A stretch of DNA of 64,000 nucleotides, from positions 2,465,501 through 2,529,500 of the forward strand of contig JAGI01000002.1 of the NCBI GenBank assembly GCA_000526575.1. The letters are read 5' to 3'. The first letter of the stretch is position 1, and the number at the start of each line of letters is the position of its first letter. Below, one piece after another: positions 1 to 64,000 of the stretch. Source of the DNA: Clostridium sp. 12(A). GTDB lineage: Bacteria > Bacillota > Clostridia > Lachnospirales > Lachnospiraceae. The notes under the pieces are model-generated. The model worked only from the letters and a program-made list of their open reading frames with translations, made no database searches and was not told where the DNA came from. The position numbers and the translations under genes are program-made.

Positions 1-346
1 CGTAGAGAGCTGCCGATATCCATCGTAATACATTTTGCTTCAGATTATTTATATTATAAAATAAATCCCAAATTATTGAACTAATAATAACACCGAAAGA
101 AGTAAAAACGTATGGAATTATCAACTGCCTGGTTTTCTTCTTTATGAGCTCATTCCAAGAAACATTTTTAAAAAAATAGCCACTAAGTATAAAGAAAATT
201 GGCATGTGGAAGCTAAAAATCAAATTTTGTACAGGCGGGCGATAATCATAATGGCCTATAATAACACTTATAATTCCTATTCCTTTTGCAACATCCAGAT
301 AGTCTATTCTCTTCTTTTCTACCTTATGCTCCTCCTTATAACCCAT
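1..346 (-). CDS. Acyltransferase family 3 membrane protein, 3' end beyond window
   Basis: This reading frame is open from an ATG at 346 to the window edge, about 115 residues, so only the N-terminal third of the protein is visible. It starts RIDYLDVAKGIGIISVIIGH, the typical opening of integral-membrane sugar O-acyltransferases (Acyl_transf_3, fucose 4-O-acetylase-like): a short charged head, then a first membrane segment carrying the catalytic-type His of 'IGH'. 'FSFHMPIFFILSGYFF' follows, also characteristic. The family moves acetyl or other acyl groups onto sugars at the membrane. A GGGGGAGG ribosome site at about 355-362 fixes the start. It is the last visible gene of the AT-rich minus-strand glycan cluster, so acylation of the cluster's product is the likely role; the substrate cannot be read. 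Confidence 0.82.
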   Translation of the reverse strand, partial: MGYKEEHKVEKKRIDYLDVAKGIGIISVIIGHYDYRPPVQNLIFSFHMPIFFILSGYFFKNVSWNELIKKKTRQLIIPYVFTSFGVIISSIIWDLFYNINNLKQNVLRWISAALY

Positions 347-525
347 AAGTTTGGCCTCCCCCCTGTCTAATATACATATACTTAAAAAATTCATAATGTA
401 GCATTTATATTCCTTTTTAATCTTACTATGCGAAAACATAAAAATCTTATTAACAACTAACCTTGCTACATCGACCACTCAACTCTATCTCTTGCTGGTA
501 GAACCATCTAAACCCGCTTTTATCT

Positions 526-2385
526 CTATCTACGAAGGATTCTTAAAGTCTTTACAAAAATCTTTTTTACAAAAGCATGCCTCCTTGTACCAAATGGCAA
601 CACCGCATCTTTTATCTGTATACACCGGTTTTTAAAGCCTCTATTTTGCCAGTAATAATGATTAGCAACAGTATGCGCCATGCGGTACATCATTGCTTCA
701 TAGAATGAAGTTTTTTTTGCATAATGCCAAAAAACTTCTGCCATATCCTGTTCTGGTGAAGTCCATGGCTTCTCTGGACCAGCATAATGAATTATTTTGG
801 GACTCTTTCTAGATTCCATATACATCTTATACTGCCATTGAGGTGCTAAACTGATAATATCTTTAATTCTAATACAACCGAAATCAACCATAACATTCCA
901 AGACATATCAATATACTTTACCCGACCTTTGCACAAGCAATTTAAGATATCCTGATCAAGCAATTGCCACTTTTGTGAGACAGCAAATTTAAGTATATAT
1001 TCCATACTATATGTATTTCTAAATTCCCTTAAATTTAATACGAGAGTTCCTGCCTGGAAATAGTCATAAGGACTATCTAACTTCATAATGGTATCCATAA
1101 AAAGTTTTTTATCTTTTTCATATCCGTTGTAAAGACCTGCTGTATCAGGATCATAACAAGCTGCTACGAGATACCCATTAACATCCGTATTATAAAGATC
1201 CGCTATATCCGCATTTACTATCATATCTGAATCAAGATATACAATTTTATCATAATTTGAAATTAATTCAGGCAGCACCAAGCGATAATACGTCTGAAGA
1301 CCAAAATGTCCTCTGACAAAAAAGTCATATCCCTCAATCAATTTTGTAGGATCTAAATATCTAATGCTAAAGTTATTAAAACCTTTAATGATTTGATTGA
1401 TTCGAGACTTATTTCCTTCACTAATATCCTGAGTAAGTATAATTATATCATAATTATTAATGTTTTTGGAATTATCTACAATTGATTGAATAAGGGTAGC
1501 GGTATATGGAACAAAAGAATCATTTGCCGCAAGTGCAACTGCTATATTACTTTCCTCAAAAGCAGGCTTTATCTCTTTAACTTCATTCACGTTTTTAAAT
1601 AATGTCCTCTGTAATTCTAAACATTTATAATTTCCTTTTTTCTTTTGGTATGTATACCATATGCCAAATAAGCGTTCACCCAAATAGCCGCTTACCCGAT
1701 ATCCTGCTATGTCATAATTGTGATAATCCCTACGTTTTTCATGTTCTTCCAGAATATCAAATAGCCACTGACTATATTCCTGAAATATTTCCCGTCTCAT
1801 AATAAACATATTACAAAAGTAGCCTAGATTAGATTTAAAATATTCATTAGCAGTCTGGTAATAGTCAGAATGCCTTTCTTTAATTATATCTAATAAAACA
1901 GTCAAGTCTTCTTCATATTGGTAAGGAGTAATTTCATACTGTTCATAATTGGATTTAACAGGAGGAACCAATTTTTGCAGATCAACTTGGGTTGTAGCTA
2001 TTATATCATACTGCCTTACCTTACGTTGAACAGTCTCTTCATCTAACTTCAAAAGTTCTATCGCAGAGTCATCTAAGTAATTTATTTCAGCATCCTCAAA
2101 TGGATTATGCGGTAAAATATTATCACTGAAATTCATGTATCTTCTATAATGAAAAAAGCCATAGTAATCGGCTTCCTCATTCTTCCATGCCCAATACTGC
2201 GCTGTCAACTCACAATACATTGGATTCTTTTCAGATATATTATCGCCTATATCATCATGCAACATATTATTAAATTTTTCTGACGCATTTTTAGCGCCTA
2301 CCTGAATAGGATAAAAAAAAGACCTTTTAGGTAAATAACACCTTTTGTGGCATGATATATATATTTTAATTTTACTATCCATCAT
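526..2385 (-). CDS. DUF4422-GT8 two-domain glycosyltransferase (copy 1)
   Basis: This 619-aa cytosolic protein has two domains. Residues about 5-265 match DUF4422 (YCELTAQYWAWKN near 57-69, HYRR at 79-82, CNMFIMRREIF near 191). Residues about 281-550 form a GT8 domain with the opening 'VALAANDSFVPY', a metal-binding D-S-D at 385-387 and a late 'HYAGPEKPW' motif. GT8 enzymes are retaining transferases using UDP-Glc, UDP-Gal or related donors; DUF4422 domains occur in capsule and exopolysaccharide transferases. The start ATG has AACGGAGG seven bases upstream. It lies 23 bp after the exporter ATPase. It is a clear paralogue of the gene at 3999-5846 with the same domain order. The acceptor and linkage are unknown. 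Confidence 0.85.
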   Translation of the reverse strand: MMDSKIKIYISCHKRCYLPKRSFFYPIQVGAKNASEKFNNMLHDDIGDNISEKNPMYCELTAQYWAWKNEEADYYGFFHYRRYMNFSDNILPHNPFEDAEINYLDDSAIELLKLDEETVQRKVRQYDIIATTQVDLQKLVPPVKSNYEQYEITPYQYEEDLTVLLDIIKERHSDYYQTANEYFKSNLGYFCNMFIMRREIFQEYSQWLFDILEEHEKRRDYHNYDIAGYRVSGYLGERLFGIWYTYQKKKGNYKCLELQRTLFKNVNEVKEIKPAFEESNIAVALAANDSFVPYTATLIQSIVDNSKNINNYDIIILTQDISEGNKSRINQIIKGFNNFSIRYLDPTKLIEGYDFFVRGHFGLQTYYRLVLPELISNYDKIVYLDSDMIVNADIADLYNTDVNGYLVAACYDPDTAGLYNGYEKDKKLFMDTIMKLDSPYDYFQAGTLVLNLREFRNTYSMEYILKFAVSQKWQLLDQDILNCLCKGRVKYIDMSWNVMVDFGCIRIKDIISLAPQWQYKMYMESRKSPKIIHYAGPEKPWTSPEQDMAEVFWHYAKKTSFYEAMMYRMAHTVANHYYWQNRGFKNRCIQIKDAVLPFGTRRHAFVKKIFVKTLRILRR

Positions 2386-2408
2386 TACTTTTCCTCCGTT
2401 AAACGCCT

Positions 2409-3158
2409 TTATATTTTTTGTAATTTCATATATGCATCACAAACTTCATTTACTTCCCCCGCCATTTTCTGAACCCCCTTGTCTAACCATATAGCATTTT
2501 CACAAAGATTACGTACAGAATCAATATCATGTGACACATATAAAAGAGTAACTCCATTATCAAGCAAATCTTTCATTCTAGCCTGGCATTTTTGTTGAAA
2601 AGCCCAATCGCCTACAGAAAGAACTTCATCAACAATCAATATATCTGGTTTTACAACAGTTGCTATAGAAAAACCAAGTCTTGCAGACATTCCAGATGAG
2701 TAATTTTTAATAGGCATATCAAGAAAATCCCATAATTCAGCAAAATCTACAATCTGATCAAAATGATTCTGCATATATTTTTTAGAATGTCCTAATACTG
2801 CTCCATTTAAAAAAATATTTTCTCTAGCAGTTAATTCTCCATCAAAACCAGCGCCTAATTCAATTAATGGTGCAATTGTTCCATTAACCAGCACTTTACC
2901 TTTATATGGTTTCATTATACCGCATATTAATTTAAGTAATGTGGACTTACCAGAGCCATTCGTACCAATTAATCCCCAAGACTCTCCTCTTTTTACGTGA
3001 AAAGAAACATTTTTTAATGCTAAAAATTCTTGAAACATTAATTTACCTTGCAAAAGCTTCACAAAGTATTCTTTTAGATTATCAATACGTTCAGATGCCA
3101 TATTAAACCGGACCGTCGCATCTTGCACGGATATGGCAAATTCATTATTATCTATCAT
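2409..3158 (-). CDS. Polysaccharide/teichoic-type ABC exporter, ATP-binding subunit
   Basis: This 249-aa ATPase powers glycan export with the permease encoded 23 bp upstream (3182-3970). Walker A (GTNGSGKST) lies at about 65-73, the ABC signature reads NYSSGM, and Walker B reads ILIVDE followed by VLSVGD, all typical of the TagH/Wzt/RfbB branch. It ends soon after the nucleotide-binding domain, so it lacks the C-terminal glycan-recognition domain present in the second Wzt of this window (31452-32795). By family knowledge such short forms export undecaprenyl-linked chains without recognising a modified chain end. An AGAGG site five bases before the ATG supports the start. Confidence 0.9.
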   Translation of the reverse strand: MIDNNEFAISVQDATVRFNMASERIDNLKEYFVKLLQGKLMFQEFLALKNVSFHVKRGESWGLIGTNGSGKSTLLKLICGIMKPYKGKVLVNGTIAPLIELGAGFDGELTARENIFLNGAVLGHSKKYMQNHFDQIVDFAELWDFLDMPIKNYSSGMSARLGFSIATVVKPDILIVDEVLSVGDWAFQQKCQARMKDLLDNGVTLLYVSHDIDSVRNLCENAIWLDKGVQKMAGEVNEVCDAYMKLQKI

Positions 3159-3181
3159 CTTGACCTCTTTCTTTATGGCAT

Positions 3182-3970
3182 TTAAATGTATAAAATGAAC
3201 TTATCTTGAGTTTTATAAAAGCTCCAGGTTCCAAACATTAATACACAAACGGCAACACCAATGCCATAAATAATCAATTTAGGTTCAGGCATATAACCAT
3301 TTAATACAATTGTTCTAAATTGCGTTACATAGCTGTACATAGGATTAAGATACTTAATCAAACGCAGTAATGTTTCTGGCAATGATTCTGCTGGATAAAA
3401 AATAGGGGTCAGATACATCCAAGCCGTTAAAAAAGCACCATATATATGCTGTACATCTCTAAAATAAACGGAAGCTTGTGCCAGAAAAAGCCCTACTCCC
3501 ATACAAAAAATATAAATTTCTATAACCACCACAGGAATAAATAGCATAGACCAACTTAATTTAACCTTGCAAATAAAGCATACTAATACGAGAGCACCCA
3601 TAGCAAATAGTAAATTTACAAGAGAACTACTAACCTTTGAAATTGTAAATATATATTTGGGTACATATGTCTTTTTTAATAAAGGAGCATTTCCTACAAT
3701 AGAAAACATAGCCTGATTTGTTGATTCAGAAAGAAAATTAAAGCAGGTTTGTCCTATTAAAAGATATACCGGATAATAAGGTATTTCAAACCGGAACATA
3801 TTGGTAAATACTATAACCATGACAAGCATTATCAAAAGCGGATTTAAAATACTCCATACATAACCAAGAAAACTTCTTCTATATTTTAATTTCACATCCT
3901 TCTGAACAAGCTGAATAATTAAATCTTTATATCGATAACAATTCATAATTCGACTAATTAACGAATTCAT
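3182..3970 (-). CDS. Polysaccharide ABC-2 exporter, permease subunit
   Basis: This is a 262-aa ABC-2 type membrane protein of the TagG/Wzm family with about six hydrophobic segments and the family motif 'LKYRRSFLGYVWSILNPLL' near its N-terminus. It forms the channel for the ATPase at 2409-3158. I place the start at the ATG at 3970 because a GAGGAG site sits at 3975-3980. A longer frame from 4009 exists but has no good ribosome site and would overlap the previous gene's stop. The pair would move a lipid-linked glycan across the cytoplasmic membrane. Confidence 0.88.
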   Translation of the reverse strand: MNSLISRIMNCYRYKDLIIQLVQKDVKLKYRRSFLGYVWSILNPLLIMLVMVIVFTNMFRFEIPYYPVYLLIGQTCFNFLSESTNQAMFSIVGNAPLLKKTYVPKYIFTISKVSSSLVNLLFAMGALVLVCFICKVKLSWSMLFIPVVVIEIYIFCMGVGLFLAQASVYFRDVQHIYGAFLTAWMYLTPIFYPAESLPETLLRLIKYLNPMYSYVTQFRTIVLNGYMPEPKLIIYGIGVAVCVLMFGTWSFYKTQDKFILYI

Positions 3971-3998
3971 ATATCTCCTCATTTTCCATATTTTCAAC

Positions 3999-5846
3999 CT
4001 ATTTTGCAATTGAATAATATAATTTTTTAATTAATTCCCGCCTCTTTGTTCCTATTGGGAATATATAATATCCCAGAGACTTAACGAAACCGCCATTAGC
4101 ATGATAGGAACTCCCACTTTTTTTTCTGGCATCAGTATCCACACACAAACGCTCCAGAATCTGTTCATAAAAAGGAGACTGTCTAGCAATCTTCCAAAAT
4201 AACCAGCCATAATCCTCAGAAGCTTTTTTCCATGGCTTTTGTATGCCTGCAAAATGAATAATTGATGGAGATTTTCGTGCTTCCATGTACTGTTCAAAGA
4301 TAATAGCTGGAGCCCTGCTTGCTACCTCTCTTATTCGTTTACCATTACAATCCGATATCACATTCCATGACATATCTAAATAAGTAACACGATCTTCACA
4401 TACAATGTTTAGTATATCTTGATCAGAATACTTATAAATACCAGTAGATGCCATTTCTAAAAGTTTTTCTGCAGTAACAACTTTTCTCATTTCATTTATA
4501 TTCATCAAAAGGACGCCAGCCTGAAAATACTTATAAGGGTCCTTAAGCCGCAGATTCTTTCTTTCATATTCCTTCATACGTAACCACGGACTATTAAGTT
4601 GCCCTGCAAAATCCACATCATAAACAGCACCAATAAGATTTTTTTCCAGATTTGTCTCATATAACTCAATTAAATCCCGGCACACAATAAGATCACAATC
4701 CAAGTAAATAACTTTATCATACTCCTTCATAATATCCAATATCAAAAAACGATAAAAAGTTTCAACAGTTATATGATCCTTTGCCTGTAATTTATAATTA
4801 TCTATATATTCTCCGATTTGAATAAAAATAAGTTCAATATTATCAGTTCCTTCTGTTTGAATATTGAGAATTTTCTGATTTTCTACGCTAATATCCGTAT
4901 GAAAAATAAATATTTTGCAATATCGATTTTTTGTCGAATTAATAATAGATTGGATGCAAACGCTCATATATGGAACATAGAAATCATTTGCTGCTAATAC
5001 AATAGGTATTACTGAATTTTCTTTATCCGATTGCACGCTCATTTGTTTAGTAGTATTCTTAAATAGTGCAATTTGTAATTCCTTTGTTTTATATGTTTTT
5101 AATGATTGTATATAAGTAAAATAAATACCCGCTATTCTTTCACCCAAATGTCCTATTGTTCGCATTGATTGGACCGAGTAACCAGTCATCTCCCATCTGT
5201 TCTCAAACTCTCCCAATATACCAAACAAGACCTCAGAATACTGCTTGAATAATTCATTGTTCATGATGAACATGTTGCAAGGATAAAAAATTTTACCATT
5301 TACATAGGTATTTGCACAATCATATAAAAACGGATATTTATCTTTTATGATATCCATCATTATCTCAAAATCTTTATAATTTAGTTCATCCGCCTTTTTA
5401 TAATGATCTGCCACCGTCTTAGCTTTTAATAATTTTACATCAATGCCCTTAGCTATAATAAAATCATATAATTCTACAACATTTCTAATATGTGTTTCAT
5501 CAAAGTTTAATTTTTCCAGGCTCTCATCATTTAAATATTTTAAAGGTACTGTACCCCAGCCATCCTCAGCAAGATTCTCATCACTAAAAGAGAAAACTCG
5601 ACGGTAATGGCAAAATCCATAATAATCAGCCTCTTGATTTTTCCATGCCCAATATTGAGTTGTAAGTTCACAATAGCTTTTATTTAAAGCAGATATATTG
5701 TCTCCAGTATTATCAAGGTACATATTATCACTAATAGGCTGAGTTTGATAATCCGCACCAGCAATAACATTTCTAATAATCGGGAGTTCGATTTTCCGAT
5801 TATCTTTATTGGGTGTATGTGTAATAAATATTTTTATATTTTTCAT
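3999..5846 (-). CDS. DUF4422-GT8 two-domain glycosyltransferase (copy 2)
   Basis: This 615-aa paralogue of the gene at 526-2385 has DUF4422 at about 3-265 (YCELTTQYWAWKNQEADYYG near 58-77, HYRR at 80-83) and GT8 at about 281-550. The GT8 metal motif is D-C-D at 383-385 rather than D-S-D. The late motif reads 'HFAGIQKPW'. GGAG lies nine bases before the ATG. The two copies flank the exporter genes, which suggests an old duplication followed by specialisation to different donors or acceptors; this is inferred from layout and divergence. It probably adds a retaining hexosyl linkage to the lipid-linked chain. Confidence 0.85.
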   Translation of the reverse strand: MKNIKIFITHTPNKDNRKIELPIIRNVIAGADYQTQPISDNMYLDNTGDNISALNKSYCELTTQYWAWKNQEADYYGFCHYRRVFSFSDENLAEDGWGTVPLKYLNDESLEKLNFDETHIRNVVELYDFIIAKGIDVKLLKAKTVADHYKKADELNYKDFEIMMDIIKDKYPFLYDCANTYVNGKIFYPCNMFIMNNELFKQYSEVLFGILGEFENRWEMTGYSVQSMRTIGHLGERIAGIYFTYIQSLKTYKTKELQIALFKNTTKQMSVQSDKENSVIPIVLAANDFYVPYMSVCIQSIINSTKNRYCKIFIFHTDISVENQKILNIQTEGTDNIELIFIQIGEYIDNYKLQAKDHITVETFYRFLILDIMKEYDKVIYLDCDLIVCRDLIELYETNLEKNLIGAVYDVDFAGQLNSPWLRMKEYERKNLRLKDPYKYFQAGVLLMNINEMRKVVTAEKLLEMASTGIYKYSDQDILNIVCEDRVTYLDMSWNVISDCNGKRIREVASRAPAIIFEQYMEARKSPSIIHFAGIQKPWKKASEDYGWLFWKIARQSPFYEQILERLCVDTDARKKSGSSYHANGGFVKSLGYYIFPIGTKRRELIKKLYYSIAK

Positions 5847-5881
5847 TTAACCTAGCTCCACGAAGTATAATTATACATTTG

Positions 5882-6877
5882 CTATGTTTTATTTGATTTT
5901 ACAGCAAATCTAACTATTATTGAAATTAAATCGTATGTTATGTAATTTGTTAACCTTAATATAGATACTGCTGGATTTTTTATTTTTTCATAAATGTCAT
6001 GATACTGTTCCTTCAGGATCTTTTCAAAATGAATTATATCTTTCTTATGGCTATTTTTAAAGCTAAGGTATATTTTATATTGGCTTGTTACACTTCTTGC
6101 AATTATTTCAGCCATACAATCTTTTATTTCATTAGAAACACTTCTGTTTTGATTAAAATATTTTAATAAACAGTTCACTACTTTTTCATGTTGAGCACAT
6201 CGTTTCTGCATGTTTTCAATACTAACACTCTGAGCAGCCTGGCCGACGCGATACATATATACGTAATCCGGTATAGCTGCAATCGTCTTAATGTAGGGGA
6301 TAGGGAACGTTATATACTCTAAATCCACATAATAGCAATGTTCATCGATTCTTTCGGGGATTTTTTTAAGAATTTCCGTACGATATGAAATCGCATGCAT
6401 TTTAAAAAATATCTTACTTGAAACCATTTGAAACGGTATAACAGTTCCATATTCAATTCCTGAGCATATCTCTTTAATTTCCTTGCTTTTCTTCCCAGTT
6501 ATATCATCAACCCAATAGTAATTACTCAGAACCATATCAACGTCTAGATCATCCATAAGTTTAACCAGGCTTCTAACACCTTTAGCATTAACCCAGTCAT
6601 CACCGTCTACCACTTTAAAATATTTACCAGTTGCCTCCTGTATGCCTACGTTTATAGTAGAGCCATGGCCCCCATTTTCCTTCGTTATCATTCGAAATGT
6701 ATCAGGATATTCATTAACATAGGTTTGCCCAATTGTAGAACTAGAATCGCATGAACCATCATTTATAATCAATACTTCTAGCTTATCCAATATCTCCGAA
6801 ATAACAAAAGATTTAAGACATTGATCTAAATATTTCTCAACGTTATATACCGGCACGACAATCGTTAAAATTTTCAT
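5882..6877 (-). CDS. GT2 family glycosyltransferase
   Basis: This 331-aa protein is a GT-A fold inverting transferase. It opens with 'ILTIVVPVYNVEKYLDQCL', has the nucleotide-binding 'INDGSCDSS' near residue 39 and a D-G-D-D-W metal motif near 93, as in the capsule and teichoic GT2 enzymes. The C-terminal part is an alpha-helical acceptor region with no clear membrane segment. The start is supported by AGAGG about nine bases upstream. It follows the initiating sugar-phosphate transferase gene by 12 bp, so it may add the second sugar of the lipid-linked unit. The sugar identity is not readable. Confidence 0.87.
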   Translation of the reverse strand: MKILTIVVPVYNVEKYLDQCLKSFVISEILDKLEVLIINDGSCDSSSTIGQTYVNEYPDTFRMITKENGGHGSTINVGIQEATGKYFKVVDGDDWVNAKGVRSLVKLMDDLDVDMVLSNYYWVDDITGKKSKEIKEICSGIEYGTVIPFQMVSSKIFFKMHAISYRTEILKKIPERIDEHCYYVDLEYITFPIPYIKTIAAIPDYVYMYRVGQAAQSVSIENMQKRCAQHEKVVNCLLKYFNQNRSVSNEIKDCMAEIIARSVTSQYKIYLSFKNSHKKDIIHFEKILKEQYHDIYEKIKNPAVSILRLTNYITYDLISIIVRFAVKSNKT

Positions 6878-6889
6878 TTATCTTTTCCT

Positions 6890-8236
6890 CTAATCACTTT
6901 TCTCTGGAGATACCCCTTCTGTCGCCTCCTTCATAAACATAATTTTAGGAGTCATAAAAATTAATTTCAAGTCTAGGAGAAAGGAATAATTACGAATATA
7001 TGTTAAATCCAATTTCAACTTATCATACGATGTAGTATTGTACTTTCCATATATTTGAGCATACCCCGTTAAACCTGCTTTAACTTTGGTTCTAAAAGAA
7101 AATTCTGGTATCTCTTTCTCTATTTCAGATGCAAGCTCTGGTCGTTCAGGTCTTGGACCAACAAATGACATTTCACCTTTTAAAATATTAAATAGCTGCG
7201 GAAGTTCATCTAGTCTTGTTCTCCTAAGCATATGACCTATTGGCAATATTCTAGAATCACCTTCTTGGGCTAATCGTGCTACTCCATCTTTTTCTGCTTC
7301 TTGTATCATAGTACGAAATTTAAATATTTCAAATATCTCTCCGTTTTTTGTAAGTCTCGTTTGCTTAAAAAAGACTGGTCCACGATCAGTCAATTTGATT
7401 GATAGACCAATTACACAAAAAAGAGGACTAGTTAATATTATACCTACAAAAGCGCCTATAACATCTACAAGACGCTTTATAAATTCCTGTTCGATCGTAA
7501 GCCCTTCATTTCTAGACAAAAAAAGAGGGGAATCAAAAAGATTGAGCTCTACACTGCTCTTTAAAATTATATCTGAGATTTTAGGCACATTATAAGTACG
7601 AATAGAATTAGCAAAACAGTATTTTAATAATAGATTTCTTTTATGAGATTCAATATCTCCAATTATTACACCATCATAATTTAAGATTTCTTTTTCAATG
7701 AAAGTCATCTCTTGCTGAATATTTAGAATTCTGCATATTTCATATTTATCCTCTCGTGAATTTATTTTCTCTACAAGATGATAGTCTGAGCGACCTCCCG
7801 ATATTAATAACATTTTCCTTGGCGGAAAAATTTTCACATAAATTCTATGATAAATTAGTGTCCATATTATAATCACTAGAAAGTCAATCAAAGTCATTTT
7901 AATAAGTTGCACTGGACTAAGAAAGTGTTTATCTAATACAGAGATTTGAAAATATGTAAATGTGTTTGTAAAAACTATTGATAAAATTTGGGAATAAAGT
8001 AGATTGCCTTTTTTTAAATATCCAACTTTATATCCACCATAAGTATTCATTATAAGGATTAGCAAAACTCCATATAAAAATATCATCATCCAATTTCCTC
8101 TTCTAAAAAAAGGAAACTCGATTATTTTATTATAATGACTAATCCATGTCCATCCATATATTGAAATAAGCATTGATGTTATTCCAAATGTAAATATCAA
8201 TTTTATCAATCGTTTATATTTTTGATCAATCTTCAT
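6890..8236 (-). CDS. Undecaprenyl-phosphate sugar-1-phosphate transferase (initiating enzyme)
   Basis: This 448-aa polyprenyl glycosylphosphotransferase of the WcaJ/WbaP/WsaP type starts glycan assembly by moving a sugar-1-phosphate to undecaprenyl phosphate. The N-terminal half has about four membrane segments and a CoA-binding-like fold. The last 190 residues are the catalytic domain: 'FIKRLVDVIGAFVGIILTSP', then 'GPVFFKQTRLTKNGEIFEI', 'KFRTM', 'RRTRLDELPQLFNILKGEMS' and 'FVGPRPERPE'. I place the start at the ATG at 8236, eight bases after AAGGTG (8245-8250); an in-frame TTG six bases upstream is possible. The gene has its own promoter candidate at 8283-8312 and follows a terminator-like hairpin, so it may be expressed apart from the polymerase gene. 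Confidence 0.92.
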   Translation of the reverse strand: MKIDQKYKRLIKLIFTFGITSMLISIYGWTWISHYNKIIEFPFFRRGNWMMIFLYGVLLILIMNTYGGYKVGYLKKGNLLYSQILSIVFTNTFTYFQISVLDKHFLSPVQLIKMTLIDFLVIIIWTLIYHRIYVKIFPPRKMLLISGGRSDYHLVEKINSREDKYEICRILNIQQEMTFIEKEILNYDGVIIGDIESHKRNLLLKYCFANSIRTYNVPKISDIILKSSVELNLFDSPLFLSRNEGLTIEQEFIKRLVDVIGAFVGIILTSPLFCVIGLSIKLTDRGPVFFKQTRLTKNGEIFEIFKFRTMIQEAEKDGVARLAQEGDSRILPIGHMLRRTRLDELPQLFNILKGEMSFVGPRPERPELASEIEKEIPEFSFRTKVKAGLTGYAQIYGKYNTTSYDKLKLDLTYIRNYSFLLDLKLIFMTPKIMFMKEATEGVSPEKSD

Positions 8237-8282
8237 TTTCAATACACCTTAGTAAATTATTTTTATCCTTGTAAGCCATACT

Positions 8283-8312
8283 AGTATAACATATATTACA
8301 TATTTAGTACAA
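8283..8312 (-). promoter_or_regulatory. Sigma-A-type promoter for the sugar transferase gene
   Basis: On the minus strand TTGTAC (8307-8312) and TATACT (8283-8288) are separated by 18 bases, about 45 bases before the start at 8236. It lies in the 180-bp gap after the ligase/polymerase gene. Confidence 0.5.
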
Positions 8313-8375
8313 CTTTCTACAGTCAAAAAACTAATGTTATTATTTAAGATTTTATGAATATATAAACTAAATATA

Positions 8376-8415
8376 AATAAATACCCAAACCTGTTTAATA
8401 TATCCAGATTTGGGT
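8376..8415 (-). terminator. Weak terminator or attenuator after the ligase/polymerase gene
   Basis: The arms at 8383-8393 and 8405-8415 form an 11-bp stem (ACCCAAATCTG with CAGGTTTGGGT on the minus strand, one G-U pair). An AT-rich ATTTATTTAT tract follows instead of a pure T-run, so termination may be partial. Confidence 0.5.
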
Positions 8416-8423
8416 AATCACTT

Positions 8424-9995
8424 TTATACATCGACTTTGTTTAAAGACTTTGCTGAACCCATACTTAGTAACAACCAAAAAATCGGTGTAACGATTGGTA
8501 GATTCAAATTAACAAATGCTTGTGCACTATAGCACATAACACCAAATGCAATTGCTACAATATATGAGTTATTGTTTTTACTATTAAAGCAACTCTTTAT
8601 AAACATGATTAAAGCAGAAACATAAAAAGTTAGTCCTAATATTCCTACAGTAATTAAAGAGTGTAAGTATTCATTATGGGCGCTATCAAAAATTTCATTA
8701 TAAGGATTACCCGCAGTTTTTCTTAATAATAAGATACCAAATGTCTCTGGTCCGTAACCCACAATTTTCTTCCATATTGGCAAATTCAAAAAGCATTCCA
8801 TAGCATTCCGCCATATATACCCCCTATGCGTTCCCCAATCATCATTAAAAAGCAGATAATTACTTGCAGAACTATATCGCTCAATGTTTCCAGAAACATT
8901 ACAATCATACAAAATAAACGCAAGCCCAAACATGACTATAGAAATAATTGTTATCCATATATATATAAGTCTTTTTCCATAATATCTTAATTGAACGTTT
9001 CTTTTACTTTCAAAAAATATAAATATTAAAATAAGCAACCATAACGATATTACTATATAATGTAGCCACTTAAAACTAATTACCAAATTAAAGGCGCTAT
9101 CTATTCCAAGTACATTATTACTAAAAAATGTATTAATCCAATCTATACATTGAGATACAGTAAAAAAAGTGGCAATAATTATTAAATATCTTTTTAAACC
9201 AGAACTGTTACTAAAGAGATATATAGGTAGTAATCCAAACAATATCGCTAAAGAAAGATACGCATTATCACTAACTCCCATAATAATGGCAAAAAAACCG
9301 ATCGTCATACTCGCATAGTAATAGTACATCTTTAAAGTATTTTTTTCAGTTGCAAACAAAACAGCAGCTATGCCAATAACAACACCCATGTAAGCTGTAT
9401 AAGTATTTATATTACCAATTGTTGAAGTGAAAATAGGTCTCTGGCTTTCAAGCATTAATTCTTTAAAGCGAAATATATCCAACTTGAAATAATCTGTAAT
9501 ACCAAACAAACAAACGACAATTCCTGTAGCAATGAAACTATCTATATACCAACCTTTAAAAATCCAGAATCTGCTTACACAAAAATATGACAAGACATAT
9601 AACGTTATTAGAAATAGTCCTGTATATCTTCCTTCATTTCCCCAAAAGGATTCGTATAAGTAATCCGATGTTAGTGTAGACAAAAATGCCACAAGCCAAT
9701 ATAGCAAGATTAAAACATCAACTTTTGAAAATTTATTAATACTATTTTTAATATCAAATCTTTTTATTCCCAGAGTATTTTTTGAGGTTCTACTTATCAA
9801 AAAAAATACTATCAATAAAAACAACATTAATATGGTACAAAAGCAATAATAAAAATATTTAACTATGAGTATGTCAAAATATCGATCTCTAACCACTAAA
9901 GGAAGACCTATTCCTATTAATAAAACATATACTCCAATCAGAATTGACTGTAAACTCTTTTTTCTATTAATTTCATTATGAGTATTTGACAGCAT
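8424..9995 (-). CDS. O-antigen ligase/polymerase family membrane protein
   Basis: This 523-aa protein has about eleven hydrophobic segments and a large outside loop near residues 370-450 carrying 'WGTHRGYIWRNAMECF', 'GYGPETFGILL' and 'DSAHNEYLHSL', the pattern of the O-antigen ligase (Wzy_C/WaaL/WsfB) family. Members either polymerise repeat units or transfer the finished glycan to lipid or protein on the outer membrane face. In S-layer glycosylation clusters of Gram-positive Bacilli a homologue acts as the protein transferase. Because an ABC exporter is also present, a ligase role is more plausible here than a Wzy role, but this is inference. The start is supported by AAAGGA upstream. It is the first gene of the AT-rich cluster. 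Confidence 0.85.
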   Translation of the reverse strand: MLSNTHNEINRKKSLQSILIGVYVLLIGIGLPLVVRDRYFDILIVKYFYYCFCTILMLFLLIVFFLISRTSKNTLGIKRFDIKNSINKFSKVDVLILLYWLVAFLSTLTSDYLYESFWGNEGRYTGLFLITLYVLSYFCVSRFWIFKGWYIDSFIATGIVVCLFGITDYFKLDIFRFKELMLESQRPIFTSTIGNINTYTAYMGVVIGIAAVLFATEKNTLKMYYYYASMTIGFFAIIMGVSDNAYLSLAILFGLLPIYLFSNSSGLKRYLIIIATFFTVSQCIDWINTFFSNNVLGIDSAFNLVISFKWLHYIVISLWLLILIFIFFESKRNVQLRYYGKRLIYIWITIISIVMFGLAFILYDCNVSGNIERYSSASNYLLFNDDWGTHRGYIWRNAMECFLNLPIWKKIVGYGPETFGILLLRKTAGNPYNEIFDSAHNEYLHSLITVGILGLTFYVSALIMFIKSCFNSKNNNSYIVAIAFGVMCYSAQAFVNLNLPIVTPIFWLLLSMGSAKSLNKVDV

Positions 9996-10729
9996 GATCA
10001 GGATATTCCTTTCTCAAAAATATTATGCTAACTTAAAACTCTACTTAAAAATTGCTATTTATTCATAGAAAACTAATAATGATATATTGTATAGCATTAG
10101 AAGTAAAATAAATAGAAAAATATCAGATCTATGGCTATTCGTTATCAATTATTTCAATTGAAGATGATAATACTTTCTTGTTAACAAAAAATGAACACTT
10201 TCTGAAAAATCAAATTACGCGCTAAGCCATTTGACCCATCTTCAAAAAAATATCAGCAATCAAGGCACAATCAGAAGTCATTTGTATATTACATATAAAT
10301 TCCATACATAGAATTATTAGTGTTTTTCCCTATGTAGAAACTTAATACGCGAGTACCATTTTCCATCATTTATCTTGGAAGCATCGATACTAGTCAAAGC
10401 TCTAGAGATCTTAGCTGATTTCTCTCAGTAAAACCTGTTTATCTATAGGATTAATACTTCAGAAGGCTAATCAAAATGATAAAATATAAATAGAAGCACT
10501 TATTGAATATAAAATTTGATTAGATAGTAAGCCACTTCGAAGTACCCCAATTTATTGAATGTAAATACTAATGCTCGACTACTTGATCTTACATGATAGA
10601 AAATTAGTCAGGGCAGGTAAGCATATTTAGTATACTTAAAACCAACATATAATATAACTGAATATGAAAATTCTTACGTAAGAATAGAGAATACTAGTTA
10701 GTTTTTTATAAAACTAAAATAACATTTTC
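9996..10729 (-). other. Gene-free AT-rich stretch
   Basis: No credible gene is visible on either strand. It must contain the promoter of the ligase/polymerase gene; the only weak candidate is a TACAAT box near 10090 on the minus strand without a good -35. A perfect 16-bp palindrome (ATTCTTAC with GTAAGAAT) lies at 10670-10685. The base composition matches the AT-rich cluster on its left rather than the genes on its right. Confidence 0.5.
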
Positions 10730-10787
10730 AAAAAAGAGGGTATCCCTCCATGCCACAAAGCGACCTAAGGAATACCCTCTTTTTTTA
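10730..10787 (-). terminator. Bidirectional intrinsic terminator after the surface protein gene
   Basis: The arms at 10734-10747 and 10768-10781 pair over 14 bp with one mismatch (AAGAGGGTAT with ATACCCTCTT at the base). T-runs flank both sides, so it works for the minus-strand gene ending at 10805 and also in the plus direction. Confidence 0.85.
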
Positions 10788-10804
10788 TTTAAGAAAAACC
10801 CAAA

Positions 10805-12481
10805 TTAGTCTTCTACGAATACAGATTTGATGTTTTCACCAGTCTGAAGATAGCATGTGTCATTACCATCTTTAGCTTTGGATTTGCCCTTCTGAACTGC
10901 GCCAGAAGTATTAACCAGCTTATACTCTACGCCTTTAGCTTTAGCAGCTGTATAGTTAATGTTGTAATACTCTGTATAATCTCCACTATCTAACTTAGTA
11001 GTATCATTTGTACGAACTCCAAGTTCAAATGCATCTGCAAGGAACTCATCAGTTGTTAATAATGTATAAGAAGTTGGAGCTTTAGCATCACTAGAATCAA
11101 CCTTAATTACAGCATACTTATCATCTTTATCAGCTTTTAAAAGCATACCAGCTAAATAGTATTTGCTGTCATCAACACCAGTCTTACCAGCGCCTTTGAA
11201 GCTACCAGACTTATTAAATAAGAAGTTGAAAGAATCACCATCAATACTTACAGTCTGTTTTCCAGTCTTCATAGAACCATCATTGCCATCACCGAAGTAG
11301 TATACACGATACTGGCCAGAAACTAAATCATTTGCAGAAGCTTTGAAATGATCTTCTGTGTCGTAAGGAAGAGCGCCGTCATCATCTAAGAACTCAGAAA
11401 CAGCTTTTCCATCAGTCTTGACGAACCATAAACCATCTTTCATTCTTCCATAGTTGTCAAACATATATTTCTTACCGTTGATTGTCTTAATTTCAGATGT
11501 AACGATATCGCCATCACCATCTGCATAGTACCAGTAAGAAGAATCATCATCATATTTACCCTTCTGTAAATTCTCATCAGGAACAACCTTGAACCAACCC
11601 TTGGTTACTCTTGCACCATCTTCTACAGAATTGAAATACTTGAAGCTAGAAGAATATGTTGCGATACCCTGGCTAGCAACGTCTGGAGTAGCATCAAAAA
11701 TCACCCACTCAGCATTCATACGGCCATCAGCATCGAAGCTATATTTCTTTCCATTAATTCCTTTTCCATCTTTGCTTACAATTTTTTTACCATTGCTCTG
11801 GAAATAGAACCAACGTGTCTGATTTTCATCATCAAATACATTATTGCTTGAGTATCCAGGAATATTACCTGCGTTCTCATACTCATCATCTACGATATCG
11901 ATAGACTTCCAACCAATAGTCTGAGCACCATCGTTTTCGTCGCCTAAGTAATAAAGGCCGCCTTCGTCTGATTTCCATGCAGAATCTCCGGTAACTCTTT
12001 CACCTTCTTTATTAACCCAACCGTACAGCATCTTACCTTCATCATCAAAGATGTATTTTTTACCATTAACGGTTTTGAAAGTAGGAGTTGTGCTATTGCT
12101 GGAAGCTTTGTAAGCCTTTCCGTTAGAACCGAAGTAGTACCAGTGGTTAGCTGGCTCTTCATCGCTGTCACCATCATAATCTTCATTTTCAATGGAAACC
12201 CACTTATTAGCAACCATGGAACCGTTCTCATCTACATAGTAGTAGTTATCATTGAATTCAACGATAACGTCGGTAGCCATTTCGCCATCTTCGTTTAAGT
12301 AGAACCAGTTGTCACCGGATTTCTCCCACTTCTCTGTTTCCTTGTCGCCATTCTTGTCATAGTACACCCATGTACCATTTTCTTCCTGCCAGCCAGTAGC
12401 TGCGAAAGAGGACATGGAAGCGCCTAAAGCAAGAAGTGCTGCTGTTGATAATACAGCAACTAATTTAGTCTGCTTTCTCAT
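10805..12481 (-). CDS. Secreted cell-wall-binding-repeat surface protein
   Basis: This 558-aa exported protein has a signal peptide (MRKQTK, hydrophobic core, cleavage near SSFA-ATGW). It consists mostly of degenerate choline/wall-binding repeats of the form W-Y-Y/F-x(4-6)-G (for example NWFYLNEDG, HWYYFGSNG, YWYYADGDG), with acidic inserts and a C-terminal 110 residues lacking clear repeats. No enzyme domain is visible. I place the start at 12481 because a near-perfect promoter lies inside the longer frame to 12628 and AAAGGAGAG precedes this ATG. The very strong promoter and terminator suggest an abundant wall protein. It sits between the glycan cluster and the choline activation genes, so it may be noncovalently bound to wall choline and may be a glycan acceptor (inference). 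Confidence 0.85.
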   Translation of the reverse strand: MRKQTKLVAVLSTAALLALGASMSSFAATGWQEENGTWVYYDKNGDKETEKWEKSGDNWFYLNEDGEMATDVIVEFNDNYYYVDENGSMVANKWVSIENEDYDGDSDEEPANHWYYFGSNGKAYKASSNSTTPTFKTVNGKKYIFDDEGKMLYGWVNKEGERVTGDSAWKSDEGGLYYLGDENDGAQTIGWKSIDIVDDEYENAGNIPGYSSNNVFDDENQTRWFYFQSNGKKIVSKDGKGINGKKYSFDADGRMNAEWVIFDATPDVASQGIATYSSSFKYFNSVEDGARVTKGWFKVVPDENLQKGKYDDDSSYWYYADGDGDIVTSEIKTINGKKYMFDNYGRMKDGLWFVKTDGKAVSEFLDDDGALPYDTEDHFKASANDLVSGQYRVYYFGDGNDGSMKTGKQTVSIDGDSFNFLFNKSGSFKGAGKTGVDDSKYYLAGMLLKADKDDKYAVIKVDSSDAKAPTSYTLLTTDEFLADAFELGVRTNDTTKLDSGDYTEYYNINYTAAKAKGVEYKLVNTSGAVQKGKSKAKDGNDTCYLQTGENIKSVFVED

Positions 12482-12547
12482 AATAAATGCACTCTCCTTT
12501 TTCTTCTTGAAATACTTTTCTGAAATTCCTAATAGCATTACGAGGTA

Positions 12548-12576
12548 ATTATACTTCCTCAAATGGAAATTATCAA
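12548..12576 (-). promoter_or_regulatory. Strong promoter of the surface protein gene
   Basis: TTGATA (12571-12576) and a perfect TATAAT (12548-12553) are spaced by 17 bases on the minus strand, giving a leader of about 60 bases before the ATG at 12481. It is one of the closest-to-consensus promoters in the window. Confidence 0.85.
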
Positions 12577-12846
12577 TACTTTTTTTACATTTTTTGCATA
12601 TTTTGCAAAATATAAATAAAATTAACAATTCCGGAAGAAGCTATCAATTCCTCCATCACATGGAACAGTATAATACATATTCTGGGAAATTACCATAACT
12701 TTTCTCTGTTCATTTTCTTACATAATTATTACGAAACTGGATTTTCTTTCAATAATTGTACTTTTATTCATACACTCTCCGTATTTAGGGTGAAAACGGG
12801 GTCTGAATGCGTCTTTTCAGGTTGATATTTTATTATGAGTCTAATA

Positions 12847-12874
12847 TTGATTTTTACCATTTCAATGGTATAAT
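12847..12874 (+). promoter_or_regulatory. Promoter of the choline activation gene
   Basis: TTGATT (12847-12852) and TATAAT (12869-12874) are spaced by 16 bases, with expected initiation near 12881 and a leader of about 90 bases. It faces away from the surface protein promoter across roughly 270 bp. Confidence 0.8.
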
Positions 12875-12971
12875 GTTCACATAATCATTATTTAGTGTTA
12901 AGATTGAACATGCTATTGAATTTCATTTGATACAACTTTACTTATTATTTTATATACGGAGGCGTAATGCT

Positions 12972-14798
12972 ATGGATCGTAATGTTATTGTTTGCCGCTC
13001 AATTTTTGAAAATCCTGCTGTGACTCAAAGAGAGCTTGCTAAGGAACTTCATATTTCCCTGGGAACTGCCAATAGTCTGGTTAAGGAATGTCTAGATAAA
13101 CAGCTGATTGAAGTTAACAAGGGAAACGAAACTTATGAACTTCTTCCTGAAGGACAGGCTCTGCTGGAGAAGCATAAAGTGGATGGTGCTGTTATTATTG
13201 CAGCCGGATTTGGTTCCCGTTTTGTTCCACTCACCTTTGAAACACCAAAGGGATTACTTGAAGTCTTTGGTGAGCGTATGATTGAACGCCAGATCCGCCA
13301 ACTTCATGAGGTCGGAATCACTGATATTACCATTGTAGTTGGATACTTGAAAGAGAAGTTTGAATACCTTATAGATAAATATCAGGTCAAGCTTTTATAT
13401 AATCCGGAATACTCTAAAAAGAATACACTTACCACCATTTATCAAGCCAGAGAACTTTTCCGTGGTAAAAACATGTATGTTCTATCATCGGATAACTGGA
13501 TGAGACACAACATGTATCACGCCTATGAAGGCGGTGCGTGGTATTCCGCCTCTTATATGGAAGGTGAAACTTCAGAATGGTGTCTTGATTATAATAAGAA
13601 AGGACGCATTTTAAACGTTTTTGTAGGAGGTAAGGACCAGTGGGTCATGTATGGGCCTGCATTTTTCTCCAAATCATTTTCCAGTAAGTTTTTACCAGTA
13701 CTGGAGGAATACTACCATCTTCCAGGAACAGAGCAGTTCTACTGGGAAAATGTCTACATGGAAATGCTGTCAGGGGAAGCAGCAAAACGACTGCCGGATC
13801 TCCCAGAGGCAAAGGAAGAAATTGAGATGTATATCAACCGGAGACAGGCGGACGAGGTCTATGAATTTGAAAACCTGGAAGAGCTTCGTCGGTTTGATGT
13901 GAAATATCAGCGTCATTCGGATAATGAAGCCATGGAACTGGTTTCTAAGGTATTTCAGGTTTCTGAATCTGAAATCACAGAAATTCGCTGTTTAAAGGCT
14001 GGTATGACCAACAAATCATTCCTCTTTAAAATCAAAGACCGCCATTATATCTGCCGGATTCCAGGGCCTGGTACTGAGCTTTTAATCAACAGGCAACAGG
14101 AAAAAGAAGTTTATGATGCCACCCATGACCTGGGGATTTCAGAAAAGATCGTTTACTTTAGCGGAGAAACAGGATATAAGATTGCTGAGTTTTATGAAGG
14201 GGCTCACAATGCAGATGCGGAAAACGAAGATGAAATCAGCCGTTGCTTAAAGCTTGTGCGCAAATTCCACCAGTCTGGTTTAAAGGTCTCCCACTCCTTT
14301 GATTTTAAAGAAAGAATCGAGTTTTATGAAAAGCTTTGCAAAGCGAGTGGTGACATTTTATTTGATGATTATAACCTGGTACGGGGCTGTATGAAGGAAT
14401 TGCTGGATCGCCTTGACGGACTTGGACATGAGAAGGTGCTCTCTCATCTGGATACGGTAGTGGATAATTTCCTCATTCTTCCTGATGGTGATATCAGACT
14501 GATCGACTGGGAATATGCGGGTATGTGTGATCCTTTGGTGGACATTGCCATGTGCGCAATCTATTCCTATTATAATGAAGAGCAAACGAATCGGCTCATT
14601 GAGATTTATTTTGAGCGTGAGCCTTCCATGGAGGAGCGGTTTACGGTTTATGCATATATGGCTCTTGGAGGATTTTTATGGAGTCTTTGGGCTGTTTATA
14701 AGGCTTCTCTTGGAGAAGAATTTGGCGAATACACGTTAATCATGTATCGGTACGCCAAGAACTACTATAAAAAATGTAGTAAAATTGTATTAGAATGA
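12972..14798 (+). CDS. HTH-LicC-LicA fusion: choline-phosphate cytidylyltransferase and choline kinase
   Basis: This 608-aa protein has three parts. Residues 1-65 form a winged-helix-like domain (VTQRELAKELHISLGTANSL). About 74-300 is a nucleotidyltransferase with AAGFGSRFVPLTFETPKGLL and a downstream SSDNW motif, the LicC type that makes CDP-choline from phosphocholine. About 315-600 is a choline/ethanolamine kinase-like domain with HLDTVVDNFLIL and LIDWEYAG (catalytic Asp/Asn and metal Asp), the LicA type. Together they would turn choline into CDP-choline for phosphocholine decoration of wall polymers; the transferase LicD and a choline transporter are not in this window. GGAGG at 12958-12962 selects the ATG at 12972. 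Two choline-binding proteins follow. The DNA-binding-like head might allow self-regulation, but this is unproven. Confidence 0.85.
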   Translation: MDRNVIVCRSIFENPAVTQRELAKELHISLGTANSLVKECLDKQLIEVNKGNETYELLPEGQALLEKHKVDGAVIIAAGFGSRFVPLTFETPKGLLEVFGERMIERQIRQLHEVGITDITIVVGYLKEKFEYLIDKYQVKLLYNPEYSKKNTLTTIYQARELFRGKNMYVLSSDNWMRHNMYHAYEGGAWYSASYMEGETSEWCLDYNKKGRILNVFVGGKDQWVMYGPAFFSKSFSSKFLPVLEEYYHLPGTEQFYWENVYMEMLSGEAAKRLPDLPEAKEEIEMYINRRQADEVYEFENLEELRRFDVKYQRHSDNEAMELVSKVFQVSESEITEIRCLKAGMTNKSFLFKIKDRHYICRIPGPGTELLINRQQEKEVYDATHDLGISEKIVYFSGETGYKIAEFYEGAHNADAENEDEISRCLKLVRKFHQSGLKVSHSFDFKERIEFYEKLCKASGDILFDDYNLVRGCMKELLDRLDGLGHEKVLSHLDTVVDNFLILPDGDIRLIDWEYAGMCDPLVDIAMCAIYSYYNEEQTNRLIEIYFEREPSMEERFTVYAYMALGGFLWSLWAVYKASLGEEFGEYTLIMYRYAKNYYKKCSKIVLE

Positions 14799-14858
14799 CA
14801 TTTTTGGAAATTTGTCTGCAAATCGTAATAAAATATTTAGGTATTCTATCTGCTCCTA

Positions 14859-14867
14859 TGCTATAAT
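14859..14867 (+). promoter_or_regulatory. Extended -10 promoter before the choline-binding protein
   Basis: TGC immediately precedes TATAAT (14862-14867), an extended -10 element, with no clear -35. Initiation would be near 14874, about 40 bases before the ATG at 14915. Confidence 0.6.
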
Positions 14868-14914
14868 GGCACTATGTGTAAATAGTTATGTTAGAACAGG
14901 AGGAAGAGAACGGT

Positions 14915-16018
14915 ATGCGATATGGAAAAAAGGCAACAGCTTTTTTACTGGCTGGGCTTATAGGGACCGCTTCCCTTATACCTGCTGGTACAGCCTGGGC
15001 TGCCACCGGTTGGGTCTCAGAGGGTTCCCAGTGGAAATACATTGACCAGGATGGGTCTGTTCATAAAGGATGGGTCAAGACATCAGACGGCAAATTTTAT
15101 TTCCTTGATCTTTCAACTGGCTTAATGTCAACTGGATGGAAACAGATTAACGGAAGCTGGTACTATTTTCATTCCAATGGCGCCATGGCTACCAAGTGGA
15201 TTCAAAATGGCGGAAAATATTATTATCTCATGGATGATACAGGAATCCTTGTTAAGGGTTGGCTTAAGATAGGCAATGATTATTATTACATGAAGGGTGA
15301 CGGGTCCATGGCTACCGGTTGGCGGGAGATGGACGGCGGCTGGTACTACTTTAAGGACGATGGCAAATGTGTCATTGGCTGGGGCCAGGTAGGAAATGAC
15401 TGGTTCTATTTCGGCTCTGACGGAAAGATGGTTACCGGCTGGAATAAGATTGAGAATTCTTATTATTATTTAAATGGAGATTCTAAATCTGTATTAGGCA
15501 AGATGATGACTGGGTGGCTCAGTGATGGCACCAATAAGTATTATATGGATACAAGCAACGGCAAGATGGCCCATGGTTGGAAACAGATTGAAGGATCCTG
15601 GTATTATTTTAATGATTCCGGTCATATGATGACTGGGTGGGTTCAGCTCTCTAATGTTTATTACTATCTTGATCCCTCAACTGGAAAGATGGCTACAAAC
15701 ACCACTCTGACCATTGATGGAAAAAGCTATTCCTTTGCTTCTAACGGAGCGTACCAGAACAATAACGGCACTCCGACTTCCACATCGTCAAACGGAAATT
15801 CTTCAGATACCACTCCTGGTAATTCTAATACAACACCAGGCGGGAATAGTAACTCTGGATCTGGTTCTGGCGGACCGGGAGGTACTTCTTCCGGAAATAA
15901 TACATTAAGCGGAACACCGGGCAGCTCCTCCAATGACACTCCTGGAGGCTCCTCGAACTCTTCCAACAGCGGCGGCGTATACCAATTGTCACCTGGACTT
16001 ACCAATGGTCCTGGCTGA
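14915..16018 (+). CDS. Choline-binding repeat protein with low-complexity tail
   Basis: This 367-aa secreted protein has a signal peptide (MRYGKKATAF, cleavage near AWA-ATGW) and then about eleven tandem choline-binding repeats of roughly 20 residues (TGWKQINGSWYYFHSNGAMA pattern) to about residue 265. A tail of about 90 residues rich in Ser, Gly, Asn, Thr and Pro ends in LTNGPG. There is no catalytic domain. Aromatic residues of such repeats cage choline headgroups of wall teichoic or lipoteichoic polymers. AGGAGG at 14898-14903 selects the ATG at 14915; an ATG nine codons upstream lacks a ribosome site. It is probably a structural or adhesive wall protein paired with the lysozyme that follows. 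Confidence 0.88.
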   Translation: MRYGKKATAFLLAGLIGTASLIPAGTAWAATGWVSEGSQWKYIDQDGSVHKGWVKTSDGKFYFLDLSTGLMSTGWKQINGSWYYFHSNGAMATKWIQNGGKYYYLMDDTGILVKGWLKIGNDYYYMKGDGSMATGWREMDGGWYYFKDDGKCVIGWGQVGNDWFYFGSDGKMVTGWNKIENSYYYLNGDSKSVLGKMMTGWLSDGTNKYYMDTSNGKMAHGWKQIEGSWYYFNDSGHMMTGWVQLSNVYYYLDPSTGKMATNTTLTIDGKSYSFASNGAYQNNNGTPTSTSSNGNSSDTTPGNSNTTPGGNSNSGSGSGGPGGTSSGNNTLSGTPGSSSNDTPGGSSNSSNSGGVYQLSPGLTNGPG

Positions 16019-16039
16019 TTGATTTGATTTAGTATCTGT

Positions 16040-16077
16040 GTGGGTATCTGCAACAAGGCGCAGGTACCCACTTTTTT
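16040..16077 (+). terminator. Intrinsic terminator
   Basis: GTGGGTATCTGC (16040-16051) pairs with GCAGGTACCCAC (16060-16071) over 12 bp with one wobble, followed by six T. It ends the choline-binding protein transcript. Confidence 0.9.
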
Positions 16078-16136
16078 GCTTTATTACATAAAAAGTTACC
16101 AAATAATAGAATTACAAGCGATAAGGAGGTTTTGTT

Positions 16137-17957
16137 TTGAGACACAAAAAGATAGTTATTCGGTTTGCAGCGGCTACGCTTTGCGCTTTTATGGGCATTT
16201 CAACCGGTTTTTATCCTGCCATGAATTCCTGGGCAGCAGCCGGTTATGAACGGGTGAATGGTTCTTATCAGATGAGAGATGGCACTGTGTTGGACCGGGT
16301 CATTGCAAGAGGTATCGACGTTTCCAGGTGGCAGGGCAATGTAGACTGGACAGCCGTGGCTGCCAATGACGTCAGCTTTGTTATGCTAGGAACCAGGTCA
16401 AAAGGCGTGATAGATCCTAATTTTCATACCAATATCAGGGGAGCTTCTGCGGCTGGAATTAAAGTAGGCGCATATATCTACTCTCTGGCTACAACTCCTG
16501 ACATGGCAAGGGAAGAGGCTGATTTTGTACTGAACCTGGTTAAGGATTATCCTGTTAATTTCCCCATTGCATTTGATGCAGAGGACAGCGCCACACTTGG
16601 TTCTCTTCCTCCTACTCAGGTCAGCGAGATCATCAATGCGTTCTGTGACCGCATTCAGGAAGCCGGATATTATCCCATTGTCTATGCTAACGATTACTGG
16701 CTGACGAATAAGATTGATCTATCCAAAATGAAGCGTGATGTCTGGGTTGCCCGCTATGAGGCGCAGCACAAATATCCGGATCCTATTATGTGGCAGGTAA
16801 CCAGTACCGGATCGATTCAGGGGATTAACGGCAATGTTGACATTGATTTTCTTTACAAGGATCTGACTTCAAAGCTTCCTGGAAATCTCTGGAGAACCAT
16901 TGGCGGTAAGACCTATTACTATCAGAATTATGCGGTTCAAAAGGACAGCTGGATCAACGATGGAACAGGTTGGTTCTATATGAATGGAGAGGGCCTGGCG
17001 TCTACCGGATGGCTGGAAAAGGATGGCCAGAAATATTACCTTGACGAAAGCAATGGACGTATGAACACTGGCTGGAAACAGCTTTCTGACCGTTGGTATT
17101 TCTTTAACGGAAGCGGTGCTATGAATACTGGTTGGCTCACGGATAATGGTTCCCGCTATTATTTAAATAATGACGGTACCATGGCATCTGGCTGGTCTAC
17201 CATTGATGGAAAGAAATATTACTTAAATGATTCCTCCGGTCAAATGGTTACTGGTTGGAAAAATCACGATGGGAAATGGTATCACCTTCAGGACGATGGC
17301 GTTATGTCTACCGGCTGGAAGGATATTAACGGCAAGCGGTATCATTTAAACAATGACGGAGTGATGGCCACTGGCTGGTTCACAGAAGGCGATTCTAAGT
17401 ACTTCCTTGGTGACAGCGGTGCGGTTACTACAGGCTGGTCAAAGCTTGATGACACCTGGTATTATTTTAATCAGGGCGGAAGCATGGCATCGGGATGGAC
17501 GAATGTAGACAATACCTGGTATTATCTGTCCAAAGAAGGGAAAATGCAGACTGGCTGGCTGGATGACAGGGGCACTAAGTATTACTTAAGCACCTCTTCT
17601 GGTAAAATGACCGTTGGCTGGAGACAGGTTGACGGAGCATGGTACTATTTCAATGAAGGCGGCGGCATGGCAACTGGCATGGCACAAATTAACGGGAGAC
17701 AGTATTATCTGAATCCTTCCGATGGTAAGATGGCGGTCTCTACGAACATTAATGTTAATGGAGTTTCCTACACGGTAGATTCCAATGGTGTTTGTACGGT
17801 AACGCCTCAGGAGACTCAGGGAACCCCTACTCAGGAAACTCAGGCACAGACGAATCAGCCTGGGAATGGAAGCACTCAGACTCCACCGGCTGAAACTACT
17901 GCTCCTGCTCAGGGTCCTTCCAAAGAGGTTGGTCCTGGTATTGGGTTGTCTAAATAG
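16137..17957 (+). CDS. Choline-binding GH25 lysozyme
   Basis: This 606-aa secreted muramidase has a signal peptide to about residue 35 (NSWA-AAGY). A GH25 domain at about 55-240 follows, with ARGIDVSRWQG at its start, the catalytic DAED acidic pair near 147-150, and the closing 'VDIDFLY'. About thirteen choline-binding repeats fill 245-550, and a Thr/Gln/Pro-rich tail ends in GPGIGLSK. The family cleaves MurNAc-GlcNAc bonds in peptidoglycan; the repeats would dock it on choline-bearing wall polymers, as in phage and pneumococcal Cpl-type enzymes. The start is a TTG at 16137, seven bases after AAGGAGG (16123-16129). The previous gene's terminator lies just upstream, so it has its own promoter, perhaps a TAGAAT box near 16107. 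Confidence 0.93.
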   Translation: MRHKKIVIRFAAATLCAFMGISTGFYPAMNSWAAAGYERVNGSYQMRDGTVLDRVIARGIDVSRWQGNVDWTAVAANDVSFVMLGTRSKGVIDPNFHTNIRGASAAGIKVGAYIYSLATTPDMAREEADFVLNLVKDYPVNFPIAFDAEDSATLGSLPPTQVSEIINAFCDRIQEAGYYPIVYANDYWLTNKIDLSKMKRDVWVARYEAQHKYPDPIMWQVTSTGSIQGINGNVDIDFLYKDLTSKLPGNLWRTIGGKTYYYQNYAVQKDSWINDGTGWFYMNGEGLASTGWLEKDGQKYYLDESNGRMNTGWKQLSDRWYFFNGSGAMNTGWLTDNGSRYYLNNDGTMASGWSTIDGKKYYLNDSSGQMVTGWKNHDGKWYHLQDDGVMSTGWKDINGKRYHLNNDGVMATGWFTEGDSKYFLGDSGAVTTGWSKLDDTWYYFNQGGSMASGWTNVDNTWYYLSKEGKMQTGWLDDRGTKYYLSTSSGKMTVGWRQVDGAWYYFNEGGGMATGMAQINGRQYYLNPSDGKMAVSTNINVNGVSYTVDSNGVCTVTPQETQGTPTQETQAQTNQPGNGSTQTPPAETTAPAQGPSKEVGPGIGLSK

Positions 17958-18222
17958 TCAATTTGTATCATTGACAACTGCCGTTTAACTTTTGACTAAG
18001 AGTCTGTCATAACGTAAATTTATGGTAACACTCTATACAAATATCATGTAGATCACGAAAAATACGTCTTGAAACCGGGTTCTAAGGCTGATATGCTATC
18101 GTAGCATACCTAGCTGCAGCTTACCACCAATCAAGACGTATTTTTTGTACACTGTTTTTACTCTGTTTATCCAGCTAATAGTTTCAGACAAATCCATCAG
18201 CAACGAAACTCAATACTTTTAT
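17958..18222 (+). other. Intergenic region with a long hairpin
   Basis: No gene is visible between the lysozyme stop and the toxin-like locus. Its main content is the hairpin at 18058-18145, described separately. Confidence 0.6.
18058..18145 (+). terminator. Long bidirectional hairpin terminator or palindromic element
   Basis: Fifteen perfect base pairs join 18058-18072 and 18131-18145 (AATACGTCTTGA with TCAAGACGTATT at the core). The 58-base interior contains a second hairpin, TATGCTA-TCG-TAGCATA at 18092-18108. Runs of A before and T after mean it can terminate transcription both ways. The length and nested structure are unusual for a simple terminator; a small palindromic repeat element is an alternative. 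Confidence 0.65.
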
Positions 18223-18253
18223 CCAATATTTCGCCTACGATAGGAAATATTGG
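18223..18253. repeat. Perfect inverted repeat overlapping a -35 box
   Basis: CCAATATTTC (18223-18232) and GAAATATTGG (18244-18253) are perfect 10-bp inverted arms around an 11-base centre. The right arm overlaps the -35 of the promoter at 18250-18277, so it could be an operator or an upstream terminator. Confidence 0.5.
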
Positions 18254-18277
18254 TATATTCTTTATTTTGCATATAAT
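18250..18277 (+). promoter_or_regulatory. Promoter of the toxin-like small ORF
   Basis: TTGGTA (18250-18255) and TATAAT (18272-18277) are spaced by 16 bases, with initiation expected near 18284, about 80 bases before the small ORF. Confidence 0.6.
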
Positions 18278-18365
18278 AACACTAGTTCTTATGGTGAAAT
18301 AATCATACGGAATTTTAATACAAGGAGTTGGCCTTCCATGTTACATAAGATGGGAGGTGATGCAG

Positions 18366-18425
18366 ATGGCTCGTGGTATGTTCACCATTGCATTGCTTAC
18401 CTTTATTTACAATAATCGTAAGTAA
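18366..18425 (+). CDS. Small hydrophobic peptide, putative holin-like type I toxin
   Basis: This 19-codon ORF encodes MARGMFTIALLTFIYNNRK: a hydrophobic stretch followed by a basic tail. The 'GMFTIALLTFI..NNRK' pattern recalls the C-terminal part of Firmicute putative holin-like toxins (Hol_Tox), which are usually around 30 residues, so this copy may be N-terminally shortened. GGGAGG at 18352-18357 lies eight bases before the ATG. A second, overlapping frame (18338-18415, MLHKMGGDADG...) has AAGGAG upstream and may be a translation-coupled leader. The mRNA 5' end can pair with sequence beyond the IS element, and a convergent promoter lies there too, as in type I toxin-antitoxin loci. Family assignment is by eye. 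Confidence 0.5.
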   Translation: MARGMFTIALLTFIYNNRK

Positions 18426-18468
18426 AGTTTTTCTCTAAATCCAAAAATGGGTACAGAAAATGAAGTGC

Positions 18469-18487
18469 ACCCCAAATGTTAGACAAA
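18469..18487 (+). repeat. IS left inverted repeat
   Basis: ACCCCAAATGTTAGACAAA matches the inverted right end except for one extra base and one substitution in the A-tract. Confidence 0.85.
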
Positions 18488-18515
18488 TAAATCTTACATT
18501 TGGAGGTGTATTTTT

Positions 18516-19022
18516 TTGAGTAAATATTCGGAACAGGATAAATTAAGAGCCATTAACTACTATCTTGCTGGACATTCCTTTCGTGAAACAGAACGAGCTC
18601 TTGGAATTAACTGGAGTAGTATTAAGGAATGGGTCCGTATGTATCGCAAAAACGGGGTAGAAGGAATTACAAAAAAGAATCGAAATTATACTGGTGATTT
18701 CAAGGTGCACGTTGTAGAATATATGCATGCACATCAGATATCATCTCTTGAGGCTGCCTCATTGTTTTTAGTTCCAAGCCATAGAGTCGTTGATAAATGG
18801 GAACGTGTCTATTACGAGGAAGGGGTACATGGGCTCTATAGAGAGAACCGTGGCAAGGGCTCTGGAATGAAATCAGATGGTTCAAAAAAGAAAATACTGG
18901 ACAAGCAAACAGAAAAAGACCTAATAGCTGAAGTCCAAAAGCTCCGGATGGAGAATGAATACCTAAAAAAATTAAATGCCTTAATTCGAGAGCGGGAAAA
19001 ATCAGAGAGACCGACAAAGTAG
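18516..19022 (+). CDS. IS3/IS150 transposase OrfA
   Basis: This 168-aa protein has two helix-turn-helix segments (residues about 8-50 and 57-100: SFRETERALGINWSSIKEWV and SLEAASLFLVPSHRVVDKWE). They bind the element's ends. A leucine-zipper-like coiled helix follows at the C-terminus (LRMENEYLKKLNAL), used for multimerisation. The start is a TTG at 18516 with GGAGGTG seven bases upstream. The frame contains the slippery site at 18965-18971, from which a -1 shift yields the OrfAB transposase. Confidence 0.92.
   Translation: MSKYSEQDKLRAINYYLAGHSFRETERALGINWSSIKEWVRMYRKNGVEGITKKNRNYTGDFKVHVVEYMHAHQISSLEAASLFLVPSHRVVDKWERVYYEEGVHGLYRENRGKGSGMKSDGSKKKILDKQTEKDLIAEVQKLRMENEYLKKLNALIREREKSERPTK
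18965..18971 (+). other. Programmed -1 frameshift heptamer
   Basis: A-AAA-AAA is in register with the orfA reading frame (ctA AAA AAa). The -1 frame is free of stops from here to the end of orfB, so a fused OrfAB is possible. Confidence 0.75.
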
Positions 19023-19072
19023 CTGTCATAACAGAATTAAGGCAGATCTATAAACTGACAGCATTACTCCAA

Positions 19073-19867
19073 TTGGCAGAAATGCCACGCAGTACTTATT
19101 ATTACTATGTCAAGCAATCAAAGAAAACTGACAGATATGAAACAATTAAAGAAAAAATAACCACCATTTATCATGAAAACCAGGGTCGGTACGGATACCG
19201 CAGGATAACCTTGGAACTTCATAATCAAGGATATAAAATCAACCATAAAACGGTACAGCGGTTAATGAATGACCTTCATTTTAAATGCATGGTAAGGGCC
19301 AAGAAATACCGTTCTTATAAGGGTGAGATTGGAAAAATAGCCCCCAATATAATAGAACGAGATTTCAGAGCAGAGGCTCCTAATGAAAAGTGGACCACCG
19401 ATATCACGGAGTTTGCATTGTACGGTACAAAGCTATACCTTTCACCCATACTTGATATGTATAATGGTGAAATCATAAGCTACAGTATCAGTACCCGACC
19501 GATACTTGATCAGGTAATGGAAATGCTGGACAAGGCATTTGAAAAGATACCAGATTCTACAGATCTAATCTTCCACTCAAATCAGGGCTGGCAATACCAA
19601 CATAAACGGTATCAAAACCGCCTAAAGAATAAAGGAATCCGCCAAAGCATGTCTCGAAAAGGGAATTGTCTGGATAATTCAGTTATGGAAAATTTTTTCG
19701 GGTTGTTAAAATCAGAACTGCTATACTTAAGAGAATTCAGCTCAATGGAAGAGTTTCATATTGAATTGGAAGAATATATTGATTATTATAATAACAGAAG
19801 GATTAAGAGCAAACTAAAAGGACTGAGTCCTGTACAATATAGGCTTCAATCCTCATTAGCTGTTTAA
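19073..19867 (+). CDS. IS3/IS150 transposase OrfB, active site altered
   Basis: This 264-aa integrase domain is made mainly as the C-terminal half of OrfAB; its open frame extends upstream to the slippery site. It has the HTH_21 segment (GRYGYRRITLELHNQGYKIN) and the rve catalytic core. The first Asp is in 'WTTDITEF' and the Glu is in 'NSVMENFFGLLKSE'. The second catalytic Asp, normally in HSDQG, is Asn here: 'FHSNQGWQYQ' near residue 165. A change of that residue abolishes strand transfer in DDE enzymes, so the enzyme is probably dead. The rest of the frame is intact, implying a recent mutation or a sequencing error. Confidence 0.92.
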   Translation: MAEMPRSTYYYYVKQSKKTDRYETIKEKITTIYHENQGRYGYRRITLELHNQGYKINHKTVQRLMNDLHFKCMVRAKKYRSYKGEIGKIAPNIIERDFRAEAPNEKWTTDITEFALYGTKLYLSPILDMYNGEIISYSISTRPILDQVMEMLDKAFEKIPDSTDLIFHSNQGWQYQHKRYQNRLKNKGIRQSMSRKGNCLDNSVMENFFGLLKSELLYLREFSSMEEFHIELEEYIDYYNNRRIKSKLKGLSPVQYRLQSSLAV

Positions 19868-19874
19868 TTTAATT

Positions 19875-19894
19875 TTTGTCTAACTTTTTGGGGT
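19875..19894 (-). repeat. IS right inverted repeat
   Basis: Read on the minus strand this is ACCCCAAAAAGTTAGACAAA, the partner of 18469-18487. Confidence 0.85.
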
Positions 19895-19896
19895 CA

Positions 19897-19979
19897 GATC
19901 AACTTTGACCGGTATCAGGTGGCGATTCTGTCCATTTAATATAGGCCAACCTCTTGTATGAGGTGGTTGTTCCTTTTAT
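19897..19979 (-). ncRNA. Candidate antitoxin RNA / distal part of the toxin locus
   Basis: A promoter at 19986-20014 would transcribe leftward through a hairpin-forming segment (AACCACCTCATACAAGAGGTTG) that is antisense to the expected 3' end of the toxin mRNA. In the plus sense, 19942-19956 is complementary at 12 of 14 positions to 18321-18335, which contains the AAGGAG ribosome site. Without the IS the two start sites would be about 265 bases apart, the usual size of a type I toxin-antitoxin locus. The 3' end is unknown. Confidence 0.4.
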
Positions 19980-19985
19980 AGCTTA

Positions 19986-20014
19986 ATTATAGTCAATTCT
20001 GTTACTAATTTCAA
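19986..20014 (-). promoter_or_regulatory. Convergent promoter of the candidate antitoxin RNA
   Basis: TTGAAA (20009-20014) and perfect TATAAT (19986-19991) are spaced by 17 bases on the minus strand. No protein-coding gene follows on that strand, which points to an RNA product. Confidence 0.6.
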
Positions 20015-20073
20015 GTGATTTCTAAAAATTTCCCATAACCCCCATGATAACAATACCAGAAATTGGACATCTA

Positions 20074-21006
20074 CTATTCCACATTCTTCGTTTCTCCCAC
20101 TATATAAATGGGCCTGTCCTTTAACTCCGCAAAGAGGATTGCAATATAATTTCCAATAACACCTACAATCAGGAAGAGGACTGCGAACATAAAGCAGATC
20201 AGTACAATAGTAGTTGCATATCCATTGGGAGTTCCCACTCTGGCCCAGCTCCATATGGTATAGATCATCATCACAAGTCCCAGGACTCCTGCGCCGCAGC
20301 CGGCGTAAATGCCAAGTTTAAGAGGAAGATTGGAAAAACACATAATGGTATTTAAAGAAAATGCGATCAGCTTTTTGATGCTGTACTTACTCTCTCCTGC
20401 CACTCTCACTCTGGCTTCATATTCAATCGTAGTTTTGCGAAAACCGATATTTTGAACATAGCCCCTTAAAAAGCGTACCTTCTCTCTGTAATTATCCTTT
20501 AAGACCTTTCCAGCCTTCTTTGATATGGCGAAGAAGTCTGAGGCATTTGGCTCAAATTTAACGTCAGAAAGGACATTAATGAGATGATAAAAGGCAGATG
20601 AGGCAAGATTTTTAAACCAGCCTGCCGATTCATTTTTGGTACGAACCATATTGATGACGTCATATCCTTCTGTTAACTTCTTTACGATTTCAGGCAGATA
20701 CTCCGGGGGGTGCTGCAAGTCTGCATCCATGCAGACGATACCGTCCCCTTTGCTGTAATCCAGACCGGCAATCATGGCTGCTTCATGGCCGAAGTTTCGA
20801 GAGAAGCTGATGACTTTTATTTTTTCGTCTCCTTCTGACAGCCGGGTCAGCACTTCCATGGTGCTATCCTGGCTTCCGTCGTTGACAAATATGAGCTCGT
20901 AATCCCAGTCAAGACTCTTTAGAATGCCTGCTGTCTCTTTATAGAACTGGTCGAGAGCCAGTTCTTCGTTATAGCATGAGACTACGACTGATAGTGTTTT
21001 TTCCAT
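20074..21006 (-). CDS. GtrB-type undecaprenyl-phosphate glycosyltransferase (GT2)
   Basis: This 310-aa protein has an N-terminal GT2 domain: 'LSVVVSCYNEE', 'VNDGSQDST', and the D-A-D-L-Q-H motif near 95-100. Two C-terminal membrane segments lie at about 230-255 and 265-295. This is the layout of GtrB, ArnC, CsbB and YkoT, which transfer a sugar from a nucleotide donor to undecaprenyl phosphate on the inner face. The product is flipped and used by a GT-C enzyme outside. Here two polytopic proteins of GT-C-like appearance are encoded just upstream in the same operon, after the heptose genes, so a heptosyl or hexosyl lipid donor is plausible. It is the last gene of the operon. Confidence 0.88.
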   Translation of the reverse strand: MEKTLSVVVSCYNEELALDQFYKETAGILKSLDWDYELIFVNDGSQDSTMEVLTRLSEGDEKIKVISFSRNFGHEAAMIAGLDYSKGDGIVCMDADLQHPPEYLPEIVKKLTEGYDVINMVRTKNESAGWFKNLASSAFYHLINVLSDVKFEPNASDFFAISKKAGKVLKDNYREKVRFLRGYVQNIGFRKTTIEYEARVRVAGESKYSIKKLIAFSLNTIMCFSNLPLKLGIYAGCGAGVLGLVMMIYTIWSWARVGTPNGYATTIVLICFMFAVLFLIVGVIGNYIAILFAELKDRPIYIVGETKNVE

Positions 21007-21061
21007 AATTTATGCTCCTCAAGCAGGTACCTTCATACTCCCAATAGGAAGGGCTGCGTTG

Positions 21062-22447
21062 TTAATTTTTCAATGATTCACGGGAATGGAATATGCTGTA
21101 TCCATTCTCCTTTAGAATAGTAAGTGCGCTGCGCACCTTGGCACCGCTGTCCTCTCGGTTTTTTCTATATTCAAATTTATCCCGAAGCTCATCGTCTGAC
21201 AGATTCTCAAAATCAAGTGCCAGTTCTACCCTTTTTTCATATATTTCCAAACGGTTGGGTGCTTTTTTAATTTCGTAGTACGTGGTGTAGATGTTGCCCA
21301 TTAAAAATACCGCAGCGGCAACAGCTCCTGCCAGGCGGACAAGCTTTTCAGGCCTCCTTTTTCTGCTTTGAACAATCAGACAGAAGGTAAGCAGAATGCC
21401 CAGAATGCCAGTCTGAAACTGCAGAGCATATCTGGAGCTTATCCCGTAATTCTCCTGAAGAAAAATCCATCTGGAGATGACAATCAGTACATGGTTTAAT
21501 CCGCCTGATACAATGAGGATCAGTGGAAATATGGTCCTCTCATAGAGGCGATATTTTAGGTTCCACCAGAGGGCTATAAGATACAGGGCTATAACAAAGA
21601 ATCCCAGGATCAGGAACGGGAGATTGGTATGAAAAACCTCTTCTGCCCTCTCCCCTCCTATTATCATGGAGGAAAATGACTTTACAAAGAATCGAACAAA
21701 AAAGCCTGGGGTTTCTTTTAACTGATCCAGGATGGATCCTGTGGCAGGGGCTGCATGATCCTCGATTGCATAGGAATTGCTCCAAAGGTACAATCCCAGG
21801 GAAAGGAAGGCGCTTACTCCATACAAGAAGTAATCCAATTTCCCTCTTCCCTTTTTTAAGAGGAACAGAACGCCGCAGGCTAATATCACCGTTACGGAAT
21901 AGATTGCACAGTATGGGCCTGCCACTAAAAGAGTGGTGGCAAATGGCAATAATACAAGCTTTCGCTTGTCATGAGGTCTTTCCTCTCCGCTCCATACACG
22001 GTCTAAAATCTCATAGTGATAATAGAAGCATACAAAGGATAAAAAATGGGTCCAACCGCTTCCATTGGTGAGCATTTCCCATTTGTTCAGGCTGAAAAGG
22101 ACCACCATAAGGAGGGAAAACCAAAGGAACGGTATCTTTTTTCTCAGGCAGTAGGTGGCAATTACACCTCCGGATAATCCTAAGGCAAGTACACCCAGGA
22201 CACGGTCAAACATGGTGTTGTAGCCAAACAAATAGATATTAATAATTCTTCCAAGATAATTGGCCGGTACCCTGGTCAGGATATCAGGAACGAAAAACTT
22301 GGCTGGGTTCCATACATCTGGCAGATAGCTGTTTACCAGGCGGACATAATCGGAATAGATTCCGTCGCAGGTAGAGGAAAAAATATACCAGAGACCGAAT
22401 ACAGTTCCTAAGAGGGGTAAGAGATAATACAGATATTTACGTTTCAT
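21062..22447 (-). CDS. Polytopic membrane protein, GT-C-like
   Basis: This 461-aa protein has about ten or eleven hydrophobic segments and short loops. A first outside loop carries acidic residues ('STCDGIYSDYVRLVNSY' near 25-41), reminiscent of the catalytic loop of polyprenyl-phosphate-dependent GT-C transferases. The last 70 residues are hydrophilic and cytosolic-like. I do not recognise a named family; sequences of this kind are found as the third component of Gtr three-gene glycosylation sets. It lies between another polytopic protein and the GtrB-type enzyme, supporting a role in using the lipid-linked sugar outside the cell. Confidence 0.55.
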   Translation of the reverse strand: MKRKYLYYLLPLLGTVFGLWYIFSSTCDGIYSDYVRLVNSYLPDVWNPAKFFVPDILTRVPANYLGRIINIYLFGYNTMFDRVLGVLALGLSGGVIATYCLRKKIPFLWFSLLMVVLFSLNKWEMLTNGSGWTHFLSFVCFYYHYEILDRVWSGEERPHDKRKLVLLPFATTLLVAGPYCAIYSVTVILACGVLFLLKKGRGKLDYFLYGVSAFLSLGLYLWSNSYAIEDHAAPATGSILDQLKETPGFFVRFFVKSFSSMIIGGERAEEVFHTNLPFLILGFFVIALYLIALWWNLKYRLYERTIFPLILIVSGGLNHVLIVISRWIFLQENYGISSRYALQFQTGILGILLTFCLIVQSRKRRPEKLVRLAGAVAAAVFLMGNIYTTYYEIKKAPNRLEIYEKRVELALDFENLSDDELRDKFEYRKNREDSGAKVRSALTILKENGYSIFHSRESLKN

Positions 22448-22461
22448 GCTTCACCTTACCC

Positions 22462-24294
22462 TTAGTTTGCTGTGATATCCGCTACCACGGACAGACGGTC
22501 TTCCCCTCTTTGCTCCGTTGCTGCATCATAGAAAAAGTTGCTTTCAAAGGTAAACTCGGACACCTGGGAAGGGGCTACATCAAATTCAGCCGTTACGGTA
22601 CTGGCATCGATTGGAATGACTCTCTGTTCGCTTCCGTTGACGGTAATAATGATGTGTTCCATGCCGGTAATCACTCCGGGATAATAGAATTTAAAGGTAA
22701 TCTTTCCTTCATTTCCTGCCATGATGCGGGCCTTGGCATTCTCATCAAGCCAGCCGTCTTCATAGCAGCCGTAGACTCTCTCAAACTTTAAGTTACGAAC
22801 GAAATCCGTAATATCCTGGAACGCATTATGGGCTGGATCCTCCCTTAATATGAGCATATTGGGAGTGATGAGTCCAATGGATCCCATGGAATCGATGAAT
22901 GATACTTCCGTGCCTTCCGCTGTCCGTTTCTTATCAAAGGTCTTAAAAAAGGTACGGGCGGTAAAATCACTCATTTTATAAGTATTGCCAATGATATATA
23001 TTTTCTTACCGAAAAGCTTTTCCTTATAGTTTCCGTAGGTCTCCTCTGCCAGGGAATTGTAGCGGAGCTGATTGGACCAATAGTAGAGATTATCGTATTT
23101 TCCGCGGTAAAAGCTTTCCACCGGGAACATAATCAGGCCGTAAAGAACAAACAGACCGCAGTATAACAGAGGTTTGGAAAGATTTGCATTCAACTCTTTT
23201 TTCGGCACTGTCACCCCGCACATATAGGCGGCAAACAGCCAGGCAGCTGTCATGGAGACATAGATCCAGCGGGTTTCCACACGTATGGTGACGCTGGAGG
23301 ATCCGATGCACAAGGCAATAAAGAGAAGAAAAAGGCCAATGACTTTTAACCTGATTTTGCGGTCCTTTTTTTCTTTGATTACCACGGCAAGAAATATAAG
23401 GGTCATAATTGCCAGCATGAGGCCGGAAACCATGACAAGGACCCGAATCCAGGAAGGTGATGCGTCCCAGCTTAATCCGCTTAGATGCTCCGGCCCTGCA
23501 TTGATTCCAAAGATATAAAGAATCTGGCTTACGGCATATTTAAAAACACCAGTTATTTTAAAAGTTTCTGCGACCGTAGTGCCTCCGGTTCCTGCCGGAG
23601 AAATGCTGCCGATGGTAAAAAAGCGAATCACCTGAACTGCTGCAAATGTCAGAGTGGTTGAGATCCAGGGGAGTAGCTTTCGCTCTTTTTTCATCAGAAA
23701 AACAACATAGAAAAGAGGCAGAAGGACCATATACCGTTCATGAATAAAGCAGATGGCAAAATACAGAGCCACGGAACAAGGAATAAGGGCTTTTTTTGCT
23801 GTTTCCTCTGTGATATAGCGGTACAGGCAGTAAAGGATTCCAATGGCTGCCCATAGAGCGAGGGTTTCCATCAAACCATATACCTGGCTGATCTGGTAGT
23901 AGGACATACGGGATAAGAGATACAGGATACCTGTTAAAAATCCCATGGACCACCTTCCGGATAAGCGTTTTCCAAAGCGGTATACCGTATAGGCGATACA
24001 GACATTGACCAGTATATTGATTGGTACAAACCAGCCAATATGATTGCCTGCGATCATAAGCTCCAGCCATGAAATCAGATTAAATACGAAACGGAACCGG
24101 GTGCTTCCTAATGGGAAGACATACTCCCGGAAGGATTGTTCTCCGTAGCAGGACCATAAGTAGAGGTCATCCATGTAAAGTCCTTTTATTTCAATTCCTC
24201 TGTTAATGAAGAAAGCAAAGGCCAGCAAAAGTACGGCTGCTATGATTTCATCTTTCCATGCGGCTTCCTTGCCTATCCATTGTCTGTCTTTCAT
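22462..24294 (-). CDS. Polytopic membrane protein with C-terminal outside domain, GT-C-like
   Basis: This 610-aa protein has about eleven hydrophobic segments to residue 410, then a globular region of about 200 residues ending in a beta-rich stretch (VIPIDASTVTAEFDVAPSQV) likely outside the membrane. The first loop contains 'YMDDLYLWSCYGEQ', an acidic D-D motif typical of GT-C enzymes such as ArnT and PMT relatives. The start at 24294 is chosen because AGGAGG lies five bases upstream; a longer frame to 24354 overlaps gmhA. It would transfer a sugar from a polyprenyl carrier to a wall polymer or protein. The family is not certain. Confidence 0.6.
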   Translation of the reverse strand: MKDRQWIGKEAAWKDEIIAAVLLLAFAFFINRGIEIKGLYMDDLYLWSCYGEQSFREYVFPLGSTRFRFVFNLISWLELMIAGNHIGWFVPINILVNVCIAYTVYRFGKRLSGRWSMGFLTGILYLLSRMSYYQISQVYGLMETLALWAAIGILYCLYRYITEETAKKALIPCSVALYFAICFIHERYMVLLPLFYVVFLMKKERKLLPWISTTLTFAAVQVIRFFTIGSISPAGTGGTTVAETFKITGVFKYAVSQILYIFGINAGPEHLSGLSWDASPSWIRVLVMVSGLMLAIMTLIFLAVVIKEKKDRKIRLKVIGLFLLFIALCIGSSSVTIRVETRWIYVSMTAAWLFAAYMCGVTVPKKELNANLSKPLLYCGLFVLYGLIMFPVESFYRGKYDNLYYWSNQLRYNSLAEETYGNYKEKLFGKKIYIIGNTYKMSDFTARTFFKTFDKKRTAEGTEVSFIDSMGSIGLITPNMLILREDPAHNAFQDITDFVRNLKFERVYGCYEDGWLDENAKARIMAGNEGKITFKFYYPGVITGMEHIIITVNGSEQRVIPIDASTVTAEFDVAPSQVSEFTFESNFFYDAATEQRGEDRLSVVADITAN

Positions 24295-24323
24295 CTCATC
24301 CTCCTGTAATTGGGCTAACCCGT

Positions 24324-24959
24324 TTAAAAGAACCTCTCTTCCAGCATCAAGCACAGTGCGTGATAAACGGGAAGGTGAAGCTCCTGAATTTTAAATGTCT
24401 CTGACTCTGGCACTACAATGGAAACGTCGGCTGTCTTTTTTAACTGGCCTCCGTCTTTTCCCGTAAGTCCTATGGTCTTCATGCCAAGTGCTTTGGCGGC
24501 TGTCATGGCATACATTACATTTTTTGAATTGCCTGAGGTGGAAATACCAAGGAGTACATCTCCTTTTTTTCCATATCCATAGGTCTGCTGTGCAAATATC
24601 ATCTCTCCGTCCACATCATTTAAAAAGGCAGTGGATAGACCTGGGTGTCCGGTCAGGGCTATGGCTGGAAGTCCTCCCTGAAGCTTATCAGCCAGGGCGC
24701 TTCCCAGCTCTGGGTCTATTTCTTTCAGTGTCTCCTGAAACTCAGGAGACACGCTGCGGCGTTTTATAAAGCCTTTCATCAGTTCTCCAACGATATGCTC
24801 TGCATCGGCACAGCTTCCGCCATTTCCTGCGATGAGAAGCTTACCGCCATTTTCATAACAGGCTTCAAGAATCTCATAGGCATTCTTAATCTCTTCCTTG
24901 ATACAGGAAAGAGAAGGGTAGCGTTCCATCAGCTCTTCTAAGTATTTCATGGGTTCCAT
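24324..24959 (-). CDS. gmhA: Sedoheptulose-7-phosphate isomerase
   Basis: This 211-aa SIS-domain enzyme converts sedoheptulose 7-phosphate to D-glycero-D-manno-heptose 7-phosphate in the cytosol. Characteristic stretches are 'LLIAGNGGSCADAEHIVGEL', an insert with 'LPAIALTGHPGLSTAFLNDV', and 'DVLLGISTSGNSKNVMYAM'; the C-terminal 'ELHLPVYHALCLMLE' supplies the conserved Glu/His helix of GmhA. AAGGAGG eight bases upstream selects the ATG at 24959; a longer frame to 25016 overlaps gmhB. It is the first step of the GDP-heptose pathway whose other three enzymes are encoded immediately upstream. Confidence 0.93.
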   Translation of the reverse strand: MEPMKYLEELMERYPSLSCIKEEIKNAYEILEACYENGGKLLIAGNGGSCADAEHIVGELMKGFIKRRSVSPEFQETLKEIDPELGSALADKLQGGLPAIALTGHPGLSTAFLNDVDGEMIFAQQTYGYGKKGDVLLGISTSGNSKNVMYAMTAAKALGMKTIGLTGKDGGQLKKTADVSIVVPESETFKIQELHLPVYHALCLMLEERFF

Positions 24960-25008
24960 GTTATTTTCCTCCTTCTCTGGCGAGGGTATGTCTGAAAACT
25001 GCTTGTTT

Positions 25009-25581
25009 TCAGACACGCCCTAGTATATAATCAGCTGCTTCCTTCATGGAAGGGGCGTAGTAAGCAAATGCCGCTGATCTCTCTTCCTCTTTCATGGAGT
25101 CATAGATGTCTTTTCCGTATCCGGTTCCAACTAAGATGGAACTCACGCCATACCGGCTGCCGGCTTCTGTGTCCAAAAGCTTATCACCAATCATATAGGA
25201 ATGGGCCTTGTCCACCTGGAAAAATGCTTCTGCCATTTCAAACATTCCTGTTTCTGGTTTACGGCAATGGCACTCCGTTTTATACTCCGAAATTCCATGT
25301 ACCGGATGATGGGGGCAGTAGAAAAATTGGTCTATTTCAGCACCTTCCTTTGACAAACGCCTGTTTAATGCTTCATGAAGGATCTTGACATCTTCTTCCT
25401 TATAATATCCTCTGGCAACGCCTGCCTGATTGGTGACAACCACAAGGCGAAAGCCATGCTCTTTCAGACGTCTTAGAGCTCCTGTTACTTCAGGGAGTAT
25501 TATAAGGTCTTCGGGGCGGTATAAGTAGTCTACTTCTTTGTTAATGGTTCCGTCCCGGTCTAAAAATACGATTTTATCCAT
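25009..25581 (-). CDS. gmhB: D-glycero-D-manno-heptose-1,7-bisphosphate phosphatase
   Basis: This 190-aa HAD-IIIA phosphatase removes the 7-phosphate from heptose 1,7-bisphosphate. It has the nucleophile motif FLDRDGTIN (Asp8, Asp10), motif II VVTNQAG, the zinc-binding loop 'YCPHHP...CHCRKPETGM' that separates GmhB from histidinol phosphatases, and motif III 'YMIGDKLLD'. AGGAGA precedes the ATG. It lies 50 bp before gmhA and 29 bp after hddA. Confidence 0.93.
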   Translation of the reverse strand: MDKIVFLDRDGTINKEVDYLYRPEDLIILPEVTGALRRLKEHGFRLVVVTNQAGVARGYYKEEDVKILHEALNRRLSKEGAEIDQFFYCPHHPVHGISEYKTECHCRKPETGMFEMAEAFFQVDKAHSYMIGDKLLDTEAGSRYGVSSILVGTGYGKDIYDSMKEEERSAAFAYYAPSMKEAADYILGRV

Positions 25582-25610
25582 AATGTTCTGATTCTCCTGG
25601 TGCCGTGTTC

Positions 25611-26681
25611 TTACAGGTTAAATTTATATTCTCCGCCCGGAATCTTCACCCGGATATCAGAATAGTCCCAACGTGCTTCATCGGTGATCCACGCCTGGGC
25701 TCCTCTTAATTCAAAGTTCCAGTCTGTGAGCTGTCCGCCTGCCGCTTCCATGCGGGCGGCTACTTTGTGGCGCACGTTATAGGGGCAGTATACCAAAAGG
25801 AAACCGCCACCACCTGCACCTAAAAGCTTTCCGCCAAGGGCGCCTGCCTTTAAAGCCTCTTCGTAGAGCTCATCGATATGAGGAGTGGTGATCTTGGTGC
25901 TCATACGTTTTTTGCTTTTCCAGCCGAAATCGAGAAGCTTTCCAAAGCTATATAAATTTCCCTTTAACAGCTCATCTTTCATGGCATAGGCAAGTGCTTT
26001 TACCTCACACATGGCATCAAAGGGATCTTTCTTTTCATAGTTGGATACCTGGTCTTTTATGATGTTGGCGGATACGTGGATATTGCCGGTGTAGCATAAA
26101 AGCAGGTTGTACTGGAGCTCGTGAATGATCTCCTTTTTGATTCGAAGTGGGTTTACCACTACGTTGTTACGACCGTGGAATTCGATGAAATTAAAGCCGC
26201 CGAAGGTGGCTGCGTACTGATCCTGATAGCCTCCGTCGATCTTTAAATCCTCTCGTTCCACCTTATAGGCTAAATCAGCCATGGCATAGCTGTCCAGCTC
26301 AATGCCCTTCCATTTGGCCATGGCGGTCAAAAGGGCCACCATAACGGTAGAAGAGGTTCCAAGGCCTGAGCCTGGAGGTGCATCGCACTGTAAATAAACT
26401 TCACAGCCCTGTTTGATGTCCATGGCTTTTAAGGCTGCCGTTACAAGGTCCAGCCTGCCATCGTAGACATAGTTTTCATTGGTGTTGTATTTAACCGTCA
26501 TGTCAAAGTCCAGGGAATGGACGATGATCTGGTCGTCTTCTCTTGGAACTATGGAGCAATAGGCGTACTTATTAATGGTACTTCCAATGATAGCTCCTCC
26601 CTGTTCCACACAGAAGGGGGCCACATCGGTTCCGCCTCCTCCAAAACTTACCCGAAGGGGCGCACGTCCTCTGATAATCAT
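25611..26681 (-). CDS. hddA: D-glycero-alpha-D-manno-heptose-7-phosphate kinase
   Basis: This 356-aa GHMP-family kinase phosphorylates C1 of heptose 7-phosphate in the alpha configuration. It opens RGRAPLRVSFGGGGTD, has the ATP loop PPGSGLGTSS near residue 102 and the C-terminal glycine motif 'GALGGKLLGAGGGGFLLVY'. These features match HddA of the GDP-D-glycero-alpha-D-manno-heptose pathway, known from the S-layer glycan of Aneurinibacillus thermoaerophilus, rather than HldE of the ADP-heptose route. Its ATG overlaps the hddC stop in an ATGA arrangement, implying translational coupling. Confidence 0.93.
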   Translation of the reverse strand: MIIRGRAPLRVSFGGGGTDVAPFCVEQGGAIIGSTINKYAYCSIVPREDDQIIVHSLDFDMTVKYNTNENYVYDGRLDLVTAALKAMDIKQGCEVYLQCDAPPGSGLGTSSTVMVALLTAMAKWKGIELDSYAMADLAYKVEREDLKIDGGYQDQYAATFGGFNFIEFHGRNNVVVNPLRIKKEIIHELQYNLLLCYTGNIHVSANIIKDQVSNYEKKDPFDAMCEVKALAYAMKDELLKGNLYSFGKLLDFGWKSKKRMSTKITTPHIDELYEEALKAGALGGKLLGAGGGGFLLVYCPYNVRHKVAARMEAAGGQLTDWNFELRGAQAWITDEARWDYSDIRVKIPGGEYKFNL

Positions 26682-27385
26682 ATGGTCACCGTTCCTTTCC
26701 TTACATCTTCATCAAACCGGTAATAATCTTCTGGAACTCCAATATCAATAAAATAGCCGTCATTGACAAAGCCGCCAAGCTTTTTTCCCTCTGACAGCCA
26801 CTTGGGGATCATATCATGTTCTAAAGAAACCTTTCCTTCCGGAATTTCTTCAAGAAGGGAACGTCGAAGGTAGTAAACGCCTCCGTTGATGGTTCCTCTT
26901 ACGGATTCTTCTGTTTTTTCGTCAAAGGATTTTAACCAGCCATCTTCCAAAAGAGCCTGTCCATACCGGGATACGTCAGGTACTTCCCGCAATACCAGAG
27001 CCATATGGAGATTCCGCTCCTCACTTAAGGAGGTCAGTCTTTCATAATCAATCTGATAGAAGGTATCTGCATTCAGTGCCAGAAACCGGTCATCGGTCAC
27101 GAGACGCCCTGCATTCTTAATCGCTCCGGCTGTGCCTAAGAGCTCTTCTTCATAGGCGTAGGAAACCTTAACTCCCCATCTTGTGCCGTCTTCAAAATAT
27201 TCCTCAACCATAGAGCCTTTATAGCCTACGGCAAATATAATCTCTTTGACTCCATGCTTTATCAGCTCCAATACCACATATTCCATGAAGGGCTTGCCTT
27301 CAATCAGTGCCATTGGCTTTGGCCTGTCATTTACCACGGAACGGAGCCGTGTGCCAAGACCGCCTGCCAGCAATACTGCCTGCAT
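26678..27385 (-). CDS. hddC: D-glycero-alpha-D-manno-heptose-1-phosphate guanylyltransferase
   Basis: This 235-aa nucleotidyltransferase has LLAGGLGTRLRSVVNDRPKPM at its N-terminus, a metal-binding 'LNADTFYQ' near 105-112 and 'GTINGGVYYLRR' near 163. Position and neighbours identify it as HddC, which would make GDP-D-glycero-alpha-D-manno-heptose; GTP specificity is inferred from context. It is the first gene of a seven-gene operon, with an extended -10 promoter upstream and AGGAGG at 27394-27399. Confidence 0.88.
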   Translation of the reverse strand: MQAVLLAGGLGTRLRSVVNDRPKPMALIEGKPFMEYVVLELIKHGVKEIIFAVGYKGSMVEEYFEDGTRWGVKVSYAYEEELLGTAGAIKNAGRLVTDDRFLALNADTFYQIDYERLTSLSEERNLHMALVLREVPDVSRYGQALLEDGWLKSFDEKTEESVRGTINGGVYYLRRSLLEEIPEGKVSLEHDMIPKWLSEGKKLGGFVNDGYFIDIGVPEDYYRFDEDVRKGTVTI

Positions 27386-27437
27386 ACCGGATTCCTCCTG
27401 TTATACTCATCATTGGTTCGAACGTCGAAACATTCTT

Positions 27438-27446
27438 ATTATATCA
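27438..27446 (-). promoter_or_regulatory. Extended -10 promoter of the heptose operon
   Basis: TGATATAAT on the minus strand (TATAAT 27438-27443, TG at 27445-27446) lies about 50 bases before the hddC start. No clear -35 is present, as usual for extended -10 elements. Confidence 0.6.
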
Positions 27447-27490
27447 TAATTCCTTTGGAACAATCCACTATAATTCCCATTAAGCTGGAA

Positions 27491-27540
27491 AAGACCGTCC
27501 GCAAAAAGGCTCAGCCACCTTTTTTGCGGTCCAGTCTCTT
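27491..27540 (-). terminator. Terminator after the large kinase-like/glycosyltransferase gene
   Basis: CCGCAAAAAGG (27499-27509) pairs with CCTTTTTTGCGG (27518-27529), with extra outer pairing. The following minus-strand tract CTTTTCC is only moderately T-rich. It separates the exporter operon from the heptose operon. Confidence 0.65.
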
Positions 27541-27558
27541 ATCCCGATTTTAACAGGT

Positions 27559-30500
27559 CTAGAAATCTTCCCCAACCACGCTCCAGGCTGCATCAATGCT
27601 GTGATATCTGCGGATGTAATTCTGGGTCTCTTCACAGATTTGTTTGCAGCGTTCTGTATCCTGATACATGGAAACTACCTCCTGGGCAAAGCCCTGAGGA
27701 TCATCGGTAACAGCCATAACCTTTTCTGCATCAGGGATTCCTTCTGCTCCGATGGAGGTCGTTACGATAGGGGATCCATGATAAAGGGCTTCAATGACCT
27801 TTCCTTTTACGCCAGCTCCATAGCGGAGGGGAACTACTACCACTCGGCAGGAGGCATACAGTCTGGAAAGCTCCTCATCGGATACAAAGCCTTTGACTAT
27901 GATTCCATTCCCCGGCTGCTCCAGGGCCTTGATCTCATCCGTTACCTTGGAGCCTACGATGTAGAAATTCACCGGAAGCACCTGACGGATTAATGGGAAT
28001 ATATCATTGGCAAACCATAAAACGGCGTCAATGTTCGGCGGATGGGCAAAGCCGCCTACAAACAGCAGTCCTTCCCGCTTGGAAAAATCATCGGGAATGC
28101 GGCTTAAAAATGTTTCAAACACGTAAGCGACGATGGCCTTTACGTGAATGGAAGGCTCTATTTCATGAATGGCTTCCCGTTCTACATAGGAAGGATAATA
28201 GGAAACAGATGCCTTTCTCATGAGGCGCAGCTCCATGGATTTCCAGTACTCGGAGGACTCTCTCTTTTCCGGGTCTCCAGTCAGCTCGTACTCTCTTCCT
28301 TCCCGTAAGAAATGGAGATCATGGCCGTAGTAGATTACCTTTATATTAGTTTTGTTTTTAATAAAGTCGATATATTTAGCTGCGATATGAGGACGGTTTA
28401 AATAAGCCACCTTAATATCATCGCTATGGTCCTTTAACCAGTTCCAGATTCCGGCCTGGTATTCGGGGCCGTAAAGAATCTCGATTCCCATCTGCTGTAA
28501 AACGGTGGAATAAGGTTCTTCATGAAGGAAGTTATCCCCAAGGAATTTTACCACGTAACCTTTTTCCACAAACATCTGGAGATACTGGAAGGTGGTCTTG
28601 GAGCCGGCATCCCGATCGTAAGTGGGGACATAATGATCCACCACAAGTATGATGTCCTTATTCTGGCTTCGCTCTCTCGCCCGGAAGGGGTCTGGGTTTC
28701 CGTCATTTTCACATTGCTTTTTAAATTCTTCTGCCCATTTTTCCTGAAGCTTTCGGCTGTTTTCTACCTGATACCGCTTTAGGCCGGTACCATTGACATC
28801 GGTGCCGTTTGAGATACCTTCAAAGTGAATGACCTTGGAAAGAGGCTGATATACCACCCGAAGTCCTGCTTTTCTTACTTCAAAGGCCAGGTCGGAATCC
28901 TCGCAGTAAGCAGGGGCAAACCGTTCATCAAAGCCACCGATCTGCTTCCAAAGTTCATTGGAAAGTAAAATGGCTGCGCCTGAAATGTAGTCCACATCTT
29001 TTACATAATTGTATTCCGGCTTTTCCGGGTCGTCCAAACGTCCGTAATTCCAGCCGGAGCCGTCACTCCAGAGAATGCCTCCGGCTTCCTGAAGGCGTCC
29101 GTCTGGGTACACCAGCTTAGAGCCTACCATACCAATGGTGGAGTCGGATTCAATTAAGTTTACAAGACTGGACAGCCAGCCTTCTGTTACCTGGGTGTCA
29201 TTGTTTAAGAACATGACATATTTTCCTCTGGCAGCCTTGGCTGCCTGGTTACAGTTCTTTAAAAAGCCCTGGTTTGTTTCATTTCTGCAGATCACCAGAT
29301 TCTCGGTGAATTTGGTAAGCTCCGAAGTGGCATCTGTGGAAACATCGTCTGCGATAATTACCTCATATACCACATCTTTGGTATGCTCTAAGATAGAGGC
29401 AAGGCAAGCGTAGGTATAATGAATCTGGTTGTATACCGGAATGATGATAGAGACCATGGGATGGCCTTCTTTTACGAACCGCAGCTTTCCATGCTTTCTG
29501 TAAGCTTCCCCGATCTTCATATCTCCTTCTATTAAATTCCTGCCTTCCTCTGTGGTATAAAGGCGGATGGAATTTATGGGATGAAGCAATGTATTTTTCG
29601 TATAATAAAGCAGCTTTCGCTTTCTTGTGCCTTCCGGGAATTTCTCGTTAAAGAGGCGTTTCAGCCTTCTTCCCACCCGGTAGAACAAAGCCTCGTGGCG
29701 TCTTAATCGGTTGATGATCTCTTCCATGTTTTCGCAGTCTTTCCGAAGAGTGGTGATGATCATATCCTGATTGGTCACATGGTTATCCGTCAGGCGCTTT
29801 ACTTCCTGCTGTTTTGTGATGGTCACATCTTTTTCATGAAGCTCCATTTCCATCTGGGAAATCTGCTCTTTGGTATCATCAATGATCTGGGATACTTCAA
29901 ACATATTATCTGGAATGGCATGGGTCTCATGCATGTAGTTTACCAGATAAATCTGCTGGTTTTCTCCATGGACGTATTCCTGGAAGCTGCGTTCCATCTC
30001 CTGATAAAGGGACAGACGATCCCCATCTACTCCGAATTCCTCTAAAAATGCTTCCATGGAATCGTAGGTCAGGATGCTTTTATACTGCTCATAGAAATAA
30101 TAGAGTACCCGGAATTTAATAAAGTTAACTGGAACCGGGAAGGTAAATACCCATTCATAATCCAGACAATAAGGACCATTTTCAGTTAACATAATATTCT
30201 CAAAGAGACAGTCTATGTTAGATGCCTGGAAGGTCCAGTCTTTTTTGATTTTCTCATCCGCCTGGGATAGGTCACCAAAGACCTCCTTAAATTCAGGAGT
30301 TAAATGAAATGGAAGCATGCAATCTTCCTTTACACTTAAGATCATGGAAATGGCATCTTCCATCTTGGAAACGGAAACCTTTCCGTCCTTGATCTCCCTG
30401 CCTAAAACTTCAGATAAGGTCTCTCCCTTTAAGAATTCAAATCGGGCGGTCCGTCCATCAGGGCTTACAGAAACCTCTGCCACCTTTAACCTCTGGTTCT

Positions 30501-30672
30501 GCTCCATAAGATTCTTATATTTGTCGCCAAGGGACCGGATATGTGCAGTGCCTTCCGGGGTCAGGGCTGATTTTTCCACATAGGGAACTCCGCCTTCCTC
30601 CACCAGACTGGTGCGGATCTGAAAGGCTTCCCTGCGGGTTTTATTGTATTTTACAAAGTTAATCTTCTTCAT
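27559..30672 (-). CDS. Kinase-like, coiled-coil, GT2 and GT4 multidomain protein
   Basis: This 1037-aa cytosolic protein has four parts. Residues about 5-240 look like a protein-kinase/APH fold: 'YVEKS' (Lys34), then SNIDCLFENIML (Asp154, Asn159) and CLDYEW (Asp171, Glu173), which line up with the catalytic loop and metal Asp of choline kinases. About 258-330 is a heptad-rich coiled coil. About 405-640 is GT2 (VSIIIPVYNQIHYTY, DDVSTDATS, LNNDT). About 680-1037 is GT4 with VPLRYGAGVKGKVIEALYHG near the end. The start has GGAG five bases upstream and overlaps the methyltransferase gene by 14 bp. Domain order recalls WbdD kinase plus coiled coil joined to a WbdA-like polymerase. The kinase call is by motif and needs structural support. 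Confidence 0.8.
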   Translation of the reverse strand: MKKINFVKYNKTRREAFQIRTSLVEEGGVPYVEKSALTPEGTAHIRSLGDKYKNLMEQNQRLKVAEVSVSPDGRTARFEFLKGETLSEVLGREIKDGKVSVSKMEDAISMILSVKEDCMLPFHLTPEFKEVFGDLSQADEKIKKDWTFQASNIDCLFENIMLTENGPYCLDYEWVFTFPVPVNFIKFRVLYYFYEQYKSILTYDSMEAFLEEFGVDGDRLSLYQEMERSFQEYVHGENQQIYLVNYMHETHAIPDNMFEVSQIIDDTKEQISQMEMELHEKDVTITKQQEVKRLTDNHVTNQDMIITTLRKDCENMEEIINRLRRHEALFYRVGRRLKRLFNEKFPEGTRKRKLLYYTKNTLLHPINSIRLYTTEEGRNLIEGDMKIGEAYRKHGKLRFVKEGHPMVSIIIPVYNQIHYTYACLASILEHTKDVVYEVIIADDVSTDATSELTKFTENLVICRNETNQGFLKNCNQAAKAARGKYVMFLNNDTQVTEGWLSSLVNLIESDSTIGMVGSKLVYPDGRLQEAGGILWSDGSGWNYGRLDDPEKPEYNYVKDVDYISGAAILLSNELWKQIGGFDERFAPAYCEDSDLAFEVRKAGLRVVYQPLSKVIHFEGISNGTDVNGTGLKRYQVENSRKLQEKWAEEFKKQCENDGNPDPFRARERSQNKDIILVVDHYVPTYDRDAGSKTTFQYLQMFVEKGYVVKFLGDNFLHEEPYSTVLQQMGIEILYGPEYQAGIWNWLKDHSDDIKVAYLNRPHIAAKYIDFIKNKTNIKVIYYGHDLHFLREGREYELTGDPEKRESSEYWKSMELRLMRKASVSYYPSYVEREAIHEIEPSIHVKAIVAYVFETFLSRIPDDFSKREGLLFVGGFAHPPNIDAVLWFANDIFPLIRQVLPVNFYIVGSKVTDEIKALEQPGNGIIVKGFVSDEELSRLYASCRVVVVPLRYGAGVKGKVIEALYHGSPIVTTSIGAEGIPDAEKVMAVTDDPQGFAQEVVSMYQDTERCKQICEETQNYIRRYHSIDAAWSVVGEDF

Positions 30673-31438
30673 GGCGGCTCCAAATGGTTAAAAATGAATT
30701 GGCAAATGTCTGAAACTGTTTTCCCTCACATACTTCATCAAACATCTTTCCTAAATCAAAACGCAGGTATTTGGGATAATCGTAAGCTAAAATAGCATGG
30801 GTCAGATCCCCCTTGGAGGGAAGATAAGAATCGGAATATATGGTAACAGGAAGCTTATAATCCGGCATGGGATAATAGAATTCTACGTTTCCCTGACATT
30901 TTTCCTCTCCACATAACAGTTCTAAAAGCTCCTGTCTGGAAAGTTTTGTTTGATCGGAGACAGCTCCTGCCTGATACTTTAAGCCCAAGCGGTTGCACAG
31001 GGAAAGAATCAGTTTTCCTTCTGGCTTTAGAAGTTCCTTTGCCTTCCCGATCTGTTCCTGATAAGGCTCTTCTAAAGAACCAACCATGACCACATAATCG
31101 AATTGCTCTTCGGGAAAGGTATCAAGGCATCCGGTAACGTATTTGATGTTGTCCCGTTTCTGATGGCGAAGGCGGTTAAAGGACAGATTGTTCTGATTGG
31201 ATTCTAAGACAGTCACCTCTTTTACTCTGCGGCTGTATAAGCCGGTAAGAGCGCCATAATCGGAACCGATCTGTAAGAGAGAAGCATTTTCCTCAAACGG
31301 GAACCATTCCAGCAGATTTTCCCGGATGTCTGATAAGGCATACATATAATCCAGGTTGGGATTGTCTTTTAAAATCGCCTTTGTGTCTCCCTGATATTTT
31401 ACATATAAATTTCTGATTTCAGGGCTTAAATCGTTCAT
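30659..31438 (-). CDS. SAM-dependent methyltransferase of the glycan operon
   Basis: This 259-aa class I methyltransferase has motif I 'SLLQIGSDYGALTGLYSRRV' near residue 54, 'VTVLESNQ' for the acidic ribose contact, and motif IV 'FDYVVMVGSLEEPY'. Substrate is unknown, but it is encoded between a Wzt with a C-terminal glycan domain and the kinase-like/glycosyltransferase protein, whose gene it overlaps. In ABC-dependent O-antigen systems a methyl or phospho-methyl cap on the chain end stops elongation and is recognised by Wzt; a capping role is the best inference. AGGAGG precedes the ATG by eight bases. Confidence 0.85.
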   Translation of the reverse strand: MNDLSPEIRNLYVKYQGDTKAILKDNPNLDYMYALSDIRENLLEWFPFEENASLLQIGSDYGALTGLYSRRVKEVTVLESNQNNLSFNRLRHQKRDNIKYVTGCLDTFPEEQFDYVVMVGSLEEPYQEQIGKAKELLKPEGKLILSLCNRLGLKYQAGAVSDQTKLSRQELLELLCGEEKCQGNVEFYYPMPDYKLPVTIYSDSYLPSKGDLTHAILAYDYPKYLRFDLGKMFDEVCEGKQFQTFANSFLTIWSRHEED

Positions 31439-31451
31439 TGATGCTTCCTCC

Positions 31452-32795
31452 TCACACTCTGTCCCGGTGCAGCATTAAACTTACTTCCGGTTCCATATCA
31501 TAGATACCCACTGTATTCTTGTTGGAAATAACCGTTATGTTCACAATATCATACAGACGGTGGTAAACAACATGTTCTCCGTTTTCAAATCCGGTACAGC
31601 TCATGGAAAGCAGATATTCCCCTCCTTGAAGGGTCATTTTCTGTTTGAATTCCACCTCATATTCATCGCCGTTTTTCACCGGCTCAACGTCTGAAGCTTC
31701 ATACATGGTATTGGTGCCGGTCAAATCGGCTCCCCGTTTGTCCTTGATGGTGTAAGTAAAAATAGGAGCTTCGATGTCTCCGTGGAAATGGATTCTCTCT
31801 TTGATGGTGAAATACTCGCCCTTTAAAAGAAGGTTAGAAACATTTCCCCGCTCATCAAGGAGACCGAAATCTACAATTTCAGCCTTTTTATCTCCGTATT
31901 CGGTACGGTTTGGATTCACGGTCAGCTTATCCTTCATAAAGCCTTCCTGGGCTGCCTTTGCGTCTTTTCTGGATTTCACATGTTCGCCGGAGAAGTCATT
32001 TAACTCTCCGCTCCTTATTTCCTCCAGTTCCAGAGACAAATCATCCATCTGATTGGCTAAGATTTTCTTATATAAATCCACCATTTTTCCTGGTTCGCCC
32101 TGAGCTATGAAATTACCCTTGTTTAATACCACTACCTGGTCACAGTATTTGATAATGGCACCCATGTCGTGTGTAACCATTAAAATAGTGGTTCCATTCT
32201 GGCGGATTTCTTCCATACGGCGGTAGCATTTTGCCTGGAAGAATACGTCTCCTACGGAAAGGGCTTCATCGACGATCAGTATCTCCGGCTCTACATTGAT
32301 GGCAAGAGCGAAGGCCAGACGGACGAACATACCGCTGGAATATGTTTTTACAGGCTGGTATACAAAATCGCCGATGTCTGCAAAATCCAGGATATCCTTA
32401 AGCTTGTCATCCATCTCTTTTCTGGAGAATCCCATCATGGTTCCGTTCATATAGATGTTTTCGATTCCGGTATAGTCCATGTTAAAGCCTGCGCCTAACT
32501 CCAGTAAGGCTGAGATAACGCCATTTACCTCCATAGTTCCGGCGGTAGGGGTCAGGACTCCTGTGATGATCTTTAAAATGGTTGACTTTCCGGAACCATT
32601 GGTTCCGATGATGCCTACGGTCTGTCCTTTTTTCACATCAAAAGAAATGCCGTTTAAGGCATAGAAATCCCGATGATAGTTTTTATGGGTCGGGCTCATG
32701 GCTTCCTTTAAGCGATCGATGGGCTTTTCGTATAGCTTATATATTTTTGTTACGTTATTAACTGATATTGCATGATTGTTCGATTCTACGGACAT
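31452..32795 (-). CDS. Wzt-type ABC exporter ATPase with C-terminal glycan-binding domain
   Basis: This 447-aa protein has an ABC domain to about residue 245: Walker A GTNGSGKST near 64-72, signature TYSSGM, Walker B ILIVDE followed by ALSVGD. A linker follows, then a beta-rich C-terminal domain at about 285-447 ('GEYFTIKERIHFHG', 'EFKQKMTLQGGEYLLSMSC') of the Wzt_C immunoglobulin-like type. That domain binds the modified non-reducing end of the polymer in E. coli O8/O9a systems. GGAGG at 32801-32805 selects the ATG at 32795 over a frame starting at 32828. It works with the permease at 32818-33630. Confidence 0.92.
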   Translation of the reverse strand: MSVESNNHAISVNNVTKIYKLYEKPIDRLKEAMSPTHKNYHRDFYALNGISFDVKKGQTVGIIGTNGSGKSTILKIITGVLTPTAGTMEVNGVISALLELGAGFNMDYTGIENIYMNGTMMGFSRKEMDDKLKDILDFADIGDFVYQPVKTYSSGMFVRLAFALAINVEPEILIVDEALSVGDVFFQAKCYRRMEEIRQNGTTILMVTHDMGAIIKYCDQVVVLNKGNFIAQGEPGKMVDLYKKILANQMDDLSLELEEIRSGELNDFSGEHVKSRKDAKAAQEGFMKDKLTVNPNRTEYGDKKAEIVDFGLLDERGNVSNLLLKGEYFTIKERIHFHGDIEAPIFTYTIKDKRGADLTGTNTMYEASDVEPVKNGDEYEVEFKQKMTLQGGEYLLSMSCTGFENGEHVVYHRLYDIVNITVISNKNTVGIYDMEPEVSLMLHRDRV

Positions 32796-32817
32796 TGAAT
32801 CCTCCATACTAAGCTTG

Positions 32818-33630
32818 TCACAACACATCTGAAAAATGAGGACGCAGCTTTTTAAATACTTTTAACCCAAGGAGCATGATCACGATTGTCACGGTCCAAA
32901 AATAAAGTCCAAGGGTGGGTCTTTCTACCAGCCAGTTTCCGGACAGCATGCTGTCTCTGTACCCTGCTACAATGTAATAGAAAGGATTTAATTTAAGCAA
33001 AGTCGGCAGCCAGGAAGGAAAATTTTTAAACATTTCCGGTGCCCACATGATAGGAACCATCCACATGCCAAACTGCAGGCAAATGCCGATGATCTGTGCC
33101 ATGTCCTTGAAGAAAACCTGTATGGCACTTGTAAAATAAGCAATTGCAAGGGAAAACATGGAGCTTGCAAAGGAGTAATAAGCGATTTGAATCCAGCTTG
33201 CTTTTGGAAACACGCCATAGCATAAGAATACTACGATCATGATAAGAGCAAAGATTCCATGTACCATAAGGCAGGAAATCAGCTTGATGACCGGAAGAAT
33301 CTCCACGCGGAAAACCACCTTTTTCACCAGATAATTATATTCCTGCAGGCAGCCGGTTCCAAGGTTCAGTACCTCACTGAAAAAGAACCAGGGTACTATG
33401 CCTGGGATGAGCCACAGCACATATGGGTAATTGGGTACCGGCGGCACACTTTTAAATCCCATCTGGAATACGAAAAAGTAGACCAGCACCGTTGCCATAG
33501 GCTGTAAGAACATCCAGGCAATCCCAAAGTAGGAACCTACGAATCGTTTCTTAAAATCTGCTTTTGACAGCTCCAGGATTAGCTTTCTTTTTGTTATAAT
33601 TTCTTTTAACAAGGAAACCAGATAATTCAT
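32818..33630 (-). CDS. Polysaccharide ABC-2 exporter permease (second system)
   Basis: This 270-aa ABC-2 membrane protein of the Wzm/TagG family has about six hydrophobic segments and the family's amphipathic start with 'FKKRFVGSYFGIAWMFLQPM', followed later by 'WMVPIMWAPEMF' and 'LNPFYYIVAGYRDSML'. It forms the channel partner of the Wzt-type ATPase 22 bp downstream. AGGAG lies just before the ATG. It is distinct in sequence from the permease at 3182-3970, so the window encodes two separate glycan exporters. Confidence 0.92.
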   Translation of the reverse strand: MNYLVSLLKEIITKRKLILELSKADFKKRFVGSYFGIAWMFLQPMATVLVYFFVFQMGFKSVPPVPNYPYVLWLIPGIVPWFFFSEVLNLGTGCLQEYNYLVKKVVFRVEILPVIKLISCLMVHGIFALIMIVVFLCYGVFPKASWIQIAYYSFASSMFSLAIAYFTSAIQVFFKDMAQIIGICLQFGMWMVPIMWAPEMFKNFPSWLPTLLKLNPFYYIVAGYRDSMLSGNWLVERPTLGLYFWTVTIVIMLLGLKVFKKLRPHFSDVL

Positions 33631-33645
33631 GGTTTTCTCCTCTCA

Positions 33646-34200
33646 CTAAAATTTAAAGGTATCCTTAATGCTGCCCCACTTCTGATCCTTTTCAGAAATA
33701 ATCAGCTCCATACCTTCTTCGATCGGCCACTGGATTCCGATTTCCGGATCACTCCAAAGAAGGCCGCCTTCATCACCAGGATGATAGAAATCAGTACATT
33801 TATAAGCAAATTCTGCTTCATCAGACAGAACCAGGAATCCATGAGCAAAGCCTTCCGGAATATAGAACTGCTTTTTGTTTTCTGCTGTCAGCTCAACGCC
33901 GAACCATTTTCCATACGTTTCGGAAGTGGAACGAAGATCCACTGCCACATCGAATACCTTGCCTTTGATTACACGAACCAGCTTTCCCTGTGGAAACTCC
34001 TTCTGGAAATGAAGGCCACGAAGAACTCCCTTTACTGACATGGACTGATTATCCTGTACGAAATTCATGGTAAGGCCTGCTTCTTTAAAATCGTTCTGAT
34101 TATAGGTCTCTACAAAATAGCCTCTGGAATCTGGAAATACTGTTGGCTCAATGACATAAAGTCCTTCTATTCCGCACTCTGATACTTTTATCTTTCCCAT
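33646..34200 (-). CDS. rfbC: dTDP-4-dehydrorhamnose 3,5-epimerase
   Basis: This 184-aa cupin-fold epimerase acts in dTDP-L-rhamnose synthesis. It has 'FPDSRGYFVETYNQNDF', the catalytic His in 'GVLRGLHFQ' and the 'FYIPEGFAHGFLVLSDEAEF' block with the conserved Tyr/Asp partners. It is first in the exporter operon, with its own promoter. The other three dTDP-rhamnose genes (rfbA, rfbB, rfbD) are not in this window, so they must be elsewhere or the enzyme serves another dTDP-sugar. Several rhamnosyltransferase-like GT2 genes occur at 46-59 kb. Confidence 0.93.
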   Translation of the reverse strand: MGKIKVSECGIEGLYVIEPTVFPDSRGYFVETYNQNDFKEAGLTMNFVQDNQSMSVKGVLRGLHFQKEFPQGKLVRVIKGKVFDVAVDLRSTSETYGKWFGVELTAENKKQFYIPEGFAHGFLVLSDEAEFAYKCTDFYHPGDEGGLLWSDPEIGIQWPIEEGMELIISEKDQKWGSIKDTFKF

Positions 34201-34244
34201 AATTTATGCTCCTTTATCATTTAAAACATTCTTTTACTTGTAGC

Positions 34245-34273
34245 ATTCTACCACAACTCAGCTCAGATTTCCA
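34245..34273 (-). promoter_or_regulatory. Promoter of the rfbC-exporter operon
   Basis: TGGAAA (34268-34273) and TAGAAT (34245-34250) are spaced by 17 bases on the minus strand, with TG in the extended -10 position. It lies about 45 bases before the rfbC ATG. Confidence 0.55.
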
Positions 34274-34300
34274 TATATAGCAAAATATTTATTGGTTTCG

Positions 34301-34323
34301 GCCCCATTCGGGGCTTGTTTTTT
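34301..34323 (+). terminator. Plus-oriented hairpin with T-run
   Basis: GCCCC-ATTC-GGGGC (34301-34314) is followed by TTGTTTTTT on the plus strand. No plus-strand gene precedes it, so it may stop antisense transcription. Confidence 0.5.
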
Positions 34324-34335
34324 CCCTCTGATGTC

Positions 34336-34375
34336 AAAAATGCCGCCTGACTGAAGGTTTATCAGCCAAACGGCA
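34336..34375 (-). terminator. Terminator of the monosaccharide transporter operon
   Basis: On the minus strand a 14-bp stem (arms 34362-34375 and 34341-34354) with three G-U pairs and a 7-base loop is followed by five T. Confidence 0.8.
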
Positions 34376-34444
34376 CACATTACGTTTTATTCTAGATTCC
34401 TTATCCCGTTTACCAGGCAGAAAGTGGTCTTCGTCTGCAGATAT

Positions 34445-35620
34445 TTACTGTTTGGCAATGAATGATTTTCTCTTACTCACAACATCAAAGATAACTGCTG
34501 CCATAAGAACCGCTCCTTTTACTACCTTCTGGAGATTCTGGTCTACTCCCATAATACTCATTCCAAGATTAAGTACACCCATAAGCGTAGCACCTACAAT
34601 AACTCCTGGTACGGTTCCGGTTCCGCCGTAGGCAGAGGCTCCTCCAATGAAGCAGGCGCCAATGGCATCCATCTCGTAGTTATTTCCTGCGGTTGGGTTT
34701 GCGGAATTAAGACGGGCTACGGTTACCATGCCTGCAACAGCTGCTAAGAGGCCCATGTTTAAATACGCAAGGAAATATACCTTATTGGTATCAATACCAG
34801 ATAATCTTGTGGCCTTTTCATTGCCTCCTACGGCATAGAAATAACGTCCAGTGGTGGTTTTCGAGGAAATATAGCTGTAAATTCCGATGATGACTGTGAC
34901 CCAGATAAGAGCGTTTGGAATGCCTTTGTATTTTGCCAGCTTATACATAAAAGCAAGAATGACAAAGCTGATGAGTGACAGCTTTACAATGGTCCCAAAT
35001 AATGGATCTACATGGTATCCTTTTTGTTGTCTTCTTCTACGGCTTAAAAGCTCCAGAACGATAAAGACCAGGCAGGCAATAATTCCGATTAAAAAGCAGG
35101 TCAGGTTAAAGCCTTCCATTCCAAAAATATCCGGGACATAGGAGTTAAACAGAGATAGAAATGGGTCCGGGATCGGAGATAATGTCATACCCTGTAGAAC
35201 TACATTAGAAAGTCCACGGAACATGAGCATTCCGGCCAGGGTTACGATAAACGGAGGAATTCTTACATAGGCAATCCAGAACCCCTGCCATGCTCCGGCT
35301 AATATTCCGATGATGGCCATAGCCAGTAAGGTCAGATAGGGATTGATGCCAAATGTGATCATCATGGTTCCCCCAACCGCTCCAATAAAGCAGACCAGGG
35401 AACCTACGGATAAATCAATATTGCCTCCGGTGAGAATACAAAACAGCATACCGGTAGCAAGAATAAATACATAGGCGTTCTGTGCGATTAAGTTATTTAC
35501 GTTCTGGGGCAGAAGCATTTTCCCGCCTGTATTGACTGTAAATAGAATGACCACTACTAAAAGAACGATTATCATGGTATATTTTTTTAATCCCTCAGAT
35601 AATTTAATCTTATTTTTCAT
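34445..35620 (-). CDS. gguB: Multiple-monosaccharide ABC importer, permease
   Basis: This 391-aa permease of the XylH/GguB branch of the ribose-type (BPD_transp_2) family has about ten membrane segments. It carries 'LTGGNIDLSVGSLVCFIGAVGG' near residue 62 and 'GRYFYAVGGNEKATRLSGID' in the cytoplasmic coupling region, plus the family's extra central hydrophilic loop with RRRRQQKG. It imports sugars such as xylose, arabinose, glucose or galactose with the ATPase 3 bp upstream and the binding protein at 37289-38449. The exact sugar is not readable. A strong terminator follows. Confidence 0.92.
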   Translation of the reverse strand: MKNKIKLSEGLKKYTMIIVLLVVVILFTVNTGGKMLLPQNVNNLIAQNAYVFILATGMLFCILTGGNIDLSVGSLVCFIGAVGGTMMITFGINPYLTLLAMAIIGILAGAWQGFWIAYVRIPPFIVTLAGMLMFRGLSNVVLQGMTLSPIPDPFLSLFNSYVPDIFGMEGFNLTCFLIGIIACLVFIVLELLSRRRRQQKGYHVDPLFGTIVKLSLISFVILAFMYKLAKYKGIPNALIWVTVIIGIYSYISSKTTTGRYFYAVGGNEKATRLSGIDTNKVYFLAYLNMGLLAAVAGMVTVARLNSANPTAGNNYEMDAIGACFIGGASAYGGTGTVPGVIVGATLMGVLNLGMSIMGVDQNLQKVVKGAVLMAAVIFDVVSKRKSFIAKQ

Positions 35621-35623
35621 TGC

Positions 35624-37213
35624 TTACTCTCCCTTCTGCTGTTCTGCCCGTTCTAGGGGGGCTTTCTCTGTCCCATCAGAGTATTTATCTGATTTTAAAA
35701 TACAGGCCATGATTTTTTCCTGAGTTGCCTCTTCTGCATCGATCTCTCCTACCATCCTGCCTTCATTCATTATATAAATGCGGTCAGACATTCCAAGGAC
35801 TTCCGGAAGCTCGGAGGAAATCATAATCACTGATTTTCCTTCTGCTGCCAGGCGGTTGATGATGCAGTAGATTTCATATTTGGCACCTACGTCGATTCCC
35901 CTGGTAGGTTCATCTAAAATAAGAATATCCGGCTCTGCAAACATCCATTTGGCAAGCAGCACCTTTTGCTGGTTTCCACCGCTTAGATTTCCTACGTTTT
36001 GTTCCACGGAGGAGCATTTCGTCTTTAATTTATCCCGGTATTCCTGGGCCACACCAAACTCTTTGTCTTTGTCTATGATGGTCCGGCGGCTAATGGCCTT
36101 TAAATTAGACAAGGTGGTATTGATTTTAATGGGATTTCCAAGAATGAGCCCATTGCCTTTCCGGTCTTCTGTTACATAGGCAAGCTTATGCTTTATGGCG
36201 TCCTTTACCGAGGATAAGTTCACCTCTTCCCCATGAATGCGAGCGGTGCCTGAAATATTGGCGCCATAGCTTTTGCCAAAGATACTCATGGCAAGCTCAG
36301 TTCTTCCGGCTCCCATCAGGCCGCAGATTCCAAGGACTTCTCCTTTTCTTACATGAAAGGATACGTCACTTACTACCTTCCGGTCGGAATAGAGGGGATG
36401 GTAGGCATTCCAGTGCTCCACCTCCATGGCCATTTCACCAATGGTCACATCGTGGCGTTTTGGGAAACGGTCCACAAGCTCCCGGCCTACCATTCCTTTA
36501 ATGATACGGTCCTCAGAGATATCATCTACCTTCCGGTCCAGAGTCTCTATGGTCTGACCATCTCTAAGAATGGTTATCTTATCTGCCACATAGGCTATCT
36601 CATTCAATTTGTGGGAAATGATGATGGAGGTCATTCCCTCTTTCTTGAATTTTAATAAAAGCTCCAGAAGAGCTTTTGAATCGTCTTCGTTCAGTGATGC
36701 GGTAGGCTCATCAAGGATCAAAAGCCTTGCCCGCTTGGCTAATGCTTTTGCAATCTCTACTAACTGCTGCTTTCCTACGCTGATATCCTTAATTAATGTA
36801 TGGGAGGATTCTGTAAGACCCACAGTCTTTAAGTATTTGTCTGCCTCTCCATAGGTTTCATTCCAGTCGATGGCATATTTTTTTCCCTTTTCATTTCCAA
36901 GATACATGTTTTCTGCAATTGTCATATATGGAACCATTGCAAGCTCCTGATGGATGATGACAATGCCTTTATGCTCGCTGTCACTGATGTCGTGAAATTC
37001 ACAGATCTGTCCGTCGTAGATGATGTCCCCCTCATAGGACCCATATGAGTATATCCCGCTTAACACGTTCATGAGAGTTGACTTTCCTGCTCCGTTTTCG
37101 CCCACCAGGGCGTGAATCTCGCCTTCCTCCACCTGGAGGTTCACATCACTTAATACCTTAACGCCAGGAAATGTCTTTGTTATGTTTTTCATTTCTAGCA
37201 GTATTTTAGCCAA
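35624..37213 (-). CDS. gguA: Multiple-monosaccharide ABC importer, duplicated ATP-binding protein
   Basis: This 529-aa protein has two ABC domains. The first has Walker [10 protein letters not shown], signature ISVGKQQ and Walker [10 protein letters not shown]; the second has a degenerate Walker [10 protein letters not shown], signature LSGGNQQ and Walker [10 protein letters not shown]. This is the RbsA/XylG/GguA layout. '[11 protein letters not shown]' and '[19 protein letters not shown]' are typical of the multiple-monosaccharide branch. The start is a TTG at 37213 with GGAGG seven bases upstream. Confidence 0.93.
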
Positions 37214-37288
37214 GATTAACCCTCCCTTCCCATTATCATGAAAGGGCGTCTCCCGCTTGGCAGAAGCCGCCCCTTAAGGAAATCATTT

Positions 37289-38449
37289 TTATTTCAGCTG
37301 ATCTTCTTTGTAGTATCCGGATGTAATTAACATATCTTTATAGTTATCTAAGGTTACAACCACAGGATCGCAAAGATAGGTCGGGATAATTCCGGTTCCG
37401 TTGTCATAAGACTTGGTATCGTTGATTTCTGCTTCTCCACCCTTGATGATGGAATCTACCATCTTAACAACCTGGGAAGCGAGAGTACGGGTATCTTTAA
37501 ATACGCTCATGGCCTGCTTGCCCTGAATCATGTTCTTTACATTGGCAATGTCACAGTCCTGACCAGTAATAATTGGATATTTTCCGGTATAGGAAGATGC
37601 TAGTGCATTTTCTACACCAAGAGCGGTTGAGTCGTTGGAGCAAAGAACGGCATCAAGTACGGTTCCGTCAGAGTAGTTTCCTGCAATAATGGTATCCATA
37701 CGGTTCTGAGCCTTTTCAGAATCCCAGTTAGCAGTAGCAACCTGCTCAAATGCGGTCTGGCCGGATTTTACAGTCAGTTTGCCATTGTCGATGTATTTCT
37801 TAAGGACATCCATAGCTCCTCCGAAGAAGAACTTACAGTTGTTATCTGCCGGGTCACCGGTGAACAGCTCAATGTTCTTTGAATCTGTTGCTTTTTCAAG
37901 TCCTAATGCTTCTACCAGATACTCACCCTGCTTCTGGCCTACTTTATAGTTATCAAAGGTTGCGTAATAGGTTACGGCATCGGAGTTCATGATCAGACGG
38001 TCATATGCAATGACTGGAATGCCCATTGATTTTGCCTGAGCCAAAGGCTCACCTAAGGAGCTTCCATCAATAGAAGCAATAACCAGGAGCTGGCAGCCGT
38101 TGGAGATCATGTTCTCAATCTGGGATACCTGGGTCTGAACATCATTGCTTGCGAACTGAAGGTCAACCTTATAACCGGCATCTTCCAGCTCTTTTTTCAT
38201 ATTGGTTCCATCCTGGTTCCACCGCTGAAGATCCTTGGTCGGCATAGCAACTCCTATTAAAACACCATCGGCTTTTCCGGCCTTTGTTTCTTCTGCTTTG
38301 CTCTCCGCTGCTTTTGTCGTCTCTGCTGCCGTTGTTGCTGCCTGAGCCTCTTTGCTCTCGGACACAGAGCTTGTTTTGCTTCCACAACCTGCTAAGGCAG
38401 TAGCAGCAAGGGCAAGAGTCATTGCAACTGCTAAAAGTTTTCTTTTCAT
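37289..38449 (-). CDS. chvE: Multiple-monosaccharide ABC importer, sugar-binding lipoprotein
   Basis: This 386-aa lipoprotein has a signal peptide with lipobox LAGC near residue 22, an Ala/Thr/Glu-rich linker, and a periplasmic-binding-protein type I fold starting 'GVLIGVAMPTKDLQRWNQDG'. The sequence pattern, including 'PVIAYDRLIMNSDAVTYYATFDN' and 'ITGQDCDIANVKNMI', matches ChvE/XylF-like binding proteins. It would sit on the outer membrane face and feed the GguA/GguB importer. The ATG at 38449 is preferred over an upstream TTG because GGAGGAGG lies 11 bases before it. It is the first gene of the importer operon. Confidence 0.92.
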   Translation of the reverse strand: MKRKLLAVAMTLALAATALAGCGSKTSSVSESKEAQAATTAAETTKAAESKAEETKAGKADGVLIGVAMPTKDLQRWNQDGTNMKKELEDAGYKVDLQFASNDVQTQVSQIENMISNGCQLLVIASIDGSSLGEPLAQAKSMGIPVIAYDRLIMNSDAVTYYATFDNYKVGQKQGEYLVEALGLEKATDSKNIELFTGDPADNNCKFFFGGAMDVLKKYIDNGKLTVKSGQTAFEQVATANWDSEKAQNRMDTIIAGNYSDGTVLDAVLCSNDSTALGVENALASSYTGKYPIITGQDCDIANVKNMIQGKQAMSVFKDTRTLASQVVKMVDSIIKGGEAEINDTKSYDNGTGIIPTYLCDPVVVTLDNYKDMLITSGYYKEDQLK

Positions 38450-38547
38450 GGTTCTTTGTTCCTCCTCCAATACTTTATTTGTAGCTTTATCTTATCACCA
38501 ACCTATCTGGATATGTTTGTGAACCATTAGCACTCATTCATCCACAT

Positions 38548-38578
38548 AAAAAAAGCCCTGACCCCCCAGGACTTTTTC
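38548..38578 (-). terminator. Terminator of the sensing operon
   Basis: AGTCCTG and CAGGGCT pair on the minus strand (38573-38567 with 38560-38554, one G-U), followed by seven T. T residues on the other side make it potentially bidirectional. It isolates the sensing operon from the importer operon. Confidence 0.8.
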
Positions 38579-38610
38579 GTTTCAAAAAAATGCTATGCTG
38601 TTTATTATTA

Positions 38611-39657
38611 TTACTGCTTTACATTTAAGTAGACGTCCTCTTTGGAATGGAACCCGCCCTTAATGATGACAGAATCCATATTTCCCTTGTTTACTGCTAC
38701 CGGTTTCAGTTCCAGATAGGGGACCTCATAGGTGCCATCGTAAATGGTTTTATTGACCCCTTCTAAAGGCTCTCCTTTTCCCAGCTTAACGGCATATTCT
38801 GCCCCAAGCCTTGCTTCCTCTTCCACATACTTAAATGCGGTCATGGTCTGGGTTCCTTCCATGATTCTCTGACATGCCATTAAATCCCCATCCTGGCCTA
38901 CCAGATATACCTTGCCAGCCAGACGGTCCTCGGAAAGGGCCCGAAATACCTGGGTGGCCAGATCGTCATTGCCGCACATAATCCCCTTTACATCAGGATG
39001 AGCCTCCAGGGCTTCCTTTGCATGGGTATAGGCATTCTCTGCCAGCCAGCCATCACAATTGTTTTCATATACGACTTGAAGGTTATTGTTAATTTTCGAA
39101 TCAAAACCATCACGGATTAAGCGTACATTATTGTCTGTCTCAGGTCCCTGTATCATGAATATTTTCCCTCCCTCTGGAATATTCTGATTCAGGCTTTCTG
39201 CCATCAGCCGTCCCACCTCTTCATTATTAAAGGATATGTACATATCTGCGCCTGCATTTTTTATCAGGCGGTCGTAGCTGACGGTTTTTATCCCCGCATC
39301 CTTTGCTTTTTTCAGCACATCAGAAAGTGCTTCACTGTCCCCCGCTACTACTACAATGACGTCCATCTGTTTTTTGATGAAATATTTGATTTGTTCAATC
39401 TGTTCATTTACATCCCCATTTGCATTCTGAACATTTACTTCCGCCCCTAAGTCTTTTGCCGTAGATACAAACACATCCCGGTCTCTGATCCATCGTTCGA
39501 TTACGAAGGAATCAATGCTGAGACCGATTGTTACAGGCCTTTCACTTTCTTCCTGTCCGGTTCCTTTGTCCATCTCTGCAACAGCATCTCTGCAGCCAAC
39601 CATAAAAACGCAGCAGAGCATAATCATCAGTAACCATTTCCCTCTCCACATTTTCAT
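38611..39657 (-). CDS. Second xylose-type sugar-binding lipoprotein
   Basis: This 348-aa lipoprotein has a signal peptide with lipobox MVGC near residue 22 and a type I binding fold: 'VTIGLSIDSFVIERWIRDRD', 'IKTVSYDRLIKNAGADMYIS' and 'VYLVGQDGDLMACQRIMEGT'. It resembles XylF. It is encoded with a YesM/YesN-type two-component pair rather than transporter subunits, so it could present the sugar to the sensor or to the importer. It lies 5 bp after the response regulator gene and is the last gene of the operon. Confidence 0.88.
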   Translation of the reverse strand: MKMWRGKWLLMIMLCCVFMVGCRDAVAEMDKGTGQEESERPVTIGLSIDSFVIERWIRDRDVFVSTAKDLGAEVNVQNANGDVNEQIEQIKYFIKKQMDVIVVVAGDSEALSDVLKKAKDAGIKTVSYDRLIKNAGADMYISFNNEEVGRLMAESLNQNIPEGGKIFMIQGPETDNNVRLIRDGFDSKINNNLQVVYENNCDGWLAENAYTHAKEALEAHPDVKGIMCGNDDLATQVFRALSEDRLAGKVYLVGQDGDLMACQRIMEGTQTMTAFKYVEEEARLGAEYAVKLGKGEPLEGVNKTIYDGTYEVPYLELKPVAVNKGNMDSVIIKGGFHSKEDVYLNVKQ

Positions 39658-39662
39658 AACCT

Positions 39663-41249
39663 TTACCTCTCCCTGTATTCACTCGGCGTCATCCCTTCGT
39701 ATTTCTTGAAAATACGGCTGAAATAGTTAGGGTCGCCATAGCCGGACATTACACACACCTCCTTGATGCTGTACTTGGGATCCTCCAAAAGATGTCTCGC
39801 ATGCTTCATCCTGACTCCTGTTACATATTCAATAAAATTCTCTCCCACCTCCTGTTTAAATAATTTACTGAAATAATATGGGCTGATATCCACCATTCTG
39901 GATACATCATCGAGTGAAATATTTTTTGCGTAATTCTCATTGATATATGCTTTTACCCTGGAAACCACATTTTCATATTCCCTGTCCCTGGCTGTACTGA
40001 TGCAGTCACAGATGTCCCTTGTCTTTTCCTGAAACCACAGCCTCAGACTTTCGGTATCTGCGGCTTCTCTTAATTCGCTTAGGTAATTCTCCCGGTAACG
40101 GAAGCCATACCGGAGATTGCCGCCTTCAAAGGCCATCTTTTCCAGCCTCATAATCAGTTCTAATATCTTTACTTCAATGTTGGAACGGTTATTGTTGTTA
40201 TGCACCAGCATCCAGTCAAAGAATTCATTGGCACAGGATAAGGCCCCCTCCCGGTCACCCTTCGCCCCTCGCTGCAAATACATATGTTCAAGCTCTAAGG
40301 GATATTCTCCGTCGTAATCTGCCACATTGGGAATATCTGTGATATGCACCACATGGCTGTCACTTTCTCTCAATGACTTTAAAGCTTCTTTATAGGAATC
40401 CCGGATTGCGGTCAATGGCTTTACAGAGCCAATACCGCCTCTGCATTTGATGTCTGCGCTGTTTTCCAGCTTATGAATCATATTTCTCGTTCTGGTGATG
40501 ATCTCCACCCGTTCCTCGTAGCGCATCTTTTCTTCTTCAAAGGTCAGAAACAGGACAAGACGGTTTCCCATAACAGGGCCGATGATACAATCAAAGTAAT
40601 CCTTAAGAATCTCCCGGATCATGGCATAATACTTGCTGACGCGAACGCCTACCCCAATGGCGTTTGTCATGGTTCCGCTTTCAATGCTGTCCCCGAATTC
40701 CAGGACCATCATAAATCCATAGGAGGTCTGGATATCCAGCATTTCTGCATACCCGTTATTTAAAATGTCTGAGTCATCCTGAAGGACGTTATAAATAAAG
40801 CCGCTTTCTATCATGGGTATTACGATTTCCAGCTTCTCCCTGATTTTAAGATCGTCACTTAACTTCTGTCTTGCTTCTTCCACCTGATGCATGGCCTTTA
40901 CGCAGGTCTCTAAAATCTTCTTTTTATTAACTGGCTTCATGATAAATTCCATGACCCCCAGATTCACTGCCTCCTGGGCATAAGAGAATTTATCAAAGGC
41001 TGTCATGATGATAAAGACAATAGAAGGATTAAATTTTCTGACCTCCTTGATAGCCTGGATGCCGCTTAAGCCTGGCATCTGAATGTCCACAAAGGCAATA
41101 TCCGGCCGAAAGGAGCCTGCCTGCTCGATCACTGCCCTTCCTGTCTTAACACAGACGATTTCGCAATCACTGCCGAAATTGGACTGTATGATGTTTTTTA
41201 TTGCTTCCAGCATGATTCCTTCGTCATCCGCCACCAATATCCGAAACAT
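39663..41249 (-). CDS. YesN-type AraC-family response regulator
   Basis: This 528-aa regulator has a receiver domain at residues 1-120 (VADDEGIM, phosphoacceptor Asp in FVDIQMPG, KPVNKKK). A middle region of about 290 residues has a GGDEF-remnant-like pattern. A C-terminal AraC double helix-turn-helix at about 425-528 carries 'NISLDDVSRMVDISPYYFSKLFKQEVG' and 'YSIKEVCVMSGYGDPNYFSRIFKKYEG'. Phosphorylation by the YesM-type kinase upstream would let it activate promoters, most likely the importer operon at 38449 and its own. GGAGG lies before the ATG. Confidence 0.93.
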   Translation of the reverse strand: MFRILVADDEGIMLEAIKNIIQSNFGSDCEIVCVKTGRAVIEQAGSFRPDIAFVDIQMPGLSGIQAIKEVRKFNPSIVFIIMTAFDKFSYAQEAVNLGVMEFIMKPVNKKKILETCVKAMHQVEEARQKLSDDLKIREKLEIVIPMIESGFIYNVLQDDSDILNNGYAEMLDIQTSYGFMMVLEFGDSIESGTMTNAIGVGVRVSKYYAMIREILKDYFDCIIGPVMGNRLVLFLTFEEEKMRYEERVEIITRTRNMIHKLENSADIKCRGGIGSVKPLTAIRDSYKEALKSLRESDSHVVHITDIPNVADYDGEYPLELEHMYLQRGAKGDREGALSCANEFFDWMLVHNNNNRSNIEVKILELIMRLEKMAFEGGNLRYGFRYRENYLSELREAADTESLRLWFQEKTRDICDCISTARDREYENVVSRVKAYINENYAKNISLDDVSRMVDISPYYFSKLFKQEVGENFIEYVTGVRMKHARHLLEDPKYSIKEVCVMSGYGDPNYFSRIFKKYEGMTPSEYRER

Positions 41250-42738
41250 ATGAAACCCCTCCTCTTTTAGGAATCCTTAAGACTATCGTGGTGCCCTTGT
41301 CTTCTCCTTCACTAAAGATGTGGAAAATGTCATCATAGTTGTAATACAGTCTTAATCTGGAAATGACATTGTAAATACCAATTCCGGTGGATTCCCTTTT
41401 ATCGCCGTTCTGACGCCCGGCTCGTATTCTTTCTAACGTTTCTTCCTCGATTCCCTTCCCATTGTCTTCAATGCGAATCTCAATCTCATCCTCCCTGTCT
41501 TCTACGGACAGATGGATTTTCCCAGGCCATTCAATGTTTCGGATGCCATGGGTGACAGCATTTTCAACCAGTGGCTGCAGGGTCATGCTGGGAATGGAAA
41601 TGTTTAACGCTCCTTCATCAATGGAGGAGCTGTACTGGATATCTCCTGCAAAACGTACGTTTAAGATATAGATATAGTTCTCTACCGTTTCCACCTCTTC
41701 TAAAATGGTGGCATCCTCGGAACCTTTTTTTACGTTATAACGGAAAAAATCCGCCATCTTTTCCATGAATACCGAGGTTTTTTCCGCGTCCTCCATCATG
41801 GCAAGCTGAACTCCCGCATTTAGGGAGTTAAACAGAAAATGAGGATTGATCTGAGACTGGAGATATTTTAGCTGAGCCTCTTTTAAATGGTTTTCCATCA
41901 GAAGCTCCCTCTCCTTCATCTCCTGTTCTTTTTCTGCGCTTTCCTTGATTTTCTGGACGTAATCATCCAGACTTTCTACCATCTGGTTAAAGGTTCCGGT
42001 TACGATTCCAAGCTCATCTCCTGCCTGAACGGAAGGTACCTTCACATTGAAATTACCTTCGCCAACCAGCTTTGCCGTGTGGGCTAAGTTAATCAGAGGT
42101 GTTACCATGTCCTTTGTAATCATCATCATGACGGTGATGCTTGTGATCATGACTATGACCAGAATGATAGAGCTTATGACCTCCAGATACTGGAGGGCTG
42201 CCTGCAGGGTCTGGTAGCTGGCTGAGTTATTTTTAAATTGAAGGCTGTTTAAGACAGAGACGTCGTTGCCGATAAAACGGTACAGTTTTAAGGCGGATTC
42301 GTAGGAAACCTTATATTTCTCTACATTCTGGCCCCGCTTTGCCTGGACGGTCTCATCGGTTATGGTCAGATAGCTGTCTGACATGTTCCTGATATTCTTT
42401 TCCAGTATCTGGATCTGATTGTCGGTGACAGATACGTTAAGCCCCTCCAGCAGCTTTCTTAAGTCCTGCTCGGCTCGGTAATAATTGGTCAGGGATTCAG
42501 AATCTTTTACCTGAAGGTACCGGTACATATAATTTTGTACATTGGATAGGCTGTCTGATAACTCGTTTAAGTTTACATTGCTCATATAGACAGAGTTCAT
42601 CCGTTCCACCATCTGATTAATCTGGGCATAGATAAATAAGTTGCTGGAAAAGAGTACGACAGCCGTTACGGCGATTTCTAAGAACAGTTTTCGGGTGATG
42701 GGGAGATTTTCCCATACATGGATTAACTTATTTTTCAT
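41224..42738 (-). CDS. YesM-type sensor histidine kinase
   Basis: This 504-aa membrane kinase has two membrane segments (about 15-38 and 188-212) enclosing an outside sensor region of about 150 residues, and a HAMP linker ('DMVTPLINLAHTAKLVGEGNFNVKVP'). It has the His_kinase motif 'QINPHFLFNSLNAG' with the phosphoacceptor His, and an HATPase domain with 'PLVENAVTHGI' and 'IEDNGKGIEEE'. GGAG five bases upstream selects the ATG at 42738. It overlaps the response regulator gene by 26 bp and the binding-protein gene by 11 bp. It probably senses sugar through the anchored binding protein encoded just upstream. Confidence 0.93.
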   Translation of the reverse strand: MKNKLIHVWENLPITRKLFLEIAVTAVVLFSSNLFIYAQINQMVERMNSVYMSNVNLNELSDSLSNVQNYMYRYLQVKDSESLTNYYRAEQDLRKLLEGLNVSVTDNQIQILEKNIRNMSDSYLTITDETVQAKRGQNVEKYKVSYESALKLYRFIGNDVSVLNSLQFKNNSASYQTLQAALQYLEVISSIILVIVMITSITVMMMITKDMVTPLINLAHTAKLVGEGNFNVKVPSVQAGDELGIVTGTFNQMVESLDDYVQKIKESAEKEQEMKERELLMENHLKEAQLKYLQSQINPHFLFNSLNAGVQLAMMEDAEKTSVFMEKMADFFRYNVKKGSEDATILEEVETVENYIYILNVRFAGDIQYSSSIDEGALNISIPSMTLQPLVENAVTHGIRNIEWPGKIHLSVEDREDEIEIRIEDNGKGIEEETLERIRAGRQNGDKRESTGIGIYNVISRLRLYYNYDDIFHIFSEGEDKGTTIVLRIPKRGGVSYVSDIGGG

Positions 42739-43768
42739 GGCTGCTCCACTGGTCATTTACGAAACTTAGGGCATTTTCCTTTGATATAAACTCCAGGTCC
42801 ACGCTGTTAAAGGAATTGGTCCTTCCGTCATGTATGGACTCTGTTAGGGCTTGTACACTATATATTCCCATCTGTCTGGTGTCAATGTAAAGTGACATGG
42901 CCATTGTCCCTTTTAAAACGGCGTCCAGGGTGGCCTTTGATTTATAATAGCCAATCACCTGGGTCTTTCCCACACTGTTGTAATCAATTACGGCCTGATA
43001 TACGGCTTCTGTGTCCACCTCATCCATGCAGATAATGATATCAGGCGGGCCTTGATCATTCTGGAAAAGATTGCGGACGATTTCTTCTGATTCAAAGGCA
43101 CGTCCCGAGGGGACCTTGATTTCTTCCACTATGATGGGGTTTGCGGTATCACTGGAAGTAACCATTCGGTTATTGATTTGGTTGAATATCTGGGATTGGC
43201 TGCTGTCGGAGGAATTGTCATGAAGGAACATCATGACTCTCATCTTCCTGGACTCTTTGGGAAGTATTTTTATGATCTGATTTCCATATTCCTGTCCCAG
43301 CTGATAGGAATTGATTCCCACATAGCTTTTTCTGTTGGATGTGGGGGCATCGTTTAACATGGTCACAACAGGGATGCCTCTGGCTGCTGCCTCGTTAATC
43401 TTATCCTCAAGCCGGGATTCTCCCGTGAATTCCAGTAGGATTCCATCTACTTTTGCTGCTATGCTCATATCCATAAAATCAACTGTGGTATATTCTGAGG
43501 ATTGGTCCTTTCCCTTTAGTTCTACATAGGCATCGTGAAGAGCCGCCTCTTCCTTTACACTTTTGTATACGTCGTTCCAGAACTGGGAATCCAGATTATC
43601 TATGATCATGACATAATGATATTCATAAGCCGAATTCTTTTCTGCATGCTCCAGTCCTGTTTTTTTCAGGACGTATCCGTAGAAGGAGGAGGTCAGTCTC
43701 GTTAAGAACACGATAATGAGCAATCCGGCAAATACTAACAAAAGCAGGCTTTTTTTTCTTTTATCCAT
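42728..43768 (-). CDS. Membrane-anchored sugar-binding sensor protein
   Basis: This 346-aa protein has an uncleaved N-terminal membrane anchor (residues about 7-25, no lipobox Cys) and an outside Peripla_BP_4-type domain ('YVMIIDNLDSQFWNDVYKSV', 'KVDGILLEF', 'PDIIICMDEVDTEAVYQAV', 'TQVIGYY'). Placed first in an operon with a YesM kinase and YesN regulator, it matches the XylFII role described in Clostridium beijerinckii, where an anchored binding protein complexes with the kinase LytS to sense xylose. The function here is inferred from that layout. Confidence 0.85.
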   Translation of the reverse strand: MDKRKKSLLLLVFAGLLIIVFLTRLTSSFYGYVLKKTGLEHAEKNSAYEYHYVMIIDNLDSQFWNDVYKSVKEEAALHDAYVELKGKDQSSEYTTVDFMDMSIAAKVDGILLEFTGESRLEDKINEAAARGIPVVTMLNDAPTSNRKSYVGINSYQLGQEYGNQIIKILPKESRKMRVMMFLHDNSSDSSQSQIFNQINNRMVTSSDTANPIIVEEIKVPSGRAFESEEIVRNLFQNDQGPPDIIICMDEVDTEAVYQAVIDYNSVGKTQVIGYYKSKATLDAVLKGTMAMSLYIDTRQMGIYSVQALTESIHDGRTNSFNSVDLEFISKENALSFVNDQWSSHEK

Positions 43769-43801
43769 GGGTATCCTCTTGTCTCAATTTATGCTGTTTT
43801 T

Positions 43802-43807
43802 ATTATA
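43802..43807 (-). promoter_or_regulatory. -10 element of the sensing operon
   Basis: A perfect TATAAT on the minus strand lies about 35 bases before the start at 43768. The -35 region is poor (TTACGT at 17 bases), so activation may be needed. Confidence 0.4.
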
Positions 43808-44034
43808 CTAAATTGGGGTGGAAAACGTAAGCAGGAGAATCTTGCGGGGGAGTAGCATTTTTTTGTTATGAGTGTGATGATAGGTATTATGGGTTAGAAT
43901 AATTTGATAGGTTATATTAATTTCTATGTAATGGGAAAAGCACGGTCATTCCGCGCTTTATCCTGTTTATGTAGTACATATGTATATGTTTATAATGGAA
44001 TTGATTCATTCTATATCAGAGGATTTTTATCGTA

Positions 44035-44733
44035 TTAATAGAAATCACAATATACTTTCCAATCTGATATTAGAGGATTGTAGAAGAAATAGAATTTTCC
44101 ACTGTCTACAATATTAAATAAGGCTTTTGCATCTGACGAAATTTGCATAACAAATTCATATTCATCTCCAAAGCTATAACCAGATTGGCAAAAAGCGGGG
44201 TAACCACCAACCTTGTGCTGGGCATATATTTCTTCGCATATATCATCAAAATAATCGATTACTTCCGTTGTTTCTAATTGAAGAATTGTATCTTCAATTT
44301 CTTCGGGAATTCCTCCACCATCCCAACAGGGATAATCATTTTCTATCAATTGAGGGATTAGTGGAAATGGCTTTATCATATCAGTTTGGTATTCACACGG
44401 GACTAATTGCTCTAATGAAGTATAGGTACGGATGTAGAACCATGGACTCAAATCATCTGATATAAGGTTATCCCAAACATCTTTTGACATGAATACTGTG
44501 ACAAGCTCGATCCCAGTTAATTCTAGCGGGACAAAGGGCAAATCTTTTAAGAATATTGTTGCGACAGAAGCCATATTATTTCCGTTTTTATCTTTAGGAA
44601 TGTCCTCACCTTCATGCTGCCAGCAAACACTTCCAATCCAGCTTTCTAGTAACTCCCTGGTTGGTCTTTTTCCTCCTGTTTCAAAAATAACAGCCTTTTT
44701 TGCAAGCTTTTCCTTTATTTCTTTTACTGTCAT
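44035..44733 (-). CDS. DUF1963/YwqG-like protein
   Basis: This 232-aa cytosolic protein probably belongs to the YwqG/DUF1963 group. The pattern 'HKVGGYPAFCQSGYSFGDEYEFVMQISSDAKALFNIVDSGKFYFFYN' near residues 172-218 recalls the Gly-Gly-x-P and D-S-G-x-x-x-F-F blocks of that family. Function is unknown; relatives often sit near mobile genes or toxin-immunity loci. AGAGG precedes the ATG. Base composition is lower in GC than the flanking operons. It is followed by an unrelated terminator-free gap. Confidence 0.55.
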   Translation of the reverse strand: MTVKEIKEKLAKKAVIFETGGKRPTRELLESWIGSVCWQHEGEDIPKDKNGNNMASVATIFLKDLPFVPLELTGIELVTVFMSKDVWDNLISDDLSPWFYIRTYTSLEQLVPCEYQTDMIKPFPLIPQLIENDYPCWDGGGIPEEIEDTILQLETTEVIDYFDDICEEIYAQHKVGGYPAFCQSGYSFGDEYEFVMQISSDAKALFNIVDSGKFYFFYNPLISDWKVYCDFY

Positions 44734-44858
44734 ATTGGACGCACCTCTTAATGTATTGTTTCATAATATTTATTCTTCAGATTCTTAATAAAAATTGCTA
44801 CTATATAAGGCAATTTCTCCTATCTGCAAATAGGGGGTTATAATTTTTTATTTTCACC

Positions 44859-45338
44859 CTATTTATAGTAATGAAACATCCTTTGATAGATTTCTCTTGA
44901 TTGGTTTTCATCTTCCCAAGACAATGGATCATCCGCATAACATAAAATCCGAAACGGTTCTTTATTTTGAATTTCAGATGGTAACTCACTCCATACTAAA
45001 TACATTTTAGAGCCAAAGTACTTTATGTCCATATCATCTTGATAATATATCTCTTCTAATTTACTAATTAAGAATCCTCCAAAGGTATCATAATCAACAT
45101 CATTTTTACGAGCATAGTCAATAATAACGTTGATTGAATATTGTATATCTGAAGTCCTCCACTCCAATTCTAATAACAAAGAATTATTAGGGTCCTTTAA
45201 GAAATATGCATGGAGATTTTCTTTATATTCTGTCTCCGGCACCACCCTCGTGTATATCAAAATAGCATATGATAATAATCTTGCAACCATAATGTCCTCT
45301 ACAAAATAATCTTCATTTTCATTGCTTATCTTACTCAT
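44859..45338 (-). CDS. Uncharacterised acidic protein
   Basis: This 159-aa protein is predicted to be cytosolic, acidic and rich in Tyr and Trp, with no signal peptide or membrane segment. I do not recognise a family. It contains 'YFVEDIMVARLLSYAILIYTR' near its start and 'IKYFGSKMYLVWSELPSEI' in the second half. GGGAG eight bases upstream selects the ATG at 45338 rather than a start five codons earlier. It lies 32 bp after a small membrane protein gene, so the two may be cotranscribed. Size and composition would fit an immunity-type protein, but nothing proves this. Confidence 0.6.
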   Translation of the reverse strand: MSKISNENEDYFVEDIMVARLLSYAILIYTRVVPETEYKENLHAYFLKDPNNSLLLELEWRTSDIQYSINVIIDYARKNDVDYDTFGGFLISKLEEIYYQDDMDIKYFGSKMYLVWSELPSEIQNKEPFRILCYADDPLSWEDENQSREIYQRMFHYYK

Positions 45339-45370
45339 TACTATTTCTCCCATTGTAAAACAAAATCGTT

Positions 45371-45811
45371 TTAATCTTTCAAATTAAGACTTTGGTCTGT
45401 TTGAATGCCCGATTCTTTATCTGTAGTAGCACACACAGCAAAGATCACTCCCATAATAATAAAAATAATCCAATACATTGAGACAAAGGAAATCATTCCA
45501 ATGCTAATATAGCCCACGAACTTTAAAACAAGAAAAACAATATAAACCAATAAAAAAATAATATCTATAAATCCAAAAAACCTTTTTATTATGTTGGAAA
45601 TTTTAATGTCAGATAGTTTAATAAAGATAGTCACAATGCAAGCAGATATTAAAAAGTAGAAAAGAGGAATTACCATAAAACTATAAACCTTATCCAGAAA
45701 AATATTTATATTACGAAAATAGATTACTGTTTCATAATATCTCATAACCAATAAACAGCATACAGAACCCAAAGCAAATAATGCTTCACTATTGATTTTA
45801 TGACTTCTCAA
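45371..45811 (-). CDS. Small four-helix membrane protein, unknown
   Basis: This 146-aa protein has four hydrophobic segments (about 10-28, 42-63, 82-104 and 107-128) and a short polar C-terminus (TTDKESGIQTDQSLNLKD). No family is recognised. The start is a TTG at 45811 with GGAG about 11 bases upstream. The gene is AT-rich like its two downstream neighbours. It may be cotranscribed with the gene at 44859-45338. Confidence 0.55.
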   Translation of the reverse strand: MRSHKINSEALFALGSVCCLLVMRYYETVIYFRNINIFLDKVYSFMVIPLFYFLISACIVTIFIKLSDIKISNIIKRFFGFIDIIFLLVYIVFLVLKFVGYISIGMISFVSMYWIIFIIMGVIFAVCATTDKESGIQTDQSLNLKD

Positions 45812-45898
45812 TATCTCATCATCTCCTATTAGTAAATTAACACTATATACGTTTAGCTAATTATAATTGTTTTCTAGACTTTTCACAACCCAATAATC

Positions 45899-45947
45899 AA
45901 AAAAGGCACCCCGGCCCATGAACTCTCGTCCACAACCAGACTGCCTT
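45899..45947 (-). terminator. Terminator of the 45.9-50.9 kb glycan operon
   Basis: AAGGCA and TGCCTT pair at the base (45942-45947 with 45903-45908), extended by an imperfect inner stem, followed by six T on the minus strand. Confidence 0.75.
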
Positions 45948-45951
45948 ATAG

Positions 45952-46935
45952 TTACATTTTCCCTTCAAATCCAGGTTCCTTTTTCCAATAGGACTGATTC
46001 ATGGTAAATCTTAAAATTAACCAGGTTGGAAGCGAGCGATACCGTTTCCCCGCAAGGTATCCCATATACTTAAATCCGCTCTTTACAACCACCCCTGGAA
46101 CCAGCCAGATCTTGTTTTCACTCACCAGCCATGCTATGGTCCTCTTCACAAGACGGATTCCTTCGCTTTCCGACCGGATTCCTTCAAATACTTCCGGGTG
46201 GTCCGCCTGGGACACAGCTAAGTCAAAGTTTCTTCTAAACTGTTCCATGCATCCGTAATTATGAGAATGGTACACCTTTGCCTCTGCTGCATAAGCTACG
46301 GCCTGTCCCCGGTATCTGATTGCATTTCCTGCATAAATCATGTCTTCATTAAAGATCGTCCGGCTCGTAAAACCACCAGCTTCTAAAAAGGCTTCTCTGT
46401 CATAGGCACAGCACACATTGGAAGCAAAGAAGGTCTTAATTCCAAGCCCCTGCAAATCTTCTCTTGTCTTTACTCTGCTGTTTTCCGGGTAATTAAAGGA
46501 CCGGGTATACTGTTCTGCAAGTCCGCAGTCCGGATTGGGAAGCTGTCTTGCATAGGCCATAACTACCTTTTCCCCATTTTTCCCTTCCTGGTCAAATGCA
46601 TTTACCAGAGCGCCGATCAGATTTTTATCTGCTGGGACTGCATCATCGGTCATAAAGACCATAATATCAGCTTTTGAGTATCCGGCTCCCTGGTTTCTCG
46701 TTCCGCCGTGGTCAAATTCTTCTTTTGTTACATGGTGGACTTCCAGATTTTCTATATGGTCATAGACATGGTCCTTCCAATAAGACTTTTCCGTATTCAC
46801 TGCAATGATGCGGCGAATGGGATAGTTCTGTGCGGCCAGTCTCTCAAGCAAACGCTTTAAGGTATCGTCTGGCTTATAAACCGGAATAATTACATCTACG
46901 GTCTTTTTCTCTGTTTGTTTTTCTTCCATTCCCAT
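45952..46935 (-). CDS. GT2 rhamnosyltransferase-like enzyme
   Basis: This 327-aa GT2 protein opens VDVIIPVYKPDDTLKRLLERL and has the distinctive 'HGGTRNQGAGYSKADIMVFMTDDAVP' block near residues 76-101. It then has 'FFASNVCCAYDREAFLEAGGF' and 'FNEDMIYAGNAIRYRG', the pattern of RfbF/RfbN-type rhamnosyltransferases. Rhamnose as donor is inferred and would fit rfbC in region D. It is the last gene of an operon with DUF2142, DUF2304, another GT2 and a flippase; its start has AAGG upstream and either of two ATGs is possible. Confidence 0.85.
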   Translation of the reverse strand: MGMEEKQTEKKTVDVIIPVYKPDDTLKRLLERLAAQNYPIRRIIAVNTEKSYWKDHVYDHIENLEVHHVTKEEFDHGGTRNQGAGYSKADIMVFMTDDAVPADKNLIGALVNAFDQEGKNGEKVVMAYARQLPNPDCGLAEQYTRSFNYPENSRVKTREDLQGLGIKTFFASNVCCAYDREAFLEAGGFTSRTIFNEDMIYAGNAIRYRGQAVAYAAEAKVYHSHNYGCMEQFRRNFDLAVSQADHPEVFEGIRSESEGIRLVKRTIAWLVSENKIWLVPGVVVKSGFKYMGYLAGKRYRSLPTWLILRFTMNQSYWKKEPGFEGKM

Positions 46936-46949
46936 TTCCTACCTTCCTG

Positions 46950-48554
46950 TCAATAGCGCAGACATGCCGTGGAACAGATGCGTATCAGGGCGTAAATGCT
47001 GACAAAGCATTGCAAGAACCAGGCACTTTTTCTTAAGTCAACGGTCAGAACCAGCCGTTTGTCAAATATGGTCAGTAAAACCAAAGGAAGCAGAGGGATA
47101 AAATAGCGTCCCTGTACTCCGGTGATGTAAGTCATTTCTCTTGGAGTATAGCCAAGAAGCATGGAAGCCAGAATGAGACAGGCACTTAAAAATACCAGCA
47201 AAAGAGTAAGCAGCTTCTGCCATCTTTTAAAAGGAACCACTTCTCCTTCTCTTCTTACCACGCTGATGAATAGTCCATAACACAGAAGAAGGAGACAAAA
47301 CGGTGGCACAGTAAGGTTGGGATCCAAATTTCCTAAAAAGCCGCCCAGCATCGTCACCAGATAATAATCCAGCTGGGTCACAAAGGTTTTATAATAAACC
47401 ATGACGATATCATAGGGTTTGTTTATCACATCGGATACCGTATAGCCTGCCGCCTCACTCCACCCAATATAGCTTTCTGTACGGGTGGCCCATATGCCAA
47501 GAACCAGATGATTTACCAAAAATACAGCCAGCAGCATAGCACCCAGAACACAGGCAAAGGAAATCCAATATCGTTTCTTTGACTGGAATTTGGCTGACGG
47601 GATAAAGAGACAAATGCCTGCCAAAGGAAGATATACGATTTTTCCCGGCTCTAGTAAAATCAGCAGCAGGGCTAAAATAACGGTATCCTTTATGGTCACC
47701 TCGTCTTTTTCAAAGGCCAGGTAAAAGCACCAGGCCAAAAGCATGAGGGCTAGACCGATAAATCCAGTATCATAGGAATAGGAAGCTGCCAGATGAAGAG
47801 TCATAGGCAACGCGGAAACAGCCATAATCACCTCTTTTTTAAATGGCATGATCCGAAATGCCATGTAGGACATGATAGTGAATGCAAGGAGATTAAAAAA
47901 CCTTCCAAGCATGACCATAGGTACATATCCCATATGAAACACTCTGGCAAGGGCAATTCCAATAGCCTGAGGAAGATATATAATCGGTGAAGTATTGACT
48001 GGAATCTCACTACGGACGGTTACTCCCTGGCTGTTATCCTTGGAAAGCAGCTGAGTGATCATCATATTATAGGAAAATTGTCCTGGCTCTGATTCAAAGC
48101 CATTGACATCGTCTCCACTCCGAACTAAAACATTAGCACCATGGTTAATCCGGTCCTTTTCTTCTTTCGTAGCCCGGGATAAGTAATCCTCATCTGCTAC
48201 TGCCTGCTTTCCCATGATCTGGCTGGATAATCGGTAAGAGCTGATGAAATGTGCCGCTTCATCCGGGGCAGTAAAGGGAGGAAGAGCGATTAGGTAAAAT
48301 ACTCCTAAAATCAGGATAACCACGGGATACATCCAGTGATAAAGCTTTTTACTTATCCACAAAACTGCTCCCAAACAGAAAAGAAATCCACAGCCTGTCA
48401 GTATGAGCCACCAGTAAAACCGTCGGACTGCTTCAAATTCAGGGGATGGAATACCAATAATGGTTTTATGATAGGGCAGCAGGAAAAGAAATGCGAGAAC
48501 CAGGATGCTTCCTGCCGTCAGTGCCAGGCCTTTTTTATTCCCAGTTAGATTCAC
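46950..48554 (-). CDS. DUF2142 polytopic membrane protein
   Basis: This 534-aa protein has about twelve hydrophobic segments and the DUF2142 hallmark 'LPPFTAPDEAAHF' after the third segment, with an outside loop of about 100 residues following. The family resembles GT-C and polymerase-type glycan proteins and is common in Gram-positive surface polysaccharide loci; no reaction is established. The start is a GTG at 48554 with AAAGGAGG nine bases upstream, overlapping the DUF2304 gene by 20 bp. Its place beside a DPM1-type transferase suggests it may use a lipid-linked sugar. Confidence 0.85.
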   Translation of the reverse strand: MNLTGNKKGLALTAGSILVLAFLFLLPYHKTIIGIPSPEFEAVRRFYWWLILTGCGFLFCLGAVLWISKKLYHWMYPVVILILGVFYLIALPPFTAPDEAAHFISSYRLSSQIMGKQAVADEDYLSRATKEEKDRINHGANVLVRSGDDVNGFESEPGQFSYNMMITQLLSKDNSQGVTVRSEIPVNTSPIIYLPQAIGIALARVFHMGYVPMVMLGRFFNLLAFTIMSYMAFRIMPFKKEVIMAVSALPMTLHLAASYSYDTGFIGLALMLLAWCFYLAFEKDEVTIKDTVILALLLILLEPGKIVYLPLAGICLFIPSAKFQSKKRYWISFACVLGAMLLAVFLVNHLVLGIWATRTESYIGWSEAAGYTVSDVINKPYDIVMVYYKTFVTQLDYYLVTMLGGFLGNLDPNLTVPPFCLLLLCYGLFISVVRREGEVVPFKRWQKLLTLLLVFLSACLILASMLLGYTPREMTYITGVQGRYFIPLLPLVLLTIFDKRLVLTVDLRKSAWFLQCFVSIYALIRICSTACLRY

Positions 48555-48906
48555 GTTTTGTTTCCTCCTTTTCCTTATCTTCTTCCCGGTCCAGGGCAAA
48601 AGCCTGAATGAGCTCTGTCACTCTCCGTTCCAATTGTGAGATTTTAACGGATTGGAAGAACACCTTTAAAAGTAAAATAAAAATCATAAAGGTAAAGATA
48701 AAGTTTGCTGTGGAATATGTTCCCACCATACCGGAGATGAAATCCGCCAGCCTTGGAAACAGGCTGAATACCACCAATAAGAGTGCAAACATCACCCAGA
48801 ATATTGAATCTTCGATTTTCATTTTAGAATGGCGTATTCTTCTAAGTAAGTAACATGTCAGCAGTATGGACACGCATATTAGTACGCATCGAAGTATAAC
48901 GGTCAT
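48535..48906 (-). CDS. DUF2304 small membrane protein
   Basis: This 123-aa protein has three hydrophobic segments (about 3-20, 35-52 and 62-85) and a charged C-terminal coiled tail (QLERRVTELIQAFALDREED). Size, 'KIEDSIFWVMFALLLVVFSLFPRL' and the tail fit DUF2304. This family is often encoded next to a DPM1-like GT2, as here (16 bp), and may act as its membrane partner. GGAG six bases before the ATG at 48906 sets the start. Confidence 0.85.
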   Translation of the reverse strand: MTVILRCVLICVSILLTCYLLRRIRHSKMKIEDSIFWVMFALLLVVFSLFPRLADFISGMVGTYSTANFIFTFMIFILLLKVFFQSVKISQLERRVTELIQAFALDREEDKEKEETKRESNWE

Positions 48907-48921
48907 TGACAACTCCCCCTT

Positions 48922-49620
48922 TTATCTTCTGTCCCTGATACGGAAGCTTTGAACCAGTAAAATGGAGAAAAGCATTTTCCCCATATACCGTGCCGCATTC
49001 AGTGGATTTAAATAGCTTTCACCAAGAATTCTTTCATCCATCACCACAGGGATTTCAGCTACCTTGGCACCATGACGAATCAGATAAGAGATGGTATCCG
49101 GCTCCGGGCCATAATTTAAGCCATCTGCAAATTCCTTGATCATCTTATGGCTGAACATACGCATTCCGGATGTGGGGTCTTTGACCAGGACTCCGGTAGT
49201 GAACCAGATGGCACTGCTTAAGAGGCGGCTTCCAAACATACGCAGGGAATGAGGCTTCTTTTCTGACACGAACCGGGAACCGATGACAATATCGTATCCT
49301 TCATTCATTTTTTCCTTCATGGGAAGAATGTACTCCGGCCGGTGCTGTCCGTCTCCATCAAACTGTATGGCATACCGGTATCCATGGCGGTGAGCATATT
49401 TGAGACCTGTCTGGAACGCACCAGCAAGTCCTAAGTTCACCGGCAGGTCAATGATCCGCCAGTTGTGCTTCCGGCATATTTCTGCCGTATTGTCTGTGGA
49501 GCCATCGTTAATAATCACGTAATCGAACATGGGATAGTTTTCTATAACGCCTCCTACGACGCGCTCGATATTCAAAGCTTCATTATAAGCAGGTATTACT
49601 ACCAAAACTTTATCCGTCAT
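48922..49620 (-). CDS. DPM1-like GT2 (polyprenyl-phosphate sugar transferase)
   Basis: This 232-aa single-domain GT2 has 'VLVVIPAYNEALNIERVVGGV', 'INDGSTDNT', 'FDGDGQHRPEYI' (metal motif) and 'DPTSGMRMFS'. It matches dolichol/undecaprenyl-phosphate mannose synthase-like enzymes without the C-terminal membrane segments. The DUF2304 partner that follows would supply membrane anchoring. Its ATG overlaps the stop of the flippase gene (ATGA), implying coupling. Confidence 0.9.
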   Translation of the reverse strand: MTDKVLVVIPAYNEALNIERVVGGVIENYPMFDYVIINDGSTDNTAEICRKHNWRIIDLPVNLGLAGAFQTGLKYAHRHGYRYAIQFDGDGQHRPEYILPMKEKMNEGYDIVIGSRFVSEKKPHSLRMFGSRLLSSAIWFTTGVLVKDPTSGMRMFSHKMIKEFADGLNYGPEPDTISYLIRHGAKVAEIPVVMDERILGESYLNPLNAARYMGKMLFSILLVQSFRIRDRR

Positions 49621-50864
49621 TTTAATAACCCTTTCTTTTCCTTTATCAGTACGTAAGCCGCCTGCCCCATAAAGCAGAGCATAAGGACCAGCATGGAAAG
49701 CAGATAGGAGAATGCTCCTCCATTAATTCCTCCCGCTTTCACCAGGGAAAAGGAAAGGAAATATGATAAAATGCAGACTGGAACATAGCCTAAAAAGATC
49801 CGCTTCTGCTGTTTCATAATTACAAGAACATAATAGAATAAGTTCATCAATGCAAACAGACCGCCGCCGAAAACAATGGCAAGTAAGCCCCAAAGGTATG
49901 GATTTAAGTCTACATTATAGATTGCACCAAGAACCGGTACTCCAATGGCCCAGGCGCCTATGAGGGCGATTACTGTAAGAACTAATATCACGCCGGATAG
50001 CTTACTGATTTCCCTGACAAAACCTTGAAAATTTCTCTCCTCCCATAGGTAGGACAGTTTGGTAAGGAACGGTCGTATTACAAAATTTGCCGCCAGATTA
50101 ATCACGGAAGTGGGCATAAAAATAGCCACAAAAATGGCGTTATCAATGGAAGTCATCTGGGCGTCTACCGCATACTTTGCCATGGCAAATATAAGCCCGT
50201 CGAGAAATACGGAAAGAAAAAGCAGAAATCCTTCCTTAAGAATCTCCCATTCCTTTCCATCTCTCCTATGAAGGGCAATTTCAGGCATATTTCCTGCCAT
50301 CCCCTTGTCAAAGATCAGGATTCCGGCTCCCTGTGAAATCACTGCGATGCCGCTGGATAACACAAGGTTTTTTGTTATGATAAGTGTGGTTAAAAAGCAG
50401 AACACAGATAAAAGAGTTCGATACGTCATTGCCTGTCCCGTGCGATAGAGACGCCCCACTCTTTGAAATTCAGATTCGTATACATCTGCAAAGCCGTCCA
50501 GCACTTTATAAAGCACCATTAAAAATACCACCAGACATTTTTCCAGGGTATAATCAGGAGAGGCCACGAAAAGCTTCCAGGCGATATAACCCATTCCCAG
50601 AATGACCGCCGCCACACAGGATAGATATCTGGCTCTCCGGTATTCCTGGAAGGTGTAATTCCCGGAGACGTCCGTACTTTGAATGGGTCTCATGCCAAAA
50701 TAGGCCACCAGAAACATCTGCTGCCCAAATGTGCTGAAGGCAAACCCAAAGATTCCTCCCTGGTCTGTGCCTATAATATGATTGACAAGGGCCGTAAGAA
50801 GCATGCTGGAGCCAGCGTAAATAAAGCTGCCAATCATGTTCCAGGCCACATTTTTTCGTTCCAT
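49617..50864 (-). CDS. Wzx-like polysaccharide flippase (short form)
   Basis: This 415-aa membrane protein has about twelve hydrophobic segments and the MATE/Wzx superfamily feel ('GSFIYAGSSMLLTALVNHIIG', 'FGFAFSTFGQQMFLVAYFGMRPIQS'). Such proteins flip lipid-linked sugars across the membrane. It begins an operon of five genes under a TTTACA-type promoter, with a GT2, DUF2304, DUF2142 and a rhamnosyltransferase-like GT2 following. Confidence 0.85.
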   Translation of the reverse strand: MERKNVAWNMIGSFIYAGSSMLLTALVNHIIGTDQGGIFGFAFSTFGQQMFLVAYFGMRPIQSTDVSGNYTFQEYRRARYLSCVAAVILGMGYIAWKLFVASPDYTLEKCLVVFLMVLYKVLDGFADVYESEFQRVGRLYRTGQAMTYRTLLSVFCFLTTLIITKNLVLSSGIAVISQGAGILIFDKGMAGNMPEIALHRRDGKEWEILKEGFLLFLSVFLDGLIFAMAKYAVDAQMTSIDNAIFVAIFMPTSVINLAANFVIRPFLTKLSYLWEERNFQGFVREISKLSGVILVLTVIALIGAWAIGVPVLGAIYNVDLNPYLWGLLAIVFGGGLFALMNLFYYVLVIMKQQKRIFLGYVPVCILSYFLSFSLVKAGGINGGAFSYLLSMLVLMLCFMGQAAYVLIKEKKGLLK

Positions 50865-50897
50865 ATATATTCCTCTGATTTCCTTACAGTTCCCTTT

Positions 50898-50926
50898 ATT
50901 CTACAATATCAGACTTTAAATGTAAA
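50898..50926 (-). promoter_or_regulatory. TTTACA-type promoter of the flippase-DUF2142 operon
   Basis: TTTACA (50921-50926) and TAGAAT (50898-50903) are spaced by 17 bases on the minus strand. The bases after the -35 (TTT) match two other promoters of this region. Confidence 0.7.
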
Positions 50927-50940
50927 CCGTAACCCCTCTA

Positions 50941-52386
50941 TTACGATTCTTTTCCAATTCCTGCTGTTTTGCAAAGGTATAAAAATGCTTCCAGACGGAA
51001 CAGCCAGGAAAGACCTGCATAAACAACAACTCCTACCAGAATCTGTACCACCAGAGTGAGAAGCGTTCCTTCTATTAAATACTGTACACCGTATACGAAA
51101 AGCCCCATGACTGCCGAGATAATAAGGGAAGGCATCACGTCCTTCCATTGCTCGTAAAAGCTGTAATTTAACAGCTTTTTATTGGGGTGGGCATTGATAA
51201 AGGTACAGATAAAGTCGGTTACCGCGCGCAGCGCCACCATGGTGTAGATTCCTAAGGGAATGCTGATAATAAGGGCGACAACGCTGACTGCCTTTTTAAT
51301 GATCTCCAGCTTTAAAAATATCTCACTTCTCCCCAGTGCATTAATGGCCTGTAAGTTGGCTACATGAAGGGGCCAGGTGGCATAGGCGATGCAAAGCAGG
51401 CGGAGCATTGGGACGCAGGGTAGATACTGATCGGTAAGGAGCAGCTTCACCATGGGTTCTGCCACCGCCATTAAGCCTGCCATCATAGGAAACACAAGGT
51501 ATGAGCTGGTGACAATGGATCTGCGGACCATGCCTTTTACCCGTTCTCTGTCATCCTGAAAGGCGGAAAAGGCAGGCAGCATAACCGACTGGATGGCAGC
51601 TCCCAGGTTATTGGCTATAAGGGCAGGGAACTGGTTTCCCCTTGAGTATTGCCCCATCATAGCGGAATTATATACTTTTCCGATGACTAATCCATAGACA
51701 TTGGTAAATACCGTATCAATGAGGCCGGAACAAAGGATCTTCCAGCCATAGGAAAACAGCTCCCAGGCTTTTTCTACGGAAAACAAAAGCCTGGGACGCC
51801 ATTTCACAAGAACGGAAAGAACTGCCATTAAGAAAAAGCTGTAAAAAAACTGCTGCATGGCAAGGGCCCAGACTCCATAGCCTAAAAATGCCATGGTAAC
51901 TCCAATTACACCAGAGCCGAGAGCAGCAAAAATACTGGCAATGCAGAGCTTACGAAACTCCATGGTTCTTGCAATTGCTGCAGACTGAACGGAAGTCACT
52001 GCACCGAAAAACAAGGTAACAGCAAGGGTTCGAAGGACCGGACGGAATAAGGGCTGTCCATAAAACGAGGCAATGGCCGGGGCAGAAAAGAACAAAATAA
52101 GATACAAAGCAGCCGCAATTCCTGCACTGATATAGAAGGCAGAGGAATAATCCTCCTCGTCCACCTTTTGCTTTTGTATCAGGGATGTATTGAAACCGCT
52201 TTGAACGAATACATTTCCAATGGTGATAAATATCATAATGAGCATGACTTCTCCGGACTCTGCCGGTGTTAAAAGCCTGGCCAGCAGTATAGATACCAGG
52301 AACTGAATGCCTTGAGTTCCTCCGTTTTCCATCACTTTCCAAAACAAACCGGAAAGGACTTTATTTTTTATATTTTCCTCATACAT
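50941..52386 (-). CDS. WzxC/TuaB-like polysaccharide flippase
   Basis: This 481-aa membrane protein of the polysaccharide transport (PST) family has about fourteen hydrophobic segments: 'GLFWKVMENGGTQGIQFLVSILLARLLTP' at the start, 'VFVQSGFNTSLIQKQ' and 'GYGVWALAMQQF' in the middle. It would flip an undecaprenyl-linked repeat unit. AGGAG ten bases upstream selects the ATG at 52386; a longer frame to 52419 lacks a site. It is expressed alone from the promoter at 52430-52458, divergent from the L,D-transpeptidase gene. Confidence 0.88.
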   Translation of the reverse strand: MYEENIKNKVLSGLFWKVMENGGTQGIQFLVSILLARLLTPAESGEVMLIMIFITIGNVFVQSGFNTSLIQKQKVDEEDYSSAFYISAGIAAALYLILFFSAPAIASFYGQPLFRPVLRTLAVTLFFGAVTSVQSAAIARTMEFRKLCIASIFAALGSGVIGVTMAFLGYGVWALAMQQFFYSFFLMAVLSVLVKWRPRLLFSVEKAWELFSYGWKILCSGLIDTVFTNVYGLVIGKVYNSAMMGQYSRGNQFPALIANNLGAAIQSVMLPAFSAFQDDRERVKGMVRRSIVTSSYLVFPMMAGLMAVAEPMVKLLLTDQYLPCVPMLRLLCIAYATWPLHVANLQAINALGRSEIFLKLEIIKKAVSVVALIISIPLGIYTMVALRAVTDFICTFINAHPNKKLLNYSFYEQWKDVMPSLIISAVMGLFVYGVQYLIEGTLLTLVVQILVGVVVYAGLSWLFRLEAFLYLCKTAGIGKES

Positions 52387-52429
52387 ACTGGTTTTTCTCC
52401 TCGTTTTACCAATTAACAATTCCGCCTTA

Positions 52430-52458
52430 TTGTACTATATTACCCATTAATTGTAAAT
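52430..52458 (-). promoter_or_regulatory. TTTACA-type promoter of the PST flippase gene
   Basis: TTTACA (52453-52458) and TACAAT (52430-52435) are spaced by 17 bases on the minus strand, about 45 bases before the start. Confidence 0.7.
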
Positions 52459-52536
52459 CGTCTCTAGCATTTTGACCCTAATCATGATAAACTATTAAGG
52501 AATATACTCAATTTACTAGAATTCAGGAGGTTTTTC

Positions 52537-53973
52537 ATGATGCGTAAACTGACATACGGTCTGGCAGCATTTTGCCTGACGGCTGTTCTGGTTTCGGGAC
52601 ATGCTTCTTATGCATGGGCAGACGAAGCACGTGGACCGGGATTTAGGAATGGCGTCCCAATAAGTCAGAATGACAGTCAGACTGAGACCAAAGATCAAGG
52701 CAGCAAAGTTACAGAGGAAGCGGAAAACGCTTTGGCTAATGCCGGCATAGACATCGGAAAAGAAGCAGAAGGAAACGGAGAAGATGGCGTGGAAGACGCC
52801 GCCGCAAAAGCTGCACAGGAAGCCTTAAAGGCTAATTTCCCCCGTCTCCAGACAACCGTTATGACAGGTGACAGCAACTGGTCCCAGCCTTTCGTAAACG
52901 ATGCCTGGATCACAAACAATGGGGAAGGATTCCATGGATTATCCACATTTCTCACAAATATCGTAGGCAATGTACTTTACCGGACTTATACATCAAGCAC
53001 AGGCTGGTCTCCCTGGGTCTTAAACGGACAGCAGACGACTAACTATGCCAATGATGTGAATATCGAAGCCATTCAGATGCGCTTTTCCGGTTATGTGAAC
53101 AACCAGTTTGATATTTATTATACCGCCAAATTAGAGGATGGTACTACTATGGGCTGGGCGAAGAACGGAACCGCTACAGGAACCATGGGGACAGGCCACT
53201 ATATTACAGGCTTTCGAATGGCTTTCTACGCCAAAAATTCTGCATTCCCCTACTCTACAGAAAAGCCGCTGATCTCCGCTGTTCCAGATGGAATTCAGCA
53301 GGTTGATGGTGCCCTTCGTTACGTAAACGGAGACGGCTCTGCCTTTACCGGCTGGGCATGGTCAGGCAATGAACGGTATTATTTCGTTGATTCCAATCCG
53401 GTGACGGGATGGCAGTACATAGACGGCTTTAAATATTATTTTGATGAAACTGGCAGGATGTTAAAGGACTTAGAGCCGGTTATGGGTGCAAATGGACCAT
53501 TTTTAATCAGCATCAATAAGCAGATGAACACCATGACCGTATTTGCAAAGGACGGAGAACGGGGATTTATCATTCCAGTCAAATCCTTCCTTACCTCAAC
53601 CGGACCGGATACTCCTCTTGGAACCTTCCAGACTCCGGCCAAATACCGCTGGCGGGATATGAACCACGGAATTTTCACCCAGTATGCGACCCGCATCTGG
53701 AAAGGATTCTTAATTCATTCCATTCTTTACAGCAAGCCTAACGGGATGACACTTGACTCCAGTACTTATAATTATCTGAGCATTGCTGAGTCAGCAGGCT
53801 GTATCCGTCTCTTATCGGGAGATGCCAAGTGGGTTTATGACCACTGTGCTCTTGGAACAACGGTTACCATTTATAACTCTCCGGTACCAGGACCTTATGA
53901 GCGACCTGCAATCGAACAGATTATTCCTGATTCACAGACCTGGGATCCTACTGATCCAAATATTGTTCATTAA
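52537..53973 (+). CDS. L,D-transpeptidase with wall-binding and ChW-like repeats
   Basis: This 478-aa secreted protein has a signal peptide (cleavage near YAWA-DEA) and an acidic linker to about 95. Residues about 105-235 resemble clostridial hydrophobic (ChW) repeats ('STGWSPWVLNGQQT', 'IEAIQMRFSGYVNNQFDIYY', 'TGHYITGFRMAFYAK'). Two choline-binding-like repeats follow (about 255-305), then a YkuD domain at about 315-455. Its active-site motif reads 'AESAGCIRLLSGDAKWVYD': the catalytic Cys is present, but Ala replaces the usual His of SHGC. The enzyme would form 3-3 crosslinks or attach proteins to peptidoglycan. AGGAGG precedes two adjacent ATGs. It is the only plus-strand gene in region G. 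Confidence 0.88.
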   Translation: MMRKLTYGLAAFCLTAVLVSGHASYAWADEARGPGFRNGVPISQNDSQTETKDQGSKVTEEAENALANAGIDIGKEAEGNGEDGVEDAAAKAAQEALKANFPRLQTTVMTGDSNWSQPFVNDAWITNNGEGFHGLSTFLTNIVGNVLYRTYTSSTGWSPWVLNGQQTTNYANDVNIEAIQMRFSGYVNNQFDIYYTAKLEDGTTMGWAKNGTATGTMGTGHYITGFRMAFYAKNSAFPYSTEKPLISAVPDGIQQVDGALRYVNGDGSAFTGWAWSGNERYYFVDSNPVTGWQYIDGFKYYFDETGRMLKDLEPVMGANGPFLISINKQMNTMTVFAKDGERGFIIPVKSFLTSTGPDTPLGTFQTPAKYRWRDMNHGIFTQYATRIWKGFLIHSILYSKPNGMTLDSSTYNYLSIAESAGCIRLLSGDAKWVYDHCALGTTVTIYNSPVPGPYERPAIEQIIPDSQTWDPTDPNIVH

Positions 53974-53994
53974 TATAAGTGTCTTACTTACATA

Positions 53995-54039
53995 AGCAAG
54001 GGCAGAAACGTGTGAAAACGTTTCTGCCCTTGCTATTTT
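53995..54039 (+). terminator. Strong terminator between convergent genes
   Basis: A perfect 16-bp stem (AGCAAGGGCAGAAACG at 53995-54010 with its complement at 54019-54034) and an 8-base loop are followed by ATTTT. It ends the L,D-transpeptidase transcript and may also serve the minus-strand operon. Confidence 0.9.
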
Positions 54040-54044
54040 GTATG

Positions 54045-55022
54045 TTAGCCATGATATTTCTTTCTTAAAAATCCGTACACTCCCGGAAACCTGTATTCCA
54101 GCTGGATAAAGAACCTGGTTCGGCTGGTGAGTTCCTTATAGTACTTCCTATACTCTGGATTCAAGATTTCCTTAAACTGTCTGGTATTGACCATGGTGTG
54201 ATAATACGTTCTCTTTTCAGCACTTCGAATCGCTTCCCGGAGTCGCCCTCCGGTTGCCGCATCGTAAAGGTCATATACCTTTTTCATCCGCTCGTAATAG
54301 ACGCTCTGCTTCTTCTCGTAATCTCCGCTTTTACCTTCCACCGTCCAGGACCCGGCAACACCTACCCGATAGGCGCTCATTGGCTCATCAAAGTAATAAC
54401 CGTATCCTTCGCTTGCTGCAATCATCTGAATGGGGGTATCTCCAACGGGACATTCCACATAATAATCGGGAAGTTCTTTTACGATACGGCTGGGAAATGC
54501 CATGGAAGACATGGCATAGCCAGAAGACTTATCCACAATATCTTCTGGTGAGAGGACCTTGTTTCCACAATAAGGCCGCATTTGTCCCTCTGTCACTGCT
54601 TTTCCCACCAGGTCTATTTGGGCACTGTGAATACAAAGTGTGCATTCCGGGTGGGCTTCCATATAATCGACCTGCTTTTGCATCTTATCCGGCGAGACCC
54701 AGTAATCATCTCCGTCGCACATAAAGATATATTTACCTCTTGCCCTGGGAAAATTAAAGGCACCACTGATGTTGTCGATGCCCTGGGAATACTGGTTTTC
54801 CGTCTGAATGAGAGGCAGTACCTTTCCCGGAAATCTCTTCTCGTATTCTCTAAGAATTTCTCCGGTGCCATCAGTGGAGGCGTCATCGTGTACCAGGATT
54901 TCAAATTCAAAATTTGTTTTCTGCATCAAAAAGCTGTCCAGAGCCTGACGGATATAATTCTTGTGGTTAAAGGTCACACAGTTTACACTGACCATAATGT
55001 TGGAATCAGAATTTCCGTTCAT
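54045..55022 (-). CDS. GT2 family glycosyltransferase
   Basis: This 325-aa protein has 'VSVNCVTFNHKNYIRQALDSF', 'LVHDDASTDGTGEIL' and the metal motif 'FMCDGDDYWVSPDKMQKQVD' near residue 101, typical of inverting GT2 enzymes with the C-D-G-D-D-Y-W signature. The C-terminal 70 residues are basic and may contact the membrane. It is the last gene of the six-gene operon starting at 59985, and its ATG overlaps the ATP-grasp stop. Confidence 0.88.
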   Translation of the reverse strand: MNGNSDSNIMVSVNCVTFNHKNYIRQALDSFLMQKTNFEFEILVHDDASTDGTGEILREYEKRFPGKVLPLIQTENQYSQGIDNISGAFNFPRARGKYIFMCDGDDYWVSPDKMQKQVDYMEAHPECTLCIHSAQIDLVGKAVTEGQMRPYCGNKVLSPEDIVDKSSGYAMSSMAFPSRIVKELPDYYVECPVGDTPIQMIAASEGYGYYFDEPMSAYRVGVAGSWTVEGKSGDYEKKQSVYYERMKKVYDLYDAATGGRLREAIRSAEKRTYYHTMVNTRQFKEILNPEYRKYYKELTSRTRFFIQLEYRFPGVYGFLRKKYHG

Positions 55023-56008
55023 TCTCTCTCGCCTTCTTTCCCCAGAATTTTTGTAATGTATTCCTCATATTTCCTGGCTATATACATGTCGGTGATACCA
55101 TGAAATGGTTCTATCTTCTCTCCGGTAAAGCACTTAATGTGATTGGAAACACAGTCATATCCGGCGAGACAGGAAAACTCCACACCACCGGAAAAACGGG
55201 GGTTGCACTCCAGCATTCGGTAAATGCCGTCTTCCCCTTCGATGAATTCAAAATTCACACAGCCATTTATGTGAATCGCCTCTGCAATTTCTCTGCACAT
55301 GGCTTCTAAATTCTCATTCGTAAATACAAGTACGGAAGTTCCGGCGCCATTGCCTGTCCGCAGAAGCTCTTTTCGGCAGATGACGGCACATTCTCCGGTT
55401 TCTTCCTGACGCACCACATCAACGGTAATGATACTTCCTTTATAATAGGGCTGCACCACAAAATCTCCGGCTTCCTGAAAGGTAAGAAAGCTTTTCATTT
55501 CCTCAAGGGAAGAAATGTAGTGAAGTCCCTGGCTGCTCCTTCCATTATATGGCTTTACAACGGCTGGATAAGAAATGGTATCAATATCTGCCTCTAAAAG
55601 GTCCACGGTCTCAATGGGATTTCCCAGTCCCTTTTGGGAAAGAAAAGAACTCATCTTCCGCTTATCCCTGCATAAGAGCATGGTCTCTTCCTCAGAAAGG
55701 CAAAGGGTTATGGAATGAGCTTTTAATTCCTCTCTGTGGCGGTTCCAAACATCGGCCTCCACATCGGTTAAGATGATGATGGCGTCCACCTGTTCCTGGT
55801 CACAAATAGAGAGCAGCCGTTCCACGTATCGCGGCTCTTCCGTTGCATATGGTACCTGAAAAAACGCGTCTGTATTGCCTGCATCTGCGATCCATTCGGA
55901 GGGGTAAATATCACAGCCAATGACACGAATCCCGTTCTTTTTTAAATTCTTAATTACTATATCCGCGGAAAATGATCCGATTGCGGTTACCAGTGCTGTC
56001 TTCATCAT
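55019..56008 (-). CDS. ATP-grasp enzyme (CarB-like)
   Basis: This 329-aa protein has an N-terminal pre-grasp domain ('TALVTAIGSFSADIVIKNLKKNGIRVIGCD') and an ATP-grasp domain from about 115. Lys and glycine-loop residues are in 'YPAVVKPYNGRSSQGLHYI', and the metal-binding end is in 'FEFIEGEDGIYRMLECNPRFSGGVEF'. Such enzymes join a carboxylate to an amine or similar nucleophile through an acyl phosphate. It overlaps the DegT aminotransferase gene by 4 bp, so a sugar-amine made by that enzyme is an attractive but unproven substrate. Confidence 0.88.
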   Translation of the reverse strand: MMKTALVTAIGSFSADIVIKNLKKNGIRVIGCDIYPSEWIADAGNTDAFFQVPYATEEPRYVERLLSICDQEQVDAIIILTDVEADVWNRHREELKAHSITLCLSEEETMLLCRDKRKMSSFLSQKGLGNPIETVDLLEADIDTISYPAVVKPYNGRSSQGLHYISSLEEMKSFLTFQEAGDFVVQPYYKGSIITVDVVRQEETGECAVICRKELLRTGNGAGTSVLVFTNENLEAMCREIAEAIHINGCVNFEFIEGEDGIYRMLECNPRFSGGVEFSCLAGYDCVSNHIKCFTGEKIEPFHGITDMYIARKYEEYITKILGKEGERE

Positions 56009-57138
56009 AGCCTCCCCTTTGGTTTTACGCCCAAGATAATATCACAGATACGGTCTGCATCACTGATGGATAAGTCCGCATACAGAGGAAGTGTGAGTAC
56101 GCTGTCAGCTGCTTTTTTCGCACATGGCAGACTGACTCCCTGAAACTGTTCCCGGTAGCAATCAAAATCAGTGATAAGAGGGTAGAAGTATTTTCTTGCA
56201 AATATATGATGAGAGGCCAAACGCTCATATACCTCATTCCTGGTCATGGAAAAGCCGTCAAAGGCAACCGGGAAATAAGCGTAGTTTGGCAATATGCCTT
56301 CCTTTTCCTGATTGAGACGAATGCCTGGAATCCCGGACAGACGTTTCCTATAATGTTCTGTAATCAGTCTTCGTTTTTCGATATTCTCTTCCACGTGCCT
56401 TAAGTTGCAGATGCCCATAACTGCCTGAAATTCATTCATCTTGGCATTGCCGCCCACGTATTCCACAGATTCCTTGCCCGTGATACCAAAGTTCTTTAAA
56501 TAGTTTAAAAGAACTTCAAGAGAGGGGTCCTGAAATGTTACCGCACCGCCTTCGATGGTATTAAATACTTTGGTGGCATGGAAGCTGAACATGGAGGCGT
56601 CTCCAAAGGTACCAATTCCTCTGCCATTCACCTCTACGCCAAAGGCATGGGCTGCATCGTATATGACTTTTAGGTTATGCTTTTTTGCAATTCTTTCTAT
56701 CTTTTCCATATCACAGACATTGCCGTATACATGCACCGGAAGAATGGCTGTTGTCTTATCGGTGATAAGCGCTTCGATTCGGTCTGCATCTATGGTGTAA
56801 TCGTCTTCTTTGATGTCGCAGAACACAGGGGTCAGATTATTTCTCATGATGGCATGGGTGGTGGAAGCAAAGGAAAATGGAGTGGTAATAACTTCCCCGG
56901 AAAGATTCATGGCCTGGAGCGCCATCTCAAGCGCCATATGTCCATTGACGAACAAAAGAAGGTTCTTTGCCTTTAAGTAAGCCTTTAACTGCTCCTTTAA
57001 GCGATCATGAAATTCTCCCATGTTGGTCATCCAGGCTGTTTCCCAGATGGGCTTTATCTCCTCTATGAATTCCTCATAGGAAGGCATGGATGCCTTCGTC
57101 ACTAATATATCTTTTTCTTCCGGTATCATACGTTCCAT
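56005..57138 (-). CDS. DegT/DnrJ/EryC1/StrS-family sugar aminotransferase
   Basis: This 377-aa PLP enzyme has 'LFVNGHMALEMALQAM' near residue 62, 'VIYDAAHAFGVEVNG' (cofactor Asp) near 155 and the Schiff-base Lys in 'FSFHATKVFNTIEGGA' near 190. It would aminate a 4-keto or 3-keto nucleotide sugar. No nucleotide-sugar dehydratase is in this operon, so the keto-sugar must come from elsewhere, possibly the dTDP-4-keto-6-deoxyglucose pool shared with rfbC. A start three codons in (57129) is possible because GGAGG is only two bases before the first ATG. Confidence 0.9.
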   Translation of the reverse strand: MERMIPEEKDILVTKASMPSYEEFIEEIKPIWETAWMTNMGEFHDRLKEQLKAYLKAKNLLLFVNGHMALEMALQAMNLSGEVITTPFSFASTTHAIMRNNLTPVFCDIKEDDYTIDADRIEALITDKTTAILPVHVYGNVCDMEKIERIAKKHNLKVIYDAAHAFGVEVNGRGIGTFGDASMFSFHATKVFNTIEGGAVTFQDPSLEVLLNYLKNFGITGKESVEYVGGNAKMNEFQAVMGICNLRHVEENIEKRRLITEHYRKRLSGIPGIRLNQEKEGILPNYAYFPVAFDGFSMTRNEVYERLASHHIFARKYFYPLITDFDCYREQFQGVSLPCAKKAADSVLTLPLYADLSISDADRICDIILGVKPKGRL

Positions 57139-57168
57139 TTCCTCCGTTTTCCATTGCCATAAAGGGGG

Positions 57169-58089
57169 TCAGATGGAAAACATCTGGCCAAACGTCCTTA
57201 TGATGGTGCTTTTATAAAATTTATATTTCCAGATAATCCTTACCTTTTCTAACCGGCTCTTGTCTGAAAGGGTGACAAATTGCTCCAGAGCTTCCCGTTT
57301 TTCACTGTCCATCTCCTGACCGTACTGCTTTAGAAAGGCTCTGGCCTGCAAGAACATCTTCCGGTACTCTTCCTTTACCCGCTCCTTTTGGGTCAATCGG
57401 CTTACATACTGTTCCATCTGGCCTCTGGAGCCTACCTGATTGCTTCCATGCTGCCGGTAGAGAAGGAGTGGCTGGTCAATATAGGATATTTTTCCAAAAC
57501 AGCTTGCTAAAAGCCCCAGCCACCAGTCATGCATCATACACTGCTTTGGTATGTAGGTCAAATAAGAAAGAAAGCTTCGGTTTATCATAACCGTATTACC
57601 AGTAATGTTATTCTCCACCAGATAATGAGTAAACCGGTTGTCATGAACCGCTATGTTCTGGAATCTTGCCATAGACTTTTGGCGAATGGTTCCTTCTTCA
57701 TCGGTCACAGATAAATCTCCGTGAACTAAAAGGGGGAGGTCATTTCCCCATTTTAGTTCCATCTGCTTCATCTCTTTTAATGTCACCTCTACCTTATGAG
57801 GAAGCCAGATATCATCCTGGTCGCAGAGCATGATATAATCGTCATCTGCACTGCTTAAGAGGCGAAAGAAGTTGTTTTGAGGACTTCCGGAAGCCTTAAT
57901 ATTTTTAAGGCTCTTGATCTGGTTCGGGTACTTTTTCTCATATTCCTTTATGATTCCAGGAGTTCTGTCAGAAGAAAGATCGTCTGAAATCAGGATAAAC
58001 AGCTCTTTGTGGGTCTGATTTAATAAGGAATCCAGCTGCTGCCTTAAGTAGGTCTCCCCATTATAGGTCGCCAGAAGAATCGTTACCAT
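57169..58089 (-). CDS. GT2 glycosyltransferase, RgpB-like
   Basis: This 306-aa enzyme has 'TILLATYNGETYLRQQLDSLL', 'ISDDLSSDRTPGII', 'YIMLCDQDDIWLPHK' (metal motif near 91-94) and 'CMMHDWWLGLLASCFGKISY' near residue 190. The C-D-Q-D-D-I-W signature and the M-H-D-W-W block are typical of the alpha-1,3-rhamnosyl/RgpB-type group. Donor identity is inferred only. Confidence 0.87.
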   Translation of the reverse strand: MVTILLATYNGETYLRQQLDSLLNQTHKELFILISDDLSSDRTPGIIKEYEKKYPNQIKSLKNIKASGSPQNNFFRLLSSADDDYIMLCDQDDIWLPHKVEVTLKEMKQMELKWGNDLPLLVHGDLSVTDEEGTIRQKSMARFQNIAVHDNRFTHYLVENNITGNTVMINRSFLSYLTYIPKQCMMHDWWLGLLASCFGKISYIDQPLLLYRQHGSNQVGSRGQMEQYVSRLTQKERVKEEYRKMFLQARAFLKQYGQEMDSEKREALEQFVTLSDKSRLEKVRIIWKYKFYKSTIIRTFGQMFSI

Positions 58090-58124
58090 GGCTTAAGCCT
58101 CCTTTCCCCAAAAGAAGGGACTCC

Positions 58125-58997
58125 CTACCAGGACAGTCCCACAATTTTTGTTAAAAACCAGATTTCCATCATCAAAAAACCAAGGAAGGCACGGACACAC
58201 ATCTCTTCCAGCGGATTGATCTTTAAATAGGCCTTATAATAATGAAGCTTGCTCTCATGAAGAATCGCCTGCTTCTTTAAAATAGATGCCACGCTTTTAT
58301 TAATGGATACAGAATGAAGATGTAAATAAGATTCATCAAGAAGAAGGGCTGTCCGATAGCCTTTTTCTTTCAGCTTATATCCAAGTATCTTTTCCTCATA
58401 ATAGAGGAATACCTTCTCATCGTAGAGTCCGCATTCCACAAGAGCCTTTGCATCCGCGAGAAATAAGGAGCCAAGAACTGCATCCACAAATGCGAGTCCC
58501 TTTTTCCCCATTATTTCTGGCCTGTCATTGAGAAAACGGGCAAACAAACGCCTTGTAATCAGACCTGTATCAAGCAGGTCTAATAACAATCCATTGAGCC
58601 TCCAGCTGGATAATGCTACACTGCCTGTCCGGTCTTTGGTGACGGCTGCGGCGATTGCCAGATTTTCTACCTTTTCAAAGGCTTCCGACATGGCTATAAT
58701 ACAAGCTTCCGATACCTTAACATCGGGATTGGCGACTAATACATGAGTCGCGCGTAAGGTGTGGTAGGCATACCGGATTCCAATGTTGTTGCCGCTTCCA
58801 TAGCCCCCATTAAAAGGAGATGTTAAAAGATGGACCGTTTCACTTTGAAGCTCCTTTAATAGGGTCAGGGAATCATCCGTGGAATGATTGTCCACTATGA
58901 CAATGGTATCGAGGCATTGATAATCCTTTATGGCAGTTACCAGACTCCTGGTGGTCACGGCATCGTTATAATTTAAAATAATACAGCTAATATTCAT
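58125..58997 (-). CDS. GT2 glycosyltransferase, rhamnosyltransferase-like (RfbF/WbbL type)
   Basis: This 290-aa protein has 'CIILNYNDAVTTRSLVTAI', 'VDNHSTDDSL', 'GGYGSGNNIGIRYAY' and 'VANPDVKVS', then 'DAVLGSLFLADAKALVECGLYDEKVFLYYEE', the pattern of the WbbL/RfbF subgroup. It is encoded 35 bp before the RgpB-like enzyme and 11 bp after the GT8 gene, so these three probably act in sequence on one lipid-linked acceptor. Confidence 0.87.
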   Translation of the reverse strand: MNISCIILNYNDAVTTRSLVTAIKDYQCLDTIVIVDNHSTDDSLTLLKELQSETVHLLTSPFNGGYGSGNNIGIRYAYHTLRATHVLVANPDVKVSEACIIAMSEAFEKVENLAIAAAVTKDRTGSVALSSWRLNGLLLDLLDTGLITRRLFARFLNDRPEIMGKKGLAFVDAVLGSLFLADAKALVECGLYDEKVFLYYEEKILGYKLKEKGYRTALLLDESYLHLHSVSINKSVASILKKQAILHESKLHYYKAYLKINPLEEMCVRAFLGFLMMEIWFLTKIVGLSW

Positions 58998-59007
58998 ATC
59001 CCTTCCT

Positions 59008-59985
59008 CTAGGAACCCTTTCTGGAATTAATCATCTGCATACCAAAACGGCGGCTGATCAGGTCACGAATGGGCGGACATAAAAAGGTGGCATAATCCAT
59101 TAGATGGTATAGCACCATGTAAAAGCGGCTCCCCTTCTCCTTTGGCGCTCCTGCCCAGGGAGTGAGGGAGAGATAATGGTCGTATATGTTTCGGTAATAA
59201 TTTAAATTCCACTGCTTCCACGGCCTCTCATCTCCCATAAAATGAAGGATTACGGGGTGCTTTTTCGCCTCTTTGAAGGACTTTTCTGGTATCGTTTTAT
59301 ACACCGGGGAAAGCCTTGTTAAATGGCTGTAGTGGAAATACCGGTAGTTGGTAAAGAAATTATAACGGGGCGGCAAAGGTTTTATCCTTCCTTTAAACGC
59401 TCCATTGATGGTATCCTGGTCTCCGGCAAAGAGCTTTCCTCCCTTGGAAGAATAAAAGTCCATCAAAAGCTTTTGGGCATGTTCCCCGCGCCAACGCTTC
59501 ATATCAATTAAAAGAACCCCGGAATTAAAGTAAGGGTCTTCAGGGGAAAGACCGATTGTTTCTTTTACCGATGAGTATATGGTGGGTTCCATAACAGCCC
59601 CCACCATATTGGAATCAAGATTGCTTTCCCACAGCCGTTTTAAGGAAGCGCACACCACGGTATCGCAGTCTAAATAAAGCACTCGCTCAGCCGTTTCCGG
59701 CAGCATCTCTCCCACAAATAAGCGGGCCATAATGCTTAAATCAAAGCCACCGGTATCCACCTCATAGGGAAAACGCTCTTTTAAATCCCCCAGCTCTATG
59801 ACTGTAACATGACGTTTAAATTGATTGCCAATGGAAAGAAGACGTTTTTTACTCTCTTCGGATAAACCCATGGATAAAATATAAATCTGGATTTCTTCCG
59901 CCTCTTTGTTATGATCCAGAAGAGAGTAAAGGGATACCCCGAGATGTCTGGCATAGCCGTCATTAGAAGCGTATACAACATTCAT
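59008..59985 (-). CDS. GT8 family glycosyltransferase
   Basis: This 325-aa retaining transferase has 'VVYASNDGYARHLGVSLYSLL', the metal motif 'VLYLDCDTVV' near residue 101, 'FNSGVLLIDMKRWR' and 'LHFMGDERPW' near residue 255, all typical of GT8. Unlike the two DUF4422-GT8 proteins of region A it has no N-terminal extra domain. It is the first gene of the operon 59985-54045, behind a TTTACA-type promoter. Confidence 0.9.
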   Translation of the reverse strand: MNVVYASNDGYARHLGVSLYSLLDHNKEAEEIQIYILSMGLSEESKKRLLSIGNQFKRHVTVIELGDLKERFPYEVDTGGFDLSIMARLFVGEMLPETAERVLYLDCDTVVCASLKRLWESNLDSNMVGAVMEPTIYSSVKETIGLSPEDPYFNSGVLLIDMKRWRGEHAQKLLMDFYSSKGGKLFAGDQDTINGAFKGRIKPLPPRYNFFTNYRYFHYSHLTRLSPVYKTIPEKSFKEAKKHPVILHFMGDERPWKQWNLNYYRNIYDHYLSLTPWAGAPKEKGSRFYMVLYHLMDYATFLCPPIRDLISRRFGMQMINSRKGS

Positions 59986-60031
59986 GAAAATCCCTCCGTC
60001 CTGTACTGATCCGTACCTTTAGTTCCGTTGT

Positions 60032-60060
60032 ATTGTACTATATCTCATAGGAAATGTAAA
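60032..60060 (-). promoter_or_regulatory. TTTACA-type promoter of the GT8-to-GT2 operon
   Basis: TTTACA (60055-60060) and TACAAT (60032-60037) are spaced by 17 bases. The nine bases after the -35 begin TTTCCTA, identical to the glf promoter. Confidence 0.75.
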
Positions 60061-60078
60061 CAGCCTGGGGCTTATGGT

Positions 60079-61179
60079 CTATGAAAGCTCCTGCTTTGCT
60101 ACTTTCATGGCAGATTCTATGACCTTGTCCATGTCATAATATTTGTACTCACCTAACCGGCCGCCAAATATAACACTGGATTCTTTTTCTGCCAGGGAAG
60201 CGTACTGCTTGTACAGCTCCTGGTTTCTCTCGTCATTGACTGGATAATATGGCTCCATACCTTCCTCCCAAGCCACGGAATACTCTCTGGTAATCACGGT
60301 CTTTGGCTGGGTGCCGAACTCAAAATGCTTATGCTCGATGATTCTTGTATAAGGTGTTTCCCGGTCGGTATAGTTTACAACAGCGACGCCCTGATAGTTG
60401 TCCATAGAAAGGGTTTCTGTCTCAAACCTAAGGCTCCGGTATTCCAGCTTTCCAAGCTGATACTGATAGAAGGCGTCAATCATTCCAGTATATACTGTCT
60501 TTTCACCAAGACTGTCATAATGCTCCCGGTTTTCCAGATAATCTACATTAAATTCCATGTCACAGCCTTCAAACAGCTTTTCAATGATAACATTGTATCC
60601 GCCCATTGGAATTCCCTGATATAAGTCGTTAAAGTAATTATTATCATAGGTAAAACGAACGGGAAGCCGCTTAATAATGAAAGCTGGCAGCTCTTTGCAG
60701 TCTCTTCCCCACTGCTTTTCCGTATATCCTTTTACCAGCTTCTCATAAATATCCGTTCCTACTAAGCTGATGGCCTGCTCCTCTAAATTCTTTGGCTCTC
60801 CTTTTACAGATGCCTTTTGTTCCTCGATTTTAGCCTTTGCTTCTGCCGGTGTGGCAACGTTCCACATCTTGCTGAAGGTATTCATATTAAAGGGCATGTT
60901 ATAGATTTCCCCTTTGTAATTAGCTACCGGGCTGTTGGTATAGCGGTTAAATTCCACAAGCTCATTGACAAATTTCCAAACCTCTTTGTTGCTGGTATGG
61001 AAAATGTGGGCGCCATAGGTGTGAACGTTAATTCCATCCTTTTCCTCGCAATAAATATTTCCGCCAATATGGCTGCGCTTCTCTACTACAAGACATTTCT
61101 TCCCCTTCTTACGGGCCAGATAGGCAAACACACCGGAATACAGTCCGCTTCCCACCAATACGTAATCATACTTTTTCAT
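60079..61179 (-). CDS. glf: UDP-galactopyranose mutase
   Basis: This 366-aa FAD enzyme interconverts UDP-galactopyranose and UDP-galactofuranose. It has the Rossmann start 'YVLVGSGLYSGVFAYLARKKGKKCLVVEKR' followed by 'HIGGN', then 'HTYGAHIFHT', 'GYTEKQWGRDCKELP' and 'YYPVNDERNQELY' with the conserved Tyr/Arg active-site residues. It supplies galactofuranose, probably to one of the GT enzymes of region G. It is a single-gene unit with its own promoter. Confidence 0.95.
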   Translation of the reverse strand: MKKYDYVLVGSGLYSGVFAYLARKKGKKCLVVEKRSHIGGNIYCEEKDGINVHTYGAHIFHTSNKEVWKFVNELVEFNRYTNSPVANYKGEIYNMPFNMNTFSKMWNVATPAEAKAKIEEQKASVKGEPKNLEEQAISLVGTDIYEKLVKGYTEKQWGRDCKELPAFIIKRLPVRFTYDNNYFNDLYQGIPMGGYNVIIEKLFEGCDMEFNVDYLENREHYDSLGEKTVYTGMIDAFYQYQLGKLEYRSLRFETETLSMDNYQGVAVVNYTDRETPYTRIIEHKHFEFGTQPKTVITREYSVAWEEGMEPYYPVNDERNQELYKQYASLAEKESSVIFGGRLGEYKYYDMDKVIESAMKVAKQELS

Positions 61180-61214
61180 AGTTTCCGTTCTCCTGTCTTT
61201 TATAAACTGCTCTT

Positions 61215-61243
61215 ATTATACTAAAATCCTTAGGAAATGTAAA
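61215..61243 (-). promoter_or_regulatory. TTTACA-type promoter of glf
   Basis: TTTACA (61238-61243) and TATAAT (61215-61220) are spaced by 17 bases on the minus strand, about 35 bases before the glf start. Confidence 0.75.
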
Positions 61244-61265
61244 TTCCTCTTGCCTTGTTACATGG

Positions 61266-61760
61266 TCATGAATCCTTTTCTATCATAAGCTCCATTACCT
61301 TTGCCTCTCTGGCTGCCCAGGGACATTCTTTCTTTCCTATGATACGGTTATTATTTTCTAAAGCCTCTTTTAACGGAATCCAGACAATCTGATAATCGTA
61401 TTCCTTCTCATATTCATCTAAGTTTCGTTCCCCGGCTTCCTCCCTTATATCGCATACATAGTAGTAGGAATCCATCTCAAGGATTGAACTGCCTTCTCCC
61501 TTTCTCCGTTCCAATACCTGGCCATATTTTCTTATGGAGCCTTTGATTACCTGGTAGCCAGTCTCTTCTTTTACTTCCCGGATCAGGGTTTCTTCTAAGG
61601 ATTCCCCATTCTCCATTCCTCCACCTGGAAATTTATAATCACCGTACTTACTGAAAATCATAAGACAGTCCTCTCCCCGTCTTATAATCCCTCTTGCTGC
61701 AGTTCTCTCAGATACGGGATTCCCTGGTTCGTAGTTTTTAAGATCTATGGTCAGCTTCAT
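61266..61760 (-). CDS. NUDIX hydrolase
   Basis: This 164-aa protein has a complete Nudix box near residues 46-68 (GGGMENGESLEETLIREVKEETGY), which binds metal and cleaves nucleoside diphosphate derivatives. The start of the domain is 'TAARGIIRRGEDCLMIFSKYGDYKFP'. Substrate is unknown; a housecleaning or nucleotide-sugar hydrolase role is possible. GGGGG lies before the ATG. It lies just past the leuA terminator. Confidence 0.9.
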   Translation of the reverse strand: MKLTIDLKNYEPGNPVSERTAARGIIRRGEDCLMIFSKYGDYKFPGGGMENGESLEETLIREVKEETGYQVIKGSIRKYGQVLERRKGEGSSILEMDSYYYVCDIREEAGERNLDEYEKEYDYQIVWIPLKEALENNNRIIGKKECPWAAREAKVMELMIEKDS

Positions 61761-61795
61761 TTAAGTTTCCCCCTATAAATATTTTGTTGAACTGC

Positions 61796-61833
61796 AAAAA
61801 GACGGGGCCGCGTCTTAAGCTGGCCCCGTCTTT
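61796..61833 (-). terminator. leuA terminator
   Basis: A perfect 12-bp stem (AAAGACGGGGCC with GGCCCCGTCTTT) with a 12-base loop is followed by five T on the minus strand. Confidence 0.92.
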
Positions 61834-61837
61834 CTAT

Positions 61838-63502
61838 TTAATAGAATAACCGGTTTACTGCACTGAAAATGCCTCGGATAGAGGATCTGGTAATGTTGGA
61901 ACTGATTCCTACGCCGTAAGTTGTCTTTCCGGAGCGTACATCCAGCAAGTGGATATAGGAAGCAGCCTTTGCACCGGAACCTGAAGCAAGAGCGTGCTCG
62001 TTGTAATCAAGTACACGGATTTCAATATCAAGCTCTTTCTCAAGTCCTTTTTGAACCGCATCGATAGGACCGTTACCGACTCCCTCAAATACCTTTTCTA
62101 CGCCGTGATCCATGTAGCGGACTCGTGCGAAGGTGGAGAATTCCACATCCTCCTCTGCCTCTGTGATCTGGGCCTTAAGGAAGTGAATGGGCTCTTTTCT
62201 ATCCACGTAGTTGCTGTTAAACTCATCAAGGATCTGCTCTGGAGCCACCTCACCCTGCTTTTCGGAGATAGCCTGAATGACATCGGCAAATTCCTTGTGC
62301 ATGCCTTTTGGAAGCTTGAAGCCATAGAAGGTATCCATAACAAAAGCTACGCCGCCCTTTCCGGACTGGCTGTTGATGCGGACCACCGGCTCATACTGTC
62401 TTCCGATATCGGCAGGATCGATGGGCAGATAAGGAACCTCCCAGTAAGCATTCTTTCTTTCCCGCATGGCCTGCATGCCTTTGTTGATGGCATCCTGATG
62501 GGAACCGGAAAATGCGGTGAAAACGAGCTTTCCTGCGTATGGGTGTCTTGGCGCTACCTCCATCTTGGTGCAACGCTCGTATACCTCAGAAATCTCACGG
62601 ATATTTTCAAGATGAAGTTCCGGATTGATTCCCTGGGAGAATAAATTATAAGCTACCGTTAATATATCAAGATTTCCGGTTCTCTCTCCATTGCCAAACA
62701 GTGTGCCCTCCACTCTGTCAGCTCCGGCAAGAATGGCAAGCTCTGCAGCTGCAACTCCGGTTCCACGGTCATTATGGGGATGTACGCTTAAGATAATGCT
62801 TTCACGATTCTTAAAGCGTCCATTCATCCATTCAATCTGATCCGCATAGACATTGGGTGTTGTCATCTCTACGGTAGATGGAAGATTAAAGATAATTTTC
62901 TTATCAGGAGTGGCTCCCCAGGTTTCCTGAACTGCATTGCAGATATCAAGTGCAAATTCCAGTTCGGTTCCGGTAAAGCTTTCAGGAGAATATTCAAGTA
63001 CCACTTCTCCGTCAAAGTCCTTCATGTACTGCTTCACCCATTCCGCACCCTGTATAGCTATGGCCTTAATCTCATCCATATCCTTTTTAAATACCACATC
63101 GCGCTGAAGGGTTGAGGTGGAGTTATAAATATGAACGATTGCCTTTTTTACGCCCTTTAAGGCTTCAAAGGTTCTCTTAACCAAATGCTCCCTGCACTGA
63201 ACAAGGACCTGAACCACCACATCATCCGGAATTAACTTCCGTTCCACAAGCTGTCTTAAAAAGTCAAACTCAATCTGGGACGCTGCCGGAAAACCGACCT
63301 CGATTTCCTTAAAGCCCAGCTTAATAAGAAGCTGAAACATCTCAATCTTTTCTTCGACTACCATTGGCTCAGTCAGAGCCTGATTTCCATCTCTTAAATC
63401 CACGCTGCACCAGATTGGTGCCTTCTTAATCTCGTTGCCGGGCCATTGTCTTTCCGGGTAGTTCATAACCGGTACTCGTTTATATCTTTCATAATTCAAC
63501 AT
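61838..63502 (-). CDS. leuA: 2-isopropylmalate synthase (LeuA type 2)
   Basis: This 554-aa enzyme condenses acetyl-CoA with 2-oxoisovalerate, the first committed step of leucine synthesis. The TIM-barrel has the metal site start 'WCSVDLRDGNQAL' and 'SVHPHNDRGTGVAAAELAILAG' (HxH near 243-245). A LeuA_dimer allosteric domain at the C-terminus (about 420-554, ending 'GISSNITRSSIRGIFSAVNRLFY') is the site of leucine feedback. The opening 'PERQWPGNEIKKAPIWCSVD' is typical of the yeast-like type 2 group. GGAGGAG precedes the ATG. It is transcribed alone between strong signals; other leu genes are not in the window. Confidence 0.95.
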   Translation of the reverse strand: MLNYERYKRVPVMNYPERQWPGNEIKKAPIWCSVDLRDGNQALTEPMVVEEKIEMFQLLIKLGFKEIEVGFPAASQIEFDFLRQLVERKLIPDDVVVQVLVQCREHLVKRTFEALKGVKKAIVHIYNSTSTLQRDVVFKKDMDEIKAIAIQGAEWVKQYMKDFDGEVVLEYSPESFTGTELEFALDICNAVQETWGATPDKKIIFNLPSTVEMTTPNVYADQIEWMNGRFKNRESIILSVHPHNDRGTGVAAAELAILAGADRVEGTLFGNGERTGNLDILTVAYNLFSQGINPELHLENIREISEVYERCTKMEVAPRHPYAGKLVFTAFSGSHQDAINKGMQAMRERKNAYWEVPYLPIDPADIGRQYEPVVRINSQSGKGGVAFVMDTFYGFKLPKGMHKEFADVIQAISEKQGEVAPEQILDEFNSNYVDRKEPIHFLKAQITEAEEDVEFSTFARVRYMDHGVEKVFEGVGNGPIDAVQKGLEKELDIEIRVLDYNEHALASGSGAKAASYIHLLDVRSGKTTYGVGISSNITRSSIRGIFSAVNRLFY

Positions 63503-63735
63503 GTCTTATCTCCTCCATAATCTTTCACTTGTCTGTCTGTTCCGGGTAAACCGGATTCTGCCATAAATAGCTGTTTCGTTTCTCATGCAAACACTATGAC
63601 AGGCTTTGGAGTCGATAAATCACGCTGTACTTTTTGACAATGAACAACGTGGTTTTTATAGGTCTAACCCCATCTTCATCATTCCTTTTCATTAAAATCA
63701 CATCCGTGCTCTGACAATGTGTCACGGTAAAGTGT
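63503..63735 (-). other. Long leader of leuA
   Basis: About 230 untranslated bases separate the leuA promoter from its ATG. They contain a possible 32-codon ORF (63692-63594, MKRNDEDGVRPIKTT...) without a convincing ribosome site and without a run of Leu codons, and a small TCCGG-TTTAC-CCGGA hairpin at about 63540-63555. No T-box sequence was found. The length suggests post-initiation control. Confidence 0.45.
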
Positions 63736-63741
63736 TATGTT

Positions 63742-63770
63742 ATTATAGCATGAGTAAAGAAGGCTTACAA
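63742..63770 (-). promoter_or_regulatory. leuA promoter
   Basis: TTGTAA (63765-63770) and TATAAT (63742-63747) are spaced by 17 bases, with TG in the extended -10 position. Expected initiation is near 63735. Confidence 0.8.
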
Positions 63771-63804
63771 CCAGAAAATAATTTTTCTGCTGCAAGCCTT
63801 TTTT
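63760..63804. terminator. Hairpin terminator after the TelA-type gene
   Basis: AAGGCTT (63760-63766) pairs with AAGCCTT (63794-63800), continued by an inner CAGAAA/TTTTCTG stem. The plus side has six T; the minus side has CTTCTTT. The leuA -35 box is inside the stem. Confidence 0.7.
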
Positions 63805-63812
63805 GCTATCAC

Positions 63813-64000
63813 TTATTTACTTAGCTGTAATAATTTGTTTTTCAGTTCCCCTTCCATACGGGCAAGCTCTGCTTCCGCATCCATACGCTTTTGTCTTCCC
63901 TCTGCCTGAATACGCACCACCTCATCAAGGGTCGAGATCAGGGATTCATTTGTTTTCTTAAGGGTCTCCACATCAACAATGCCCCGCTCAGATTCCTTGG
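63813..64000 (-). CDS. TelA/KlaA-type protein, 5' part beyond window
   Basis: Only the last 61 residues are visible. They read as one charged helix: '[20 protein letters not shown]', then '[20 protein letters not shown]' and a Lys/Leu-rich end. This matches the C-terminus of the toxic-anion-resistance (TelA) family, which is linked to tellurite resistance and is often paired with a XpaC-like protein. The role in the host is not clear, and the start lies past position 64000. Confidence 0.7.

Follow-up and report, generated by a model that had tools for sequence, protein, structure and literature searches.

Kinase-capped glycans of measured length are known from Gram-negative O-antigens, and the locus described here raises the question of whether an organism that is Gram-positive by its gene content uses such a cap, and from which terminator its machinery descends. 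The locus lies within 64,000 nucleotides of Clostridium sp. 12(A) (contig JAGI01000002.1, positions 2,465,501 to 2,529,500), hereafter the window. We are fairly confident that it encodes machinery which assembles and terminates a surface glycan exported by an ABC transporter, and that this machinery is homologous to the methyltransferase (MT)-kinase terminators of the O7 type.

Organization of the locus

33646..34200 (-): RmlC, dTDP-4-dehydrorhamnose 3,5-epimerase (PF00908, 1.4e-75), by position the upstream end of the cluster
32818..33630 (-): Wzm, ABC-2 permease (PF01061, 1.9e-12)
31452..32828 (-): Wzt, ABC ATPase with C-terminal glycan-binding domain (ABC_tran, 2.7e-23)
31494..31907 (-): Wzt_C domain, Wzt aa 308-445 (PF14524, 1.6e-41)
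30659..31438 (-): MT-fold protein, separate gene, 259 aa (Methyltransf_11, 4.3e-7)
31253..31276 (-): altered SAM-binding loop of the MT, aa 55-62 (LQIGSDYG versus LEIG[AS]GCG in most relatives)
27559..30672 (-): 1037-aa kinase-like/coiled-coil/GT2/GT4 ORF
29935..30672 (-): putative O7-type kinase domain, aa 1-246 (D154, N159, D171, E173, W174; invariant in 61/61)
29668..29925 (-): putative ruler, a coiled coil at about aa 250-335
28708..29460 (-): GT2 glycosyltransferase module, aa 405-655 (PF00535, 2e-26; 54% identity to L160)
27583..28575 (-): GT4 glycosyltransferase module, about aa 700-1030 (PF13692, 2.4e-24; 38-41% identity to L138, L139, L160 and L161)
26678..27385 (-): HddC-like D-glycero-D-manno-heptose 1-phosphate guanylyltransferase (NF049965, 3.2e-54, below its cut-off)
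25611..26681 (-): HddA-like D-glycero-D-manno-heptose 7-phosphate kinase (NF049969, 3.7e-86, below its cut-off)
25009..25581 (-): GmhB-like heptose bisphosphate phosphatase (NF006506, 2.3e-51, just below its cut-off)
24324..25016 (-): GmhA-like sedoheptulose 7-phosphate isomerase (TIGR00441, 5.7e-44, below its cut-off)

This layout is in accord with an earlier note, which had described a Wzt with a C-terminal domain, followed by an MT gene overlapping the gene for the 1037-aa protein by 14 bp, and GT2 and GT4 domains in that protein. Pfam places these two domains at aa 408-532 and 868-1005. Counted from its first ATG, the Wzt reading frame reaches 32828, where the range of the note had stopped at 32795. 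RmlB and RmlD are encoded elsewhere in the genome (C2:3.524-3.526 Mb).

Two relatives from the Lysobacterales (L160 and L161) encode MT-kinase-GT2-GT4 proteins followed by the same four heptose genes as in the window; the matching GT2-GT4 modules of L138 and L139 are not accompanied by heptose genes within the stretch examined. Our literature search turned up no chemical characterization of a Lachnospiraceae polymer or cap.

The kinase domain and its descent

The N-terminal region of the 1037-aa protein carries K34, D154, N159 and D171, as had been claimed, and all four are invariant in 61 of 61 aligned sequences, the window's included. Among 40 further relatives, K34 and D171 are found in 40/40 and D154 and N159 in 39/40, and in a Gram-negative comparison set the columns of the catalytic Asp and of the D-x4-N Asn are conserved in 77/77, the later Asp in 76/77. 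K34 is not necessarily the lysine that binds ATP, since in the Gram-negative set its column holds mainly other residues (Y 37, R 11, H 10; n = 77).

Neither Pfam nor NCBIfam gives this domain of about 250 residues a kinase name. Pfam returned a single weak sub-cut-off match for aa 1-250 (REX1B, aa 217-294, E 0.0066) and, for the 61 kinases, no kinase among the 25 listed of 107 families. Kinase profiles found no significant kinase in the PDB: one search gave no match, and in another the best kinase was JAK1 (E 0.33), a weak alignment, suggestive only, that places K34 on what we take to be the beta-3 lysine. The whole protein gave only GT2 matches in the PDB by phmmer and no confirmed match against viral contigs.

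The assignment comes from profile comparison. The profile of 61 kinases matched that of the Gram-negative family (73 sequences) with an hhalign probability of 99.3% (E 3.8e-20), against at most 1.3% for 20 column-shuffled controls and 0.2 and 0.6% for cross-domain controls; matches to single Gram-negative sequences were weaker (L093 93%, L094 42%). The MT profile matched the MT domain of the O7-type family at 100% (E 8.4e-57). We tie the Gram-negative family to ORF6 of Klebsiella pneumoniae O7, accession MN173773.1, because its member L093 bears Y28, Y66, G91, G93, E112 and Y158 at the exact numbers named for ORF6; the link thus runs through L093 rather than through direct comparison with the ORF6 sequence. 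D443 of L093 (77/77 in the Gram-negative set) aligns with D154 of the window and stands two numbers from D441 of O7, whose change to alanine is described as abolishing phosphorylation (PMC11231755). Based on these profiles, the kinase and MT are homologous to the O7-type MT-kinase terminators of Gram-negatives, and aa 1-246 would constitute an O7-type kinase domain with phosphorylating activity. A pseudokinase reading was considered and rejected.

According to the available text of Kelly et al. (2024; PMC11231755), ORF6 is by experiment a methylphosphate terminator fused to polymerase modules, MT-kinase-(CBM)-coiled coil-GT2-GT2, in a cluster with wzm, wzt and rhamnose genes. The earlier note knew of no description of a kinase-polymerase fusion; since ORF6 has one, that fusion is not new. 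The window shares with ORF6 the homologous kinase and MT (by profile, via L093), the coiled coil and the C-terminal polymerase glycosyltransferases, but differs in that its MT is a separate gene rather than part of one polypeptide with the kinase, judged by length a CBM would not fit between its kinase and its coil, its modules are GT2 and GT4 rather than two GT2, and it has an altered SAM loop, a Gram-positive host and heptose genes.

The Lcin_0519 family of the Legionella pan-kinome likewise pairs a kinase with an MT, commonly with a coiled coil and Wzt, Wzm and glycosyltransferase neighbors; judging from its description it is probably the same family as O7, and a Legionella member, L147, sits in our Gram-negative set. 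In contrast to the window, the orders named for it are Gram-negative, and the MT domain is also present in 96% of members (PMC9758233). Another kinase-MT family, Lani_1194 (NoeA-like), considered here by description only, is also reported from Clostridium and Methanoculleus (PMC9758233).

The coiled coil

A coil between terminator and glycosyltransferases, as in O7-type proteins, is present in the window, where the earlier note had placed one; its basis is a heptad signal over aa 250-335 (p = 0.003 versus 1000 shuffles) rather than a dedicated coil predictor. The stretch is 81 residues long in 16 of 20 relatives at 46% identity, the deviations being steps of 3, 4, 7 and 21 residues, and in the same comparison the kinase ranges from 217 to 260 aa at 45% identity. 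The 20 exclude L053 and L055, which have shorter kinase-GT2 linkers (98 and 95 versus 144) that do not resemble the coil of the window. They also exclude the seven proteins with a GT4 from the second set described below.

Distribution, fusion and splitting

Of 299 genomes of Lachnospiraceae, to which the window belongs, 153 contain a match to the kinase family, and Wzt_C is also present in 146 of these 153 (Fisher 7.6e-42). We counted loci from 100 of the 152 other matching genomes. The first set comprises the 60 best-matching genomes after the window with G033 left out, and the second 40 weaker matches, not strictly next in rank since G239 was passed over. The search for the MT and kinase-glycosyltransferase pair beside Wzt_C in other Firmicutes, suggested earlier and made here in Lachnospiraceae, found Wzt_C in 58 and Wzm in 52 of the first 60 loci.

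MT and kinase are split in 58 of the 100 loci and fused in 40, no MT being found in 2. The split majority of the first set (43/60) is not upheld as a general rule by the second, where 15 loci are split and 23 fused, and no MT was found in 2. On the tree, the fused and split states require 13 changes; because 31 of 57 inner branches are open, we claim only that fusion or splitting recurred. Natural MT-kinase-coil-GT2-GT4 fusions occur in close relatives, which the earlier note had overlooked. L037 is one example of a natural fusion. L041, with broken frames, was counted as fused and its open kinase piece is among the 61, but MT counts and trees exclude it; L044, cut by the end of its contig, is likewise absent from MT counts; and L015 (from G033, with a masked run in the kinase) is a row in the first kinase and MT alignments only, absent from later alignments, counts and trees. 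As far as our searches reach, the family's frequency in Lachnospiraceae, its company with Wzt_C, the proportion of split loci and the 81-residue coil are new.

Erosion of the methyltransferase

The most surprising result is the contrast between the nearly invariant kinase residues and the lost SAM contacts of the MT, a loss that had escaped the earlier note. The window MT has three of the six contact residues named for O7: in motif I, E is changed to Q and the middle Gly to Asp, Y28 and Y158 have no counterpart, and EDH is lost. Together with 18 others of its group it lacks two or three of the six, whereas all six are present in 77/77 Gram-negative relatives and 31 of 37 loci of the other group (Asp being accepted at E112). 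L042 and L053 are among the MTs that have the complete six. L089 and L090 of the first set are short (195 and 204 aa) and only partly aligned. In the second set 17 of 38 MTs scored below six, but seven of these (L189, L191, L196, L197, L203, L208 and L219) have no aligned motif I and are kept out of the argument because they may be truncated or misaligned. Mapped on the kinase tree, eroded and intact MTs require six changes of state, at least four forced by supported branches. Against the PDB, the window MT as a single sequence reached a best E of 0.029, and its profile matched generic SAM methyltransferases, WbdD being absent from the best 60 of 142.

Because the window MT is without three of the six contacts, the full O7 chemistry, with a separate MT that tolerates its altered loop and goes on methylating the phosphate, may not apply. 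It is possible that a methylphosphate cap is nonetheless made, although we lean against it: the MT gene has not been lost and shares 14 bp with the kinase gene, E79 as the acid of motif II is preserved along with Y33, G58 and G62, of the 19 eroded members at least 17 have a conserved far motif (YYP.PDY...YSD..LP), and L032, the window's nearest relative, has a canonical motif I; the motif I changes and the intact contacts elsewhere speak against it. Judged from these residues, the MT of the window's group has probably either lost its methylating activity or retains it in changed form. A bolder reading, to which we give somewhat under an even chance, is that in Lachnospiraceae the kinase is the essential terminator, and that the MT has repeatedly decayed to a partner that does not methylate and is retained for the fold and acceptor pocket it provides, surface glycans being capped by plain (or cyclized) phosphate.

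Proposed mechanism and alternatives

In the proposed machine, the GT2 and GT4 modules would polymerize a lipid-linked chain at the membrane, probably of L-rhamnose and D-glycero-D-manno-heptose. The coiled coil would keep the kinase at a fixed distance from these modules, so that the non-reducing end would be phosphorylated only once the chain is long enough, and this cap would halt growth. The MT protein may dock on the kinase. By analogy with characterized systems, Wzt_C is expected to read the cap and would admit capped chains to the Wzm/Wzt exporter. The expected product is a polymer of rhamnose and D,D-heptose with phosphate as its terminal cap, which may lack the methyl group.

APH-like kinases phosphorylate many small hydroxyl substrates, and the target could be a precursor sugar, a lipid or some other molecule instead of the chain end; we consider this improbable given the kinase's fixed position at the distal end of a coil carried by the polymerase, the strong tie to Wzt_C and the O7 precedent (PMC11231755). 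Very unlikely is capping as by Geobacillus WsaE, with the MT methylating a sugar hydroxyl and the kinase-like domain an inactive scaffold. That system is also Gram-positive, with an MT fused to two glycosyltransferases, Wzm/Wzt export, rhamnose and a 2-O-methyl cap, no kinase being mentioned in the available text (PMC2943079); we rejected it since here the kinase residues are nearly invariant and the MT is the eroding part.

Least credible is the origin proposed in the earlier note, a true WbdD split in two with its kinase and coil transferred to the polymerase, which is disfavored by an hhalign probability of 0.3-0.4% between the 61-kinase profile and E. coli HS WbdD (entered as a single sequence) and by the reported dissimilarity of O7 and WbdD kinases in sequence and structure (PMC11231755). 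In its favor, E. coli HS has the same working parts, likewise positioned after Wzm-Wzt; the profile of the Gram-negative kinases meets the WbdD catalytic loop in register (8.3% probability only); and the SAM motif of WbdD is matched by the MT profile (66%, E 5.7e-5), which would match many methyltransferases as well. The note's comparison thus holds for function, with kinase, coiled-coil ruler and polymerase in one chain beside an MT and a Wzt bearing Wzt_C, but not for descent. E. coli O9a WbdD, as described, resembles the window in its working, with kinase, MT, coil and cap; its kinase has no detectable sequence relation, and its polymerase, WbdA, is a separate protein, whereas the window has GT2 and GT4 in the kinase chain (PMC3482155).

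Implications

The O7-type homology suggests a function for a domain that the family databases leave without a kinase name. The surface sugar chain of this organism would apparently be built, measured by a coiled-coil ruler and stopped by a phosphate, using a relative of the Klebsiella machine that is differently split and whose methylating partner looks damaged. If plain-phosphate capping is true, it would be the mirror image of methyl-only WbdD caps and a gene-level candidate for phosphate caps like that of the Clostridium difficile SLCT-11 S-layer glycan. That glycan, also Gram-positive and exported by an ABC transporter, carries a non-reducing-end phosphate, assigned as 2,3-cyclophosphate on rhamnose, and the available text assigns no gene to the cap (PMC6254364). 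With the same enzyme family in about half of the sampled Lachnospiraceae genomes, and its modules naturally divided and joined in many ways, the family offers a large natural experiment on ruler length, on the need for covalent attachment of the MT and on the need of phosphate methylation for export.

Genome setting of the glycan cluster

The genes of the cluster lie on the minus strand of the window in the following order:

RmlC
Wzm
Wzt
30659-31438 (-), 259-aa methyltransferase-fold protein (MT)
27559-30672 (-), 1037-aa protein with kinase domain (aa 1-246), coiled coil (~250-335), GT2 and GT4
HddC-like
HddA-like
GmhB-like
GmhA-like

The 14-bp overlap of the MT gene with the kinase-like/GT2/GT4 gene, described in an earlier note on this DNA, was reproduced in the window's ORFs. 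RmlB and RmlD are encoded ~1 Mb away in the same genome, in which three ORFs have SLH repeats. Because Spo0A is present and LpxC had no match in this genome, the organism is, by gene content, a Gram-positive without LPS.

Directly upstream of the cluster (34445-42756, -), a sugar ABC importer set was read from translations only, comprising a permease, an ATPase and two binding-protein-like ORFs and accompanied by a response regulator and an ORF resembling a sensor. At 20074-24354 (-), a 461-aa and a 630-aa ORF, both multi-span membrane proteins by eye, are followed by a PgfS/ArnC-like polyprenyl-phosphate GT2 (NF047588, 2.8e-75). Neither ORF matched NCBIfam and the 630-aa ORF had no Pfam match; the three genes resemble a module attaching side groups to a glycan extracellularly.

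Relationship of the kinase to O7 ORF6

ORF6 of Klebsiella pneumoniae O7 comprises an MT, an unannotated 223-aa kinase, a CBM, a coiled coil and two GT2 domains (Kelly et al. 2024, PMC11231755), so the earlier note's remark that no such fusion had been described does not stand. In that paper, ORF6 places phosphate on the non-reducing rhamnose and then methylates that phosphate, the D441A variant gives no product, the nearest solved fold to the kinase is the kinase AmiN, and the SAM contacts are named as Y28, Y66, G91, G93, E112 and Y158 (PMC11231755). The window differs from ORF6, with its in-chain MT, CBM and paired GT2 domains, in having a separate MT and GT2 followed by GT4.

A plasmid tblastn search with a fused relative returned two Gram-negative proteins, L093 (Pseudomonas asturiensis, 1457 residues) and L094 (Citrobacter braakii), each encoded immediately after ABC transporter permease and ATPase genes. 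Profile comparison over MT and kinase jointly gave 100% for both, and the kinase profile alone gave 93% for L093 and 42% for L094. All six O7 SAM contacts are found in L093 at identical residue numbers. A scan of GTDB contigs with these proteins confirmed at least 277 loci, of which 80 were kept; together with L093 and L094 they form a Gram-negative set of 82, 77 of them alignable over the MT-kinase region. Among the matches listed, D443, N448 and E463 occur in 77/77 and D461 in 76/77. Restricted to the kinase, the profile of the window's family scored 99.3% (E 3.8e-20) against 73 Gram-negative sequences, versus at most 1.3% in 20 column-shuffled controls, which by profile similarity places the window kinase in the O7-type Gram-negative family. 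D154 of the window is very probably the counterpart of the aspartate tested in O7, a link made via L093 rather than O7's own sequence.

In three Nitrospirales MAGs (L152, L154 and L155) the O7-type MT-kinase domains sit in open frames that also have GT2 hits and run to 2496-3115 aa, the largest among the loci compared; the L152 frame is truncated where its stretch ends.

Across 61 kinase sequences of the window's side, twelve residues do not vary: R13, T21, K34, G83, F122, F132, D154, N159, D171, E173, W174 and P181. Among 40 further relatives, K34, D171, E173 and W174 are present in all and D154 and N159 in 39, the sole exception (L205) being one of two loci in which no MT was found; the conservation of D154, N159 and D171 that the earlier note's reading required is thus upheld. 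In the Gram-negative relatives the K34 position is usually occupied by Y, R or H, and K34 is peculiar to the window's side of the family. The kinase profile of the window's family did not match WbdD as encoded in the O9 cluster of E. coli HS, and homology with the WbdD kinase was set aside.

Distribution and architecture of relatives

The kinase region (first 249 residues of the 1037-aa protein; E up to 0.001) matched 153 of 299 genomes of the bacterial family, window included. Wzt_C was found in 180/299 and the two together in 146 (Fisher 7.6e-42). In a phylum sample, 7/299 genomes matched, four from the window's family (window included) and three from other families; in each of these three the MT adjoins or is fused to the kinase, and one of the three short loci has Wzt_C.

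The 60 best-matching loci of the family have Wzt_C in 58 and Wzm in 52, with MT and kinase split in 43 and fused in 17. In 32/60 the kinase chain carries similarity to the window's GT2/GT4, a missing GT hit meaning simply a chain dissimilar to the window's GTs. The 40 weaker-matching loci comprise 15 split, 23 fused and two with no MT found. Single MT-kinase-coil-GT2-GT4 proteins occur among close relatives (L037, L038, L043, L058) and in the weaker-matching set (L186, L190, L198, L201, L217), and the window's MT/kinase cut accordingly coincides with a domain boundary bridged in other species. In one 86% complete genome (L012/L041) the Wzm-Wzt-MT-kinase-GT set is fragmented throughout into many frames, by either decay or assembly error.

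Of 20 close relatives, window included, 16 have exactly 81 residues in the stretch aligned to aa 255-335, and the other four have 84, 85, 88 and 102; across the same 20, at like identity (kinase 45%, coil 46%), the kinase varies between 217 and 260 residues in length. Coil-length differences of 7 and 21 residues correspond to whole heptads, and those of 3 and 4 to known coiled-coil discontinuities. Heptad periodicity was significant (p < 0.02) in 17/20, the exceptions being L049, L050 and L058. Linkers are ~50 residues shorter in the more distant GT4-bearing L053 and L055 and span 132 to 531 residues, measured to the matched part, in other kinase-GT2 proteins, so coil length is fixed within the close-relative group only.

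Proposed composition of the polymer

L160 (Fulvimonas soli; GT2 54%, GT4 38% identical to the window) and L161 (Pseudoxanthomonas; 53% and 41%) have the architecture MT-kinase-GT2-GT4, with HddA-, GmhA-, HddC- and GmhB-like genes downstream, and are the only ones with HddA hits among the 82 Gram-negative loci listed. Speaking against such a tie to heptose, L138 and L139 have GT2-GT4 equally similar to the window's and no heptose genes within the fetched stretch. In the 60 family loci, several of them cut by contig ends, HddA occurs in 6/21 with GT4 on the kinase chain versus 0/39 without (Fisher 0.001). RmlC and this association of heptose genes with GT2-GT4 suggest a rhamnose/D,D-heptose polymer. 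The S-layer glycan of Aneurinibacillus thermoaerophilus is composed of rhamnose and D,D-heptose, and a heptose-containing S-layer glycan has been reported previously.

The Lysobacterales all-in-one proteins (L160, 10208-13204; L161, 9549-13201) share the window's GDP-D,D-heptose gene set, which suggests that an entire glycan cassette has been exchanged between Gram-negative and Gram-positive bacteria.

Erosion of the methyltransferase

MTs were scored on the six O7 SAM contacts. All six are present in 77/77 Gram-negatives among the matches listed and in 31/37 loci of the window's family without GT4. In the GT4 loci (window included), 3/22 have six, 18/22 three and 1/22 four, for an overall tally of 34/59 intact and 25/59 eroded. 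The window MT has LQIGSDYG in place of LEIG[AS]GCG. Neither the N-terminal Tyr nor the EDH triad is present in it, and the motif II acid is retained. Its nearest relative, L032, has a canonical motif I, yet three other contacts are gone. Mapped onto the kinase tree, the intact and eroded states require six changes, of which supported branches force no fewer than four, although this is a quick tree with less trustworthy supports and the changes may be gains or losses. Of 38 MTs from the 40 further loci, 21 have all six contacts and 17 fewer, seven of the latter being left out of the argument as motif I was unaligned.

The remote motif YYPxPDY, taken as the acceptor side, is conserved within the eroded group. 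The kinase and MT fold thus appear to have been kept while the SAM contacts were lost repeatedly. We read the eroded MT as a partner that would no longer methylate, but altered SAM binding in it is possible.

Precedent and significance

In the Clostridioides difficile SLCT-11 S-layer glycan the terminal rhamnose is assigned as a 2,3-cyclophosphate; its authors state that, to their knowledge, a terminal phosphate on an S-layer glycan was previously undescribed, and the portions of the article used here assign no enzyme to the cap (PMC6254364). The main text of the O7 paper makes no mention of Firmicutes, Gram-positive or Clostrid (PMC11231755). In the part of the Legionella pan-kinome article used here, Gram-negative orders are named for the Lcin_0519 family, and its other kinase-MT family, Lani_1194, known here by description, is also reported from Clostridium (PMC9758233). 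Among the open-licence papers listed by our searches, none reports the O7-type kinase family from Gram-positives or an MT partner with eroded SAM contacts, and our claim of novelty extends no further than those searches. The SLCT-11 cap is a Gram-positive precedent for a phosphate cap.
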